From contig OZ024884.1 of assembly GCA_964017185.1 (NCBI GenBank), positions 1,185,501 through 1,249,500 on the forward strand: DNA of 64,000 nt. Direction: 5' to 3'. Below the pieces are notes generated by a model. The model worked only from the letters and a program-made list of their open reading frames with translations, ran no database searches and was not told the origin of the DNA. Shown in pieces: positions 1 to 64,000 of this stretch. This stretch comes from Rugalucina vietnamica (taxonomy: Eukaryota; Mollusca; Bivalvia; Lucinida; Lucinidae). A program made the position numbers and the translations under genes. The first letter of the stretch is position 1. The number at the start of each line of letters is the position of its first letter.

Positions 1-1230
1 GATATTTGTTTAAACATGTTTTAATCAAAATAAAGATGCAAATATATCTGAGCCTTCGCATGAGAAAAACAACTGTCTGGGTTTCCCACCAGGTCCGACA
101 CAAACCAGCCTGTAAGGTAGCTGATCTGCGCCTTTGGTTTCGCATAATGTAGGTTGTTGGTTTTCTGATGCAGTGGCTCATCTATGAACTTTTTATCACA
201 AAAGCTGCACAGAAAATACAGATCTAGCTTTTGAAGAAAAATATGTTCATTTGTTCCAGTCTTTGCTGCTATCAGTTGCAGCATAAACAATTGGCCATAA
301 ATTCTTATCTCTGATCAGCAACTAGCAGGTTGTTCTGACAGTAATTGGTGGGATCAGATTACTCCAGAATTACCCCGTCAGAAGTGGAAGGGGAATATTT
401 TGCTTGGGACTAGGCGTTAAAATCGAGACAGAGGAGAAGACCCATATTATGTCCATATGATATACGTTTTATATAAAAAGATTTTTACTTTTGTAAATTT
501 GTCATTTTAACGCCTAGTGGCTAGGCTACTCGGCCCATAACTTATCTACCAATCTTCGCCGCGACAAACCACACTCACGGACATGTGCGTTGTAAGAAAG
601 AAAATAGGCTCGATCCATGACAGACTGGACACTACACTCATCATTGCTAAGGCAAAAAGGGATATAAATCCCGCCAAAAGTATTTTGGGCTTTAGTTTAT
701 ATTCAAAGCATAACCCAGTCATGACATGTGGTCGTGACAGTCTATAATTAGGTGCCTAAGAAGAGCCGAGAGGGAGTACCAGAAATAAAAAAAAAAATAC
801 CGAAATCAAAAATTCACCGGAATCACCACTGAAAACACCCGAAACGATATTATTGGATTCATAGAGTAAATTTATATTATGTTTGCAATTTTTAATGTTT
901 ATATAATTTCCGCTCTTAATTTATGCTATCGTCACGACGATCAGACCCATCAGTCAATGCCAATCGAAGTCATCACCGTGGAAACACCAAAATCAATAAG
1001 ATTTTACGATTTTGTGGAATTAAATTGCATATTTGAAGTGTCTTACTTTATCCTTCCTGGGTATTCATAGAACTTAGTTTTATCTTCACGAGTGCCTGAT
1101 TTCACTCATTTTTTAAAAACGAAAAAGATTGATTCCTACATTATCCGCCAGGATAGGCATCTTTGTAAAAGTTGCATGTGCAGAAATGAAGATCAGGGAA
1201 ATTACTCTGCTATAAGAAGCTAGACTAGAA

Positions 1231-1270
<40 letters not shown>

Positions 1271-1640
1271 TGACCATCGGATTTCCAATACCAGCGGGAG
1301 TTAGCGAGCCTAATACCTGTTTTGACATTCAAGATAAAAACTATCACCTAGGTAAACTGCCCTTAGGCGTCGAAAGCGCCGGGTTTGTCTATTTTTAAGA
1401 ATTAGATCTACCCGTAGAAAGGTACAAGTAGGAGATTTGTTCCGATTTCTGAGTTTTATTTTGAAATATGACTTTTGGATATCTTCATTGACAAACATTT
1501 TATTTTGAAACGAGTCAACTTTACGTTCAACATCATGGTTACAATGGTTATTTATATTGATCTCGTAAACTTTTATAAGTGAAAAAAATATAATAATAAT
1601 AATAGCTGCTTCTCAAATTATATGCATAACTGAGATATCT
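1..1640. other. Left flank, no gene recognised
   Basis: I see no convincing gene here. Positions about 50-155 hold a repeat fragment on the minus strand that is shared with 9195-9375. A pure A run of about 35 bases lies at 1233-1267. Short open frames are not supported by codon pattern or by any domain. Confidence 0.6.
50..155 (-). repeat. Copy of a dispersed repeat shared with 9195-9375
   Basis: Read on the minus strand, this segment has a GGCGCAGATCAGCT block, then GTTTGTGTCGGACCTG, then GGAAACC, then a TTTTCTCATG and GGCTCA block. The same blocks in the same order occur on the plus strand at about 9195-9375. The shared order at different spacing indicates two diverged copies of one mobile repeat. 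Family unknown. Confidence 0.55.
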
Positions 1641-1647
1641 AACTCAG

Positions 1648-1665
1648 AACGAGGCTTAGTGAGTA
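1648..1665 (+). repeat. Left terminal inverted repeat of the ISL2EU-type element
   Basis: AACGAGGCTTAGTGAGTA is the exact reverse complement of 6134-6151. The transposase ATG lies only 13 bases further in, so the repeat must overlap the promoter or 5' leader of the transposase gene. Confidence 0.85.
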
Positions 1666-1677
1666 CAAATGTAAACA

Positions 1678-3672
1678 ATGGCTGAAGCAGCAAGCAACAC
1701 TCCAAACATCAGACCAAAAAAATCTAAACAACATTGTTGTGTGCCTCTATGTAATTCAAATAGTGGTTATGATTCAACAATATCTTTCCATCATTTTCCA
1801 TCTGGAAAAAATGATGATAGAAGAAAACAATGGTTAATTAAGATCAGGAGAGATCTCATTTCAAGGTAAGCCTCTTAACTTATATATTATTAATAGTTTA
1901 TGTGATATTCAGATAGTAAAAAACAACAAAATAAACACAAACCTTTCATTAACATGTTTTAATTCCAGAACACTGTCATATCAATTAGACAAGTTCCATT
2001 TGAGAATGTTTATCAATAAAATCCATGTAATTAGCCTCTTTTTTATATACCGTATTTTTTCTAGTAAGGCATCTTTGTTATGAAAACAGCTTTTTTTGAC
2101 ATAAGAACAAAACTTACAAAATGTAACATATTTTTATTTTAAGATCACCAGTTCAACAGTGGTTTGTTCTAAACATTTCAAGACAGAAGATTATAAATGG
2201 ACACCTGTCAACAAAACTCTTAAAAGAGACTCGATACCCTCAGTTTTTGACTGGACTGAAGAGAAAACGCCAAGAAGGGTGATTTCCAGGAAGATACTGT
2301 CAAAGCCAACTGAGGAAACTCAGCAAAGGTGGGTAGAATGCATATAAATAAGTCTTTCATAATATTAAATGTCTTTGCAATCATGTGGATTAAAATGTTT
2401 TCAGCACATGGTATGTTCTGCCTGGTTATGAGGATAACCCGTGAATATTTTAAAAGGATGTATATACATTGGTATCAATATCGATCTTTCTTGATGCAAT
2501 TGTTTTATGAAACAAGTCATGTTTTATGTTCTCTTTTCAGCAGTCCTGAAGAAGCAGAGGATGATTGCCAAGCAGAATACACTGCAGAACCAATGGAGGT
2601 AGACAGTGTTCCTGAATCAACATCTAAGGACGAAATAATTGCCAAGCTAGAAGCTGCACTGGAACAAGAGAAGAAAAGAAGTGCAAGCCTAGAAAACAAA
2701 TTGACCTTAGAAAGATTTGGTGTGACAAGATTCGCTAATGACGATAAGTTGATAAATTTCTACACTGGTTTTGCCAGCTATCAAATGTTTCGAGCATTTT
2801 ATGAGTGCATAGAGCCAACAGCAAAGAATATGCAAAGTATGTACTATCAAGCAAGTGAAACTATCAGCTTATCAGGGCGAAAGAGATGTATGTTGCTCAT
2901 TGATGAGTTATTTTTGTTTCTGTGCCGTCTCAGAGCAGGGCTACTAGGACAAGATTTGGCTGTGAGGTTTAATTGCTCTGTACCGACAATAAGTCGGAAG
3001 ATAGTTACATGGGCAAATTTTCTATACTTTACTCTTGGGAGAATTCCTATTTGGTTGTCAAGAGAAACTATTGACAGATACATGCCAGACTGCTTCAAAG
3101 AGCTGTACCCAAACACAAGAGTCATCATCGATTGTACAGAAATTAGAACGCAGCAGCCATCTTCTTTGGTCTTAAATTCTCAACTATATTCTCACTATAA
3201 AGGTACTCATACTTTTAAGTGTCTTATCGGGATTGCTCCTCATGGTGCAGTTACATTTGTGTCTTCCCTGTATACAGGTTGTATGTCAGATGTAGAGATC
3301 ACAAAGCTGTCAGGAATATTAGATCTTTTAGAGCCAGGTGATGATGTTATGGCAGACAAAGGATTTACTTTGAAGAAGATGCTAGACGACAGGGGTGTCA
3401 CATTAAATATTCCTCCTTTTCTCAGTAGTAAAAGGCAGTTCACACCGGAAGAAGTAAAAGAAACAGAACAGATTGCAAAGCTGAGGATCCATGTTGAGCG
3501 ACTAAACAGACGAGTAAAAGAAAACCATTTATTTGATACTCCTATCCCTATGACATTGGCAGGTTCAGTAAATCAGTTGTGGACAGTAGCTTGCCTTCTC
3601 GCAATTTTCAAAGGTCCTCTTGTTCAATCATGGTCTAAAATTTCACAAAGAGCAACTATAGGAAATGATTGA
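1678..3672 (+). CDS. THAP-domain DDE transposase (ISL2EU-type), three exons, intact
   Basis: This enzyme should bind the element ends and cut and join them. I assign exons 1678-1865, 2152-2328 and 2541-3672, with introns GTAAGC..CAG and GTGGGT..CAG and matching phases, giving a 498-residue protein. The N-terminus is a THAP zinc finger: CVPLC near residue 20, CSKHF after the first junction and a DSIPSVF tail; intron 1 splits the finger. An acidic, coiled-coil-like stretch follows (IIAKLEAALEQEKKRS). Next comes a helix-turn-helix of the HTH_Tnp_4 kind (LAVRFNCSVPTISRKI) and then the DDE_Tnp_4 core, with DCTE, DKGF and HVERLNRR giving the D, D and E residues. The acceptor of exon 3 is a CAGCAG tandem site, so two forms differing by one residue are possible. 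The stop lies inside the 3' end of the opposing YqaJ gene. Exon structure is my inference from splice signals and phase. Confidence 0.85.
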
Positions 3673-6091
3673 AATAGAATAAATCAACTTTGTCTTTAAC
3701 TGCATTCCACACATCTCTGTTCAAGTATATAGTTTCTAAGTGATTGTCATTAGAGCACCACACGAAGAAATCACACCAGTCTAAACCAGATACAGCTAGC
3801 TGTGCCAACACTTGGTAGTAGTAGTTGTGATTACGCTTGAGATTTAGACGTCCCGTTTCATCTTTCATTAAGGTACTTCAATGACACTGGACACCTGAGG
3901 ACACTTGATTTCCAATAATCCGAAGGCTGGAAACCGCTCTGGATTGTATACTTTTCTGTCTGGGCTCGCAGCTATCCAGGGAGACCACAAACTAACAATC
4001 ACACCACAAGGATAAAGATTGACTATGTTCTGCAACTCTTCAGCATATGCCTTCGCAGCAACTGGCTCCAAAGCCAATCCTTGTCGCATTGCTGTCGTCA
4101 TAACGTGTCTAGTACTTTTCAATCTTTGTACAAGAGGACCCTCTTCCTTTCTGCGCTTGAATATTTCGCCAATGTTTGAGGCAGTGATTCTATTCCTTCT
4201 AATGCTGTACCACAGAGATGTTTGGCTCTGCAGTCGGGTGTTCTCTTCGAACCTTTGGATTTTTTTCTTACAAACTTTCAGTCCTTCAAATTTAACCAAC
4301 TGTTCGGATGTCAAGACAAAGTGAAAATTATTCATCATAACATTTGCTGCGGGAAGTTCTTGAAATCCTATGCCATCACAAACATTTAGAATGCAGTTAT
4401 CTTCAAGCCTTTGCTGGTAACTTAGTATAGATCCCCGAGGTACAGGCCCAAACTTGCTTGGTACATATCTTATGTTTACTTCCTGTATGGCTGGGATGAC
4501 AAGTAAGTCAGGAGATACAGATGACAGTTTTGTGCATTTCTCATGCCAGTTTATTGGTTGACCTCGTACAGGATTGTACAAAAAGGTACAAGTAGGCAAA
4601 GATCAGGAAAAGGCGCAATCAGAAAAAGATTCCCACTCCAAAAACCGAGGTGGGAAAAAACCAAACTAACAATCAGGTACTTATACCATGAAACATATCG
4701 TAAGCCGAATGAGCAGCTATTTTCCCAATAGGTGGCCACTCAGTTACCTTAACTTTACTAAAAATATGAAAACATACATAAGGCGCCAACAGCACAAAAA
4801 ATTTTAAACACCAAGACATAAAACAAAAAGAACCACTACAGAAGTATCGACTTGGAACGATCAGTAACACAAAGTTACTGGCGGGCTTAAACCGGTTTTA
4901 CAGGTACCTAACCTCACCCTCAGCTTCTGCAGTGGTTCACAACATTTAGTTAGTTCAAAGTTGACTTGATAGTTCTGGGCACTTCTTCTAAGTCTGGCAC
5001 TTTGGTTTTCGAATGTCCAAATACCTGTAAATCTTGGACAGCTTTTCCAGGAATAGATATACCTCGGGGAATATGCCAGGTTTGCGGTTGAGATGTTTTT
5101 GCGATGTCTTCCGGGATAGCTTTCAGCCCCTGCAGCTTGTACTTGGCAAACTGGTATAAAACTCCGGTTATGTGGCCACATGCGCCAGACAATCCTATTT
5201 TACAGGTACAATTGCTTCTTGTCACAGTTGGCTGTCTGTTCACTACTTCAATACAAACCTGAAATGAAAATATAAACATTTAGCGAGGGGTTCTATTTAT
5301 GTAAACATCTTTCATAGAAGGCATGATATTCCATATGCATTACAATATATTAGTGCTAATATCTGCAAAATCTTATTTTGAACTCATATATGTAAGTAAT
5401 GAGTTGCTGACTTGTGTATTGCACATTGAAAATTTAGTATTAATGTACATTTCATGTTGCATAATAATATGATTTAGATATTAAAAACACTTACCTTTAC
5501 AGTGTGTGGTTCTTCATTCTTTTTAAATGACCGGAAGCATCTTCCATACAGCTCACATCCATCTGAGAGTGGCTCAACTAAATGAAAGAGCGTTTATTTG
5601 AATGAATATGGTTTTGTTGAAAAAAGTCTGGGGAAAGATTAATTCCCTAAAGTAAACACATCTGGTATTCATTACATTCATGAACTTTCTTGTAATATAA
5701 GCAATAAACTTATGTGGTTATCGTCACTTTGAAGTAAACATTTCACAGTGGAATTACTATATCTTCTGGGAAGTTGCATGTATCTTAAAACCCAGAATTG
5801 TTTTGAGTGGCCTAAAAGGCTGCAAAGCTTATCAGCTATGATTATCAGATTGTACTTCTCTGTTTCCATTCAGGAAAGTACAAACAAGATATTTACAAGA
5901 GTTTAACACGTTAAATAAAACAAATTTTACTCACCTTTCAAGTCATGCACAAATGATTCTAAGAAGTACACAAATCCTCTGCTTATGGGTTTGCCACCAG
6001 AAGATTTTTTCTGTGATTTAATGAATGATTCAACAAATGAAAAAGACATAAATGGGACTAAAGAAAGATCTCTTTTGCTGTATGCAGCCAT
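3656..6091 (-). pseudogene. SWIM zinc finger / YqaJ-type nuclease of the ISL2EU element, broken
   Basis: On the minus strand I assign exon 1 at 6091-5935 (starts MAAYSKRDLS), exon 2 at 5577-5495 and exon 3 from 5258 down, with GTGAGT and GTAAGT donors and TTTAG and TTCAG acceptors. Exon 3 opens with a SWIM-like zinc finger (CTCKIGLSGACGH) and then has QTWHIPRG. After the insertion the frame resumes into a YqaJ/lambda-exonuclease-type PD-(D/E)XK fold: RRNRITASNIGEIFKRR, GLALEPVA, AASPDRK and LEIKCP. Two lesions are visible. A Penelope-like fragment at 4585-4955 separates the SWIM part from the nuclease part. A frameshift with TAA near 3868-3870 separates the nuclease core from its C-terminus (YYQVLAQLAVSGLDWCDF), which ends at TAG 3656-3658. 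Partners of this kind in ISL2EU elements are presumed recombinases that help processing; the exact role is not known to me. The copy is probably non-functional. Confidence 0.8.
4585..4955 (-). mobile_element. 5'-truncated Penelope-like 3' fragment inside YqaJ
   Basis: Read on the minus strand, this matches the 3' tail of the retroelement at 24089-27040: AACTAACTAAATGTT, a GGTTCTTTTTGTTTTATGTC block, GTGGCCACCTATTGGG, and the terminal CTACTTGTACC at 4585. It sits exactly between the SWIM and nuclease halves of the YqaJ gene. A T run follows the 3' end in element orientation. Confidence 0.85.
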
Positions 6092-6133
6092 GATATCTCT
6101 TATAGTAGACGTAGAATCAGCTGTTATTGGTTT

Positions 6134-6151
6134 TACTCACTAAGCCTCGTT
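6134..6151 (-). repeat. Right terminal inverted repeat of the ISL2EU-type element
   Basis: TACTCACTAAGCCTCGTT pairs perfectly with 1648-1665. It lies about 43 bases upstream of the minus-strand YqaJ start codon, mirroring the arrangement at the left end. Confidence 0.85.
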
Positions 6152-6195
6152 TTGACGTATCTACTAAATATTCATGAGCAATATTAAGAATTGGC

Positions 6196-6243
<48 letters not shown>
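6196..6243. repeat. (AAT)n microsatellite
   Basis: About 16 consecutive AAT/TAA units lie just outside the right end of the ISL2EU-type element. A shorter run of the same motif lies just outside its left end at about 1590-1605, hinting at a trinucleotide-rich target. Confidence 0.9.
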
Positions 6244-6246
<3 letters not shown>

Positions 6247-6365
6247 AAAGCGCTTCTGCACAGACTGATCATAGGTGTCTTTAACTTTTCTATTTGAACA
6301 TAGTCATGTACATGCAACTCTTGTAGCAAAACGACTTCATTAAACTAACCACAGACGGAATAATA

Positions 6366-7265
6366 TACTGAGCCAAACTTATAACGCAACATCGGTTTGT
6401 TTTTAATGTTATTCCCCGGAACGGTATGAAATAAACTTTGTCTGCACTGAATTGGATTGCCGGACGATCGACACATCTCGCAACATCTTGGTTGTAACGT
6501 TCTGTGTTATGCGTCTTAAGAAATTAATCCTTTTTCAGAGGTAGGGTCTTGGCAAAAAATGAAATGCATTGTGATTTTCCAGAACGCGACATGTGACATG
6601 TATTCGTACCCTAGAAATTAATGTCGCTCATCTGGATTACCCCTGCTCCACTGTAGACAATGAATGATTTTACTGTCAAAAGATCATTTTTGCTCAATTT
6701 TGAGCAGAGTTGAAGACTCATTTTCGCCCCCATTCGTTCAAGTTTACTCACATTTTAACATTTGTTACAGACGGTCCTGACCCAACAATTGGATGCTTTT
6801 GTGTTTTCTAACAATGCTGAATGACGAAATGAACATGTTTCCACCAAAGTTTCATTAAAAACATTTGCCGTTAGAATTTTTCACCAATTCCATTTTCTAT
6901 TGCGTTCAATGGAATAAACAGTATTAAACGTTCAATTTTCAATGATGCAAATTTTGATTTAAAATTTTAGTTGCAAATGGACGGCATTTTGCAATTACCC
7001 CATCGAGCTTCACTGGACGATCCATAAAGAAGCAATTTTTGTTAAAAGTGACTTCCAGAATCTCTCAGGAGGCGCATGGCACCCAAATAACCGTTTGACC
7101 AATCAGATTCGAACTCAGTGACCCGTGCTCTGAAAACCAAAATTTGTGTACCCAATTTTTTCACTGGCGATTGCTAACCAGTATATGTCTGGTAGACCGT
7201 CTTGCATTATATTAAAATACGAAAAACAAGCCTTAACCTTGTTGCGTTATATGTTTGGCTCAGTA
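6366..7265. mobile_element. TA-flanked short inverted-repeat element, about 0.9 kb, non-coding
   Basis: The left end reads TATACTGAGCCAAACTTATA and the right end, reverse-complemented, reads TATACTGAGCCAAACATATA; both continue ACGCAAC. The match spans about 27 bp with one difference. Ends starting at a TA dinucleotide are typical of the Tc1/mariner group, so this is best read as a non-autonomous member. No transposase frame is present inside. Confidence 0.75.
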
Positions 7266-9160
7266 TAAGTAGACTGAGTTATTGTTTGTGTAGAATAAGA
7301 AGAGAAGTGACACTGTTTGTAAATATCAAAATAAAAAAAATCTCGAACTAGTTTGATGTTGACCACAGATCCAATAAAATGAATATGATTTTGCAACAAG
7401 TGCATGTTTGATGTAATAATATTTCTATTTTGATAATCATACCAACATGACTGGAACATTGTTATTTAGGACGTAACGAAACAACAACTGATCGCTTTGA
7501 TTGTGTGGAGTATAATCAGCTTTTATTTAGATTTTAAAGTAGCCATATGTATTCTAACTTTCAAATCTAGTTGCCACTGAATGGCTGATGATGGTTCCCC
7601 GAAATTGCACAACATGGCTCACACTTCCTTCCCTTGAATGTTACTTTGTATTCTAAAAGATGTTAATATCATAATTCTATCACTGCATGAAATAACGCGG
7701 TTAAGTAAGTTTACTATTTCGTAAAATTCCATAAAACTCTGAGTTTTAGATTTAATTCACAATTAAGGTGGAATAAAACTTGACATTGTTGTAACAAGAA
7801 GTTATGCTTTTTATTCCATGTTTACCTGCGTATATGCATGCATTAAATTAGAAATAATTTGACGTTTCAGGTTTAATTAAGATTTAAGAAAAAGCAAACG
7901 AGAAATTGTTGGAACACTTAAACTTGAAGTGAACTTCTCATATAAAAGACTATAATGAATAATTATATGCTCAACAATTCGGTTTGTATGATATAATTCA
8001 GATTATTAATATAAACAAAAATGTGAAGTTTTTGTTCCTTTTAAACAACAAGTAAACGGCATGAAAATTTCATGTTTGAGTCAAAAGTTAAATGTACTAA
8101 AACTTGATGATTTTGTCATGACCGTAAATCTCATTAAACTTCGACACCACTAAACGAGAGCTTATTTGCTTAAATTGCAGTCTTTCCTCCACCTGCTGAT
8201 ATGGCGGAATGTGTAAGTACATTATCAGGGTACAGTATTTAGCGTATAGTATTGTATGTCCTCCCCCGATCACTTACATGTCTTGTTTCTTTCCGTATGA
8301 TTACTTGCTTAGACCTGTGTTAAAACGGACTTGCACCCTAAGGCCGGGAAGACGGGGGGCTACACGGTCGGGGAGGGGGGGGGGGCGTACTACGTATAGG
8401 CAAACCAAAAGCGGTGGGTTCGAATCCCACTGCTATCTTCATTTCTTTTTTCCCTCTCGTTTCTTCTTTTTTGTTTTTGTTGATTTCACTTTATCTATGT
8501 AAGGAAGCTCGAACATAGAAAAATGCATAAATATATTAACATGACAATTATGATTCTGCATTAATAATTACAAAATATAAGTAAAGTTTACGTGAAATTA
8601 AGGTCCGAGTTTTTCTTACGAGTTTACGCGAACACTATTTTGCGTTTACAAGTTTTCATTGTTTTCATAGTTTTCAAATTTTGTTTGAGTTTAATTTATA
8701 CATAAACGCAGTAAACTGTTACAGTTTATGTTAGATTAAGCTTAAAGCAAACGGGGAGTATATTTGAAATATAATTCCAAAGTAAATTTACAAAGATCCA
8801 ATTAAATTTGAAATTAAATTACGTTTTGTTTGCATTTAATGGGAAATTAAACTCGGTTTTTCATGCAGTGTATCGAAACCACTTTATCTCTTTCGCGCAT
8901 TCTGATCAATTTCACATATTCGCTGCGGTCTCAGCAGTCTTGAAGAAATATGTATGCGAAATAAAAATGCCACAATCAGATAAACTGTTTATTGTTTAGC
9001 TTATGATTTTCGTGCATTCTGATCAATATCACGTGCTAATATCGGAATTGTTCCAAGACCCGAAAATAGACTTTCTTGCGCTGCGACCCATTTTAAGGGG
9101 TCAAATATGCAAGTGTCAAATTCATGAAATTAGCCGCTGCATCAGAAAACCAGCATTTTG
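7266..9160. other. A/T-rich stretch without a recognised gene
   Basis: No open frame here shows a domain. The one notable point is a tRNA-type B box (GGTTCGAATCC) at about 8417, listed separately. A run of G bases lies at 8371-8385. Confidence 0.6.
8395..8440 (+). repeat. Isolated tRNA-type B box, possible SINE relic
   Basis: GCGGTGGGTTCGAATCCCACTGC has the T-arm stem-loop of a tRNA with a perfect B box, but I cannot find a matching A box or acceptor stem upstream. It is best read as a relic of a tRNA-derived SINE or a tRNA pseudogene. Confidence 0.4.
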
Positions 9161-9166
9161 CGTATT

Positions 9167-9228
9167 CGAAAACAAAGACGCAGATCAGCTGTGCAATACT
9201 GCACAACTGATCTGCGCCTTTGTTTTCG
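9167..9228. repeat. 29-bp near-perfect hairpin of the GATCTGCGCC repeat family
   Basis: Arms 9167-9195 and 9200-9228 pair with two mismatches around a 4-base loop. Each arm carries the CGCAGATCAGCT / AGCTGATCTGCG block also found at about 115-140 and 11459-11484, so this may be the joint between two head-to-head copies or the end of a hairpin MITE. Related sequence continues to about 9375. Confidence 0.65.
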
Positions 9229-9375
9229 CTACACGGTTAGTACCAGTCATCTTCTTTCTAAATCCGAAATAACAAGCTTCTAGTCATCTTCCGTGTTTGT
9301 ACTGTCCAGTTTGTGTCGGACCTGTTCGGAAACCACATTGTAAGTTTTCTCATGATGAGGCTCAAATATTGTTAT
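9229..9375 (+). repeat. Continuation of the repeat seen at 50-155
   Basis: GTTTGTGTCGGACCTG, GGAAACC and TTTTCTCATGATGAGGCTCA recur here in the same order as on the minus strand of 50-155, at wider spacing. Family not identified. Confidence 0.5.
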
Positions 9376-11968
9376 TACAGTCCAACTTCACACCCCAAGG
9401 CTAAAAACAAAAACACGCATGACCGTAAAAGATGTGACACACAAAAAAGGGAAAAATGAAAAACATACATATACGGCAAAATGTTATGTCAAGTCAAAAT
9501 AATTGATATGCATGTTCAGCCGAAAGCAGAGAAAAAATAAATACATACAAATTGATTTGCCGCCCGGAATGATTTTCCAGGAGACGAGATACCTAGGCTG
9601 ATCCGAGTGACAGTCCCCCCCCCATATGGGGGCAAAGGGCAATTTTGACAGACACTGGCTATTTCATAACGAAAATTTCAAAGCTGTAAAAACAATCATA
9701 TTGAAAACACATCGGTGTGGTATGCCACTTTCTCCGTCTGCAACAAATGCGACATATAGACTGCACAAAATTGAAAACGCTTCGTTTGTTTTGTTTCAAG
9801 TTGTACACTCCTGTGTACAAAAACGCACCTGTATGAGATAAGCGTCTGAGATACGCCCAGCTTTTCAATTTTTAAGCATGCTCAAAAACCTTTTTGGGCC
9901 CAAAAGCACCGAGATTTCACACCGACGTATAGCGCCGTTAATCGACGTACACCAAACGGATACAAAACACACGCAACGTACTTCTAACATGTCTTCGACT
10001 TGCTGCTGACGTTTGTTTAATTTTCATTTTAAATACCAGGTATCTTACTGCGTAGACAAAATGTAACGCGCGATGCACGCATGGTCCCTTTACGCATGCT
10101 TAATTTTGTTTTGGAGCCCAAATGCCCTTCAAATATTCTGCCGTTTTGGGAAAGCTAATGATTGTATATACATGTATGGTTGTGATGTTACATGTACCCA
10201 ATATTGAAATATCACACTGACAAGATGTGCTGTGCTTTAAGGCAAAGCCGAGAAATGTGCTACCGTATATTTGCAATGTTGAGTACCAATTTGGCAAAGC
10301 CTATATTAAAATCGACGAACTTATTGAAAAATCGTTCAATTTGTTCTTTCTCACATACCTAAAGCCCGTAAATAGGCCTATAAAATGCCTACTGTCCATA
10401 TACCTTCTTCCAGAAACTGCATGTTTCAAACTCGTACTTTTCTGAAACACCTCAAGTAAAATATGACCATGCCACCATTTTGCATTCCACACGTCTTAAG
10501 GTTACAGTATGCAATCAGGGGGTAACCATATTCAAATGCATATTTTACTATGTTTATAAGTCATAGTGATATTGTTTTATATACCAAATTAAAGGCAAGA
10601 TTTTGAAGTTTAAGGTGAATGCATTTGTTTTATTGTAAGTTATGAATTAGAGGCTAGAAGAAAGCTTAAGTAAAATTATGTCATATGTCATGTTTGATGT
10701 TTCATCTTCTACATGTTTTGCTATATGTTTTTCCTTTTTCCTTGAAAAGCTTCCCTAACACTAGATCATTAAAACGGTATCATGGATTTCCGCTAAAGTT
10801 CTTTGAAACTGAGATATTGCATTTTAAATTTTCTGTGACAAAATTGATAGTCATCCTAAACAAAACTCCAATTTACTCAGCAACAAATCATAGTAGAAAA
10901 AATCTGAGATACCCTTTTGAAGAGAAGACTTCAATCAACACATGTGCCAAATTTCATTCCACTGGGATGGATAAGAAAGGAATTGAAATGCTTTGAAGAT
11001 GACAGTTCCAACACAAAGTCTACTTTACAAGAAGCCACAAAATTCATTTCATCAATCAAATGCAAATTTATTCATGATTGGCAGCTTTCTGACATTCAAA
11101 TTTCTGGTCAGTACATCCCGCAATAGGAAATCTTGGAAGGCCATGCATTTGGAGGCGGGCTTTTGCTAAAGAAAACATGAAAAATTCATAAATACTTATA
11201 TACTTAACCAATCAGCGAACACTCAAACCGTTAGGCTATTAATCGCCCCCTGTTGTAAATGACCTCACATTATTACCGGAACATTTTATCTCTGGGGGTT
11301 CAAAGACTGACAGTTACCTCCTTTCAATGAAATGGAGTATGCCAGACACCTTGAAGAGGAAATTATTTTATTACACTGACCTTTGGCAATTTTGTAATGG
11401 TGATGCTGCTATAGAAATGCAGTGAGTCGTGTCATGATAAAACTGGATTTTTGCAAAGGCGAAAACAAAAGCCGCAGATCAGCTTGCAGTAACTACTGGT
11501 AACACTATTCCACTTTACTTATTAATTTTTGTGAACTTTAATATAAAAATGCCACTTTCCTTGTGAAAACCAAAACCAAAGCATATATGTTCATCAAAGA
11601 GAAATTGAACAGCACCACAAGAAAATTCTATTTGCAAAGAAGCGTATACACTACACATACTTGCATCATGTATGATCATAATGGTCTTCTTGTTTGTTTA
11701 GTTGGTTTAAATCTTTATTTCAAGCCTCTAACCAGCTTCTCAGCTACACATGCCATTTTTTGTAACCATCTCTACACAACAAATCTCAGAATGGTGTTAT
11801 TTCGCAACAGGGCCTAACTTATCTAATAAGGCTACCTTGTTGGGAAAGAGCTAGTCCTTCTGCTCTTCGAGTGTGTTGTCGGAAAATGTTTTGTTGTGTT
11901 TTATGTATTTTCTTTCCCACCCGCTATGTTGGGGGACTTTAAATTTAATTGCATCGATTCCTGGCTTA
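9376..11968. other. No recognised gene
   Basis: Several open frames of 60-103 codons occur (for example 10685-10996), but they show no domain, no splice context and a composition like their surroundings. A block GGCGAAAACAAAAGCCGCAG at 11458-11477 belongs to the repeat family noted at 9167-9228. Confidence 0.5.
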
Positions 11969-12249
11969 TACTTCATACTCCTGGTCCCGAATATCTACAC
12001 AATGGAAAGGTACAGTGTCACATCTCAACTCAGCTCAACTTACTCAGCTCATCATGCTCAGCACATAGGGACAAAAAGTATGCACATATTTTGGCTGATA
12101 GTTCGGGTCTTTCTTGAGGCGAAAACGCAACTAATTCTCAGCTTAGCTTAACTCATCTAGCTCAGCTTACATCGATAGATGTGCTTTCTTCAGAGTAAAA
12201 CAGTATGTACACATGCCTGGATACATTTCGGGACCGGGAGTATGAAGTA
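11969..12249. mobile_element. 281-bp inverted-repeat element (MITE-like)
   Basis: TACTTCATACTCCTGGTCCC at 11969 pairs with the sequence ending at 12249, a 23-bp terminal repeat with one mismatch. The block CGATTCCTGG also occurs just outside both ends (about 11955 and 12256), so a short duplication may flank the element. The interior has repeated AGCTCA motifs and no coding capacity. Confidence 0.65.
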
Positions 12250-13360
12250 CCTGCCCGATTCCTGGTCCCTCTATTCTTACTTGAGTGATAAACTGGTCAT
12301 TTACAACAGAAACGATAATAAAAGCAGGTACTGTGAATATGCATAATCAAATGATGATTCATTATCTGATGGCTAACAAATTATTATATAATATCCCCAT
12401 AGGCCCACAACCTTTGAGAATTCAACAATATGCTTACATAAAAGCCACTGCATAACAAAACAATACATAACAAAAATAATGACTGTATATAATATAATCT
12501 GCTCGACCAAAAGACACTGATCAAACCATTGTAGTCATATGCAGAGCCAAAAACATCGGCTGTACAGGATGACCAGTCCTTTACACAGGATTTGAGTGGT
12601 GTTATAAGAAAACTTGATTTAGAAAGTTAGACAAAAGCAGTTGCAAATCAGGTATGCAACAAAGAATGCTTATTGTTTTTAAAAAAAATGATTTTCAATA
12701 AATCTTGACCCTTATGTCTGGCTGTTTATCCTTTTGTCGAACACAAAAACGAATAAAAAAGATTGTTTTTGTGAAACAAAGGATTTCTTGTGATATGACC
12801 CATATGCAGTAAACCAGCTTCCATTCCAATAAATAGCATGGAGAGGGGCATTGCTAATGGGTGCTAAAGAGTTTACTGACCGTGGATAATTTTATTGACA
12901 CTGATGGCCATGCTTTGAATTGAAAGCAAAACTAAAAAAGCTCTTTACTGTTATTTTTCTTAGTTTTTCAGTTTCTAAGCTTATAAGTTATTGTGGAAAT
13001 TTGAGCCTTTGATATAATGTAGGTACCAAAATAATTTATTTGATGAGAGTGATTTTGTAAAATGAACAAAATTTCACCAATAATTGCATACTGTATCCTT
13101 AAAAGGTGCCGAAAAAAATATTTTATGCCAGAAAATAATTTTGAATATGCTTTTCCCAATGTGAAAACGTCAGCAAGTGAAGTAATTATTTTTCCGGAAA
13201 AATCTAATTGGCACCATACCAAAATAAAATCCATAGTATACATAGCTGAGCCACAAACTCTTAAAAATATTCCGCAGAATTGCTGTATTTCCAATTTCAA
13301 GGTATTTGGACATGGCGGCAAAAGGCCTATTGAAAATAATGTTTGGGCATATTTGTTATC
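12250..13360. other. No recognised gene
   Basis: Overlapping open frames on opposite strands at 12968-13321 and 13062-13490 are not similar to anything I know. The second runs into a mobile element start, so it is unlikely to be a gene. Confidence 0.5.
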
Positions 13361-13510
13361 TCACCTGAGCCGAAGGCTCACAGGTGAGCTTATAGTATAC
13401 CCAGTCTCCGGCATCCGTCGTCCTTCGTCGTCGTCTGTCGTTTCGATCTTTCCCTCTATCAAAGCCAAATTTTATATGGAGCATCCTTAGAAAGAGGGAA
13501 CGAAAGTTAG
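13361..13510 (+). mobile_element. 5' end of a hairpin-ended tandem-array element (family H1, copy a)
   Basis: TCACCTGAGCCGAAGGCTCA followed by CAGGTGA forms a 5' terminal hairpin. It is followed by a GTCGTCCTTCGTCGTCGTC stretch and the unit start ATCAAAGCCAAATTTTATAT. Copies b, c and d (35662, 38289, 53206) begin the same way. Family consensus is interrupted after GAACGAAAGT, and the remainder resumes near 18321 with ATGGTCCAGGTCACAT. Confidence 0.75.
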
Positions 13511-13540
13511 TCTAGGCAAACTAAAGATTTTTTAAGTAAA

Positions 13541-16500
13541 CCCAAAACAAATTGCAACACGAATGTTTCTTGTTTTTTATGGAGATACATCCTTCCTAGA
13601 CAACATACTAAAAGTATACCAAAATCGGAGAATATGAAATTTGATTTTTTTTTGTCTTTTCTGGTGTACGCTAGCGCTTTGGCAATTTTTGCTATTCAAA
13701 ATGTAATATATTGTGAATTTACACCATTGTTGTTTATTTTCTATTCATGAATTATTCTGGAAAGATTAAAACTTGAAACTTGCACTAATGATTGTAGATT
13801 TGAACATTCAGTTTGCTCAGTAAAATTGGTTGTTGAACTTTACAAGCACTGAATTACCCCACCCACTTGTATTTCAGTGCATACACACGCAATTGTATGT
13901 CAACATTCCCAAATGTTTTGTAGAATACAAAATCATATAAGAATATACACTTATGCAGAAATTACTAGCAAAGTCTTCGAAAAGGTCATGAAGTGAAGTG
14001 TTGTCAAGCATCTTGGGGCTTATCAGTGCATGGTTTCATGAATTTATAGAAACCGTTAACTGTTTGCTGGCTTATATTCTTTATAAGTAGACACAAATGT
14101 TTTAAGACTGTTCAATGCAAATGAAGATATTTGTGTATAAGATGAGGCCTATGATGATAAGCTTCTTTTCTCATCAAAATTCAATATGACGCCATAACAA
14201 GGTTAAAGCATCAAAGGTCACTAGGTGCAGAATCGTACAAGTAAATTTTAGATTCCTGGGGCTAATTGAATATAGATTGCTTCCATTAAGAATAATTACT
14301 AATGCATGACACATTGTTCATTATGATCCCTGGAACTTAAATCAGAATGGTCCTCAAAAATATATATTTATATGGGCTTTGTAAAACGCATTGTTTCCAT
14401 GGCAACCCATAATGTAATTGATAATCATGGGAAAGTACCAACATACATAAAATCTATAACATCTCTAATTATAGCTCATGTTGCTACTAACCTTTATTAT
14501 GGTCTCAATGTACAGCAAAGAGCCATTTAACCAATGGTAACGCATGTCAGTAACTTTATTTGCATATTCATGAATATTAAAAAAAAACATTTTAAATAGG
14601 GAGAAAAAAATGAAAAATTCAAGGCAGATAACCTACTAGTAAGTTAAGCTGCAAACCATCATCATGGCAAATTGCCATAGCATTGCTGAAAAAAAGCGTT
14701 CTCCCATGGTTGTATCATTAAATAATCTCATTTGAGTATTCATGAATAAAGGTTAGAAACTTGGAAAAAAGGGATAGGTGAAACGTTCGTCGAAAACAAA
14801 GCAGGAAAAGGGGTTATACTTATTTTAAAGCACGTTTTCAACTGTGTGTTGTCCTAGAGTATTGAATAAACGATTGCTAAGACAATGTTTGACAATGTGG
14901 TCGTGTGTTAACATATCAGGATTTCTACCTTCTACTGTTTCTAAGCTACTGTTGGTTATAGAGAGACATAGAGTCAAACAGTCAAACATGCATCAGTCAT
15001 TTGTTGTCAAGTATATATGTACATATATTGTTTGTTCTGTGGTTAAAAGCCCCAGTTAGCGATTATGTAGTCACGTTCGGACAGAGCCTTCGCTTCCTGG
15101 GTAGAAAAAGTATTCAAGGAGTAAATATGTCTTGCCTAAGGCACAACACTGCACCCAAGCAGGATTCAAAACCAGGACCTGTTGACTTAGTGTCCTACAA
15201 TCCACTACTTTGCCGCAGCTACCCTTAGAACAAACTTATCTGACCTCCACCTCCTAGGATGTGAATGAAAACCATATAGATTTATGGAAAATAATGAATA
15301 AACTAAGCCTTAGTTGCTTCCTTGGGTGGTTATATTTGAAGCACTTTTTGGATGTCAGGACGTCCTGATTTTAGGTAAAAGTCCCATAAAATGGAGGCCA
15401 CATGCCGTCATGACTATAGCTGTTGACTGGGACGTTAAGTATCGATTCAAACAAAAACTGAATAAACTAAGGCGGTGTACTTTATTAATCGCATGTTTCC
15501 AAACTTCTAATTACCCTACAGAGCCGAAAATTGTGTCAAATGATTGTTAAGGCAATACACTAATGAAATATAGTTGGGTTCAATATTAACTGACTTCTAA
15601 CTGATATGTTAGATAATATTTTAAATTCGCGGAAACCCATGAAAAAACACTATGGGGTATACATGTACCTACAATGTCACCTTTACTTACCTGCTGAAAA
15701 ATAGCTGAAAAGTCTGGAAATGATTGCTAAGACAATGTACTAATGAAACCTTTACTCGCCTGCTGAAAAATAGCTGAAAAGTCTGGAAATGATTGCTAAG
15801 ACAATGTACTAATGAATGATTATGGTCTTGTTTAAAGTAACTTATCTGATGTTTACCTCATTAAGTTTGAAGAAAAAACTTATAAACTGGAGAACAGCCA
15901 CGAAAAAAATATTTGTGGTATGCTTTCAGAATCTCTTGGACCTTAGCTACAGATGTCTTTACTCTTTAGAGAGCTGAAAATAGTGTTATGACTGTTAAGA
16001 AAATGCACTAGTCAACTACTGTCTTTATTTTACTTATATTCTAAAATATGAATGAACACCTTACAAATTGACGCAAAATTACAAAAGAGTTAAAGGGGTA
16101 TACTTACAATATCTCTCTTAATTAAGTTGCTGATAGCCATGTAGAGTTTAGAATGGAGTTCATGATTGCTAAATAAAAAAAAAACACTAGTCATATATAC
16201 ATATTGTCTTGAGAAGAAAACTACATTAGGAACACTTGCATTTTCATTTCTGTTTCTATACATGATATTGAATTCCCTTTCTTGGGCCTCACACTTCGAG
16301 GCTAGACTAGGCTAGTGTTCGTTTTGTCGGCCATTTTTGTCACTTTCACTTCGATAAATAAATCTATTTTCTTCACGCTAACAAGATCAGTACATACGAT
16401 GCTTATGATAAAATTAAACTAGAGATGTATTGTTTAATGATATTAACTAGGGTTGCTTAGTTTCAAATGTTTTTAAATTATAAGATTTGGACGAACTCTC

Positions 16501-18302
16501 TCGTTGACCTATTTATCGGTTTTCGATCCATATGAAATTATGTTGTTTCCAATAGGGTCTACAGTGTTCTCTTTCACGTCCGCTGTACATAGATGATTGG
16601 CATGCGGTATCACGAATTACCGGATTGGACCGACACTGTCCGAAACGAACCGATACTGTCCGGAATGGACATAGATAACATCAAAGCTCATGGGTCACCA
16701 CATAGTAGCATGTGAAGAATGTTATGTACACACCAATATTGTGATTTACGTAGAACGCACGAAAACCGTACCCGAACCGGATTTCTTGAAGTACGGATTT
16801 ATGCTACATCACACGACGCCACACAAAAATGTATTGATATTGACCGAACTCTTAAAATGCAACCGTTTGTAATTTCAAGTGGTGATAAAATATCTAAATT
16901 GCTGTAGTACAAAAGTTCACAAAAGATATATCAGATTTTAGGAAAAATTTTGGGGGAATTCGGAAACTTTTGATTCATTTCTTTTCTGTTTCAACTATGT
17001 GACTTTTTTAAGTTTTGAAAGTATGTTCACAGAAAACGTCAACTTGAAATGTAACATGTCTACAGACATGTATTATTTCACATTTTTGACACGGAAAATG
17101 GAGTACTAGTATATCTAGGTGAATGTCCGAGATATTTTGCCAGTGCTATTTACAAAACAAACAGCTAAGGCAAAGTCAGGATCACACTATCCCTAACCAC
17201 GTCTCATGGATGAAGATTTATGGGGTTTCAGTTTAACCTCACTTTTAAGATTATACCATTTGGGTCACGTGCTAGCAGATTTTGGCTTATGTCACACAAC
17301 CTTAGATTTAAATTATATTTATAGCACAGGTTTATAAAATTCCAACTCCAATTCCAAATTTTATTGCTCTTAGGTTATACATTCATATAACAACATAAGA
17401 TGCAGTACAAACAGCAAATATGTAAAACTCGAACCATACTGGAATCACACTGTCCTTCCATTATTGCTTGATTATGTGATATTTAGTATTATTCTGATTG
17501 GCTCTAGCAAAATCAAACTTTCATCATGTATTTAAAATCTTTTGTTTGGAGACTCAGAGAATCTAATCAGGTTAGGCACAAGCACGCTATACGACTTTGG
17601 GTCACTCAGACAGCAAGAATGCATGTTTGAAATTTTGAATAAAACTTCCTTTGCTGATGGAATTTTACATATGTTTGTTTGAATTTTTTCAGACGTGGTG
17701 ATGAAACCATTCACGGTTTAACACATTATCTGTTTTATTTGGTATCAAAATGCACTATACGTTACTAAAAGAATCATTCTTCTTGTCAGTGTAGACTTCT
17801 ATCTCAATCCCAAATATATTTTAAACTTCCAAATTTATATGAACCCCTTCATATAGCGTGTTACTAAGAACATGCTATAATTTTCTTGTATCATCTAAAA
17901 TTATAAAAATTTTCTTCCTCTATCTCCTTGAAGCACTTTCAAAAGCCCTGTAAATCTGTATAATTAAAAATACGAATTTCCAAAATTTTGCATTAGTGGG
18001 TGTTATAGTTTATTTTACTGTAATTGACCCATTTTCAAGGCTTTTGTCAGCTAAATTGTAACAAACATATCAGATGAAGCCTAAGGTGTATGTCTTTGTT
18101 TAAAATGCAACCTAAACTTATGCATAGAGTCAGCTACAGTTCTAGCTGTAGTTTTGCGGAGATGAAAATACTTCTTCATCAGAGATGGTAAAAAAAATCA
18201 AATTTCATATCTTCCGATTCTGGTATACTTTTAGTATGTTTATAATACAGGTCTAAGGTTATGGAAAATCAGAAAAGGATTTGTGTTGCAATTTGTTTTG
18301 GG
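13541..18302. mobile_element. 4.8-kb inverted-repeat element with no coding capacity, inserted in family H1
   Basis: CCCAAAACAAATTGCAACAC at 13541-13560 is the exact reverse complement of 18283-18302. A second inner block of about 50 bp (13603-13653 against 18188-18240) is also inverted. The element interrupts the H1 sequence that should run from 13510 to 18321; about 30 bp next to its ends is of uncertain origin. Nothing inside exceeds about 80 codons or shows a domain. A degenerate direct repeat lies at 15690-15820. It is probably a non-autonomous DNA transposon of unknown superfamily. Confidence 0.65.
15690..15822 (+). repeat. Tandem duplication of about 71 bp
   Basis: Two adjacent units each hold CCTGCTGAAAAATAGCTGAA, then AAGTCTGGAAATGATTGCTA, then AGACAATGTACTAATGAA. 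More degenerate versions of the GATTG(C/T)TAAGACAATG core occur at about 14873, 15541, 15985 and 16160, so the region is an old diverged array. Confidence 0.75.
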
Positions 18303-18320
18303 TCCTCCAACCAAATGGTC

Positions 18321-20681
18321 CAGGTCACATAACCAAGATGGCCGTCATGGCTATAAATAGCAAAAACCTTTATAAATCTTCTTCTCCAGAACCAGAAGGC
18401 CTATGATTTTGAAACTTGGCATGAAACATCAGGCAATGGAGCTCTACAAAGTTTGTATAAATTATGACCTTGGGATGACCTTAACCTTTTTAGGGCAAGG
18501 TAAACTTAGGTCGCCCATGCATTTGAATGGGGAAAAATAGGAAAATGTCATTTAATGGCAGAAAACTTGCTAGGAATAGAAGATTTATGCTAATGAAAAT
18601 ATTTTTTGCCCAGGGGGTTGCCTGCCCCTGTCCCGGGGCTATATACATGTATATGACCATAATATTCAACCATCTTCTTCTCTGAAACTGCTTGACCAAT
18701 CAAAGCCAAACTTTATGTGGAGCATCTTTAGGAAGAGGGAATCAAGGTTTATATAAACGGTCAAGGTGACATGAACAAGATGGCTGCCATGACTATAAAT
18801 AGCAAAAACCTTTAAAAATCTTCTCCTTCGGAACCTGAATGCCTATGATTTTAAAACTTGGCATGAAGCATCTTCGAATAGAGCTCTACAAAGTTTGTAT
18901 AAATCATGATCCTGGGATGACCTTGATCTATTTTACGACATGGTCAACTTAGGTTGCCCATGGATTTGAATGGAAAAAATAGAAAAATGTCATGTAATAG
19001 CAGAAATCTTGCTAGGAATGAGCAAATGGACAGAAGTGTTATGCTTATGAAAATATTTTGGGTCCAGTGGGTTGTCTGCCCCTGTCTCTGTGCTATATAC
19101 ATGTGTATGACCATAATATTCAAACAGCTTCGTCTCTGAAACTGCTTGGCCAATCAAAGCCAAACGTTTTGTGGAGCATCCTTAGGAAGAGTGAGTGTTT
19201 ATATAAATGGTCGAGGTCACATGATCAAGATGGCCCACATGGCTATAAATAGCAAAAGCCTTTAAAAATCATTTTCTTAGAATCAGAAGGCCTATGATTT
19301 TGAAACCTGGCATGAAGCATCTGGGAATAGAGATCTACAAAGTTTGCATAAATCATGATCCTGGGATGACCTTTACCTATTTTACAGCAAGGTCAACTTA
19401 GGTTGCCTGTGCATTTGAATCGGAAAAAATAGGAAAATGTCATTTTATGTCAGAAAACTTAATAGGAATGAGCAAATGGACAGAAGATTTATGCTTATGA
19501 AAATATTTTTTGTCCCTGTGGGTTGTCTGCCTCTGTCCCGGGGCTATATACATGTATATGATAAAAATATTCAAACGTCTTTTTTCTGGAAACGGCTTGG
19601 CCAATCAAAGCCAAACTTTATTCGGAGCAAAATTAGGAATGGATAATGAAAGTTTGCATAAATAGTCAAGGTCACATGACCAAGATGGCCACCATGGCTA
19701 TAAATAAAAAAAACCTTTAAAAATCTTCAGAACCAGAAGGCCTATGATTTTGAAACTTGGCATGAAGCATCAAGGAATGGAGGTCTACAAAATTTATATA
19801 AATCATGACCCTGGGATTACCTTGACTTATTTTACGGCAATGTCAACTTAAGTCGCCCATGCAATTGAATGGGAAAAATTGTTAAAATGTCATTTGAAGG
19901 GCTTATCTTACAGTAAATTGGCAAATGGACTGAATTTTTATGATTTGCAAAATACATTAACTCCAGGTGTTATTCTGACACTGCCCTGGGGTTATATTTA
20001 TATACATGCATATTACAATTCTAGTCAAAAAACTATATGAGCGCGGATCCTTTAAAAGGTGTCTTCGGGCATTCAAGTACATTTTATGCTATTAAAATTT
20101 AAAAACCATCTAAATTTGAAATATTTGGCATGTTCTGATATTTATTTCATACAGCTTTAATATTGTAACATAATCCAAGGCACATACTTTTCTTATGGTT
20201 AAACGTTATTTGTATCATGTATGTTGCCATGGCAACCATTGCGCCATAAGGACTAACCTCATTTTAAAAACCAGGTACGCCCTTTGTATTGCATGTTTTA
20301 TCAAACAGTTTGTGAATTCGTGCCTATTGCATAGTCTGTGAAGTAGTATAGATGTTAAACTTAAAGATACACAGAGAAATTCAAGAATTTTAGTCTTGCC
20401 TTCTTTTAATTACAGTGATTTGAAGACGTTAACGTCATCAACGTCCAAACGTCATCAACAGTTTCATGACGTCACGTTTAGATTGCATCAACTACACACC
20501 TTTCAACGTTCATATCTTTGCTATTTGTAAAGATAATCTCTTCAAATTTTCAGGAAATACTCAGAGAAACTTGGTCTTTCATATGTAATTAATATCTTAA
20601 TTTTGATTTTTTCTGCCATAAGACCCCTTTTATCAGATCTTGGCCCATATATATATGTGAGCGTTTACAGGTCCTCTGGTT
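18321..20681 (+). mobile_element. Remainder of family H1 copy a with about 450-bp tandem units
   Basis: Three unit starts with CTTGGCCAATCAAAGCCAAA-type sequence lie near 18690, 19140 and 19590, giving a period of about 450 bp. Each unit holds CAAGATGGCC, GGCATGAAGCATC, GGGATGACCTTGA and a GGGGCTATATACATGTATAT block. The 3' end reads GAGCGTTTACAGGTCCTCTG at about 20659, a weakened form of the terminal hairpin seen intact at 37270-37284 and 54680-54694. Short open frames here (for example 18490-18699, 18944-19153) recur once per unit and are not genes. Confidence 0.75.
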
Positions 20682-20861
20682 TTAAGGCCTTTAAGGCCCA
20701 GTCCCATTGAATTGTACGATTTGGTTACCGTACGATTCATTATAAGATTCTAATTTTGGACTTCCACGATTTTCCTCTATTAGTTTTCGCGAGATTTATT
20801 GTGATGAAAGGTAAGATAATAATAATAATAATAAAAAACACTTATTATAAAGATCAAAAAA

Positions 20862-21144
20862 GGTACAAATAGGCAACGATCAGGAAAAGGCGCAATCAGA
20901 AAAAGATTCCCACTCCAAAAACCGAGGCGGGAAAAAACCAAACTAACAATAAGGTACTTATACCATGAAAACATTTCGGAAGCCGAATGAGCAGCTATTT
21001 TCACAATAGGTGGCCACTCAGTTTCCAAACTTAACTAAAAATATAATAACATACATAAGGCGCCAACAGCACAAAAAAATTTAAACACCAAGACAGAAAA
21101 CAATAAGAACCACCACAGAAGTATCGCCTTGGAACGATCAGTAA
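20862..21144 (-). mobile_element. 5'-truncated Penelope-like 3' fragment
   Basis: The minus strand matches the 3' tail of 24089-27040 and ends at GTACC (20862), followed by a T run. The left truncation falls in the GATCGTTCCAAG block near 21144. It carries no coding sequence. Confidence 0.85.
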
Positions 21145-21529
21145 TTTATATAAATTTCATTATCGGTCAGTAATAGTGGTTCCTAGTCATTTAAATATAA
21201 ATTCAAAATGTTTCACAATTTATTGCAAACAAATGAAATTATACCGCCTTTGGTACCCAATCTTGAATGTTACGATTCTATACCCTTCGATAGATTAAGT
21301 TATAAGTAAATGATATGAAGTAAGTATAGAAAAATGCATCCGATATCTCTTTGATACTTTTATGAAAGTTTATAATTAACTGCACCCAATTTCTGTGTTA
21401 TATACTCATCAAAAGAAGTTTTGCACCACTTAATATTTTTCTCATGAAGTGCATAGAGCTATTGCAGTCACCCCGGTCGTCCACGTTCCCGTTCCCGTGT
21501 GCGTTCCCGTTCCCGTACGCGTCACACTT

Positions 21530-22205
21530 GCGTTAAAGTTTTCTAGAAGTCCATATCTTGACAACCACTCATCAGAAAGCATTCATACTTGGACCATAGA
21601 TACCCTGTAGGGTTAGCTTTCATTCAATGGCATCGGGCCCCTGGGTCCAGGGCAGGGGGTGGGGCTGGAGGTTAAAATCTAGAACACCTTCAAAAATGGC
21701 AATTCTTGTGTTAAAGTTTTCTAGAAGTCCATATCTTAACAACCACTCATCAGAAAGCATTGATACTTGGGCCATTGACACCCTGTAGGGTCGGCTTTCA
21801 TTCCATGGCATCAGATCCATGGGACCATGCCAGGGGGTGGCGCTAGAGGTTAAAATCTAGAACACCATTAATAATAATGGCTTTTATGTAATATAGTATT
21901 CTAGAAGTTTATATCTTGAAAACTTTTTATCAGAGGGCTTTCATACTCGGACCATAGGTACCCTGTAGGGTTGAGTTTCATTTCATGGCATCGGACCTCT
22001 GGGTCCATGCCTGGGGGGTGGGGCTAGAGGTTAAAAACTAGAACACTGTAAAAAATAGATGTACTGCTGTGTAACTTGTACAAGGAGTCCATATCTTGAC
22101 AACAACTTATCATAAAGTATTCATACTTCATGCTAAGTTCCATGACATCGGACCTCTGGGTCGGAGTCAGGGGGGCAGGGCTAGAGGTCAAAATCTAGAA
22201 CTTCC
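21530..22205 (+). repeat. About 180-bp tandem array, four units
   Basis: Units start near 21533, 21711, 21892 and 22071. Shared blocks include CTAGAAGTCCATATCTTGAC, CCCTGTAGGGT, GGCATCGGACCTCTGGGTC and GGTTAAAATCTAGAAC. Divergence between units is substantial. This is the first of two arrays in family H2. Confidence 0.85.
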
Positions 22206-22330
22206 TATATTTTTTTTTTCTTTTCATTTCTTAATAGAAACAACTTAGGAAGATGGTTCGTCATTCATCTTTTGACTTGTGACACTGACTTGTGTGTCAT
22301 GACGGTAAGGTCGGTTGACCTACTTTCCAT

Positions 22331-23660
22331 GGTTCAGTGATTTTGCCTTATATCTTGACACTCAATTAGTATATTTTCATACTTTTTTCAGATTATGAGT
22401 GAGTACGACCAGGCCTTTGACCCCAATATACTCATAGGTCACTGTGACCTAATTTCACGGTTCAGTGATTTTGCCTTATATCTTGACACTCAATTAGTAT
22501 ATTTTCATACTTTTTTTCAGACTATGAGTGAGTATGACCAGACCTTTGACCCCAATATACTTATAGGTCACTGTGACCTAATTTCACGGTTCAGTGATTT
22601 TGCCTTATATCTTGACACTAAATTAGTATATTTTCATACTTTTTTCAGATTATGAGTGAGTATGACCAGACCTTTGACCCCAATATACTTACAGGTCAAT
22701 GTGACCTAATTTCACGGTTCAGTGACTTTGCCTTATATCTCGGTACTCAAATGGTTTATGAACAAACTTCTTTCAAAGTATGTTTGCGTATAACAAGACC
22801 TTTGACCCTGAAATAGTCCTAGGTCACTGTGACCTAATTTCACGGTTCAGTGATTTGGCCTTATATCTTGACACTCAATTAGTATATTTTCATACTTTTT
22901 TCAGATTATGAGTGAGTATGACCAGACCTTTGAACCCAATTTAGTTATAGGTCACTGTGACCTAATTTCACGGTTCAGTGACTTTGCCTTATATCTCGGC
23001 ACTCAAGTGGTTTATGAACAAACTTCTTTCACACTATGTTTGCGTATGACAAGACCTTTGACCCTAAAGTAGTCCTAGGTTAATATGACCTAATTTCACG
23101 GTTCAATGATTTTCCTTTATATCTCGGCACTCAATTGGTATATGAACATACTTCTTTCACAATATGTTTGCGTATGACAAGACCTTTGACCGTAAAGTAT
23201 TCCTGGGTCATTGTGACCTAATTTCATTGTTCAGTGATTTTGCCTTATATCTCGACACTCAGTTGGTATTTTTTCATACTTCTTTCTGATTATGAATGAG
23301 TATGACCAGACCTTTAACCCAAACATACTTATAGGTCACTATGACCTAATTTCATGGTACAGTGATTTTGCTTTATATCTCAACACCGAATGGGTATATG
23401 ATCATATTTCTTTCACATAGTGTGAAAGAAGTTTGTTCATAGACCTTTGACCCTGAAATACTTTTAGGTCAGTGTGACCTTATTTCAGGGTTCAGTGATT
23501 TTGCGTTGTGTCTTGGCACTTTCACAATATGAAGGAGACCTTTAAATCTTAGGTAGTTATAATTAACTTTCATGGTTCAGTGATTTTGCCTTATTGCATC
23601 AAGGCAAAAAAGATGTATGAGCATAATGCTTTGGGCTACTGGTCGGGTTTGTCCTTATGT
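22331..23660 (+). repeat. About 128-bp tandem array, eleven units
   Basis: The block GGTTCAGTGATTTTGCCTTA or its close variants recurs near 22331, 22459, 22589, 22716, 22844, 22972, 23100, 23229, 23356, 23489 and 23573. Units also share GACCAGACCTTTGACCC and AGGTCACTGTGACCTAATTT, the latter containing an inverted AGGTCA/TGACCT pair. Open frames across it reflect the repeat, not a gene. Confidence 0.9.
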
Positions 23661-24088
23661 TTGACAAAGGTCAGAAGCAGTCGAGCATGCTGTCCTGCGA
23701 CAGCTCTTATTTTAAAGTTATGTTAAGTATAGATCTTTTTCAAATAAACTTTTTATACTTAATACCATGTCAAAGGCCTTGACTTCGTGAATAACAAATC
23801 AATATTTTTTCTTAAAAAGGTTAAGTAAAAATGTGCAAAAATGCATGTTTTTTTTTTTAAAACACCAAAATTTGGGATGCAGCAAAAAGCCTGTATCTTT
23901 TTTTCTGGGCTTCCAAACCTGAATTTGTTTCATATCCTCACTCAAGATACTGAAAACAATCATTTAAAGCAAAACAACTAAAAACTGATTTTTTTTTGGA
24001 CAAAAACACTAATTTTGACCAAAAATAACGATTTTTGATATTTTGTTTTAATTTCTCAGATAAAGCTTAGTAACTCATCTCTCCAACA

Positions 24089-27040
24089 GAATGGTTGAAA
24101 TTGAACTGAAATTGAACATTGCATTGAAATTGAACATTTCCGTTAATGATTTAGCTGTTAAACTAAGGATTCACGGTCGACATCCAATGCTGTCTTATCT
24201 TAGTTCTCTGCCTATTGCTGCATTACGTTCCTTGGACACAGATGTTAATAGATTTTACGATAGAAATCATCAAATGTATGACGCCGTTCTGTTAACAAGA
24301 TGTTATACTCAGCATGCTCTTCGTCCATTTATCGATTCCGAATCTAATCACATTAGAAGTTTTATTAAAATTCCTTTCATTAATAAAGGAATTGACTTTA
24401 TTGATTTACCAAGCATATTCTAGAACAAATCAGTGATACAGTCTATACCTACCTACTTCCAAAATTCAGAACCTCCTATTATTTGTTACAAATATACCAA
24501 ACCAATCAGAAATACTATTTTTAATTTCAATAAACTTGTTTCTGATCTTGATATCCATGCTAATACTCCTAAGTCTTGAGATTGTAAAGATTCAAAATAT
24601 GTTTATCAACCAGCCGGACATATAGTTACTGGAAATTTAAAAGTAATTTCGGATTCTAGAATTCGCAAAATTGTTTCTAAAGGTCCGAAATATAGATTCC
24701 CATCCTACATTAATTTCGACAAATGTAGAGAGGAGATTGCATCTGCATTAAACGATTTCGGTAATCGATGATGTAAACGAGAGGGTGTTGAAGATAAAGC
24801 TCTTAAAGAATGGAAAAGAAGTATCTTCACTATCGTGGATAAACGTATTAAGTTTTATTCACAAAATACTAATCTTTTACCTCCTAAACCCAAATCGTCA
24901 TTTAGGCATTTGAAGCAGGGTATCCAAGAATTTCATAGAAAGTATGTCTTGGTTCCGGCAGACAAAGCCGCAAACAATGTTGTTGTCGTTTGTAGGCTTC
25001 ACTACGTTAACACCTAAAACAGGAGCTTGATGGTACCAGGGCTTATCTGGAGACAGATACTGATGAAGTGTCTGTAGTTAATGCCCACTTAAACGATTTA
25101 CCTGTTAAGTTTTCTGTTTGTGTCAATGAAGGCCAAGACAAACTTCCTACGATGTATTGGTTACCTAAGCTTCACAAAAGACAGTACAAAGCTAGATTTA
25201 TTGCAAATACTAGCTCTTGTACTACCACTGAACTTTCTAAATTATTAACTTCCTGTCTTACTGCTATCAAATCTTGAAATGAAACTTCAAATAAAAATTG
25301 GTTTTGGTCAAAAAAAAAATCTGGTGAGGTGCTCAGTAAATTGAAGTGTAGAAGGTTCCGTGCGGCAAGCTTGTCCACATATGATTTTTCTACGCTGTAT
25401 ACAGCATACCACATAATCTAATAAAAGAAAAACTTCTGGATATGATAGGGTGGACCTTCAAAAGAGCATTAAAAAACTATGGTTTACTTTATTTGGCATG
25501 TAATGACAGAAAGGCTTTTTCACTTCCTCTGACCAAAGTCGGTATACACTTTGGTCGTGTCAGAATGTGTGCGACGCCTTGTCTTTTCTCCTTGATAATA
25601 GTTATATTAGATTTGGGACCAAGTTATACAGACAAATTGTTGGAATTCCGATGGGTACAAATTGCGCACCTCTCGTAGCTGATTTATGTTTATACTGCTA
25701 CGAAAGAGATTTCATGGATTCTCTTAACCATGATAATCAAACTGTTTCAATTCCACATCTAGGTACCTCGATGACCTTTTGAACATTGACAACCCTTATT
25801 TTGAAGGTATGGTCAATCAAATTTATCCACCTGAACTACAGTTGAACAAAGCCAATATCTCAGATACCGAAGCCCCCTTTTTAGATCTACATCTTTCTGT
25901 TGCAAATGAATTTGTTTCGTCTAAAATTTATGATAAGCGCGATGACTTTGATTTTGATATAGTTAATTTTCCTTTTTTGGATGGTGACGTTCCTCGTCGT
26001 GCTTCTTATGGTGTATATATTTTGCAACTTATTAGGTTTGCTAGAGTCTGCAATCATGTTACAGACTTCAACGCTCGAAATAAATGTTTAACGGCCAAAC
26101 TTCTCCAACAGGGCTATCGGTATCATAAACTTCGAAAAACCTTTTCTAAATTTTATCGTAGGCACTATGAATTGATTTCCAAATATAATGTTGGATTAAA
26201 GACGCTTTTAAGTGAGGGCCTTTCGGAACCTGAATTTTATGGTGACTTGGTTTACAAATTTAAGAAACTTATTTTTCTTTTCAGTTCAGAAAAATCATAA
26301 CACGTTATGGACGTATAGGTTATAACTTGAATGTTATGCGACAGTCTGCATGCTTAGTTTTTAACCCAATCATGGTTGATAACTATGCTGCCTTCTTTAA
26401 TTGCACGCCGGTGGGTCGGGCGTCAGACTCTAAGATGGCCCAGACTTAAAGCTATTCATTTTAGTTGGTTGGGACCTGAGCTTCTTGTCTGTTGCTTGGA
26501 CCACCGGGGTCCAACTGGTGTTTTTCTTTTGCTCCGGAGTTAGTAGGTTATTCGGCGCCCAGGGATCTCCATCGTCGGGCAGCTTACTCAATCTGTGAGT
26601 CCTGGTTTTTGATTCATCAGGATGTTAATCATGATTTATTTGTTTGTTCTTGATGATTCATTGACTAGTTAGAGATTCACCACGAGGACCGAAGAACTAA
26701 CTAAATGTTATGAACAATTGCAGGTGGTGAGGGTGAGGTTAGGCGCCTGTAAAAGCCCGCCAGTAACTTTGTGTTACTGATCGTTCCAAGGCGATACTTC
26801 TGTGGTGGTTCTTTTTGTTTTATGTCTTGGTGTTTAAAAACAAATTGTGCTGTTGACGCCTTATGTGTGTTTTCATAGTTTCATAGTGGCCACCTATTGG
26901 GAAAATAGCTGCTCAATCGGCTTACGATATGTTTCATGGTATAAGTACCTGATTGTTAGTTTGGTTTTTTTCCATCTCGGTTTTTGGAGTGGGAATCTTT
27001 TTCTGATTGCGCCTTTTCCTGATCTTTGCCTACTTGTACC
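24089..27040 (+). mobile_element. Penelope-like retroelement, nearly full coding length, decayed
   Basis: Boundaries come from the uninterrupted relative of element A: foreign sequence starts after CTCTCCAACA and ends at CTACTTGTACC. It holds a degenerate reverse transcriptase gene and a 0.6-kb 3' tail with no poly(A). The same tail occurs, 5'-truncated to different extents, at seven other places in the window. Assignment to the Penelope-like class rests on RT motifs and is tentative; no GIY-YIG endonuclease was found. Confidence 0.7.
24091..26440 (+). pseudogene. Reverse transcriptase of a Penelope-like element, frameshifted
   Basis: The family protein would be around 750-800 residues. Here it is spread over frames broken by stops near 24421, 24578, 24770 and 25015 and by several small shifts. 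In order I see an N-terminal region ending IKIPFINKGIDFIDLPSIF, LVPADKAANNVVVV, YWLPKLHKRQYKARFIA (near 25150-25205), a segment with LSTYDFSTLYT (about 25370-25400), IPMGTNCAPLVADL (about 25640-25690), a RYLDDL-type catalytic motif across a frameshift near 25770, APFLDLHLSV and KLLQQGYRYHKLRKTFSKFY. The GxPMGxxxxPxxADL, (Y/F)xDD and PFLD signatures are those of a reverse transcriptase, and the KLHK motif fits Penelope-like enzymes. About 25270-25320 appears shortened relative to the family. It is not functional. Confidence 0.75.
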
Positions 27041-27139
27041 ATTTTTGTTTTACCTTCAAACACAACATGCAGCACCCCTTAATGTTTAACTGGGGGTACT
27101 GCTTTTCAACCCATCCAAATTCGGACTTTTTAAAAAGCT

Positions 27140-27214
27140 GCATATCAAAAACATACTCATGTTTTTGATATGCAGAAACATACTCATGTTTTCAAAAACA
27201 TACTCATGTTTTTA
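27140..27214. repeat. Palindromic, repeated junction at a Penelope-like insertion
   Basis: CTGCATATCAAAAAC and GTTTTTGATATGCAG are perfect 15-base arms around ATACTCAT (27142-27179). The block AACATACTCATG then recurs twice more before the truncated retroelement begins. The uninterrupted relative has this block only once (about 52152), so about 50 bp of local copied sequence was added at the junction. Confidence 0.8.
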
Positions 27215-27427
27215 ACATGACTAGTTAGAGATTCACCACGAGGACCGAAGCACTAACTAAATGTTATGAACCACTGCAGAAGCTGAGGGTGAGGTTATGG
27301 CCATGTAAAATCGATTTAAACCCACCAGTAACTTTGTGTTCCTGATCGTTCCAAGTCGATACTTCTGTTGTGGTTCTTTTTGTTTTATGTCATGGTGTTT
27401 AAAATATTTTTGTGCTGTTGGCGCCTT

Positions 27428-27447
27428 ATGTATGTTTTCATATTTTT
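27428..27447 (+). repeat. Left 20-bp target-site duplication of the LINE
   Basis: ATGTATGTTTTCATATTTTT is repeated perfectly at 32494-32513. In other Penelope-like copies it occurs once at this point of the tail, so it marks target-primed integration of the LINE between the two. Confidence 0.9.
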
Positions 27448-29182
27448 TAAAGAAATAAAGTCAACAAATCCACGGAAGTGAAATTCCTGGTTGTAAAACA
27501 TATTTTTGAAACTGGTACTCATATTTCTAACGAGGGTATTTATTTTATCTCTGTACATGGGTGGCACTTTTATCTAGAGCCCACTTTGAGTCCACAAAAT
27601 ATCGCAATTTTTTTTTTTTCTTTTTTTTTTTTTTGGTCCATCAGTTCTTCCAAGACGGGCTAATAGTTCAGTGTCAGTAGCATCCATCTAGCGGCAAAAG
27701 CCTGTAAAATGCAGTAGGAATGGCTCAAAGGTTTCGATCTGGAATTTCTGGTCTACATACCTATTCCGTAGGTCATGGATTGCGCACGGGCGTGGGCAAG
27801 ATATTTCTGTTGCAATAGCGTAAAGGGACCAGTGATCGATCAAAAATAGCCATGTTTGATAAATTTGCGGATCAGACATACAGTGGAGAATGCATGTGTA
27901 CATACCATATGCAAGCTTGAACCTTCGCCATGTTTTCCAATATGTCAATTTATGACGTCATCACGTCACATTCTCAGTGACGTCATTTTAACACACCCAC
28001 CATCATACAGCGTGAATCACAGTCAGGTGGACCAGTGATCGATCACCTTCTTTTTCTCTCCGAAACCGCGGCTAACTTTGAAGGTATGCACATTTTTAGA
28101 AAGAATGATTATTGCTTACCTCTAGCCACGAAACACAGTTTGGAAATTTTCAGTGAGTTAAAAGAAATAAAGCAGCGGAATGAGGTGGTCAAAAAGCATA
28201 AACGCCCATAGAAACAATGGAAAACTGTTGAAAAAATAGCTCGAAAATCACAGAAATTGTCCATTAATCGCAGCGTTATCTTATACAACTTGTTGATGTC
28301 AGGTCAGTTTAACTGCTACTGTAACATGTAATCAGTACTACCTGTTGTCATGCGGTGCAGATGGGGCTCGTTAGCCTTGGAAGGCAACTCATCTAGGAGT
28401 TAAGCTAGTTCTCTACACAAAAATCTAGCTGGGCAGGGGGAACTCATTAGTCTTGGTTGACAGTCCTCCTAGGAGTTTACAGGTCTCTAAACAAAACCTA
28501 AGAAAGGGTAGATGGAGCTCTTCAGCTGTGGCCAGCAATTCATCTAGGAGAAGGAAACTCCAAAATCAAACCTGTGTGTCTGGATATGCCTAGTCCAGAT
28601 ATGCAAAGACTGTTTCGGTAGATGGAGCGGAAGACATCACCTGATTCAACGGTTCAGAAAGCGATACAGCAACATGATGTGGAACATGCAGAGCGTGACA
28701 AGGCACTAAAGATGTTACGGTCATCCACTGCATCCAAACCCAACTCCAGACGTCTTGACCTGTGTCTTGCCTCTGGGCGCAGCTGGGCGAGGACTAGAGA
28801 GTGAGGTTGACGTTGCGCACCTCTTCCTCACTATAATCCAATTTCATAGCGCATGTCATCTTATTTCTCAACACACAAGCACTTGCATACACAACAATTT
28901 CATCACACTTGCACCCACATACCAACAAAGTCCTGTGGCGATGGGCGAGTGGCGAAGCAGCAGGTGTAGGACACACTGGGAGCTGTAGTTGCAGACCTGC
29001 ACACAGGCGGCTCAGTTCTAATGGTCGCTTTCTGTGAGGAGAAGCAGTAAGCAGAATTCGGCAGTCGGCTGAGCGACTGAGCAGACCTATTTAGGACCGC
29101 ACTGCTCACCCCCGTAGCATGGGGAAGGGGCTAGAAAAGGTGCCCTAAACAATTGCCTGCTTCAAACCCCCTGGCTGGTTAA
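27448..29182 (+). other. 5' region of the LINE
   Basis: No frame here shows a domain; the longest, 28622-28804, is 60 codons and unrecognised. A T-rich run lies at 27609-27634. At about 28360-28560 a CAACTCATCTAGGAG-like motif recurs three times at roughly 70-90 bp spacing, which may be a promoter or leader repeat. An in-frame TAA at 29180 closes the downstream ORF on this side. Confidence 0.6.
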
Positions 29183-32100
29183 CCGCGATCAGCGGGGATC
29201 CCCTTAAGCGGTCGAAATACAAAGAAAAAAGCTAGAGTAATCCCCTTACGGATTGGCGCATGGAATGTGCGTACTTTAATGGACAATGCTGGGTCAGATA
29301 GACCACAGCGTAGAACGGCCCTTGTGGGCAGAGAACTTGGGAGGTATGATATACAGATAGCTGCATTGAGTGAGACTCGGTTCGCAGATGTTGGGGAGAT
29401 CAAAGAAGTTGGTGCTGGATACACCTTCTTCTGGAGTGGACGCAAAAGTGAAGAGAGGCGTGAAGCAGGAGTTGGCTTTGCCATCAAAACAGAACTTGTT
29501 GGTAAGCTGTCAGGATTGCCAAAAGGCATTAATGACCGTCTAATGACATTGAGACTTCCTCTGTCAGGCAATAAACATGCAACTATTGTCAGTGCTTATG
29601 CACCCACAATGACCAATCCAGATGAGGTCAAGGACAAGTTCTATGATGACCTAGACAATGTTATTTCTGCAACACCCCGCACAGACAAGCTTATCCTTCT
29701 TGGCGACTTTAATGCCAGAGTGGGTACAGACCACCAGACCTGGGAAGGAGTTATAGGTCCAGAAGGGGTTGGAAAGTGCAACAGCAATGGTCTCTTGCTT
29801 CTCAGGAAGTGTGCTGAACATGACCTTCTAATCACCAACACAGTCTTCCGTCTACCTAATAGGAACAAAACATCCTGGATGCATCCCCGTTCCAAACACT
29901 GGCATCTCATAGACTATGTCATAGTGCGGAGAACAGACAGGCAGGATGTTAAAGTGACAAAGACTATGTGTGGTGCAGACTGCTGGACAGATCATAGACT
30001 GGTTGTCAGCAAACTCAACCTAAGAATACAGCCTGCGAGGCGACCTCAAGGCAAGAAAGCTCCTAAGAGACTGGATGTCTCAAAGCTGAATAAAGACAGC
30101 ATGAGACAAGATTTCTTAACAGACATTTGCAACCAACTGGATGCAATGAATCTCAGTTCAGAGGACCCCGAAGAAAACTGGACAGTTTTCCATAAAACAG
30201 TTCTCTCTTCAGCTGCAAGCACCTTAGGCCATCCATCTCGCAAACATCAAGACTGGTTTGATGAGAATGATGACGAAATTCAGAGGCTTCTTGAAGAAAA
30301 GCACCGATTGCACAAGGCACATCAAGATGATACTAGCTCAGTATCAAAGAAAGCAGCCTACAGCAACATTTGTAAGACAGTCCAGACCAAGCTTAGGGAC
30401 ATGCAAGATTCCTGGCTGAGGAAGAAAACAGAAGAAATTCAGTCTTTTGCGGATAGAAAGGACATGAAGAAATTTCATGATGCACTGAAAACCATTTATG
30501 GTCCAAAGAGTTCTGGAGCCACCACATTGCTCAGTGCAGATGGTAACACTCTTCTCACAGATAAAGAAGCTATCTTGGAAAGGTGGGCAGAACACTTCAA
30601 TAGTGTGCTTAATCGACCATCAAGCATCAATGAGGATGCAATCGACAGACTTCCACAGATAGAGTGCAATGTTCTGTTAGATGAATTTCCTACCGTTACG
30701 GAAACAAGAAAAGCAGTTCAACAACTATCATCTGGCAAAGCCCCAGGTGCAGATGCAATTCCTGCCGAAGTTTACAAGGCTGGGGGGCTACCCATGGCAG
30801 AGAAACTGACAGAGTTGTTTCACTGTATGTGGAGAAAGGAGGCTATCCCACAAGAATTTAAGGATGCATCCATAATCCACCTATACAAGCGGAAAGGAAA
30901 TCCTCAAGTCTGTGACAATCACAGAGGCATCTCCCTCCTATCAATTGCTGGGAAGATACTTGCAAAAATTCTGTTGAATCGTCTGAATGTTCATCTTGAT
31001 CAGACGGGACTTATCCCAGAAAGTCAATGTGGATTCAGAAAAGACAGAGGGACAATAGACATGATCTTCACAGCAAGACAGCTTCAGGAGAAATGCCAAG
31101 AACAGAATGTAGATCTATACATGACGTTTGTTGACCTCACCAAAGCTTTTGACACTGTTAGTCGTGATGGACTCTGGAAAATCATGGCCAAGTTTGGCTG
31201 TCCACCCAGATTCATAGCAATGGTGCGGCAGTTTCATGATGGCATGCAGGCACGTGTGCAAAATGATGGAGAGTTCTCTGAACCATTTGAAGTAACAAAT
31301 GGGGTCAAACAAGGCTGTGTTCTGGCACCAACACTGTTCAGCATGATGTTTTCTGCCATGCTTATGGATGCTTTTCAGGACAGTGACACTGGTTTTCCAA
31401 TCAGGTACCGTTTTGATGGCAACATATTCAACCTCAGAAGGTTGCAAGCCAAAACTAAGGTCCAGACTGATGTGCTAGATGAGCTCCTCTATGCAGATGA
31501 TATGGATAAGAATGCCTGCACAGAGGCAAAAATGCAAAGAGCCATGGATCAAGTCTCACAGTCATGTGATAACTATGATCTCACAATCAGCACAAAAAAG
31601 ACAGAGGTTGTACACCAACCAGCGCCCGGAAAGCCATATAATGAACCAACCATCACTGTGAATGGGCAAAAACTGAAAGTTGTTGACAAGTTCACCTACC
31701 TGGGAAGCACACTCTCCAGAGCAGTGCATATTGATGATGAGATCACTGCCAGAATTGCAAAGGCTAGTGTGGCATTCGGACGACTCCGTGCAAATGTCTG
31801 GGAGCGAAATGGAATCAAGCTTGACACCAAGCTGAAAGTCTACAAGGCTGTGGTACTGCCAACCCTCTTGTATGCATGTGAGACCTGGACAGTATACCAA
31901 CGCCATGCAAAGAGACTTAACCATTTCCACTTAAGCTGTTTGAGAAAGTTGTTAAAAATCAAGTGGCAGGACAAGATTCCAGACACAGAGGTCCTGACGA
32001 AAGCAGGGATGCAAAGCATGCATACAGTCTTAAAGCTAGCACAGCTAAGATGGACTGGCCATGTTATAAGAATGCCTGATGCGCGACTTCCAAAGAAAGT

Positions 32101-32458
32101 TTTCTATGGAGAACTACAGGAGGGAAAGCGCTCTCAAGGTGGCCAGAAGAAACGCTACAAAGACACCCTCAAAGCCTCTCTGAAGGATTTCGAAATACCA
32201 ATGGGGTCCTGGGAACAGACTGCACAGGAGCGATCAAAGTGGCGAGGTCTCATCAACAAAGGAGCAGCTCTTTATGAAAAGAAGAGAATCTGTGAAGCTG
32301 AAAGAAAGCGAAGAGAGCGCAAAGCCAAAACAAATGTGCCAACATCAGACTCTATGACATTGACTTGCTCTACTTGCAACCGACAGTTTAGAGCCAGAAT
32401 TGGCCTAGTCAGCCATCAAAGAACTCACCAACACACATCAGCACTATTCAAGAAATAA
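29183..32458 (+). CDS. LINE ORF: APE endonuclease, reverse transcriptase, C2H2 zinc finger
   Basis: The protein nicks target DNA and reverse-transcribes element RNA there. Residue numbers below are from 29267. The APE domain includes RIGAWNVRTL just upstream (29249-29278), LSETR about 33, SAYAP about 108, LGDFNARVG about 144-152 and TDHRLV about 243. The RT has SGKAPGADAIPAEVY near 490, FVDLTKAFDTV, NGVKQGCVLAPTLF and a LLYADDMD catalytic motif near 740. A C2H2 finger (CSTCNRQF with SHQRTHQH) lies at about 1033-1055. The frame is open for more than 1060 codons, with no stop. The conserved WNVRTL motif lies upstream of the first in-frame ATG (29279); the frame is open to 29183 without any ATG. 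Initiation is therefore at a non-AUG codon, or the N-terminus is supplied another way, or an upstream change has removed the start. Confidence 0.85.
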   Translation, partial: PRSAGIPLSGRNTKKKARVIPLRIGAWNVRTLMDNAGSDRPQRRTALVGRELGRYDIQIAALSETRFADVGEIKEVGAGYTFFWSGRKSEERREAGVGFAIKTELVGKLSGLPKGINDRLMTLRLPLSGNKHATIVSAYAPTMTNPDEVKDKFYDDLDNVISATPRTDKLILLGDFNARVGTDHQTWEGVIGPEGVGKCNSNGLLLLRKCAEHDLLITNTVFRLPNRNKTSWMHPRSKHWHLIDYVIVRRTDRQDVKVTKTMCGADCWTDHRLVVSKLNLRIQPARRPQGKKAPKRLDVSKLNKDSMRQDFLTDICNQLDAMNLSSEDPEENWTVFHKTVLSSAASTLGHPSRKHQDWFDENDDEIQRLLEEKHRLHKAHQDDTSSVSKKAAYSNICKTVQTKLRDMQDSWLRKKTEEIQSFADRKDMKKFHDALKTIYGPKSSGATTLLSADGNTLLTDKEAILERWAEHFNSVLNRPSSINEDAIDRLPQIECNVLLDEFPTVTETRKAVQQLSSGKAPGADAIPAEVYKAGGLPMAEKLTELFHCMWRKEAIPQEFKDASIIHLYKRKGNPQVCDNHRGISLLSIAGKILAKILLNRLNVHLDQTGLIPESQCGFRKDRGTIDMIFTARQLQEKCQEQNVDLYMTFVDLTKAFDTVSRDGLWKIMAKFGCPPRFIAMVRQFHDGMQARVQNDGEFSEPFEVTNGVKQGCVLAPTLFSMMFSAMLMDAFQDSDTGFPIRYRFDGNIFNLRRLQAKTKVQTDVLDELLYADDMDKNACTEAKMQRAMDQVSQSCDNYDLTISTKKTEVVHQPAPGKPYNEPTITVNGQKLKVVDKFTYLGSTLSRAVHIDDEITARIAKASVAFGRLRANVWERNGIKLDTKLKVYKAVVLPTLLYACETWTVYQRHAKRLNHFHLSCLRKLLKIKWQDKIPDTEVLTKAGMQSMHTVLKLAQLRWTGHVIRMPDARLPKKVFYGELQEGKRSQGGQKKRYKDTLKASLKDFEIPMGSWEQTAQERSKWRGLINKGAALYEKKRICEAERKRRERKAKTNVPTSDSMTLTCSTCNRQFRARIGLVSHQRTHQHTSALFKK

Positions 32459-32493
32459 TGATGGTCTTTCTCATTAGTGAGAGACGAACTATC

Positions 32494-32513
32494 ATGTATG
32501 TTTTCATATTTTT
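32494..32513 (+). repeat. Right 20-bp target-site duplication of the LINE
   Basis: This is a perfect copy of 27428-27447. It directly follows the LINE 3' end GAGAGACGAACTATC, which has no poly(A) tail. Confidence 0.9.
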
Positions 32514-33200
32514 AGTTAAGGTAAGGTAACTGAGTGGCCACCTATTGGGAAAATAGCTGCTCATTCGGCTTACGAAATGTTTTCATGGTATAAGTACCTG
32601 ATTGTTAGTTTGGTGTTTTCCCACCTCGGTTTTTGGGGTGGGAATCTTTTTCTGATTGCGCCTTTTCCTGATCTTTGCCTACTTGTACCTTCATGCAGCA
32701 TCTTTGAAATGAGATCGCCTTTAACAGAAAGAAAACAAGCGGCAGGTTTTGGTGTCAAACATCTATTAGTGATAAAAAAGTGGAATGAATTTTGATTCTA
32801 CTCATTTTCTCCAATATTTATGATTTTTTTTCTCAAAAATTGCAATTTTGTCAAACAATGCATTTTTACCAACATTTTGAGATTTTCAAAATTGTTTTAA
32901 GGCTTAATCATTAGCTTTTGGGCTCTTGTGTGTAAATTGGGAAGCAAAAATGTGTTCTTAAGTCTGTGTCATTTTGGTGGATTTTTTTCGATTGTCCAAT
33001 TTTCTGTATTTACAGAAAATGGGAATTCTCAATTTTTTCCTAAAATCGTGTCCCCAACTTGTTTTGGTCTTATCACACACATTGTGAAACTCTTTTAGAC
33101 TGTGCCAATTCAAAAAACTAGGTTGAAAATTTGTTAGTCAAAATGTCACTTAACAATATGAAAAATTCTAAATAGTACAAAACTTCTTTTGAAGGGTATA

Positions 33201-34147
33201 TTTTATAACGATTTATCTTAATTTACATAGTATTTACTATAAAATGAAATATTTTAATACACACCTTTGATGTGGTGTAATTCTACGTTATTGTTTTTAC
33301 ACCCAGACTTACATTTATTGTAGAACTGTGTGTTTAAATTGCAAATGATTTTTTATCAAAGTGCATATATTTTTATTACGTTTATCTAAATTAATTATTA
33401 CAATAAATTATGTATTTTATTACTTTTATCTGTATGTGTGTTTGTGTGTGTTGATTTTACGAAAAAAAAGCACATAAATCAGTCAATCAGTCAATCAAGT
33501 ATAACTATGAATGTTTTTGCGCCATGACAAAAATTAAAGTTTAGCAATTCAAACGCTTTGGGTCTTTAATAAATGTATTAATGAGCCTAATCCATGATTG
33601 TTGCGGTGATTTCAGTGATATAAGTGATGTTTCCGTCTGTCAGTCATGAATAATATAGTAGGCATTTGAAATAGTATATAAAGATCCAAAATCGGCAAAT
33701 CGAGTCGATTCGTTTAATATTGAGGTTGCTTTTGTTGGTTTCGGTTGTGATTTCGGTAGCATGAACAATTGTAAATAGTAAATTTAGATATCAGTTAAAC
33801 TTGTTACATCCCCCCAAAAAGACATGTATATACATGTACAGCTGTATATAGGGACTGACATTGTTTATTTTAGTGGTGATTCCGGCGATTTCAGTGGTGT
33901 TTTTGGTAATTCTGGTAGTGAGTTCGGTGATTTTATTGATACCGGCAAATCGTGTTGCAAAATAATAAATAAATAAATAAATAAAATAAAATAATAATAA
34001 TATAATAATAGTAATACAGTAAATATTTTTAAGGGTATGGTTAGTGGCGGGCAGTGTAGTTATTTCATTGGAGTCTGGTGCATGATCAGGTAATACTGTA
34101 ATACTGTATTGTAATTGTATGTATCTGTTATGCATTATTGTGTATAT
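33201..34147. other. A/T-rich stretch, no gene
   Basis: The stretch includes short imperfect GTGATTTCAGTGATAT-like repeats at about 33595-33935 and an (AAATA)/(AAT) run at 33960-34010. Related CACCGGAATCACCACTGAAA sequence on the other strand near 815-835 suggests a dispersed repeat. No domain was seen. Confidence 0.55.
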
Positions 34148-34232
34148 ATTAGTTCGTTATAGAGGGCCTCAGGGAAAATTGGTTATACCAACCGTGTTTT
34201 ACCCTCTCTAAAAAAAGACATTACTAACTTAC
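34148..34232 (+). repeat. LINE-type 3' tail with TTAC-like repeats
   Basis: GAGGGCCTCAGGGAAAATTG, then GGTTATACCAACC, TTTACCCTCTC and ACTAACTTACTAAC match the reverse strand of 50946-51050. The stem-loop followed by short tandem TTAC units is typical of L2/CR1-type LINE or SINE tails. Only the tail is preserved. Confidence 0.65.
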
Positions 34233-34242
34233 TAACTTTACA

Positions 34243-35290
34243 ATACCCTTACTTTGGGTTAAAACGAGGTGCACCGATCAGTCAACTGCGGAACACTACA
34301 AACATACATACATTCCGTGTAGCGATCCCGGGCCGAGTTTACCAAAGACGTAAATTATGGTACCAGAGGCTGCCTTGCTTTGCGCTCAACATTAAAAGAC
34401 AAGCACTGGCTTCTCTGCTCCAAAAACTGTAGTTAATATGATAACCTCAATGAAAGGAATACAGTAAATATGTTAAGAGATGGTTGGTTGCGGACATTGT
34501 AGTTCTATCATTGTGGTCTGGTGATGGTAATAGACATTTTTCACTTTTGAACGCAAATGCTGCTGGTGCGTGCGGTTACGACTTTCTGTGTGATGGGGGA
34601 CGACTCGTGAGGGCATATGTGAGACTAAGACGAGGGGCAATATGAAGAATTACACAGTCAAAACTACCAACAGCCCAACGGAGACAAATTAAATAAGACA
34701 TGCAATAAATGTTATAGTGTAGGACGTCTATCTCTGTAGCTCAGTAGGTAGCAAGCTAGGATACAAAACGAAAGGTTCTGGGTTCGAGTCCTGGTCGGAC
34801 CTCTTTTTTCTTTTCTTTATTTGTCTCCCCTGTGACAATAAAGCTAAGGAAATAAAAAAAAGTATTATCAGCTGATTATATTTATTGGCGAATGCAAGAA
34901 TCAGGAAATGCCCTTGTGCATAAAATACTTAAATCGTAAAGGAACTGAAGTGCGAGACGGCACCTCACATTAATGTTTCTCTCTTGTTGACTTTTAACCT
35001 GTTGAAATCGACAGCTCGATCGTATTTGTTTTGGTAGAAGAGCTGATCTTCGAGCGATCCTCATGTCAATATTTCTTTCTTGGAGACATAAAAATGTTCA
35101 TATTCTGAAGGCTTGTACAGGAATAATTTGGCTAGGATAAGTTAGCCACCCTGACTGATTTTAAATGTTTTCCGCGGACGTAAGGCACTAACTCAAATAT
35201 ATAGTAAAGTGTACCTGTACAGACATATGTATATATATAAGGTGTAAAAACTACAGTTTCACGTGCTGTCTCATTTGGCATGTTTATACA
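34243..35290 (+). repeat. Dispersed repeat with tRNA-like module, inverted copy at 40935-41880
   Basis: Several blocks are shared with the minus strand of 40935-41880 in the same order: AGACATTTTTCACTTTTGAA, GATGGGGGACGACTCGTGAG, CTGTAGCTCAGTAGGTAGCA, GGCTAGGATAAGTT and AAACTACAGTTTCACGTGCT. The start (CCCTTACTTTGGGTTAAAAC) is itself repeated in the same orientation at about 41828, so the ends may be inverted relative to the body. Family unknown. Confidence 0.65.
34735..34805 (+). repeat. tRNA-like module (not a functional tRNA)
   Basis: TAGCTCAGTAGGTAGC gives a good D-arm/A box and GGTTCGAGTCC a B box at correct spacing. Bases before the A box do not pair with GGTCGGACC after the T arm, so no acceptor stem forms. 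The same module lies inverted at 41563-41634, inside the same repeat. It is best read as the tRNA-derived promoter of a mobile element. Confidence 0.6.
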
Positions 35291-36596
35291 TGTATTTCAA
35301 ACAGATACTCGAAAGCTTGGTGGGTTTTATTTGGTTGATGTTTCGTTTTGATCCCATACAACACCCATCTGCATGTCATAAGGGCGATATCCTAACTACA
35401 TTATGCATATAGCCATACTAATAATTTGAGGTTTTGTAGGCCTTCAACAGTATTTCAGCCATATCGAGTGCGATAATTACGAATTTTAGATGATTTTTGC
35501 AAGCCACAGGCTTTCTGTATGATCCTCATTTATTCTCTTGTAGTATGCGTGCTGTTTGTCTGTTTGACTTCAAATAAATATAATTAATCTTCAAACAAAC
35601 ACAATGTTATTTTCAAGTTAATAAATGATTATAAAACTAAGAAACATCTAGTCTTTTTTTTTAGCTCACCTGAGCCGAAGGCTCACAAGGAGAGCTGATA
35701 GGATGGCCATGATCCGTCGTCCGTCTTCGTCGTCGTCCACAATCTTCTTCTCTGAAACCACTTGGCCAATCAAGTTGAAATTTTATGTGGAGCCTCCTTG
35801 TGTAGCGGCATTTCAAGTTTGATCGCGAAATCCATGTCACATGACCAATATGGCCGCCACGCCCATATATGGTAAAAACCACTCAAAAATCTTCTTCTCC
35901 AGAACCGGCGGGCCGATTCCCACGAAACTTGGTATTTACCATCAGTGACTCCAGCCCATCAAAGCTTGGCAAAATGATGACCCTGGGATGACCTTGACCT
36001 ATTTTACGGCAAGGTCAATTTTGGAAACATAGGCTTTTACATGGGAAAAAGTGAAAACTATTGATTTTTTTAAAAAACAATTGCAGCCAGAGACCTGAAA
36101 AGAGGTAGATGCAGACAATTAATGGAGTAGATAAAAGTATGTGATTAAATTAGGTCAAGGTCATCTCTTGACCTTGGCCAGTCTGTTTTCCATACACACT
36201 TTTCATACATCTTCATCTCTGAAACCGCTTGGCCAATCAAGTTGAAATTTTATGCGGAGCATCCATGGGTAGGGGGAACGAAAGTCTGATCATGAAATCC
36301 GAGTCACATGACAAAGATGGCCGCCATCAGTGACTCCAGCCCATTATAGTTTGATAAAATGATGGCCCTGGGATGACCTTGACCTGTTTTTCGGCAAGCT
36401 TAATTTTGGAAACAGGCTGTTACATGGGAAAAAGTGAAAACTATGGATTTTTCGAAAACGATTGCAGCCTGAGACCTGAAAAAAGGCAGATGCAGACAAC
36501 TAATGGAGTAGATGTAAGTATGTTATTAATTTAGGTCAAGGTCATCTCTTGACCTTGACAAGTCTGTTGTTCATACACACTTTTAAAACATCTTCA

Positions 36597-36839
36597 TGGC
36601 GGCCCCCGTGGTCGAGCGGTTGAGAGCGCTTTCTCTTAATCACTCGATCATCTCACCGCTGTCTCTGGTGTAGGATCGCGCCCCGCACTGGCCACATGTG
36701 AGACAAGCCAAGTTCTGTTTGCGGGTGTGCCAGGTGGTTTTCCTCGGGGTTCTGCCGTTTTCGCCCCAATTACTGATTGGCCCGTTTCATATGAGCTGAA
36801 ATTATCTTGAAAGAGACGTTAAACTGAATATAAAAAAAA
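36597..36839 (+). mobile_element. tRNA-derived SINE inserted in family H1
   Basis: The head GCGGCCCCCGTGGTCGAGCG then GTTGAGAGCG is tRNA-like with an A box, and GGATCGCGCCCC is a weakened B box. A body (GTGAGACAAGCCAAGTTCTG, GGTGTGCCAGGTGGTTTTCC, CCGTTTCATATGAGCTGAAA) and an A-rich tail follow. ATCTTCA flanks it at 36590-36596 and 36840-36846, and H1 units read continuously without it. Other copies are at 40020, 41013-41230 and 49556. Confidence 0.85.
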
Positions 36840-37100
36840 ATCTTCACCTCTGAAACCGCTTGGTTAATCAAAGTGAAATTTTATGTGGAGCATCTATGGG
36901 TAGGGGGAACGAAAGTTTGTTTGTGCAATCTGGGTTACATGAACAAGCTGGCCGCCACGCCCATATATGGCTAAAACCACTCAAAAATCTTCTTCACCAG
37001 AGCCGGCAGGCCGATTTTCACGAAAAATCGGTATGTAGCATCGATGACTCCAGCCCATCATAATTTGATAAAATGATGACCCTTGAATGACCTTGATTTG

Positions 37101-37262
37101 CGGATCCAGACATTTTTACGAGAGGGGGTCCAACCAAAATGGTAAAATATTGTCGCAGACGAGGGGGGGGGGGTCCAACCTCCCCAAAAATCCCAAAATT
37201 ACCTTTTTTTAGATAAACTTTTCAGATTCCGGGGGGGGGGGGGGGTCCGGACCCCCTATGAG
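37101..37262 (+). mobile_element. G-rich MITE-like insertion
   Basis: It begins GGATCCAGACATTTTTACGA, holds two long G runs and ends at a GGGGGTCCGGACCCCC palindrome. It interrupts H1 copy b just before its 3' terminal hairpin. Ends related to GGATCC suggest short inverted termini, but I cannot delimit them exactly. Confidence 0.5.
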
Positions 37263-37290
37263 CGTTTACAGGACCATTGGTCCTCTGGTT

Positions 37291-38288
37291 TTCATTACGT
37301 GTTGCTAGACGGAATATTTCCATCGGTATTCTGTTAGACCTCTCCATACACAGAAAAGGAGCGAGGTCACGAAGTGTATCGGAGTGCAGGTTAGCCAGCT
37401 GATCAAACGTGCTGCGAACCTTGCTTAACCCTAAAACAGGACAATATTCTGAATTTTAAGCGCGCATACACACCCTAACTCACAAACACACACTCACGCA
37501 AACACGTTCCGTAGAGGACTTTGTCTCGCAGTGGCTCAGTCAGTCGCCTCTTAAAATCACATGGCAAAAATAAATACGTAGTTGATATAAGACAGGAACA
37601 TTTGACTCGTTTCGCAGGTTGAGCGCTAGAACGAAACGCCTACAAATGAAAATTGTTGTCTTTCCGTTAAACTGTCTAATTCTGATGGAACAAGGAACCA
37701 GAAGTGACCTTTGACACGAAATATTTTCTAAAATCGCATCATATATATATCACTTATCATGTTTGCCATTAAAGATGCGTTACTCGTTCAATGCGAGTCG
37801 GATTTACAAATGCTTGGCGCGAATAAAATGCCTCCATTTTAACAGCTTCCAATGCAGAATTCGATTATTTTAGACACTCGTGTGTATAACTAGGCGTCGC
37901 TCGTTCGATAAACCGAGGTCCCGGCTTCATATGACCATAACTGTTGGTGGGAAAAACCAATATCAACTATTTGTTATCGCCATGTGACATTTTACATACT
38001 GGCTTATGTATATACGTACATTGGTTCTACTAAGCTACATTTTCACGTGTTTTTCGTGAACGCACAGAAAACTTTATACATGTATAGAATTACATGGCAT
38101 GATTTACGATTTGAAACATAAGTTGATCTTTAATTTTATGTGCAGTTTTTATTCTACGCCTTACAACGTTTTGACATATTTCAAGTCATCTGGTCGGTTA
38201 TCCATATCAGGATAACATGTCCGTGAATACCCCATGAACCACACTTTTATACGGCAAAACTTTGGTATGCATGGGTATACCTATTTTA
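37291..38288. other. No recognised gene
   Basis: A tRNA-like A-box stretch (CAGTGGCTCAGTCAGTCGCC at about 37534) recurs inverted near 40505-40530, hinting at another SINE family. No coding domain was seen. Confidence 0.5.
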
Positions 38289-39072
38289 AGCTCACATGAG
38301 CCCTTTGGCTCAAAAAGCGAGCTTATAGGATGACCATGCCCCCGTCGTCCGTCCGACGTCGTCCGTCAACAATTTTCATGATATTCTCCTCTGAAACCAA
38401 ATGGCAAACCAAAGTTAAACTGCTTGCGGAGCATTCTTAGGGGGAACGAAAGTTTGCATAAATGACCCAGGTCACATGACTAAAATGCCGCCATAGCTAT
38501 AAATAGCAAAAACCTTTAAAACAATTTCTTCCCAGAAGCAGAAGTCCTATGATTTTGAAACTAAGTTTGAAGCATCAGGCAATAGAGTTCTACAAAGTTG
38601 GTATACATCATAATGCTGGGATGACCTTGACCTATTTTATGGCAAGGTCAACTTAGGTCGCCCATGCATTTAAATGGGGAAAATAAGTTAAATGTAATTA
38701 AATGGGTGGAAAGTCGCGATGAGCATGCAAAGGTACTGAAGATTTATGTCCGTGAAAACATTTAGTCCCCAGGGGTGTGTCTGCTCCTGCCCGGGGGCTA
38801 TATACATGCATATGACCAAAATATTCAAACATCTCTGCAACCGCATGGCCGATCAAAGCCACACTTCATGGAAAGGGAACGAAAGATTGTATAAATGGCC
38901 GCCATGGCTATAAACTGCAAGAACCTTTAAAATGTTCTTCAGAACCAGTAGGCCTATGATTTTGAAACTTGGCATTAAGCATCTACAAAGTTTATACATG
39001 GCCTAAATCATGTCCCAGGGATGATATTGACCTATTTTACGGCAAGGTCAACTTAGGATGCCCTTGCATCTA
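38289..39072 (+). mobile_element. Family H1 element, copy c, 3'-truncated
   Basis: AGCTCACATGAGCCCTTTGG starts a 5' hairpin, followed by a CGTCGTCCGTCCGACGTCGTC stretch cut short here to the family pattern. One and a half units of the GGCATTAAGCATC / GGATGATATTGACC type follow. It ends within a unit near CTTAGGATGCCCTTGCATCT, where a small palindromic element begins; no 3' terminal hairpin is present. Confidence 0.75.
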
Positions 39073-39073
39073 A

Positions 39074-39146
39074 AAACACAGATTGTGAGTACTCGTTAGA
39101 ACTGCCTCTGCGAGGCAGTTTTAGCGTGTACCAACAATCTATGTTT
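39074..39146. repeat. Small palindromic element
   Basis: The inner perfect hairpin AACTGCCTCTGCGAGGCAGTT (39100-39120 region) lies within weaker outer arms AAACACAGATTGT and ACAATCTATGTTT. It directly abuts the truncation point of H1 copy c. It could be a tiny hairpin MITE or a former terminal hairpin of another element. Confidence 0.55.
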
Positions 39147-39635
39147 TGAGCAAAATAAAAAGATAAAAATGTTGAACTGAAAATTTTCATTTTTTACAAC
39201 TTTAAAAACACTGTATATTGCTTGTTAAGGTTTTGTTATGCTAGCGTCAAGATACACGGCACCAATTTAGTGCACATGTATTACACATGCTGACAAGAGA
39301 GCTACATGTACAACACCTTGATCATTCTTAACCTTATGGGCATTTTTTGCGTCCGGAATCGGGCGAGCATAAATGCGCATAAGCTTCTTACTCAATCAGA
39401 ATTTACATAAATAATAAATTTAATTGGTTTGTTGATTTGAGGTTTAACGTTAATCCAACAGCAAAGGTCATATGGAAACGAGACATCAGTTTATTGTATC
39501 ATCCGACAGACTTAAGGATCCCGGGATCAAACCCGCGGTCCCTGGTTTAAAAGAACGAACACATGCCGTTAACACTAACTGTTTTCGGCTTGTCAAGCAG
39601 CACTGTGGTTTGATAACTGATCCTGCTTGATAAAA

Positions 39636-39675
<40 letters not shown>

Positions 39676-40019
39676 GCCGTGGGACAAAAATTCAACAGCC
39701 AAACACAGCACAATATTAGGTTCACGGATGTCGTTTCGTTTGTTTACATATAAAAAGCCGGTAAATTGAGCACGTAAAATGTCTGCGTGATATACTTTGC
39801 ATGAATATGTATATTCAGGAATTGTCTATCAGTATAAGCACCATCGTAAATGCCTGCGATACAACAAAAGTCCTTACAGCAAAGATAGATGCAACATCAC
39901 ACAACATGTGATAAAATGGAGTAATTGAAAAAAGCAATATCGCTTTGGCAACAACCATCACCAAGACAATGAACACTTCGTCGCAGGTTGCTGCCCAATT
40001 GATCAGTCTTACAATCACA
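39147..40019. other. No recognised gene
   Basis: A T run of about 32 bases lies at 39638-39670. Sequence at 39515-39545 contains the inverted B-box-like block GGATCAAACCCGC, a possible tRNA-derived relic. Confidence 0.5.
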
Positions 40020-40175
40020 GGTGACACAAACCAAATTCTGCTTGTGGGTGTGCCAAGTCGTTTTCTCAGGGTTCTCCCCTCCCCCCCCCCCCAACCTTGT
40101 TACTGATTTATCCGTCTCATATGAACTAAAATAATCTTGAACGGGGCGAAAATTGTATAAAAACGAAATTATGAT
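40020..40175 (+). mobile_element. 5'-truncated SINE of the 36597 family
   Basis: GTGACACAAACCAAATTCTG, GGTGTGCCAAG, TTTTCTCAGGGTTCT, a C run and CCGTCTCATATGAACTAAAA match the body and tail of the SINE at 36597-36839. The tRNA-like head is absent. Confidence 0.75.
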
Positions 40176-40934
40176 CTGAAATGAGCACAATCAGACTCTT
40201 ATCTGTAATCAAGTAACAATAGAATGACCTGGAATCGATACAATTAAATTTCACATCCTCACTAAGGTGGGCGTAGTGTAATTCTGGGCCCTGATTAGAT
40301 TTTAACAGATAGCAAAACTTCTCCGATGTTACTCGCGCCTATAAGAAAAAATGCATTTACATTCCATCATGCATGCATGTTTAATGTAAACCATATAACG
40401 AGAATATTCGGGGTCTCACGTGCAAATAACAACTATTTACATACTGGACCCTGGTCTCGACCGAAAGACGGAGTTACGCGTTGGATTGAACGAGGGCCCG
40501 TTTTACGAGGCGACTGACTGAACCACTACGACATGGAGTGCTTTATGGAAACGCTTTAGCAACTCATAAAAATAATAATGTGTTAGTTTTATTTTAATCA
40601 TATTTATTTGAATTCAACCAGGTAAACAACACGCATACAATATCACACAGAATAAATATGGATCAAAAAGAAAACTTATGTCTTGCCTTAATTTACTACA
40701 TCGTAACCAGCACACTGGATATGGCTGAATTACTGTTGAAGGTTTACAATAAACAAAATTAGTTGTGTGGCTTGGCGAAATGTAGCTACATGTAGGATGT
40801 TGCCTCCATCGCACTTCGTATGGCATGCAGATGACTGTCGAATGAGCGAAACTTCGACATCCAGCTGATAATCTGTTTTATATATAAACAGAATGAATTA
40901 TGTTCGCTCACGAGACAGCACGTGAAACTGTAGT
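40176..40934. other. No recognised gene
   Basis: Nothing coding was seen. The inverted A-box-like stretch near 40505-40530 is related to 37534. Confidence 0.5.
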
Positions 40935-41880
40935 TTTACAGCTAATAAACACAGATATACATGTATCTGAACATGTACACTATACTATTTGATTTATTGT
41001 CTTGCGCATTTTAGTTCAGTTTTACGTCCCTTTCAAGATTATTTCAGCTCACCAATCAGTAGGTGGGGTGAAAACGTGAGCACCCTAAGAAAAAACACCT
41101 GGCACTCCCGCAAGTTGAACTTGGCTTGTATCATATGTGGCCAGTGTGGGGCTCGAACACACACAAGACGCGGTGAGATGAACGAGTGATTAAGAAACAG
41201 CGCTCTCAACCGCTCGGCCACGGGGGCCGCTAAGTTATTAGAGGCGGTCAACTTATCCTAGCCGCATTATCTGTACCAGCCTTCAGAAAATAAATGTTGA
41301 CGTGAGGATCAGTCGCGGGTCCGCTCTTCTGCCGATTACGATCAAGCTACCGGCTTAAATCGGTGAAAAGACAAGAAGACTTAGTGAAAAACCTATACGT
41401 GCGGACTGCCTTCTCACTACACAATTTAATCCACAAATTAACGATTTTAGTATTAAATGCAGTAGTGCATTTTGTGAGTTTTGCATTTTTTTTTCTTTTC
41501 TTTTCCTTTTCACAGATGCGAAAAAAGGAAGCAATTAAGAATAAAAAAAAGAACTTTTGTCCTAGCCGGACTCGAACCCAGGACCTTTTGGTTTTATTCC
41601 ATACATGCTACCTACTGAGCTACAGAGTAAGACGTCGTGGACTATTTCTTTTTTGCCTGTCTTGTTTAATTGGTCTCCGTTAGGCTATAGGTAGTTTTTA
41701 CCAAGTAATTATTCATATCGCCCCTCGTCATCGTCTCAAATATGCCCTCACGAGTCGTCCCCCATCACACCGAAAATCGTAACCGCACGCGCCAGCAACA
41801 TTTACGTTCAAAAGTGAAAAATGTCTAATACCCTTACTAGGGGTGAAAACGAGGTTCGCCGATAAATCAAAAGCGGAGCA
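40935..41880 (-). repeat. Inverted copy of the 34243-35290 repeat
   Basis: The minus strand repeats the block order of 34243-35290, including the tRNA-like module (41563-41634), with a SINE inserted at 41013-41230. The pair is about 6 kb apart in opposite orientation. Confidence 0.65.
41013..41230 (-). mobile_element. tRNA-derived SINE, minus strand
   Basis: Read on the minus strand it starts GCGGCCCCCGTGGCCGAGCG, has a B box in GGTTCGAGCCCC-like form, then the body and tail of the 36597 family. It interrupts the 40935-41880 repeat. Confidence 0.85.
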
Positions 41881-42187
41881 CTACTACTACTACTAATGGC
41901 GGTTTAATTTTGATTAAATCAAGTCATTATTATGTTAAATGCTCTAAAAACGTTTTAAATTTTATTTATTTTGAGCTCAAAAGTATATTTTACACCGTGT
42001 GGTGGTGCCTCGCTAAGACAATGGCACAACACTAAGTTGAAACAGAAACGACGGTCGTGCGGATAGCCAGAAACAATGGCGGATTAATATTGAAAAACAA
42101 ACAGAATTATAGGAATTTGCACATTTCGCATAGCTGACAGCTTCTCAAACCCAAGTTCAGACTAAAATTCATACAGAGAATCTTGCA

Positions 42188-43159
42188 CTTTCGCCCACAG
42201 GCGCTCGACGACTGGACTTTTTTTTTCACCCGTTTGGAGACCCTAACGATATGTTCATGCAATTATTTTACCTTTAAAACCTTTTCTATCAATCCTCAAT
42301 CAACCCTCGTCTATGGGTTACTATATAGACAAGGTCGAAAACGCGGTGTCCTAGTTTTATTGGGGTCATGGGATTCCCCGCATCTCAAACTCATACGTCA
42401 TCCTTTACCGTTATTTGATTGCTGGCTGTCAACACATGAAAGTCTTTGTAAAAGGTCTCGCCCATTGCCTTCATTCAAAATAAGCACCACCGCCCGTAAA
42501 AAATAACAATTACAGCGAGGACATCCCGAATGAAATCAGTAATCTACCCGTGACATTACTATAAACACACTGGTCACACGACGTGTTACGCCAGCGCGTG
42601 ATATGTGTTACGTTGGTTTTCATAGGTTGCTTGATTTAATATCCAGTCAAAACACTTTGTGATCTAGTGTCATGGCAACAATGCAATACAATTATCCAGT
42701 AGGATTGATTCTTTCATACGATATTTACAGTGACCTCCACTGATTTCTAGAAACGAAAGGTCACCATACAAAAATATTCGGGATCCCATCCAAGTAGACA
42801 GGTGGTGGTATAAAATATAAGTTTACGGGCGACTATGCTTATTTTGGATGCAGGCAATGGGTGAGACCTTTTACAAAGTCGCTAATGGGTAGACAGTCAG
42901 CATTGAAATAACGGTAAAGATTGAAGTATGAGTTTGAGATGCGGGGAATCCCATGACCCCAAAAAACTAGGACACCGCGTTTCCGACCTTGTCTATATAG
43001 TAACCCATAGACGAGGGTTGATTGAGGATTGATAAAAAAAGGTTTTAAAGGTAAAATAATTGCAAGAACATATCTGGAGGGTCTCCAAACGGGTGAAAAT
43101 GCGAAAAAAAAAAAAAAAAAAAAAAAAAAAACAAGTCGTCGAGCGCCTGTGCTTTCGCC
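42188..43159. mobile_element. 970-bp foldback element with about 320-bp inverted arms
   Basis: The left arm (about 42188-42508) and right arm (about 42826-43159) are inverted copies at high similarity. Shared blocks are CAGGCGCTCGACGAC, TTGGAGACCCT, CCTCGTCTATGGGTTACTAT, GGGATTCCCCGCATCTCAAA and GCCCATTGCCT. A unique centre of about 315 bp separates them. The right arm has gained a long A run at 43105-43132. Open frames in each arm mirror each other and are not genes. Confidence 0.85.
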
Positions 43160-45311
43160 AGGTACATAAAGTCATTTCGATTTTCTTATAGCGAGACAAA
43201 AGTTGATAAAACCTGCCTAAAATGAATCTTACGCAATTTTTACATTTTTTCTGAATGGGGAAATCGGCCATTTCTGAACACGAGGTTTTGAAGGAAAAAA
43301 GTAACTTCGTCACAGCTTTTCGTATAGAATTACAGCGTTTTGGGATAAACTAATCTAGGTAGTTTAAACGGTCGCCCGTGTCCTTCACAGTTTCTAATTC
43401 CTTTAACTCGCTTAGAAATTTCTAACAGATTGGTGATATGTTAAATTTTGGGACTAACAAAAACGCTCTTTTTTCTAGGTTGTTTTCTCCAATTATGCAT
43501 TTTTTAAAAAAAAATATATCTCTTCCCTGCAAATTGGTTTTGAACATGCACAAAAATTTCAGTATATTTGGCAAAGTTTATAAAAAAAAAATAAAATAAA
43601 ATAAAAAAGAAATAATAAATAAATAAATAAAAATAAAAACAGGTACCCCACCCACTGAAATATACATGTATATCACCTCAAACATTTTCACAAAATTAAC
43701 ATATAATCATTGTTTGACGTCCATATTGGATTACAACGAAATCAAACTTATTTTGATAGTTTGCTTTTTTGGGGAGGTCACTTGACTGAAATTGCAAATT
43801 CACCTAAACAAAATACTTTCAGAAAGCTGAAACACTCTATTTATTGAAGAATTTGAAAATATTGTGCCACACATTTGTGCATCAGTGGAGCCAAACATTT
43901 ACACATGGATTGAACTAGACGTCTGAATAATATAAATTTGACGTAAAATAATGTATAATGCAAAAAATGTCAAAATGTTTGACCTCTTTTATTCAAAACG
44001 TCACTAAATACAGTACTTAACATTATATAACAAACAAAACTTAATGTATCACAGATCATTGTGATTTTAGTTATGTATACTGGTGTATGTTTGCGGAACA
44101 GAATTATGTAAGCTTAAAATGGTATCAGATATTCTGGATCACCCTGTATGGTCCAAATATAAATGATTTCTGATGGTTTATTCATCAGATATACACAACA
44201 AGCGAAACTTTAACAAAAAACTTAACATATTTGTACATTTTCATATCAGTTTCCGGGTACATAACTCATTAATTAACCCAGCTACACAAAACTACCCAAA
44301 ATTCTGCAATAACCAAGCATTGATCAATATTTCCTCAAAATATGGTTTGATTATGTAGCTTCGTAGAGACGTTCACGTTTTTGGCAAAGTTGGTCGATTA
44401 AAAATACACAAAATTCAAGACCTGGTATCAATATAATAGTTTCTGTAATTTTTTAGGGACACATAATTAATTATCATGCCAATCTCCTATGCGTTAAAGT
44501 GGTCGCCTGCCTACCGTATAATATTATCGACACAGAAATCGCATCCACTGACTAAGCTTTAATTCTAAAACAAAATGATATTAAAATTGTTACCCTATAA
44601 GCATTTATGACATTTCACAGCAAAAGTAAACGTTATTTATGACCCCCCCCCCGCCAAAAAAAAAAAAAAAAAAAAAAAAAAAGCATAAAACGTAGCATTT
44701 ACTATTGCCATTAATTAGCACAGGAATTAGTGTGGATGTGATAAGCTTCGCGTATTCAAATTAAATGTTTAAAAGGCCTAGGGAGTTTAAGGCCTAATTT
44801 TGGTCTCATGTTTTTGGTAAAAAATTGAATTTTGACATTGTGATGAGAAAAGTGTTGCAAATAACAGGTATATGTCCCTGATTTTAAAATCTAGTAAAAC
44901 TCTTTCATTCAAATAATAAAAGTTGCCATGACAATGCTCAGAAAACATAGAAATAACTTTTTTTGGACTTTCCAGATCTATTTTTGCACTTTTAAACGAC
45001 AATTTCAACTACCGGCCCATGCGACAATCAATTTCTTAATATGAAATAATCATGAAGAATTATCCAGACATAATGTATGCAACGTATCATTTTGTTTGTC
45101 GCGTGGGCTGGTAGTTACCAATTAAAATTGTGTTCAGAAATGGTCAAAAATTATACAAAAAGTGCAAAAGGTGCTCTAAATATGGTTCTTCTGTACGTAA
45201 CCATGGCAACGTTTGTATGATGGCCGAATAAATTGTTCTGGATTTTTAAGGAGGAGATAAATTGCTGCTTTGTGTCTCAATTATTATCATCGCGGATATT
45301 GCATTTTCCAG
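43160..45311. other. A/T-rich DNA, no gene recognised
   Basis: Contains an (AAATA)n run at about 43586-43640 and a C run followed by an A run at 44642-44682. If the Calx-beta exon at 45312 is expressed, this may be intron. Confidence 0.5.
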
Positions 45312-45544
45312 ACTGCGGTACAATACAGTTTGAAAAGCCAAGTTTCTTGTTCAAAGAGAATTGTGGGACAGCTTGTATCCCTGTCGTCCGTGAATACGGC
45401 GCTGACGGTGAGCTGAGGGTCAAATGGAGGACAAAGGATATAACCGCAGTCGCAGGAAAGGATTACGAGAATACTGAAGGAGAGATAGTCTTCAAACATG
45501 GAGAATGTACAAAGAATATTGAAATAATCATCATTGATGATTTG
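45312..45544 (+). CDS. Calx-beta domain exon, possibly of a sodium/calcium exchanger
   Basis: A single 233-bp internal exon is bounded by a TTTTCCAG acceptor and a GTGAGT donor. It translates to about 77 residues (CGTIQFEKPSFLFKENCGTA, then VVREYGADGELRVKWRT, DITAVAGKDYENTEGEIVF, ending IIIIDDL). The ENCGT, W/YRT-D-TA-AG-DY, GE-VF--GE and IDD pattern is the Calx-beta fold, a calcium-binding beta sandwich. It most resembles the regulatory domains of SLC8 exchangers, but FREM or ADGRV1-type proteins also carry it. No neighbouring exon was found within the window, so it may be part of a gene with very long introns or a stranded fragment. This is the only candidate host-gene exon here. Confidence 0.7.
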
Positions 45545-45815
45545 GTGAGTTTGCAGATACCAGCATCAGAAACAAAATAAACATCTGATACTAAAATAAA
45601 GGGACAGAGACCCATACAGAGTTGGCTAATTGACCCTAAACGCATTGTCTGAAGGCAAACATGTATTTTCAAATATCAAGTCACAAAGTCTGCTAGTGTT
45701 CATAATGGGATCAGGTATAAAGCGAAACATAATTCTTTTCTTATGATGTATTTTCGATTTTAGAAGCAACGTTAATTTGCTAATAGAAATTGGTTCTTAT
45801 TTTGAGCTGTTATTA
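45545..45815. other. No gene; sequence after the Calx-beta exon
   Basis: Begins with the GTGAGT donor and shows no further coding similarity. It is intron if the exon is used. Confidence 0.5.
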
Positions 45816-46341
45816 TACACATGGAAATAAGTTAGGGAACACTTTTAGCTCTTCGGAAAAGTTTTGAAAAATCCATTCTCTTTTTTTCTGGCGATACTGG
45901 AATTTTTATCACACATATTTCATACCTTGGCCTAGCTACAGGCCAATTTATGGAAATTCACAACATTTTGTTTTTGTGCTACGTAGGAGGAGGATACAAT
46001 ATACCATATATGAAAAACTACACTTTTACTGAATACGAGTTTGCCTTTTGCTTCTGCACTCCGCAAAACTCAATTGTTGAAAGCGAAACTTGAATAACAT
46101 GTTCAGTCTGAACGACTTCGCATCTAAAACTTCATGGTTTATCTCAAAACCAACTAATCATACAAAATCTGCAGTTTGCATTGATTTCTATGGAAAGCCA
46201 AATTCTTGAAATTTTTGCAAATAAAGCCGCAAAAGAATAATGACGCTATGACGCATTGACCAGAAAGTGCATGTTTAAATTCCTAAAGGGTCATACCGAA
46301 TATCTGGCCCAACATTTACAACCTGCAAAATGTATAGATCT

Positions 46342-46389
<48 letters not shown>

Positions 46390-46773
46390 ATGACCATGAA
46401 ACTTATATCCGGAAAAGTATGGATCTAACGCCGACAGTCGGTCTGAAAATAAAGAATTGATGATTAAAGTTCAGGACACAATGTCTCAGCTTGATGTTTA
46501 CGAAAAATCACGACAATACGAGTTCACAGAATGAAGTTATCGCAACGAATATCAGCGCGTTTCTTTAATTTTGCAAAACGTTACTGAATCGCAGTCCGCC
46601 ACAGTTTACGTTTGATGCTAACGTTTACCATTTTCAAATAGAATCAACTTTTGATACTGCAAATTCCGGCAAAGTGTCAAAACATTCTTCAAAATGTTTA
46701 CAAAGTATGATATATACAGTCTCAAGTTAATTGTCACATTATTACAGGTGTTCCCTAACTTATTTCCATGTAT
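45816..46773. mobile_element. TA-flanked inverted-repeat element, about 0.96 kb, non-coding
   Basis: CACATGGAAATAAGTTAGGG and then AACAC at the left pairs with GTGTTCCCTAACTTATTTCC and then ATGTA at the right. TA-rich flanks fit Tc1/mariner-type insertion. The interior has an A run of about 44 bases at 46345-46388 and no transposase. Confidence 0.8.
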
Positions 46774-48080
46774 ATATATACCAAACACTCTACAAACACG
46801 TATTATTTTGTATAAGATTTTCACAAACAATAAACCATCGCCATGCTATTAAAAGACCATAAGTCTCTGAAAAACGTGATTGCCCTGTTAATTGAACATG
46901 AGCGCGACAAAATGTGCCTTCGGACATTCTGACATTACTGAGTAGAAAGCGGCAAAAAGCGGAAATTCAAAATAATGTTACTATGAAATAATAATGTTTT
47001 AGTAATCTTGGAACACAGGGCTACCAAATGAATGAGTTTTAAAATATATTTAATTTCAATATTTGGAGTTATCTGCCCTTGTTTTAGCACATTTTATACT
47101 TAATTTTCCTATATATATCGATAAACGGCAACCATAGCGATCACATCGTCCTAAAAATAGATAAAATACGAATGTAAGAGAATGATTTGCATCTATTTTA
47201 ACAAAGTTTTTTTTATCAGTCCTAAACAGTTTTAAGCAAATGCATCGAATTGTGAAGACACTTGTAACATAGCCGCACAGGCTGATTTCTGTGCCGGCTA
47301 TTATTCCTGACAAATGACAACATTGACGAAATAGTTGCACAGGCTCAACCGGCCTGATCGCAGAGTAGTACCATTCCTGGAAACGGTAACATGAACATAA
47401 TTGAACAATAGTGCAGCCTGATTCCTGCGCTATGATGAGTTCTATAATGTTAATGACGACCATGAATTTAATGATAAAGAGCATTGTGCGAATAAGGCAA
47501 TCCAGGTCACAGGTTAACAATTGACGAAATTGTGCTGGCTGTACCCGCGCAGGCTATTAATCCGGTTAAAGGCACAATTTGAGTGTCTTGTGATGCTGAA
47601 CGTCCGGCGCCAAAGTGGGGACTCAAGCGCCCGTCCAACCTGTTCGTCGACCATAGAGTTGTGTTTATGAGCCCCCCCCAGGGGGTTCTTTGATCCCTAA
47701 TCCCTGAAAGAAAAATGACCTTTCACCCCAGCTTCCTAAAATGTTTTTCCTCAGCCCCCTGCTCCCTAACCCCCCCCCCCCAAGAAGTTATGATTTCTTC
47801 CCAAATCCCTGAAAATAAATGACCCTTCCCCCCACATCCCTGAAAATAAATGACTCTCCTCCCTGGATTCTCAAAACCCCTGGGAAGGGGTAAATTATCT
47901 TATCTGGATCTTTTAAATTTTATGTTGTTTTCTGGTTACCCGTGATTTGGGGATTTTATTAAGTTAAATGTTTACAATGTTGTATTTTCAAAACATGAAC
48001 ACCGCAAAGCACTGAGAATTCAACACTGTTAGCCGGCATTAGCCAGAATGCATTTCAGGATGATCGCGCTCATTTACGAA
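46774..48080. other. No recognised gene
   Basis: A 154-codon minus-strand frame at 47056-47520 has no recognisable domain and overlaps degenerate GCACAGGCT/CCTG repeats, so I do not call it a gene. A C-rich array lies at 47665-47890. Confidence 0.5.
47665..47890 (+). repeat. C-rich degenerate tandem repeat
   Basis: Units resemble ATCCCTGAAAATAAATGACC followed by a C run, with about four to five copies. Clearest copies start near 47698, 47805 and 47837. Confidence 0.7.
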
Positions 48081-48728
48081 GGTACAAGTAGGCAACGATC
48101 AGGAAAAGGCGCAATCAGAAAAAGATTCCCACTCCAAAAACCGAGGTGGGAAAAATTAAACTGACAATCAAGTACTTATACCATGAAACATATCGTAAGC
48201 CGAATGGGTAGCTGTTTTCCCAATAGGTGGCCACTCAGTTACCTAAACTTAACTAAAAATATGATAACATACATAAGGCGCCAACAGTTTAAAAATTTAA
48301 ACACCAAGACATAAAACAATAAGAACCACCACAGAAGCATCACCCTGGAACGATCTGTAATATACAATTACTGTCGGGCCCAAATCGACCCCACAAGCAC
48401 CCAACCCCACCCTCAGCTTCTGCAGTGCTTCGAAACATTTAGTTAGTTGTTCGGTCTTCGTGGTGAATCTCTAGCTAGTCAACGAACCATCATGGACAAA
48501 CAAAAAATCATGATAAATGCCATGATGAATCAAAAACGAGGACTCGCAGATTGAGTAAGCTGCCCGACGATCGACATCCCTTGGCGCCAAATAACTTACT
48601 AACTCCGGGGCAAAAGAAACAATACCAGTTGAACCCCGGTGGGCCAAGCTCCGGCCCTAAGCAACTAAAATGAATAGCTTTAAGTCGGGGCCATCGAAGA
48701 GTCTGATGCCCGACCCACCGGAGTATGC
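48081..48728 (-). mobile_element. Penelope-like 3' fragment, 648 bp
   Basis: On the minus strand it begins in the CCGGTGGGTCGGGCATCAGA block at the end of the RT region and runs through the full 3' tail to GTACC at 48081. It is one of the longer truncated copies and diverged from 24089-27040 by many substitutions. Confidence 0.85.
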
Positions 48729-49555
48729 TAACTTAACAAATGTACAATCACATAGACATTAGCATGGCATTTCTGGTATTAAATTTCGTGATTAGAAACA
48801 TTGAAGCACTAAAGCAGACAGTAATGTGGGGTAGTTTATATTACCACTGTATATGGAAAATATTGCAGTATTCATTTTGGGCATTGCATGATTTGTCATA
48901 TGTTAACGGCAGTTTCAGCAAGGTGTTTTCTTCTACTGATATTTTAAAATGGCAGGTCTTCACCTGTCTTCTCTGCATGTTCATTAAAACCAATGTTTCT
49001 ACATAATACAGTTGTACATGTCTAGATATTTTAAACATAATCGAGTGTTCAGGTGTTGTTTTTGTATCCGCTGCGCACGACACTAACTTACTATCATTTT
49101 GGATTTGTGGTGGACATTTGACTTTGTGCCGGCTTCCGGTTCGTCATTCCATTGTTTACTGGAATTTACAATAAGCATTTACTTCCAAAAATGCTTCAAA
49201 TAACCACCCTACAAAGCCAAAAAGGACAGGGTCAGGGTTTTATCCACATGCACTGTGAGCACCGAGTTGTTTTCTTTGGTAAGACACATTTTCCCCCATA
49301 ATAGTGGCTAATATCCAGGAAGCGATAGCTCCGTCAAGACGTAACTATAATTGTTGAATCGGGCGTTAAAACGCTATCGCAAACACACAAAATTGGAATG
49401 GTTTGGAAAGTTAAATGTAGTTATTTTTATTATCAGGAACTGATGCTGTCAGAACCAAAGTCCTCAATGACAATTAGTTACTGAGACAAAGAGAACATAT
49501 TGTAAATCTAGTGAGTAGCTGTTTCCCTAAAAACGGACACTCAGCTACAAAAACT
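48729..49555. other. No recognised gene
   Basis: A weak relic with GGTAAGACACATTTT and CGGGCGTTAAAACGCTATCG at 49280-49380 resembles the SINE body at 50120-50220. No coding signal. Confidence 0.5.
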
Positions 49556-49795
49556 CAAGTAATTAAATCATCTCACCGTTTTGTCTGTCGTGGATTCGAG
49601 CCCACACACTGGGCACATGTGAGACAAGTTCTGCTTGAGGGCGTGTCAGGTGGTTTTCGGGATTCTCCAACGGTTTGCTTGCTTGTGTGCCAGGTGTTTT
49701 TTCTCGGGGTTCTTCCGATTTCGCCCCACCTACAGAGTGGCCCGTCTCATATGAGCTGAAATAATTTGGAAAGGGACGTAAAACTTAATAATAAT
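49556..49795 (+). mobile_element. SINE of the 36597 family with internal duplication
   Basis: GATTCGAGCCC (B box), CACATGTGAGACAAGTTCTG, CCGTCTCATATGAGCTGAAA and an A/T tail match the SINE. The GTGCCAGGTG..TTTT segment occurs twice, a short internal duplication. The tRNA head is poorly preserved. Confidence 0.7.
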
Positions 49796-50069
49796 AAAAC
49801 TTGGATCAAAATAGATCAATTAATAAATGTACATAGCTCATACAAAGGTGCAAACGGCATAAATCGATTCAAAGTACGAAAAAAAATATAATTACAACAG
49901 AAGTATCTTATTGAAGCGCTCATTATGCTCCAGTCATTTGTATCCACGGCCCCAGTCGGGAATGGAAATAGAGGTGATTTTGACTTTTAAATTTTCAAAG
50001 CCCTTTTAAAAACCCCGCCCCCACGGAAACTGCCAATAACGAGTAGCAGCAATTGGGACTCAATCAGAG

Positions 50070-50230
50070 ACCACGACGGCCTAGCGTTAGAGTGTCGGAC
50101 TCCAAATTGAGGGGTCCTGGGTTCGAACCCCGTTGGTGGGCCGTGTTGTGTCATCGAGCAAGACACATTTACTCATTGGCTAATGTTCAGCACGCGGTAA
50201 GTACTGGGACGTTGAACTTCCCAAAATCAA
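50070..50230 (+). mobile_element. Second tRNA-derived SINE family
   Basis: GGCCTAGCGTTAGAGTGTCG and GGTTCGAACCCC provide A- and B-box-like sites. The body has GTGTCATCGAGCAAGACACA, a conserved SINE-body motif, and ends GGGACGTTGAACTTCCCAAA. A fragment of the same body (TGTGTCCTTGAGCAAGACAC) lies at about 60289. Confidence 0.7.
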
Positions 50231-50945
50231 AATCATAAAGCAATTGTGCCAATAAGGATCTTGTTTAAAGAATATCGCTAGTGATTCGGAACTGGAAAAA
50301 TGATTCAGAATAGGGAAAATTTGAATCGTCGTGTGGCATCCAGCATATTTACAATGAATCGTACTGAAGTTGTTTAGAAGAATGATTCTGCTTTGCAATG
50401 GTAAGGTCGAAGTCTCATTTGCTTTGAGCAATTATTTGGAAACCATTTCGAAAAAAGTGATCCGAAACTGGGATAATTACTGTACAAAATAATTGTTATT
50501 CAAGAAAAAGATCAGCTCTACAGTGGCCGAATTAATTATTGTCGTATTGTCGCCTCCCCGTGACCGACTTAATCCTGTTTTAACCGTTTAGTCAACGGAA
50601 CACGGAATCAATATGACCTTTACCACGACATGTTAACAAAATGACATTATAGCAGTGAATTGTGGAGTAATTATCAACTGTTTGGAGATCAGTCGTAAAG
50701 ACGATCAAATCACGAGCGCGTAGCGTGACTGATTCATATTCTTACAAATGACCGACAGACAGTGAATTATCACTTATTATTCAACATTTCACACGCTTGA
50801 ACTGATCTATTTCGTTTCTAACACACAATAACCGGAACAAGAAAAAAAATGATGCAAAGCATCAATTCGCTGGAAAATATTTTACACGAGGAAACTGTGA
50901 ATAAAGCATATTCAGCATGTGCATTTTAAAGCTGTTAATTCACTC
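50231..50945. other. No recognised gene
   Basis: A/T-rich, with no repeat or domain that I can name. Confidence 0.5.
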
Positions 50946-51050
50946 AACGATAATTCATAATTAATAAGTAAGTAAGTAGGTAATTCTTTATTTAAAGAGG
51001 GTGAGCCATTTGGTTAAAACCAATCTTCCATGAGGCCCTCTAGTAAACAT
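50946..51050 (-). repeat. LINE-type 3' tail, minus strand
   Basis: The minus strand reads TAGAGGGCCTCATGGAAGAT, TTGGTTTTAACCAA, CACCCTCTTTAAATAAAG and TTACTTACTTAC-like repeats. It matches 34148-34232. Confidence 0.65.
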
Positions 51051-51195
51051 TATACATAACACATATGAAACGATAACAAGTGATTATGCAATATTTACAC
51101 ATGGAATAAAAGTAAAATAAAATTACATTGAACAGTCTGTTTGATTGGTGGTGGAGACATACTTTTAATTCTGTAAATACAAAGCATAATTATGG

Positions 51196-51234
51196 TCTGA
51201 TTGCGCCTTTTCCTGATCATTGCCTACTTGTACC
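51196..51234 (+). repeat. Extreme 3' tip of a Penelope-like copy
   Basis: TCTGATTGCGCCTTTTCCTG then ATCATTGCCTACTTGTACC are the last 39 bases of the element tail and are followed by TTTT. It is the shortest 3'-anchored copy in the window. Confidence 0.75.
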
Positions 51235-51354
51235 TTTTCATATCCGAGTTGTTGTGTTTGTGCCGTGTTGCGTAACTAAACTCAAAACTCTCCACGTTTT
51301 ACCAATCCTCATTGATTGCTTGCATTTTACTATCCCTAACGGTATAATCTAAAT

Positions 51355-51437
51355 GTAATGCGACAGTCTGCATGCTTATCTTTTAACCCAGTCATGGTTG
51401 ATAACTATGCTGCCTTCTTTAACTGCACGCCGGTGGG
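51355..51437 (+). repeat. Internal Penelope-like fragment (end of RT region)
   Basis: ATGCGACAGTCTGCATGCTT through GCACGCCGGTGGGTC matches 26336-26420 and 55620-55700. It lacks the 3' tail and lies about 120 bp beyond the tip at 51196-51234, so the two may be remains of one rearranged copy. Confidence 0.75.
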
Positions 51438-51593
51438 TCAAAAATTCTAGGCTGCCATTTTTCTTACATTTATCTCTTTCTTTCATAATGTCCAAAACAG
51501 TCTGGTTGAATATTTCTTTTTACTCTTTGTGTTTTAATAGGTACATGTTTATCGAGAATTTGTGTAAACAGTGAATACCAAAGTTTTATAATA

Positions 51594-51873
51594 TACTCAT
51601 CAAAAGAAGTTTTGCACCGGTTAATATTTTTCTCATTTTAATATAATGTTAGGTATAGATCTTTTTCAAATAAACTTTTAAAACTTAATACCATGTTAAA
51701 GGCCTGGACTTCGTGAATAGCAAATCAATATTTTTTCTTAAAAAGATTAAGTAAAAATGTGCAAACATGCATGTTTTTGAAAACACCAAAATTTTGGATT
51801 CAGCAAAAAGCCCGCATCTTTTTTTCTGGGCTTCCAAACCTGAATTTGTTTAACACTGAAAGCAATCATTTAA

Positions 51874-51930
<57 letters not shown>

Positions 51931-52653
51931 AAAAAAAATAAAAACTTATTTTTTTGGACAAAAACACTATTTTTGACCAAAAATAACGATTTTTGAGATT
52001 TTGTTTAAATTATCAGATAAAGCTTAGTAACTCATCTCTCCAATAAAAAAGTTGTTTTTCCTTCAAACACAGCATGCAGCACTAATGTTTAACTGGAGGT
52101 ACTGCTTTTCAACCCATCCAAATTCCGACTTTTTAAAAAGCTGCGTATCAAAAACATACTCATGCAGCTTCTTTGACATAAGATCGCCTTTAACAGAAAG
52201 AAAACAAGTGGCAGGTTTTGGTGTCAAAATATCTCATAGTGATCAAACATTTAAATGAATTTTGATTTTACTCATTTTCTCCAATATTTATGATTTTTTT
52301 TCTCAAAAATTGCATTTTTCTTTTAAAAATGCATTTTTATCAAACTTTTAGATTTTTAAAATTGTTTTTAGGCTTAATCATTAGCTTTGAGGCTCGTGTG
52401 TGTAAATTGGGAGACAAAAATGTGTTTTTAACTCTGTGTCATTTTTGGTGGAATTTTTTCGATTTTCCAATTTTCTGTATTTTCATTTTTTCCGAGAACC
52501 GTTTCCGCAACTTGTTTTGGTCTTATCACACACATTATCAAACCCTTTCAGACTGTGCAAATTCAACAAGCTAGGTCGAAAATTTGTTAGTCAAAATGTC
52601 ACTGAAAATATGAAAAAAATCTAAATGGTGCAAAACTTGTTTTGATGGGTATA
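51594..52653. mobile_element. TIR element B, uninterrupted relative of element A
   Basis: It starts TACTCATCAAAAGAAGTTTT and ends with the inverted GCAAAACTTGTTTTGATGGG, about 1.06 kb. Between lie the same blocks as in element A, in order. An A run of about 50 bases at 51878-51930 is private to this copy. No transposase is encoded. Confidence 0.85.
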
Positions 52654-53205
52654 GAATCAACATCATTCATTGTTTCGATATTGATCCGATTTGCAGTCAT
52701 TATTAAATCATTTAAAAATTAATCATCATTAAAATGTTTTAAAGGCCTGTATGTAATTATAATGTGCGAAACTTTCTCTAAAGCAGGACTTAGTTTCCTA
52801 TTACAATATAGAATAACAATCACTAAGCTGCAATTTGATATATGTTCTTCCTCAATATAAATATGACCAATTAATGTATACTGTAAGACTTAAGTTTAGC
52901 ATTAATTTTTTATTCACTATTATTTTCAAAATCAAATGTTTGAAAACTTTCGATACGCTTTTAATATGTCAAGATACTCAAATTCGAGTTTCGAGACGAG
53001 TTTGTGTGATTTTCTTACGTCCACGTATTGCAGCGTTACGTGCATCACATATTATCAATCTTTGCCTTGTTTATTAAACAAATAAACCGGAATGACATTT
53101 GAAGAATTCCCAAGAGCGGGTGCCGTCATGGCCTGACGTTAAATCAACGTAACACGAAGATCAATATGCTCAATGCAGACATGAAGAATTAGAAATTGAA
53201 TTTTT
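52654..53205. other. No recognised gene
   Basis: A/T-rich; an 80-codon frame at 52835-53077 shows no domain. Confidence 0.5.
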
Positions 53206-54700
53206 AGCTCACCTGAGCCGAAGGCCTAAAAGGTGAGCTTATAGGATGGTCATGCTCCGTCGTCCGTCGTCGTTGTCGTCGTTGTTCACACTTTTCAAAG
53301 ACCTTCTCCTCTGAAACCCCTAGTCCAATCAATGCCAAACTTCATGTGGAGCATCCTTAGGAAGGGGGAACTAAAGTTTGTATAAATGGTTTAGGTCACA
53401 TGACAACGATGGCCACCATGCCCATATATGTTAAAAACCTTAAGGAATCTTTTTCTCTGGAACCGGTGGACCGATTTCAATGAAACTTGGTATGTAGCAT
53501 CGGGGACTCTGGCCCATCATAGTTTGTATATATCATGACATTGGGTTGACCTTGACCTATTTAACGGCAGGTCAACTTTTTGTCACATAGGCTTTTCTGT
53601 GGAAAAAAGTGACTGGATTTTTCATGAAGTTTTGTGGCATGTGACCTGAAAGTAGGTAGATACATATAACTTATTGATTTAATGAAGTCATAGGAGTATT
53701 CAATGTCAAGGTCATCTATTGTCCTTGGCCCAAGGTCATTTACATATTCAATTTAAAACTTAATTTTCTCAGGAACCACTTCACAAATCAAAGCCAAATT
53801 TTATATGTGGTATCCTTAAGTAGGAAGGGGGAAGTAAAGTTTGTATAAATGGTCCAGGTCACAAGATGGCTGCCATGCCCATATATGGTAAAAACCTTAA
53901 AAATTCTTCTTCTCTGGAACTGCTGAACCGATTTCAATAAACCTTGGTATGTAGCATCGGGGACTCTGGCCCATCATAGTTTGAATAAATCATGACCTTG
54001 GGTTGACCTTGACCGTTTTTATGGCAAGGTCACATTGGTCTAATAGCTTTATTAATTGAAAAAATGGAAAGCATTGGTGATTTTTCAGGAAGTTTTGTTG
54101 CCTGTGACCTGAAAGTTGGGACATACATACAACTTATTGAGTTAATGAAGTCCTATGAGTATTCAAGGTCAAGGTCATCTCTTAACATTGGCCAAAGGTC
54201 ATTTACATATTAAATTTAAACTTAATTTTCTCAGAAACCACTTCACCAATCAAAGCCAAATTTTATATGTGGTATCCTTTGGAAGGAGGGGGGGGGGGAT
54301 GGACCAAAGTTTGTATAAATGACCCAGGTCATATGACCAAGCTGGCCGCCATGCTCATATATGCGGTTAAATCTTTTAAACATTAACTTCTCTGGAATCG
54401 GTGGACCGATTTCAATGAAACTTGGTATGTAACATTGGGGGCTCTGACCCCTCGTAGTTTATATAAATCATGACCTTGGGTTGGCCTTGACCTATTAAAC
54501 TGTTAATTTAAACAGAAAGGTCAAATACTGCCAGAAAGATCTGAAAGTTAGTAGATACAGACAGTTTATAGTGTTAATAAGCATGTGAGTATTTGAGGTC
54601 AAGTTTACATTTTACGTTAGCCAACATGGCCTTAGCCAAAGGTCATTCATCAAAGACAAAATCTCAGGTGAGCGATATCAGGACCATTGGTCCTCTGGTT
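53206..54700 (+). mobile_element. Family H1 element, copy d, both ends present
   Basis: It starts AGCTCACCTGAGCCGAAGGC with a 5' hairpin, has GTCGTC repeats and three units of about 460 bp (near 53320, 53770 and 54235). It ends GTGAGCGATATCAGGACCAT then TGGTCCTCTGG, with a perfect terminal hairpin at 54680-54694. This is the cleanest complete copy in the window. Confidence 0.85.
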
Positions 54701-55040
54701 TAAGGTTGCGGGACTACGATACAGTTTCCCTAGAACCATGTTTCATCAGATGACAGCGTCAAAAACTGACATCATGGCGCCAGACAACGTAAGTCTATCA
54801 TGATATGGGGCAATGACTAGTTGACGTCACAGTGACGTAATCGATTGCAAGGACTTACATGTACGAATTTCAGGCTTGCTACTTAATGGCAGGGAAAAAT
54901 GGATTTGTATCGAAACAGCTGATGGGAAACAACCTGCGTGGTGCGAACACCGTGAATAACGCGATAAGTTTTCGGTCTTGTAAACCTTAACGTAAACGCG
55001 CGAGACTAGACTTGACCACATCGCATGAAACCGTGTTAGC

Positions 55041-55229
55041 ATGCTAAGCGAAAGTTTTCTCATACAATATGGGCAATCACCCGTCATTTCAGCAATTGAA
55101 CACTTATGGGATCACTTCGGGAGAAAGGCCAGTGAACAAAACGATGTCGATTGCGTCATACACTGGCGGCGTTACCTGATACCAGAATGGAACCAAATCT
55201 CTACGATTATGGTACAGTACTCTTTTTGA
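55041..55229 (+). pseudogene. Tc1-like transposase C-terminal remnant
   Basis: The frame contains SAIEHLWDHFGRKASEQND and, about 15 residues later, IPEWNQIST. This matches the PIEHLWDxxxRR...EWNxIP ending of Tc1/mariner DDE transposases, around the third catalytic residue. Nothing upstream preserves the rest. The usual proline is replaced by alanine in AIEHLWD, and the piece is too short to function. Confidence 0.55.
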
Positions 55230-55437
55230 GCATAAGAAGATGTTAAATGACTGTTTTCGGAGTAAACCGTAAACTTTTCAGATGCCGAAAAACAAAGTGA
55301 CTTTTGAGGTCCCATGTATTCTTTGACGTAGCGTAATTGCGTCAGAAAAAGATGACTTTCCGGCGAAATCAGGAAATTGTAGTTCCTCAAAGTTTAAATA
55401 TTGATTGGTAAAAGTGTTTGTTTCTGTTGAATTTCAC

Positions 55438-56350
55438 AATGAATTGATTTCCAAATATAATGTTGGGTTGAAGACGCTTTTAAGTTAGGGCCTTTCGGAA
55501 CCTGAATTTTATAGTGACTTGGTTTACAAATTTAAGAAACTTAAAGGAAGAAATGATTTTTCTTTTCAGTTCAGAAAAATCATAACACGTTACAGACGTA
55601 TAGGTTATAACTTGAATGTTATGCGACAGTCTGCATGCTTAGTTTTTAACCCAATCATGGTTGATAACTATGCTGCCTTCTTTAATTGCACGGCGGTGGG
55701 TCGGGCGTCAGACTCTATGATGGCCCCGACTTATAGCTATTCATTTTAGTTGGTTGGGGCAGGAGCTTCTTGTCTGTTGCTTGGCCCACCGGGGTCCAAC
55801 TGGTGTTTTTCTTTTGCTCCGGAGTTAGTAGGTTATTCGGCGCCCAGGGATCTCCATCGTCGGGCAGCTTACTCAATCTGTGAGTCCTGGTTTTTGATTC
55901 ATCAGGATGTTTATCATGATTTATTTGTTTGTTCTTGATGATTCATTGACTAGTTAGGGTTTCACCACGAGGACCGAAGAACTAACTAAATGTTATGAAC
56001 CTCTGCAGAAGCTGAGGGTGAGGTTAGGTACCTGTAAAACCGGTTTAAGCCCGCCAGTAACTTTGTGTTACTGGTCGTTCCAAGTCGATACTTCTGTGGT
56101 GGTTCTTTTTGTTTTATGTCTTGGTGTTTAAATTTTTTGTGCTGTTGGCGCCTTATATATGTTTTCATATTTTTTAGTTAAGTTAAGGTAACTGAGTGGC
56201 CACCTATTGGGAAAATAGCTGCTCATTCGGCTTACGATATGTTTCATGGTATAAGTACCTGATTGTTAGTTTGGTTTTTTCCCACCTCGGTTTTTGGAGT
56301 GGGAATCTTTTTCTGACTGCGCCTTTTCCTGATTTTTGCCTACTTGTACC
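55438..56350 (+). mobile_element. Longest secondary Penelope-like copy, 0.9 kb
   Basis: It begins inside the RT coding region at TGAATTGATTTCCAAATATA and runs through the complete 3' tail to CTACTTGTACC, then T8. It includes a stretch (LKGRNDFSFQFRKI region) missing from the 24089-27040 copy around 26270. Confidence 0.85.
55441..55749 (+). pseudogene. C-terminal end of the Penelope-like RT protein
   Basis: LISKYNVGLKTLLS, a stop, then GLSEPEFYSDLVYKFKKL, FQFRKIITRYRRIGYNLNVM, FNPIMVDNYAAFFNC and VGRASDSMMAP before the terminal stop at 55747. It gives the natural C-terminus of the family protein, which is shifted out of frame in the longer copy near 26290. Confidence 0.7.
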
Positions 56351-56469
56351 TTTTTTTTCAAACCATTTTTCGATTTGGAAATCAGATAATAATTGCTTAA
56401 CTTAAGTCTCATAGTATATTTGAATTAGCAGTGACCCTTATGGGCTCTGTGATCGGCTGTTTAAGTCCT

Positions 56470-58480
56470 TAAGACTCAGTTAGAATTAACCACTCCGTGT
56501 TAGCATCTTCATCTATTAGATCTGTATTGAAATCACCTAATAATACAATTTCTTACCTTTCCTTTAAAACAACATCTATGGAATTTTTGAAATGATCAAC
56601 CCATTCAACATGTATTTCTATATAACGAAATGATTTGCCTTTTTTTGGAATAATTTCTAGCCATAAACAAGATATATCATTAGTTTCGAGATTCGTACGC
56701 CGTGTTGCTATATATGCCTTCACAAGCATTAGTATGATTATCTTTCCTGAACGGTGTCTGAAATCCATTAACATGAAGAGCCTCAGTAGGTTTGTTATCC
56801 TTAAGTTTAGTTTTACATAAACTTAAAATGCTAAGATGTAACTTGTTTGTTTTTATCAGACGTCATCATCATTTCAAATTCTGCAAATTTTGTCCCACAA
56901 AAATCCAATATTCATGCCTTTTTTACTAATCGTTAAATTGATAACTGAATCTTTACTATCATCAGCGTCACTAGTACATGTAATAAATGACGCATGGTCA
57001 GATCTAAAGTTTCTTGAAGTTTAAGTTTTGAAAATTTAAATGTGTAATATGATCAGAAACTGTACAGTCATCAAATGCGCACGAAAATTTGCAATTTTGC
57101 AAGCAAGTGCAAGAAAACATACACAATCGCTCATATTGTGCCTAAAATATTAAATCGTCCCACTTAGCACTTTCTACAAAATACGCAGTAATGTCGAGTC
57201 CCTATTGGGCTCTATGCCGGCAGTCCGCTACTTTGTGACCTGTCAAGTTACAACCATTACAACGAATTTGTCTGCATCCGACATCCCTTTTTCCTTGCTG
57301 ACCGTCCGGAAACTTGACGTCACCTTCTGGGATAATTTGGTGTTCTCTTCGAACCAAATACACAGGTCGTGAAGTCCTCTACCAGGAATTGTCTGTTTAT
57401 CACCGTTTTACACCTGAATTCGTAAGATGAACTGCATCTGGGCTGTAAACTCTTGAGGAAAGTTGAACATTCCTGAAAAATAGTCCGTGGCATTCAGAGA
57501 CAATTTCTACCTGCTGATTTAGCAAGTTATCGGCAAGTATTTGAATGCACCCATTTAGCTGGTTTATCTTGACATCGCCTCTAGGAACCACAGTGCACAG
57601 AATCACTCGACAAGAGCTGTTATTGCATTTGATCAAGATGATCAACTCATCGTACTTATCTTCCATCACGCAAACATCGGTGCCGTTAGCCGCATCATTA
57701 CCTCCGATATATATTTAATATAACTGTTGAAAAAGCCTTCAACTCGTAAACTTTGATTCCTTCTATTAATCATGAATTGTAGCCCCTCCTTTTGAATCCT
57801 TATGTACGCCCCTAATGAGCCCTTTCCTGTTTACTCCTTTCAAAATTGACTCGCCCAATATAAGGACTTTCTTATCACTTTGCTGATTACGTACATGTAT
57901 CGGTCTTTGTGGCACATTTCGTGATCTGGAAACAGGTTGTTTATTTCCGTTGCTTACGAGAACCGGGATACATAGTGGAAGTTCGCGTGGAATATTCGAT
58001 CGTGTTGGGCCGATGCTGTATTCACACCCGTCACTTGAAGTGGCATTTCACTATCAGGTCTTGTTACCTTCTCAGAGGAAGGTTCAGTCGGTACGGGGGC
58101 ATTTGGCGCACGTGTGTGAGAATCAGAAGTACCGCTATTTACAGTCCGGTTGAGTCATTCCTTCAACGAGCAAGACGATAGCCCGTTTCATAATTTTAAT
58201 TACAGCTTCCACATGGCAAATTTTGTTTACCAGAAATGCCAAATGACTTCCTCTAGAACTATTCATAACCAATTCTGTTGCAGAGAAATCTTCAGTTGTC
58301 GTAGTAAAACTCGATGTAGGGCCTTTTGGGGTACTATGTAATGCTGTACAAGTGCCGATGCCTTCGAAGACATCAGATTTGTTCTCCTTCGCCGACCGAC
58401 TGGTTGACATCATCTATCCGACGGGGAACTGTCTTTTCTGTGGGATCACCGCTGCTGTCTTCATCCATCTCGTCTAAATC
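56470..58480 (-). pseudogene. Decayed LINE with SGNH hydrolase, zinc knuckle and APE pieces
   Basis: On the minus strand, in order: an acidic stretch (DEMDEDSSGDPTEKTVPRR, about 58470); GESILKGVN (about 57850), which fits SGNH block I with E replacing D; YIGGND-like block III near 57690-57715; SPDAVHLTNSG (57409-57440) with the D..H pair; a CCHC zinc knuckle CNGCNLTGHKVADC at 57220-57261; then NGFQTPFRKDNH, CLWLEIIPKKGKSF and VLLGDFNTDLI, an APE endonuclease fragment ending near 56490. SGNH esterase domains and zinc knuckles are known in ORF1 of CR1-type LINEs, and APE opens their ORF2. Frameshifts and stops separate most pieces. The RT part is missing. Confidence 0.7.
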
Positions 58481-58762
58481 CTGGACATAAAAAAACACCG
58501 GTGCACTGATAAACATGAAGTGCACAAATTTTTGACTCGTGAATTTTCATTAATTTTGGAGTTTTGAAGGATTTATATAAAATATGAACTGATATGTGAG
58601 TTTCAAAAACTGCCTTACTACCATCTTCAACTCGAATAATGAACTTTTGAGTATTGAAAATTGATATTTGGACGTGTTGAAAGATGATAACGATGATAAA
58701 TGTGCTGTAATGATTCTAATCTTGAGTCAGTGAACATGCCGGTGTTATAGTAAAATCATGAG

Positions 58763-60088
58763 ATGCGGCACTGGCTAAGAAAAAGACCAAGAAAACGCAA
58801 TCGCTCTTCTCCTTCACATATTAAGACAAGTAAAAAGACTAAAAAGCCGTCCCCAATTGAAAGTGAATCTGACCAATCTGACCAATGGTCTGATGCTGAG
58901 ACGGTCTCCTCTGAGTCAGCAAGTTCTGTGGCAGATACATGTAGAAATGAAAACACCACAAGCTCCGTACTTGATACGTGTAACTCTGTGTCTAGAACAA
59001 TTAGTCAGTCCCCTGTGACCCCTGTCGTTACAAAGCCTATCACAAGCATGTCTTCAACACAACAAAATGTATCGCTTGTGAACCAGGGAGTGGCGTCTTC
59101 TCAAGTGGCATCAGTCTGTGATCAAACAGGAACTATTATGCAAAACTCGTTTGTCCAACCTCCACCGTCACAGCAATGGGTGGATTATGGTGCAGGTTTC
59201 CCTCAACAATCCCAACAAACTGTTCAAAATTTGCCTCCAAACATTAACTTACAGGCTATGCCTATGCCCATGTCAGGAACCATGCAATCAATGGCACCTC
59301 CTCCATCTCCGATCTCTGATATTGATTGTTTGAGGATTGCGACTATGGTCAAAAATCTCCTGAAGACTGAAATAAACCAGCTTGTCAAACAGGAAGTGCA
59401 GATAGCCACTAATCATCTCACTAGGAAAATAGTCTCCCTACAAAAGTCCAACGATGATCTAGCAACGCAGGTTCGTGATCTAAACGGAAAAGTCGATGAT
59501 CTCGAACAGTACGGTCGCAGAATGTGCATAAGAATATCCGGGATACCTGAAATGCAGAACGAAAATGTGAATAATCTCGTTATGAAAGTTGCTGGCGATA
59601 TAGGAGCAAATGTTACACGACATGACATCGACAGAGCTCATCGTGTCGGTCGCAAGGACGATTCAAACATTATTGGAAATGTGGGTGAAGATGACGACAT
59701 CACCGACGAGCAAGCCGCAGAAACCGCCGTGAAAACACAAATCAAATCTCGCGACGTCATTGTGAAATTTACGAACTCAAATGCCCGTCTGGAATTTCTG
59801 AAGGGACGCAAAGTTCTTCGCGAAATTAAGTCTAAGGTGTTCATTAATGAAGACTTAACCGCCACGCGCATGAAATTGGCATTCCAGTGTCGAGACCTCA
59901 AACGTGACAGAAAATCTAGTGTTTCTAAAACATGGGTATTCGGCGGAAACGTGTACGTGCAAGACAAGGGCGGGGCCAAGTACAAAATCCTAACCTTGGC
60001 TGACCTTGCCTCATTCACTACCACCAATGGACGATCTGCCCCGGCGGCCTCTCAGGGTAACAGTTCTGGAACTCCGATGCCAGTCTGA
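58763..60088 (+). CDS. LINE ORF1 protein, coiled coil plus RRM-like domain
   Basis: A 441-codon open frame. Residues 1-60 are basic then acidic and Ser-rich; 60-190 are Gln/Ser/Pro-rich and probably disordered. About 190-265 form a coiled-coil-like region (LLKTEINQLVKQEVQ, LATQVRDLNGKVDDLEQYGR). From about 253, RRMCIRISGIPE, IDRAHRVGRK, RDVIVKFTN and KVFINEDLTATR match the RRM-like and C-terminal domains of L1-like ORF1 proteins that bind element RNA as trimers. It is followed after 1.96 kb by an intact ORF2 on the same strand. Both belong plausibly to one element, although the spacer is unusually long for CR1/L2-type LINEs. Confidence 0.8.
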   Translation: MRHWLRKRPRKRNRSSPSHIKTSKKTKKPSPIESESDQSDQWSDAETVSSESASSVADTCRNENTTSSVLDTCNSVSRTISQSPVTPVVTKPITSMSSTQQNVSLVNQGVASSQVASVCDQTGTIMQNSFVQPPPSQQWVDYGAGFPQQSQQTVQNLPPNINLQAMPMPMSGTMQSMAPPPSPISDIDCLRIATMVKNLLKTEINQLVKQEVQIATNHLTRKIVSLQKSNDDLATQVRDLNGKVDDLEQYGRRMCIRISGIPEMQNENVNNLVMKVAGDIGANVTRHDIDRAHRVGRKDDSNIIGNVGEDDDITDEQAAETAVKTQIKSRDVIVKFTNSNARLEFLKGRKVLREIKSKVFINEDLTATRMKLAFQCRDLKRDRKSSVSKTWVFGGNVYVQDKGGAKYKILTLADLASFTTTNGRSAPAASQGNSSGTPMPV

Positions 60089-62051
60089 AATCACACAGCG
60101 AAATGACAGAACTTTGTTGTCTTGAGTGGTACTCTGAAACATATATGGATCCATACATGTATTAATTTAAGGAACTTTACGTTACAAGTTGTAAGAATCT
60201 GTACGGCCACACGTTACGCAAATAACGCTACATTCCATGTTGTTTTTTGTTTTGCAAATTTATTTATTTAAACGATATTGAACCATTTTGTGTCCTTGAG
60301 CAAGACACTTAAGCCTTCCATAGTACTGGCAACGACCCAGGAAATGGTAGTCCCGTCCCGACATGTCCAAAAAATTATTGTTTGGGTCAACATATGCAAC
60401 CGGTAACGTTTTGTGGACAATGTTAAGCCTGAACTTTTTAAGGTTTACAGCAAATCAATCCGATGTATCGATTATGATCACATGACCAACTATTATTGTA
60501 TTTATTGATAGCCTTGGAATGTGTATGATGTGCGTCATGTTTAAAGTCATGTTTTACATTGTAGGCCTGACATTTGAGCATACATGTATATTTTGTATAC
60601 TAATTACATGTACTACCTTTGTCATGTTTGTAGATCTTTCTCACTGGAATAACTGTTGATAGCAAACATCACAAAAATGTTCGAAATGTATTCAAAATCA
60701 TCTTCTTTTCTCCATGCATGGATGGGGTCTTTTTCCAAACTCAGACGCAATGTAGCCATAAAATAAGAATTTCATTTTCTTTTTAAATCATGCAACTTCA
60801 GCCATTTTGGCCGGATACTGCAATTATGCCAACTGTATCAAGTATGCGTGCGCATATGCTGTCACCAGTTGATACCCGGCTGGCACGACGTTAAACACTA
60901 CGTCAAGCTACGTACGGAACCTGAACCCTTGACCACCTTATAAACGTATGTAACTGGGATGTCCAGAACTTACAAATGTCATTTTGCACACAATTATAAT
61001 GTATAAGCAGACCAGTTTAGACCCAAACCGGCTCTCGCAAGTGTCTTTGTACCACTAAATGCCAGTGCATGACTAGATTTGTCCATGTCGCGACTGACTA
61101 GTAAGCGTCATACAATTTTTGACCATTCTCTTAATATCATATTATATCGTCATTTGTTATCTTTAATACAGGTGTAGGTTTACATGTATAGTACAGTCTA
61201 GTCTGTATCCGAGATAGTGGTTTTCTCTCCGAGTCAAGGCGGTGAGTTTATGGTGTATTTTGTATGTACAGACTGAGTTATGTAACTTTAACCATACGGC
61301 ATACTTTTGTTATGATTTTGTACTTTTTTGAAATTATTATGTATACGTACACTTTCAACGGTCATGGTTTTTATGAGAATAGGTTTCAGTGATCACTCAC
61401 ACTCGCAATATGCTATTAGTACTGTTGCGGTCTTGTACTCTTTCAGATCCCATGTTCGATACATAATTTTTCTTGTCGTCCTAGGCGACTCAAACGTAAC
61501 TGTACAGCCAAATGCATGCAAGTTTGTGCTACGCCACATGAACATTAATCTTATGTTCATTCCTTAGTATTAATGCTTGTCTTCTTCAACAGTCATGAAA
61601 TAAAACAAGTCATATATATGTGACGGAAGCATTCCACCTTCTATGCATTCAGCAATAAGGACGCAGCTAAGATTGTGCAGATGTGTGAACTTACCAGCGC
61701 CATTCTTGCTCGAATGTAATGTTCGTTAGTTACATGTAAAATTGACCATGATGGAATCTTGTATCTCTTTTTACAGTTTTTAAAATAGTAATTTGATTTT
61801 TGTGTCAGTTTAAAAAATCTCTCTTGCTAAATTCAAAAACTTAAAAACTTCAAAATAATGAATCTCATTCAACGATATATCACAACCCATGAACAACCTT
61901 TTACTGCTGAATCACACTTATGTTCAACTCCACGGGGAACCTTGTTTAGCTTCGCCGCGTAGCCTCCTGAATGCATATTTTTTCATGCCAAATTGTAGCC
62001 TGTATGTGCCCACCAAATTTGTCCGTGCAATCGTCGATTGCATAACTTAAA
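60089..62051 (+). other. 1.96-kb spacer between LINE ORF1 and ORF2
   Basis: No frame over 80 codons and no domain. A SINE-body fragment (TGTGTCCTTGAGCAAGACAC, CCCGTCCCGACATGTCC) lies at about 60285-60375. An in-frame TAA at 62043 closes ORF2 upstream. Confidence 0.6.
60285..60375 (+). repeat. SINE-body fragment
   Basis: It shares GTGTC(A/C)T(C/T)GAGCAAGACAC with the SINE at 50070-50230, followed by a similar GGGACGTT-type end in weaker form. No tRNA-like head is present. Confidence 0.55.
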
Positions 62052-64000
62052 ATGATTGATATTGCAATGTATAGGGCACGGATAGGCTTGCATTATCATA
62101 AACACTTCAAAGTGAAGGGCATTAAACATTTTACAAGTTTCGAATTTTTAGTGATGCTCTCCATTATCTTACTGCGATGTGGCGATGTTCACCCAAACCC
62201 TGGGCCGCTCTACACGGGATCAAACTCATCTGATGAGCACAGTTCTAGTGATTCTTCGATCAATGATTCTACATTACGATATTATGATCTTATCCAGGAA
62301 AAGTTTTCCGTCGTTCATTATAATGTACATAGCCTGCAACATAAGGTATCCCTTCTAGAATCTGAGCTTTCTTCTTTCCAAGTTCTATGTTTCACTGAAA
62401 CATGGCTCAACAATAGTATAACTGATGATAGTATACACATGTCCGACTATAAGCCGCCCTTTAGGCGAGACCGCCAGGATGATAGCCACGGTGGAATATG
62501 CGTATATGTGAAAGAAAACCTATTTGCTAAACGTAGAAATGATCTTGAACCTCAAGATATAGAATGTGTTTGGATTGAGATATCGTTAAATCGCAAGAAA
62601 ATGCTTATTGGTACATTTTACAGACCTCCCACCTCTCCCGCTTCTACACTTACATCAATTGAAACATCAATCGGCCTTGCTTGCGACACAAACATCAGTG
62701 ATATTTTAATTGTAGGGGATTTCAACTTAGATGTTCTAAAGCGAGCTTCTGGAAATAAGATCAATAGCATTTGTTACCAGTTTAACCTATATAACCTAAT
62801 TGAGGAACCTACCCATTTTTTCGCTGACTCCTCGTCGTGTATTGATCTCATATTGACTTCCAATAAAAATTCTATACTATTAAGTGGAGTAGGGGATCCC
62901 TTTTTAGAACAAAATATCAAATATCACTGTCCGGTTTTTTGTATTTTCGAATTTTGTAAAAATGTTCCAAAAACATTTACAAGACATATCTGGCTTTACG
63001 ATAAAGGCAACTTTAATGGATTACGTAATGCACTGTCACAAACAGACTGGGAGACAATTAAACACCCCAATATCGATACTTATGCAAAACAATTTTCTGA
63101 GCATATATTGAATACGGCAAAAAAGTTCATACCTAATAAAAATGTGACAATTCGCGAAACAGATCCGCCCTGGCTTACCTCCAAAATAAAGAAAATGAAG
63201 CGCAAACGCAAACGCCTTTATGACAAATACATGCAATTAAGGACTGAAACAAATCATGACAACTATAAGATGTATAGAAACAAAGTTACGAACGAAATTA
63301 GAAAATCTAAAAAGTCAGTCACAGATAAAATCTCCAGCAAACTTCGAGACACAAACTTGCAGCCTAAAGACTACTGGCGAACACTCAAACAATTTATCAA
63401 ACCCCAACAGCGCTCTTCCATTCCTCCATTAAATGCAGACGGCATAATTCTCGACGACGACACAGACAAAGCGAACTTTCTTAACGATTACTTTACCCAA
63501 CAAACATCTTTAGATGATACCCATGCATCACTTCCGGCTACGCCCCTTGAAAACAACAGTACTCTTAATTCTATTTTAATAACCAGAGGAGAAGTTCAAG
63601 AGATATTAAAATATCTGAAAGTGGGCAAAGCAGTGGGACCCGACACAATTAGCAATAAACTGCTGAAAGAGCTTTCAACACCTTTGTCCTCGCCTCTTTG
63701 TGACCTGTTTAATTTTTCTTTACGACGTGGACAGTTTCCCAACTCCTGGAAAGAAGCTAATATCACACCTATACACAAGAAGGATGATCCGTCTGATGTC
63801 TCTAACTATCGCCCTATCTCTTTGTTAAATACCATTGGAAAAGTCTTTGAAAAGATTGTTCATAAACATGTATTCAATTTCTTCCGTGACAACAACATCC
63901 TAACATCTCTCCAGTCTGGATTCTTACCAGGGGACTCTACTGTCAACCAGCTTGTAGACTTGTATAATACATTTTGTAAAGCTCTCGATGACGGCAAAGA
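62052..64000 (+). CDS. LINE ORF2, APE endonuclease and reverse transcriptase, runs off the window
   Basis: The frame is open for 649 codons to the window edge with no stop. The first ATG is 62052; others are at 62067 and 62154. A hydrophobic leader (FLVMLSIILL) precedes GDVHPNPGP, a 2A-like motif. The APE endonuclease follows: VVHYNVHSL, CFTETWL, GTFYRPP, VGDFNLDVL, SSCIDLIL and KYHCPVF, where the usual SDH is replaced by KYH. RT then begins with LKVGKAVGPDTISNKLLKEL, WKEANITPIHKKDD, YRPISLLNTIGKVFEKI and SLQSGFLPGDSTVNQL. The YADD motif lies beyond the edge. Order and motifs fit a CR1/L2-group LINE. No lesion was seen, so the element may be recent. Confidence 0.88.
   Translation, partial: MIDIAMYRARIGLHYHKHFKVKGIKHFTSFEFLVMLSIILLRCGDVHPNPGPLYTGSNSSDEHSSSDSSINDSTLRYYDLIQEKFSVVHYNVHSLQHKVSLLESELSSFQVLCFTETWLNNSITDDSIHMSDYKPPFRRDRQDDSHGGICVYVKENLFAKRRNDLEPQDIECVWIEISLNRKKMLIGTFYRPPTSPASTLTSIETSIGLACDTNISDILIVGDFNLDVLKRASGNKINSICYQFNLYNLIEEPTHFFADSSSCIDLILTSNKNSILLSGVGDPFLEQNIKYHCPVFCIFEFCKNVPKTFTRHIWLYDKGNFNGLRNALSQTDWETIKHPNIDTYAKQFSEHILNTAKKFIPNKNVTIRETDPPWLTSKIKKMKRKRKRLYDKYMQLRTETNHDNYKMYRNKVTNEIRKSKKSVTDKISSKLRDTNLQPKDYWRTLKQFIKPQQRSSIPPLNADGIILDDDTDKANFLNDYFTQQTSLDDTHASLPATPLENNSTLNSILITRGEVQEILKYLKVGKAVGPDTISNKLLKELSTPLSSPLCDLFNFSLRRGQFPNSWKEANITPIHKKDDPSDVSNYRPISLLNTIGKVFEKIVHKHVFNFFRDNNILTSLQSGFLPGDSTVNQLVDLYNTFCKALDDGK
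62181..62207 (+). other. 2A-like ribosome-skipping motif in LINE ORF2
   Basis: The codons give GDVHPNPGP, 51 residues upstream of the final proline if translation starts at 62052 and 17 if at 62154. The consensus for 2A peptides is D(V/I)ExNPGP; here the E position is H. 2A-like sequences at this place are known in several invertebrate APE-type LINEs, where with a hydrophobic leader they can also act as signal sequences. Activity of the H variant is not shown by sequence. Confidence 0.75.

Follow-up and report, generated by a model that had tools for sequence, protein, structure and literature searches.

Naiads are Penelope-like elements that were reportedly described by Craig et al. in 2021 (Mol Biol Evol) as having a GIY-YIG domain before the reverse transcriptase, pseudo-LTRs and tens of thousands of copies. 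They are also said to combine TGA codons in the reading frame with a SECIS element and to show tandem and inverted junction structures; such selenoprotein signals are found in a subset of Naiads. Poseidon of Anolis, a Penelope-like element that has been studied in vitro, has a C-terminal endonuclease and a hammerhead ribozyme (PMC11167929). Among Helentron-type elements, the non-autonomous Cg_HINE of Crassostrea gigas consists of a 5′ subterminal repeat, a microsatellite, central tandem arrays, and a 3′ subterminal repeat with a palindrome behind it; its target is T-rich, and two arrays in succession are exceptional (PMC7492417). Finally, the account of human LINE-1 5′ transductions describes upstream sequence and a full-length LINE enclosed in one target duplication, includes examples whose source copy was likewise not found, and names template switching as a route to LINE-1 chimeras (PMC13174262).

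A nest of mobile elements with points of resemblance to these systems lies in a window of 64,000 nucleotides, the whole stretch of DNA analysed, from the bivalve Rugalucina vietnamica (assembly GCA_964017185.1, contig OZ024884.1, positions 1,185,501 to 1,249,500). The features are as follows, with X denoting the segment between the left target duplication and the LINE.

21401–21445, plus strand: A piece 1, consensus 1–45, with TA (21401–21402) and the 5′ inverted repeat
21446–23710, plus strand: Helentron-type non-autonomous element (HINE-like), with GTTCCC microsatellite, ~178-bp and ~128-bp tandem arrays, 3′ subterminal repeat and hairpin
23711–24094, plus strand: A piece 2, consensus ~46–420
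24095–24119, plus strand: Naiad-1 5′ junction filler, in which its own truncation point is repeated (TTGAAATTGAAC)
24120–27044, plus strand: Naiad-1, unit 1230–4228 of the 4,230-bp L032 unit, 5′-truncated, frame broken
27045–27161, plus strand: A piece 3, consensus 422–538
27162–27217, plus strand: Naiad-2 5′ junction filler, mostly direct or inverted copies of adjacent A (27138–27161)
27218–27447, plus strand: Naiad-2 left part, unit 3825–4053, its last 20 bp (27428–27447) being the left target-duplication copy
27448–27815, plus strand: X first part, ~368 bp; 27456–27817 matches C3:32663510-32663945, minus strand (L101)
27816–28297, plus strand: X second part, the dispersed repeat Y from its start to position 477 (27816–28292), then TTGAT
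28298–32493, plus strand: LINE, 4.2 kb, with a single open frame of 1,091 codons (29183–32455)
32494–32690, plus strand: Naiad-2 right part, its first 20 bp (32494–32513) being the right target-duplication copy
32691–33200, plus strand: A piece 4, consensus 534–1042, starting with TCATG; inverted repeat and TA at its end
51594–52653, plus strand: B, a diverged A-family copy without interruptions; A-rich tract at 51877–51944

The host of the nest is A. From its sequence features, A is predicted to be a ~1-kb mariner-like non-autonomous DNA transposon at a TA site, with the transposase type being presumed. Its inverted repeats are about 43–49 bp long and 83–88% identical between the two ends. 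TA lies directly 5′ of the window's A, of B, and of 16 of 20 copies fetched from the genome (17 allowing a one-base shift in L020), and the 3′ end reads ...TATA in 14 of the 20. A has no transposase of its own, the longest stop-to-stop frame being 66–121 codons in the 20 copies, B, and the consensus. In inverted repeats, TA target, length, and short frames, A resembles Tc1/mariner-type MITEs. In a search within the window, the joined flanks of A match only themselves. No tRNA genes were found in the window (bacterial settings).

As the original prediction held, the four A pieces are collinear on B (B 1–43, 38–461, 459–571, and 567–1060), and the boundaries it gave are right to within ~10 bp. 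A 1,044-bp family consensus, built from the 20 genome copies plus B, is a better yardstick: the pieces (21403–21445, 23711–24094, 27045–27161, and 32691–33200) tile it collinearly at positions 3–45, 40–420, 422–538, and 534–1042, with scores of 74, 568, 189, and 757 bits, respectively. Markov shuffles of the region, 100 in all, scored 34.6 bits at best, at a word size of 11, the real match having used 7. One base, consensus 421, is lost, at the Naiad-1 site. This missing base is the one point to set beside the notion, otherwise without support, that assembly or alignment errors produced the four pieces or that A is a composite family always carrying its inserts. All 20 fetched copies, spanning 1,011–1,095 bp, are uninterrupted by the window's inserts; they are 20 of the 22 places that scored best apart from the window's own (40 scored of 1,382 candidates), a sample therefore biased towards uninterrupted copies. 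Moreover, fetched Helentron, Naiad, and LINE copies have other surroundings, and the joints bear element-specific structures, so the artefact or composite reading is scarcely credible. Among the lower-scoring A copies, at least one, at C6:71523153-71524424, is split by something else.

B had been taken for a built-in empty site. It is instead a diverged paralogue, K2P 0.057 from the consensus, located 18 kb downstream of A, and its flanks differ. The closeness of the lengths compared, 1058 and 1060 bp, is partly due to chance, since B has a 68-bp A-rich tract and that degree of divergence. The depth of the nest is three (A, Naiad-2, LINE insertion) rather than four. The proposed order holds insofar as A is the oldest layer, the tandem-array element and both Penelope-like elements followed, and the LINE came last; the order within the second level cannot be read from the nesting. 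The divergences of the layers agree with this order in the main: K2P is 0.053 for the A pieces from their consensus and, measured against one young family copy, 0.034 for Naiad-1 and 0.043 for Naiad-2, although the two parts of Naiad-2 taken separately give 0.059 and 0.023.

The Helentron-type element has the same architecture as Cg_HINE, by description rather than by sequence (PMC7492417). A full-length family copy, L043, has a 5′ subterminal repeat, TAGCTCGACTG, matching the 3′ one, CAGTCGAGCA, which is followed by the hairpin GCTGTC-CTGC-GACAGC. The window copy lacks the first ~14 bp of the family's 5′ end and has lost the 5′ subterminal repeat, in which it differs from Cg_HINE as there described (PMC7492417). 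The family inserts at T-rich or TT sites: a T precedes AGCTCG in 11 of the 11 copies with a visible 5′ end, among 20 fetched. In A, the insertion lies at a T-T step. As to a target duplication, inspection of the flanks by eye shows TCTCAT in A before the insert and TCTTAT at the end of the insert, but TCTTAT is the family end. Copies elsewhere have different flanks.

The two Naiads have the same orientation, are separated by 117 bp of A, and are truncated at unit positions 1230 (Naiad-1) and 3825 (Naiad-2) of 4,230. Naiad-2 has its own 5-bp duplication, TCATG, at the start of A piece 4. In the family copy L032, a GIY-YIG domain (PF01541) scores 27.4 bits (cut-off 22.6) at L032:2236-2760 when TGA is read as C; a search with the whole L032 protein gave no match to it. 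The reverse transcriptase scores 11.8 bits with RVT_1, below the cut-off of 29.6, and has no significant solved relative by sequence; its motifs suggest a putative Penelope type. Pseudo-LTRs are present as upstream partial copies of varying length, e.g., 567 bp identical in L032. The L032 frame has three in-frame TGA codons, and SECIS_1 scores 39.0 bits (gathering 35) at L032:5156-5223. The third TGA is retained in 15 of 16 Naiad copies examined, the remaining copy having TAA. This retention is weak evidence of constraint on a predicted selenoprotein, since the young copies are near-identical, and the selenocysteine reading applies to the family, as represented by L032, and not to the window copies. 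GIY-YIG position, pseudo-LTRs, TGA codons with a SECIS element, copy number, and junctions are all shared with Naiads as reportedly described; the window copies differ in that both are 5′-truncated. The tandem arrangement with pseudo-LTRs is also common to the L032 family and Poseidon of Anolis (PMC11167929). Unlike Poseidon with its hammerhead (PMC11167929), L032:900-6000 contains no Rfam ribozyme of any kind at the gathering score, and neither does the window.

The innermost insertion is the most informative. The LINE has a reverse transcriptase (PF00078, 1.3e-32) and an endonuclease (PF03372, 6.8e-9) in one frame and matches L1 ORF2p at 7.9e-25; by these predicted domains, it is an APE-type non-LTR retrotransposon. 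A complete LINE had been proposed to begin at 27448, but that unit is composite, and the LINE family begins 850 bp later, at 28298. In all 31 other scored copies, the 5′ start lies between query positions 858 and 875, and in 21 of them it is exactly 874, which is window 28298. At the 3′ side, the other scored copies reach window ~32494 or slightly past. The 32 scored copies are the best-scoring, so the longest, of 4,416 candidates. Identity to the 31 is 99–100%; the LINE is young and was the last insertion, in Naiad-2. Clear target duplications of 7–12 bp flank 8 of 10 sampled copies, with 0–7 extra bases at the 5′ joints of those eight, and one LINE copy is truncated at LINE nt 728. No poly(A) tail was seen. 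In the window, the 20-bp target duplication (27428–27447 and 32494–32513) brackets not the LINE alone but X plus the LINE.

The 850 bp of X fall into two parts. Within the first part, 27456–27817 has a single other near-full-length match among the matches listed (40 places scored), the C3 locus, with 353 of 359 aligned bases identical; that locus continues past the joint without Y or LINE. Of the other 38 places listed, 37 match only the last ~105 bases (73–86%) and one a 44-base stretch, so the C3 part is not wholly unique in the genome. Relative to C3, the window has five deletions (2, 15, 14, 39, and 7 nt) and one 3-nt insertion in a T run. At least two of the deletions coincide with short direct repeats (GCA; ATACC). 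Their excess is more suggestive of template jumping than of allelic divergence alone. The second part is the beginning of Y. All 12 fetched copies of this repeat begin at TA and run on past the point at which the window passes from Y to the LINE. The C3–Y joint is itself at a TA. The Y–LINE joint, ACTTG + TTGAT + GTCAGG, resembles ordinary LINE 5′ joints. Splicing was considered as the origin of X and is disfavoured, with no GT donor at either joint.

We propose that X and the LINE probably represent a 5′ transduction, in which a C3–Y–LINE read-through transcript was copied into Naiad-2 after the A nest had been built stepwise. A inserted first, at TA. The Helentron-type element and the two 5′-truncated Naiads then entered A, in whichever order, and the young LINE inserted last, in the second Naiad, making the 20-bp target duplication. 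LINEs generally insert by target-primed reverse transcription, and we assume this here. In a haplotype outside the assembly, Y would have lain within the C3 locus and the LINE within Y. A transcript begun upstream in C3 sequence would have run through 477 bp of Y and then the full-length LINE, and this long RNA would have been copied into Naiad-2. As in the human LINE-1 cases, upstream sequence is fused to a full-length LINE within one duplication; the insertion differs from them in having no splice junction and no poly(A) tail and in carrying part of another repeat (PMC13174262). The extra 5′ sequence lies inside the target duplication and is traceable to another locus, C3, while a source LINE downstream of C3/Y sequence was not found in the assembly. 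No C3–Y fusion besides the window's is among the places listed in the Y and C3 searches (40 scored in each), and a LINE inside Y at that point gave zero matches in an exact-junction search with up to three mismatches and in a gapped search without mismatches, both of which presume that the LINE 3′ side continues into Y as in other copies. The transduction model requires a doubly occupied C3 haplotype that is missing from the assembly.

Since that source is absent from the assembly, template switching retains a place as a possible, if rather unlikely, explanation. The LINE enzyme would have reached the 5′ end of the LINE RNA, jumped to a Y-containing RNA, and then to a C3 transcript or within the same RNA, in a single insertion. 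The position of X inside the same target duplication, the failure of the searches to reveal a C3–Y–LINE source, and the deletions in the C3 part, which resemble reverse transcriptase jumps, all accord with this. Jumps are not expected to respect the ends of elements, and therefore the C3–Y joint, at the Y 5′ end and a TA, and the Y–LINE joint, which is like a normal insertion joint, count against it. The LINE is also full length. It is improbable that X is a DNA repair patch, in which DNA copied from the Y and C3 loci served to join up the 5′ end of an otherwise ordinary LINE insertion. Both Naiad 5′ joints do have templated filler, including direct and inverted target copies, and 5′ joining can evidently be messy; but those fillers are local and short (25 and 56 bp), and X measures 850 bp, has its matches elsewhere, and is delimited by the ends of elements.

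There is little reason to suppose that the LINE is specific for the Naiad 3′ region and that the nest reflects targeting, a very improbable reading. Four LINE 3′ ends do fall at the same Naiad position, and their differing 5′ structures mark them as independent insertions. The assembly has at least 1,514 LINE 3′ ends (exact pattern), four of which are these, and 31,385 Naiad sites (up to two mismatches). The number of same-site LINEs expected, as estimated from the counts and motif frequencies in the window, is about 0.3 for T|A, 0.9 for TT|A, 2.8 for TT|AT, and 15 for CTT|AT. Site abundance and a short motif can suffice, so special targeting is not needed. There may be a mild excess of LINEs at the position; the first hint of targeting, a second same-site insertion, was biased, because the LINE query extended ~20 bp into both flanks.

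Nested transposons are common, and the nest itself is ordinary. It was expected to give exact family ends, yet only the 3′ ends of the Helentron-type element, the Naiads, and the LINE are family ends here, since the first lacks ~14 bp, both Naiads are 5′-truncated, and the apparent LINE 5′ end is 850 bp off. Such nests can mislead: at the outer boundary of each of the four inserts, the true 5′ end of the family is missing, and family boundaries are therefore best taken from other copies. What makes the nest useful is the composite LINE insertion, whose apparently carried piece, missed at first reading, is modestly interesting. The 99–100% identity to other copies suggests that this insertion may be polymorphic among individuals. 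On balance, we lean towards the view that the LINE moved upstream host DNA and part of Y between contigs as one unspliced read-through RNA, and that the nest keeps a C3–Y–LINE locus absent from its place of origin in the assembly. If the transduction is true, a LINE other than mammalian LINE-1 moves DNA from its 5′ side, and a 5′ transduction by an invertebrate LINE would be readable from one assembly, in a case traceable from C3 to C16.

Within the window (C16:1185501–1249500, in an assembly of 1.09 Gb), element A, a TA-flanked transposon of about 1 kb, is split over 21403–33200 into four pieces that keep a single orientation and their original order. The collinear nest of the original prediction is borne out. 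The pieces match positions 1–43, 38–461, 459–571, and 567–1060 of B, the uninterrupted relative at 51594–52653, and positions 3–45, 40–420, 422–538, and 534–1042 of an A consensus (1,044 bp including the flanking TA, combining B with 20 copies from the genome), with one base omitted. The consensus matches score 74, 568, 189, and 757 bits; 100 shuffles reached at most 34.6 bits. The intervening sequences are missing from all 20 fetched A copies, so A does not carry them as a fixed component. The 20 were taken from the 22 top-ranked places other than the window's own (40 of 1,382 candidates were scored), a sample that favours intact copies. The intervening sequences comprise the following features.

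21446–23710: insert 1, a Helentron-type element in which a GTTCCC microsatellite is accompanied by two tandem arrays, one after the other, of about 178 bp and 128 bp
24095–24119: templated filler at the 5′ joint of Naiad-1, repeats of Naiad-1's own truncation point
24120–27044: Naiad-1, Penelope-like, beginning at unit position 1230
27162–27217: templated filler at the 5′ joint of Naiad-2, consisting for the most part of neighbouring A sequence (the target) copied in direct and inverted form
Naiad-2, Penelope-like, beginning at unit position 3825 and interrupted by the LINE insertion
28298–32493: LINE with a single 1,091-codon open frame that carries endonuclease and reverse transcriptase domains

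The depth of nesting is three levels, not the four proposed, and B, taken earlier for an empty site, is a paralogue that carries an A-rich tract. Its K2P distance from the consensus is 0.057, against 0.053 for the A pieces and 0.022–0.055 (mean 0.038) for the 20 copies. The total lengths of 1058 and 1060 bp are indeed nearly equal, an agreement that is partly chance. Judged from its sequence, A looks like a mariner-like non-autonomous element: it has inverted repeats of about 43–49 bp, TA immediately 5′ in 16 of 20 copies, TATA as the 3′ end in 14 of 20, and a longest frame of 66–121 codons across the copies, B, and the consensus.

The nest had also been offered as a source of exact family ends, to which it is a poor guide. 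The ends of the insert 1 family come from fetched copies, 11 of 20 showing the 5′ end and 16 of 20 the 3′ end. Full-length copies elsewhere have a T-rich flank, then TAGCTCGACTGCACGAAGTGC, and close with a hairpin followed by TCTTAT; a 5′ subterminal repeat is matched by a 3′ one ahead of the hairpin. The first ~14 bp are absent from the window copy, which lies at K2P 0.016–0.051 from 11 copies. Non-autonomous Helentrons (HINEs) of the oyster are described with these features in PMC7492417, the common points being microsatellite, tandem arrays, subterminal repeats, and hairpin. A separate tandem array (18313–19895, period about 450 bp, 3.5 copies) lies outside the nest.

A young Naiad-type relative (L032:1570–5800) is built on a 4,230-bp unit; upstream lies a partial duplicate of the unit's 3′ end, identical over 567 bp. 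When the relevant part of its frame was scanned alone, with TGA read as C, a GIY-YIG domain scored 27.4 bits against a cut-off of 22.6; scanning the whole protein gave no GIY-YIG match. The domain precedes what we take, from its motifs, to be the reverse transcriptase, which scores 11.8 bits in Pfam, below the cut-off. The frame contains three in-frame TGA codons, and a SECIS element scoring above gathering lies over its end; together these suggest that the family encodes a selenoprotein; Naiad elements of clams with such features were reportedly described in 2021. Naiad-1 lies at K2P 0.034 from this relative, with its SECIS core altered, and Naiad-2 at 0.043 (0.059 and 0.023 when its two parts are taken separately, each with few sites). 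Naiad-2 is flanked by the target duplication TCATG, whereas that of Naiad-1 is no longer than 3 bp. A copy matching the window element along its whole length was present in 12 of 14 fetched loci. The window holds five more Naiad fragments (4583–4956, 99.7% identical to the young relative; 20860–21144; 48079–48724; 51196–51439; 55435–56352), and the Naiad 3′ site occurs genome-wide in 31,385 copies at ≤2 mismatches.

The segment 27448–32493 is bracketed by a 20-bp duplication, ATGTATGTTTTCATATTTTT. The LINE had been run from 27448, but all 31 other scored copies, the best-scoring of 4,416 candidates, start at about 28298 (query 858–875, 21 of them at 874) and end at about 32494 or slightly past, with reported identity of 99–100%; the LINE is therefore bounded at 28298–32493. 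The 850 bp ahead of it (27448–28297), here X, is something else. A target duplication of 7–12 bp is clear in eight of ten sampled LINE copies.

Four LINE 3′ ends fall at the same Naiad position. Their 5′ sides differ, so the insertions are independent: the window copy has the 20-bp duplication with X, those on C14 and C2 have about 11 and 12 bp, and one on C3 has about 17 bp and is truncated at LINE nt 728. Special targeting of the Naiad site is unnecessary to account for four cases among at least 1,514 LINE 3′ ends (exact pattern) and the Naiad sites counted genome-wide, since the number expected, estimated with motif frequencies from the window, is 0.3 for T|A, 0.9 for TT|A, 2.8 for TT|AT, and 15 for CTT|AT. 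There may be a mild excess. The C2 copy (C2:50552764–50557671) exceeds its family by about 0.7 kb, which may reflect a further insertion within it, and an inverted Naiad fragment lies near one same-site insertion (C3:78493250–78494150, L098).

X consists of a C3-like part and the start of a dispersed repeat, Y. Among the places listed for X searched whole (40 scored of 818 candidates), the window alone matches in full; the 39 others fall within Y, from about 27816 onward. For 27456–27817, the places listed (40 scored of 79 candidates) include one other near-full-length match, C3:32663510–32663945, with 353 of 359 aligned bases identical; the window copy differs from it by five deletions and one 3-base insertion. 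Of 38 further matches listed, 37 cover only the last ~105 bases (73–86%) and one a 44-base stretch (91%). At the C3 locus the sequence runs onward without Y or LINE. The surrounding region (C3:32661500–32665500) has two nearby Naiad fragments in opposite orientation and GGCACGACCGTCGTGCGGATAGCC-like motif repeats.

Y joins the C3 sequence at a TA, and Y starts at TA in 12 of 12 fetched copies. The fetched copies extend past the point where the window changes to LINE; four longer copies, compared for the 3′ end of Y, gave no definite boundary. At the Y–LINE joint five extra bases precede the LINE 5′ end, where sampled LINE copies have 0–7. Both inner joints of X thus look like ordinary transposition joints, and a single target duplication encloses X together with a full-length LINE. 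For these reasons, 5′ transduction from a putative C3-locus transcript explains X and the LINE most simply: the transcript would start in the C3 locus and run through Y into the LINE, and would then have been copied into Naiad-2. Template switching is a serious rival, because the one-sided deletions of the window copy relative to C3 suggest a jumping enzyme, and because junction searches of this assembly found no source for X plus LINE, the C3 transcription being itself putative. A missing source is shared with human examples of the transduction reading: PMC13174262 reports seventeen hg38 LINE-1 insertions whose 5′ ends carry unique RNA sequence, and in examples it gives the source copy is missing. 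As a nest, the structure is of an ordinary kind; what deserves to be kept is the composite LINE insertion.
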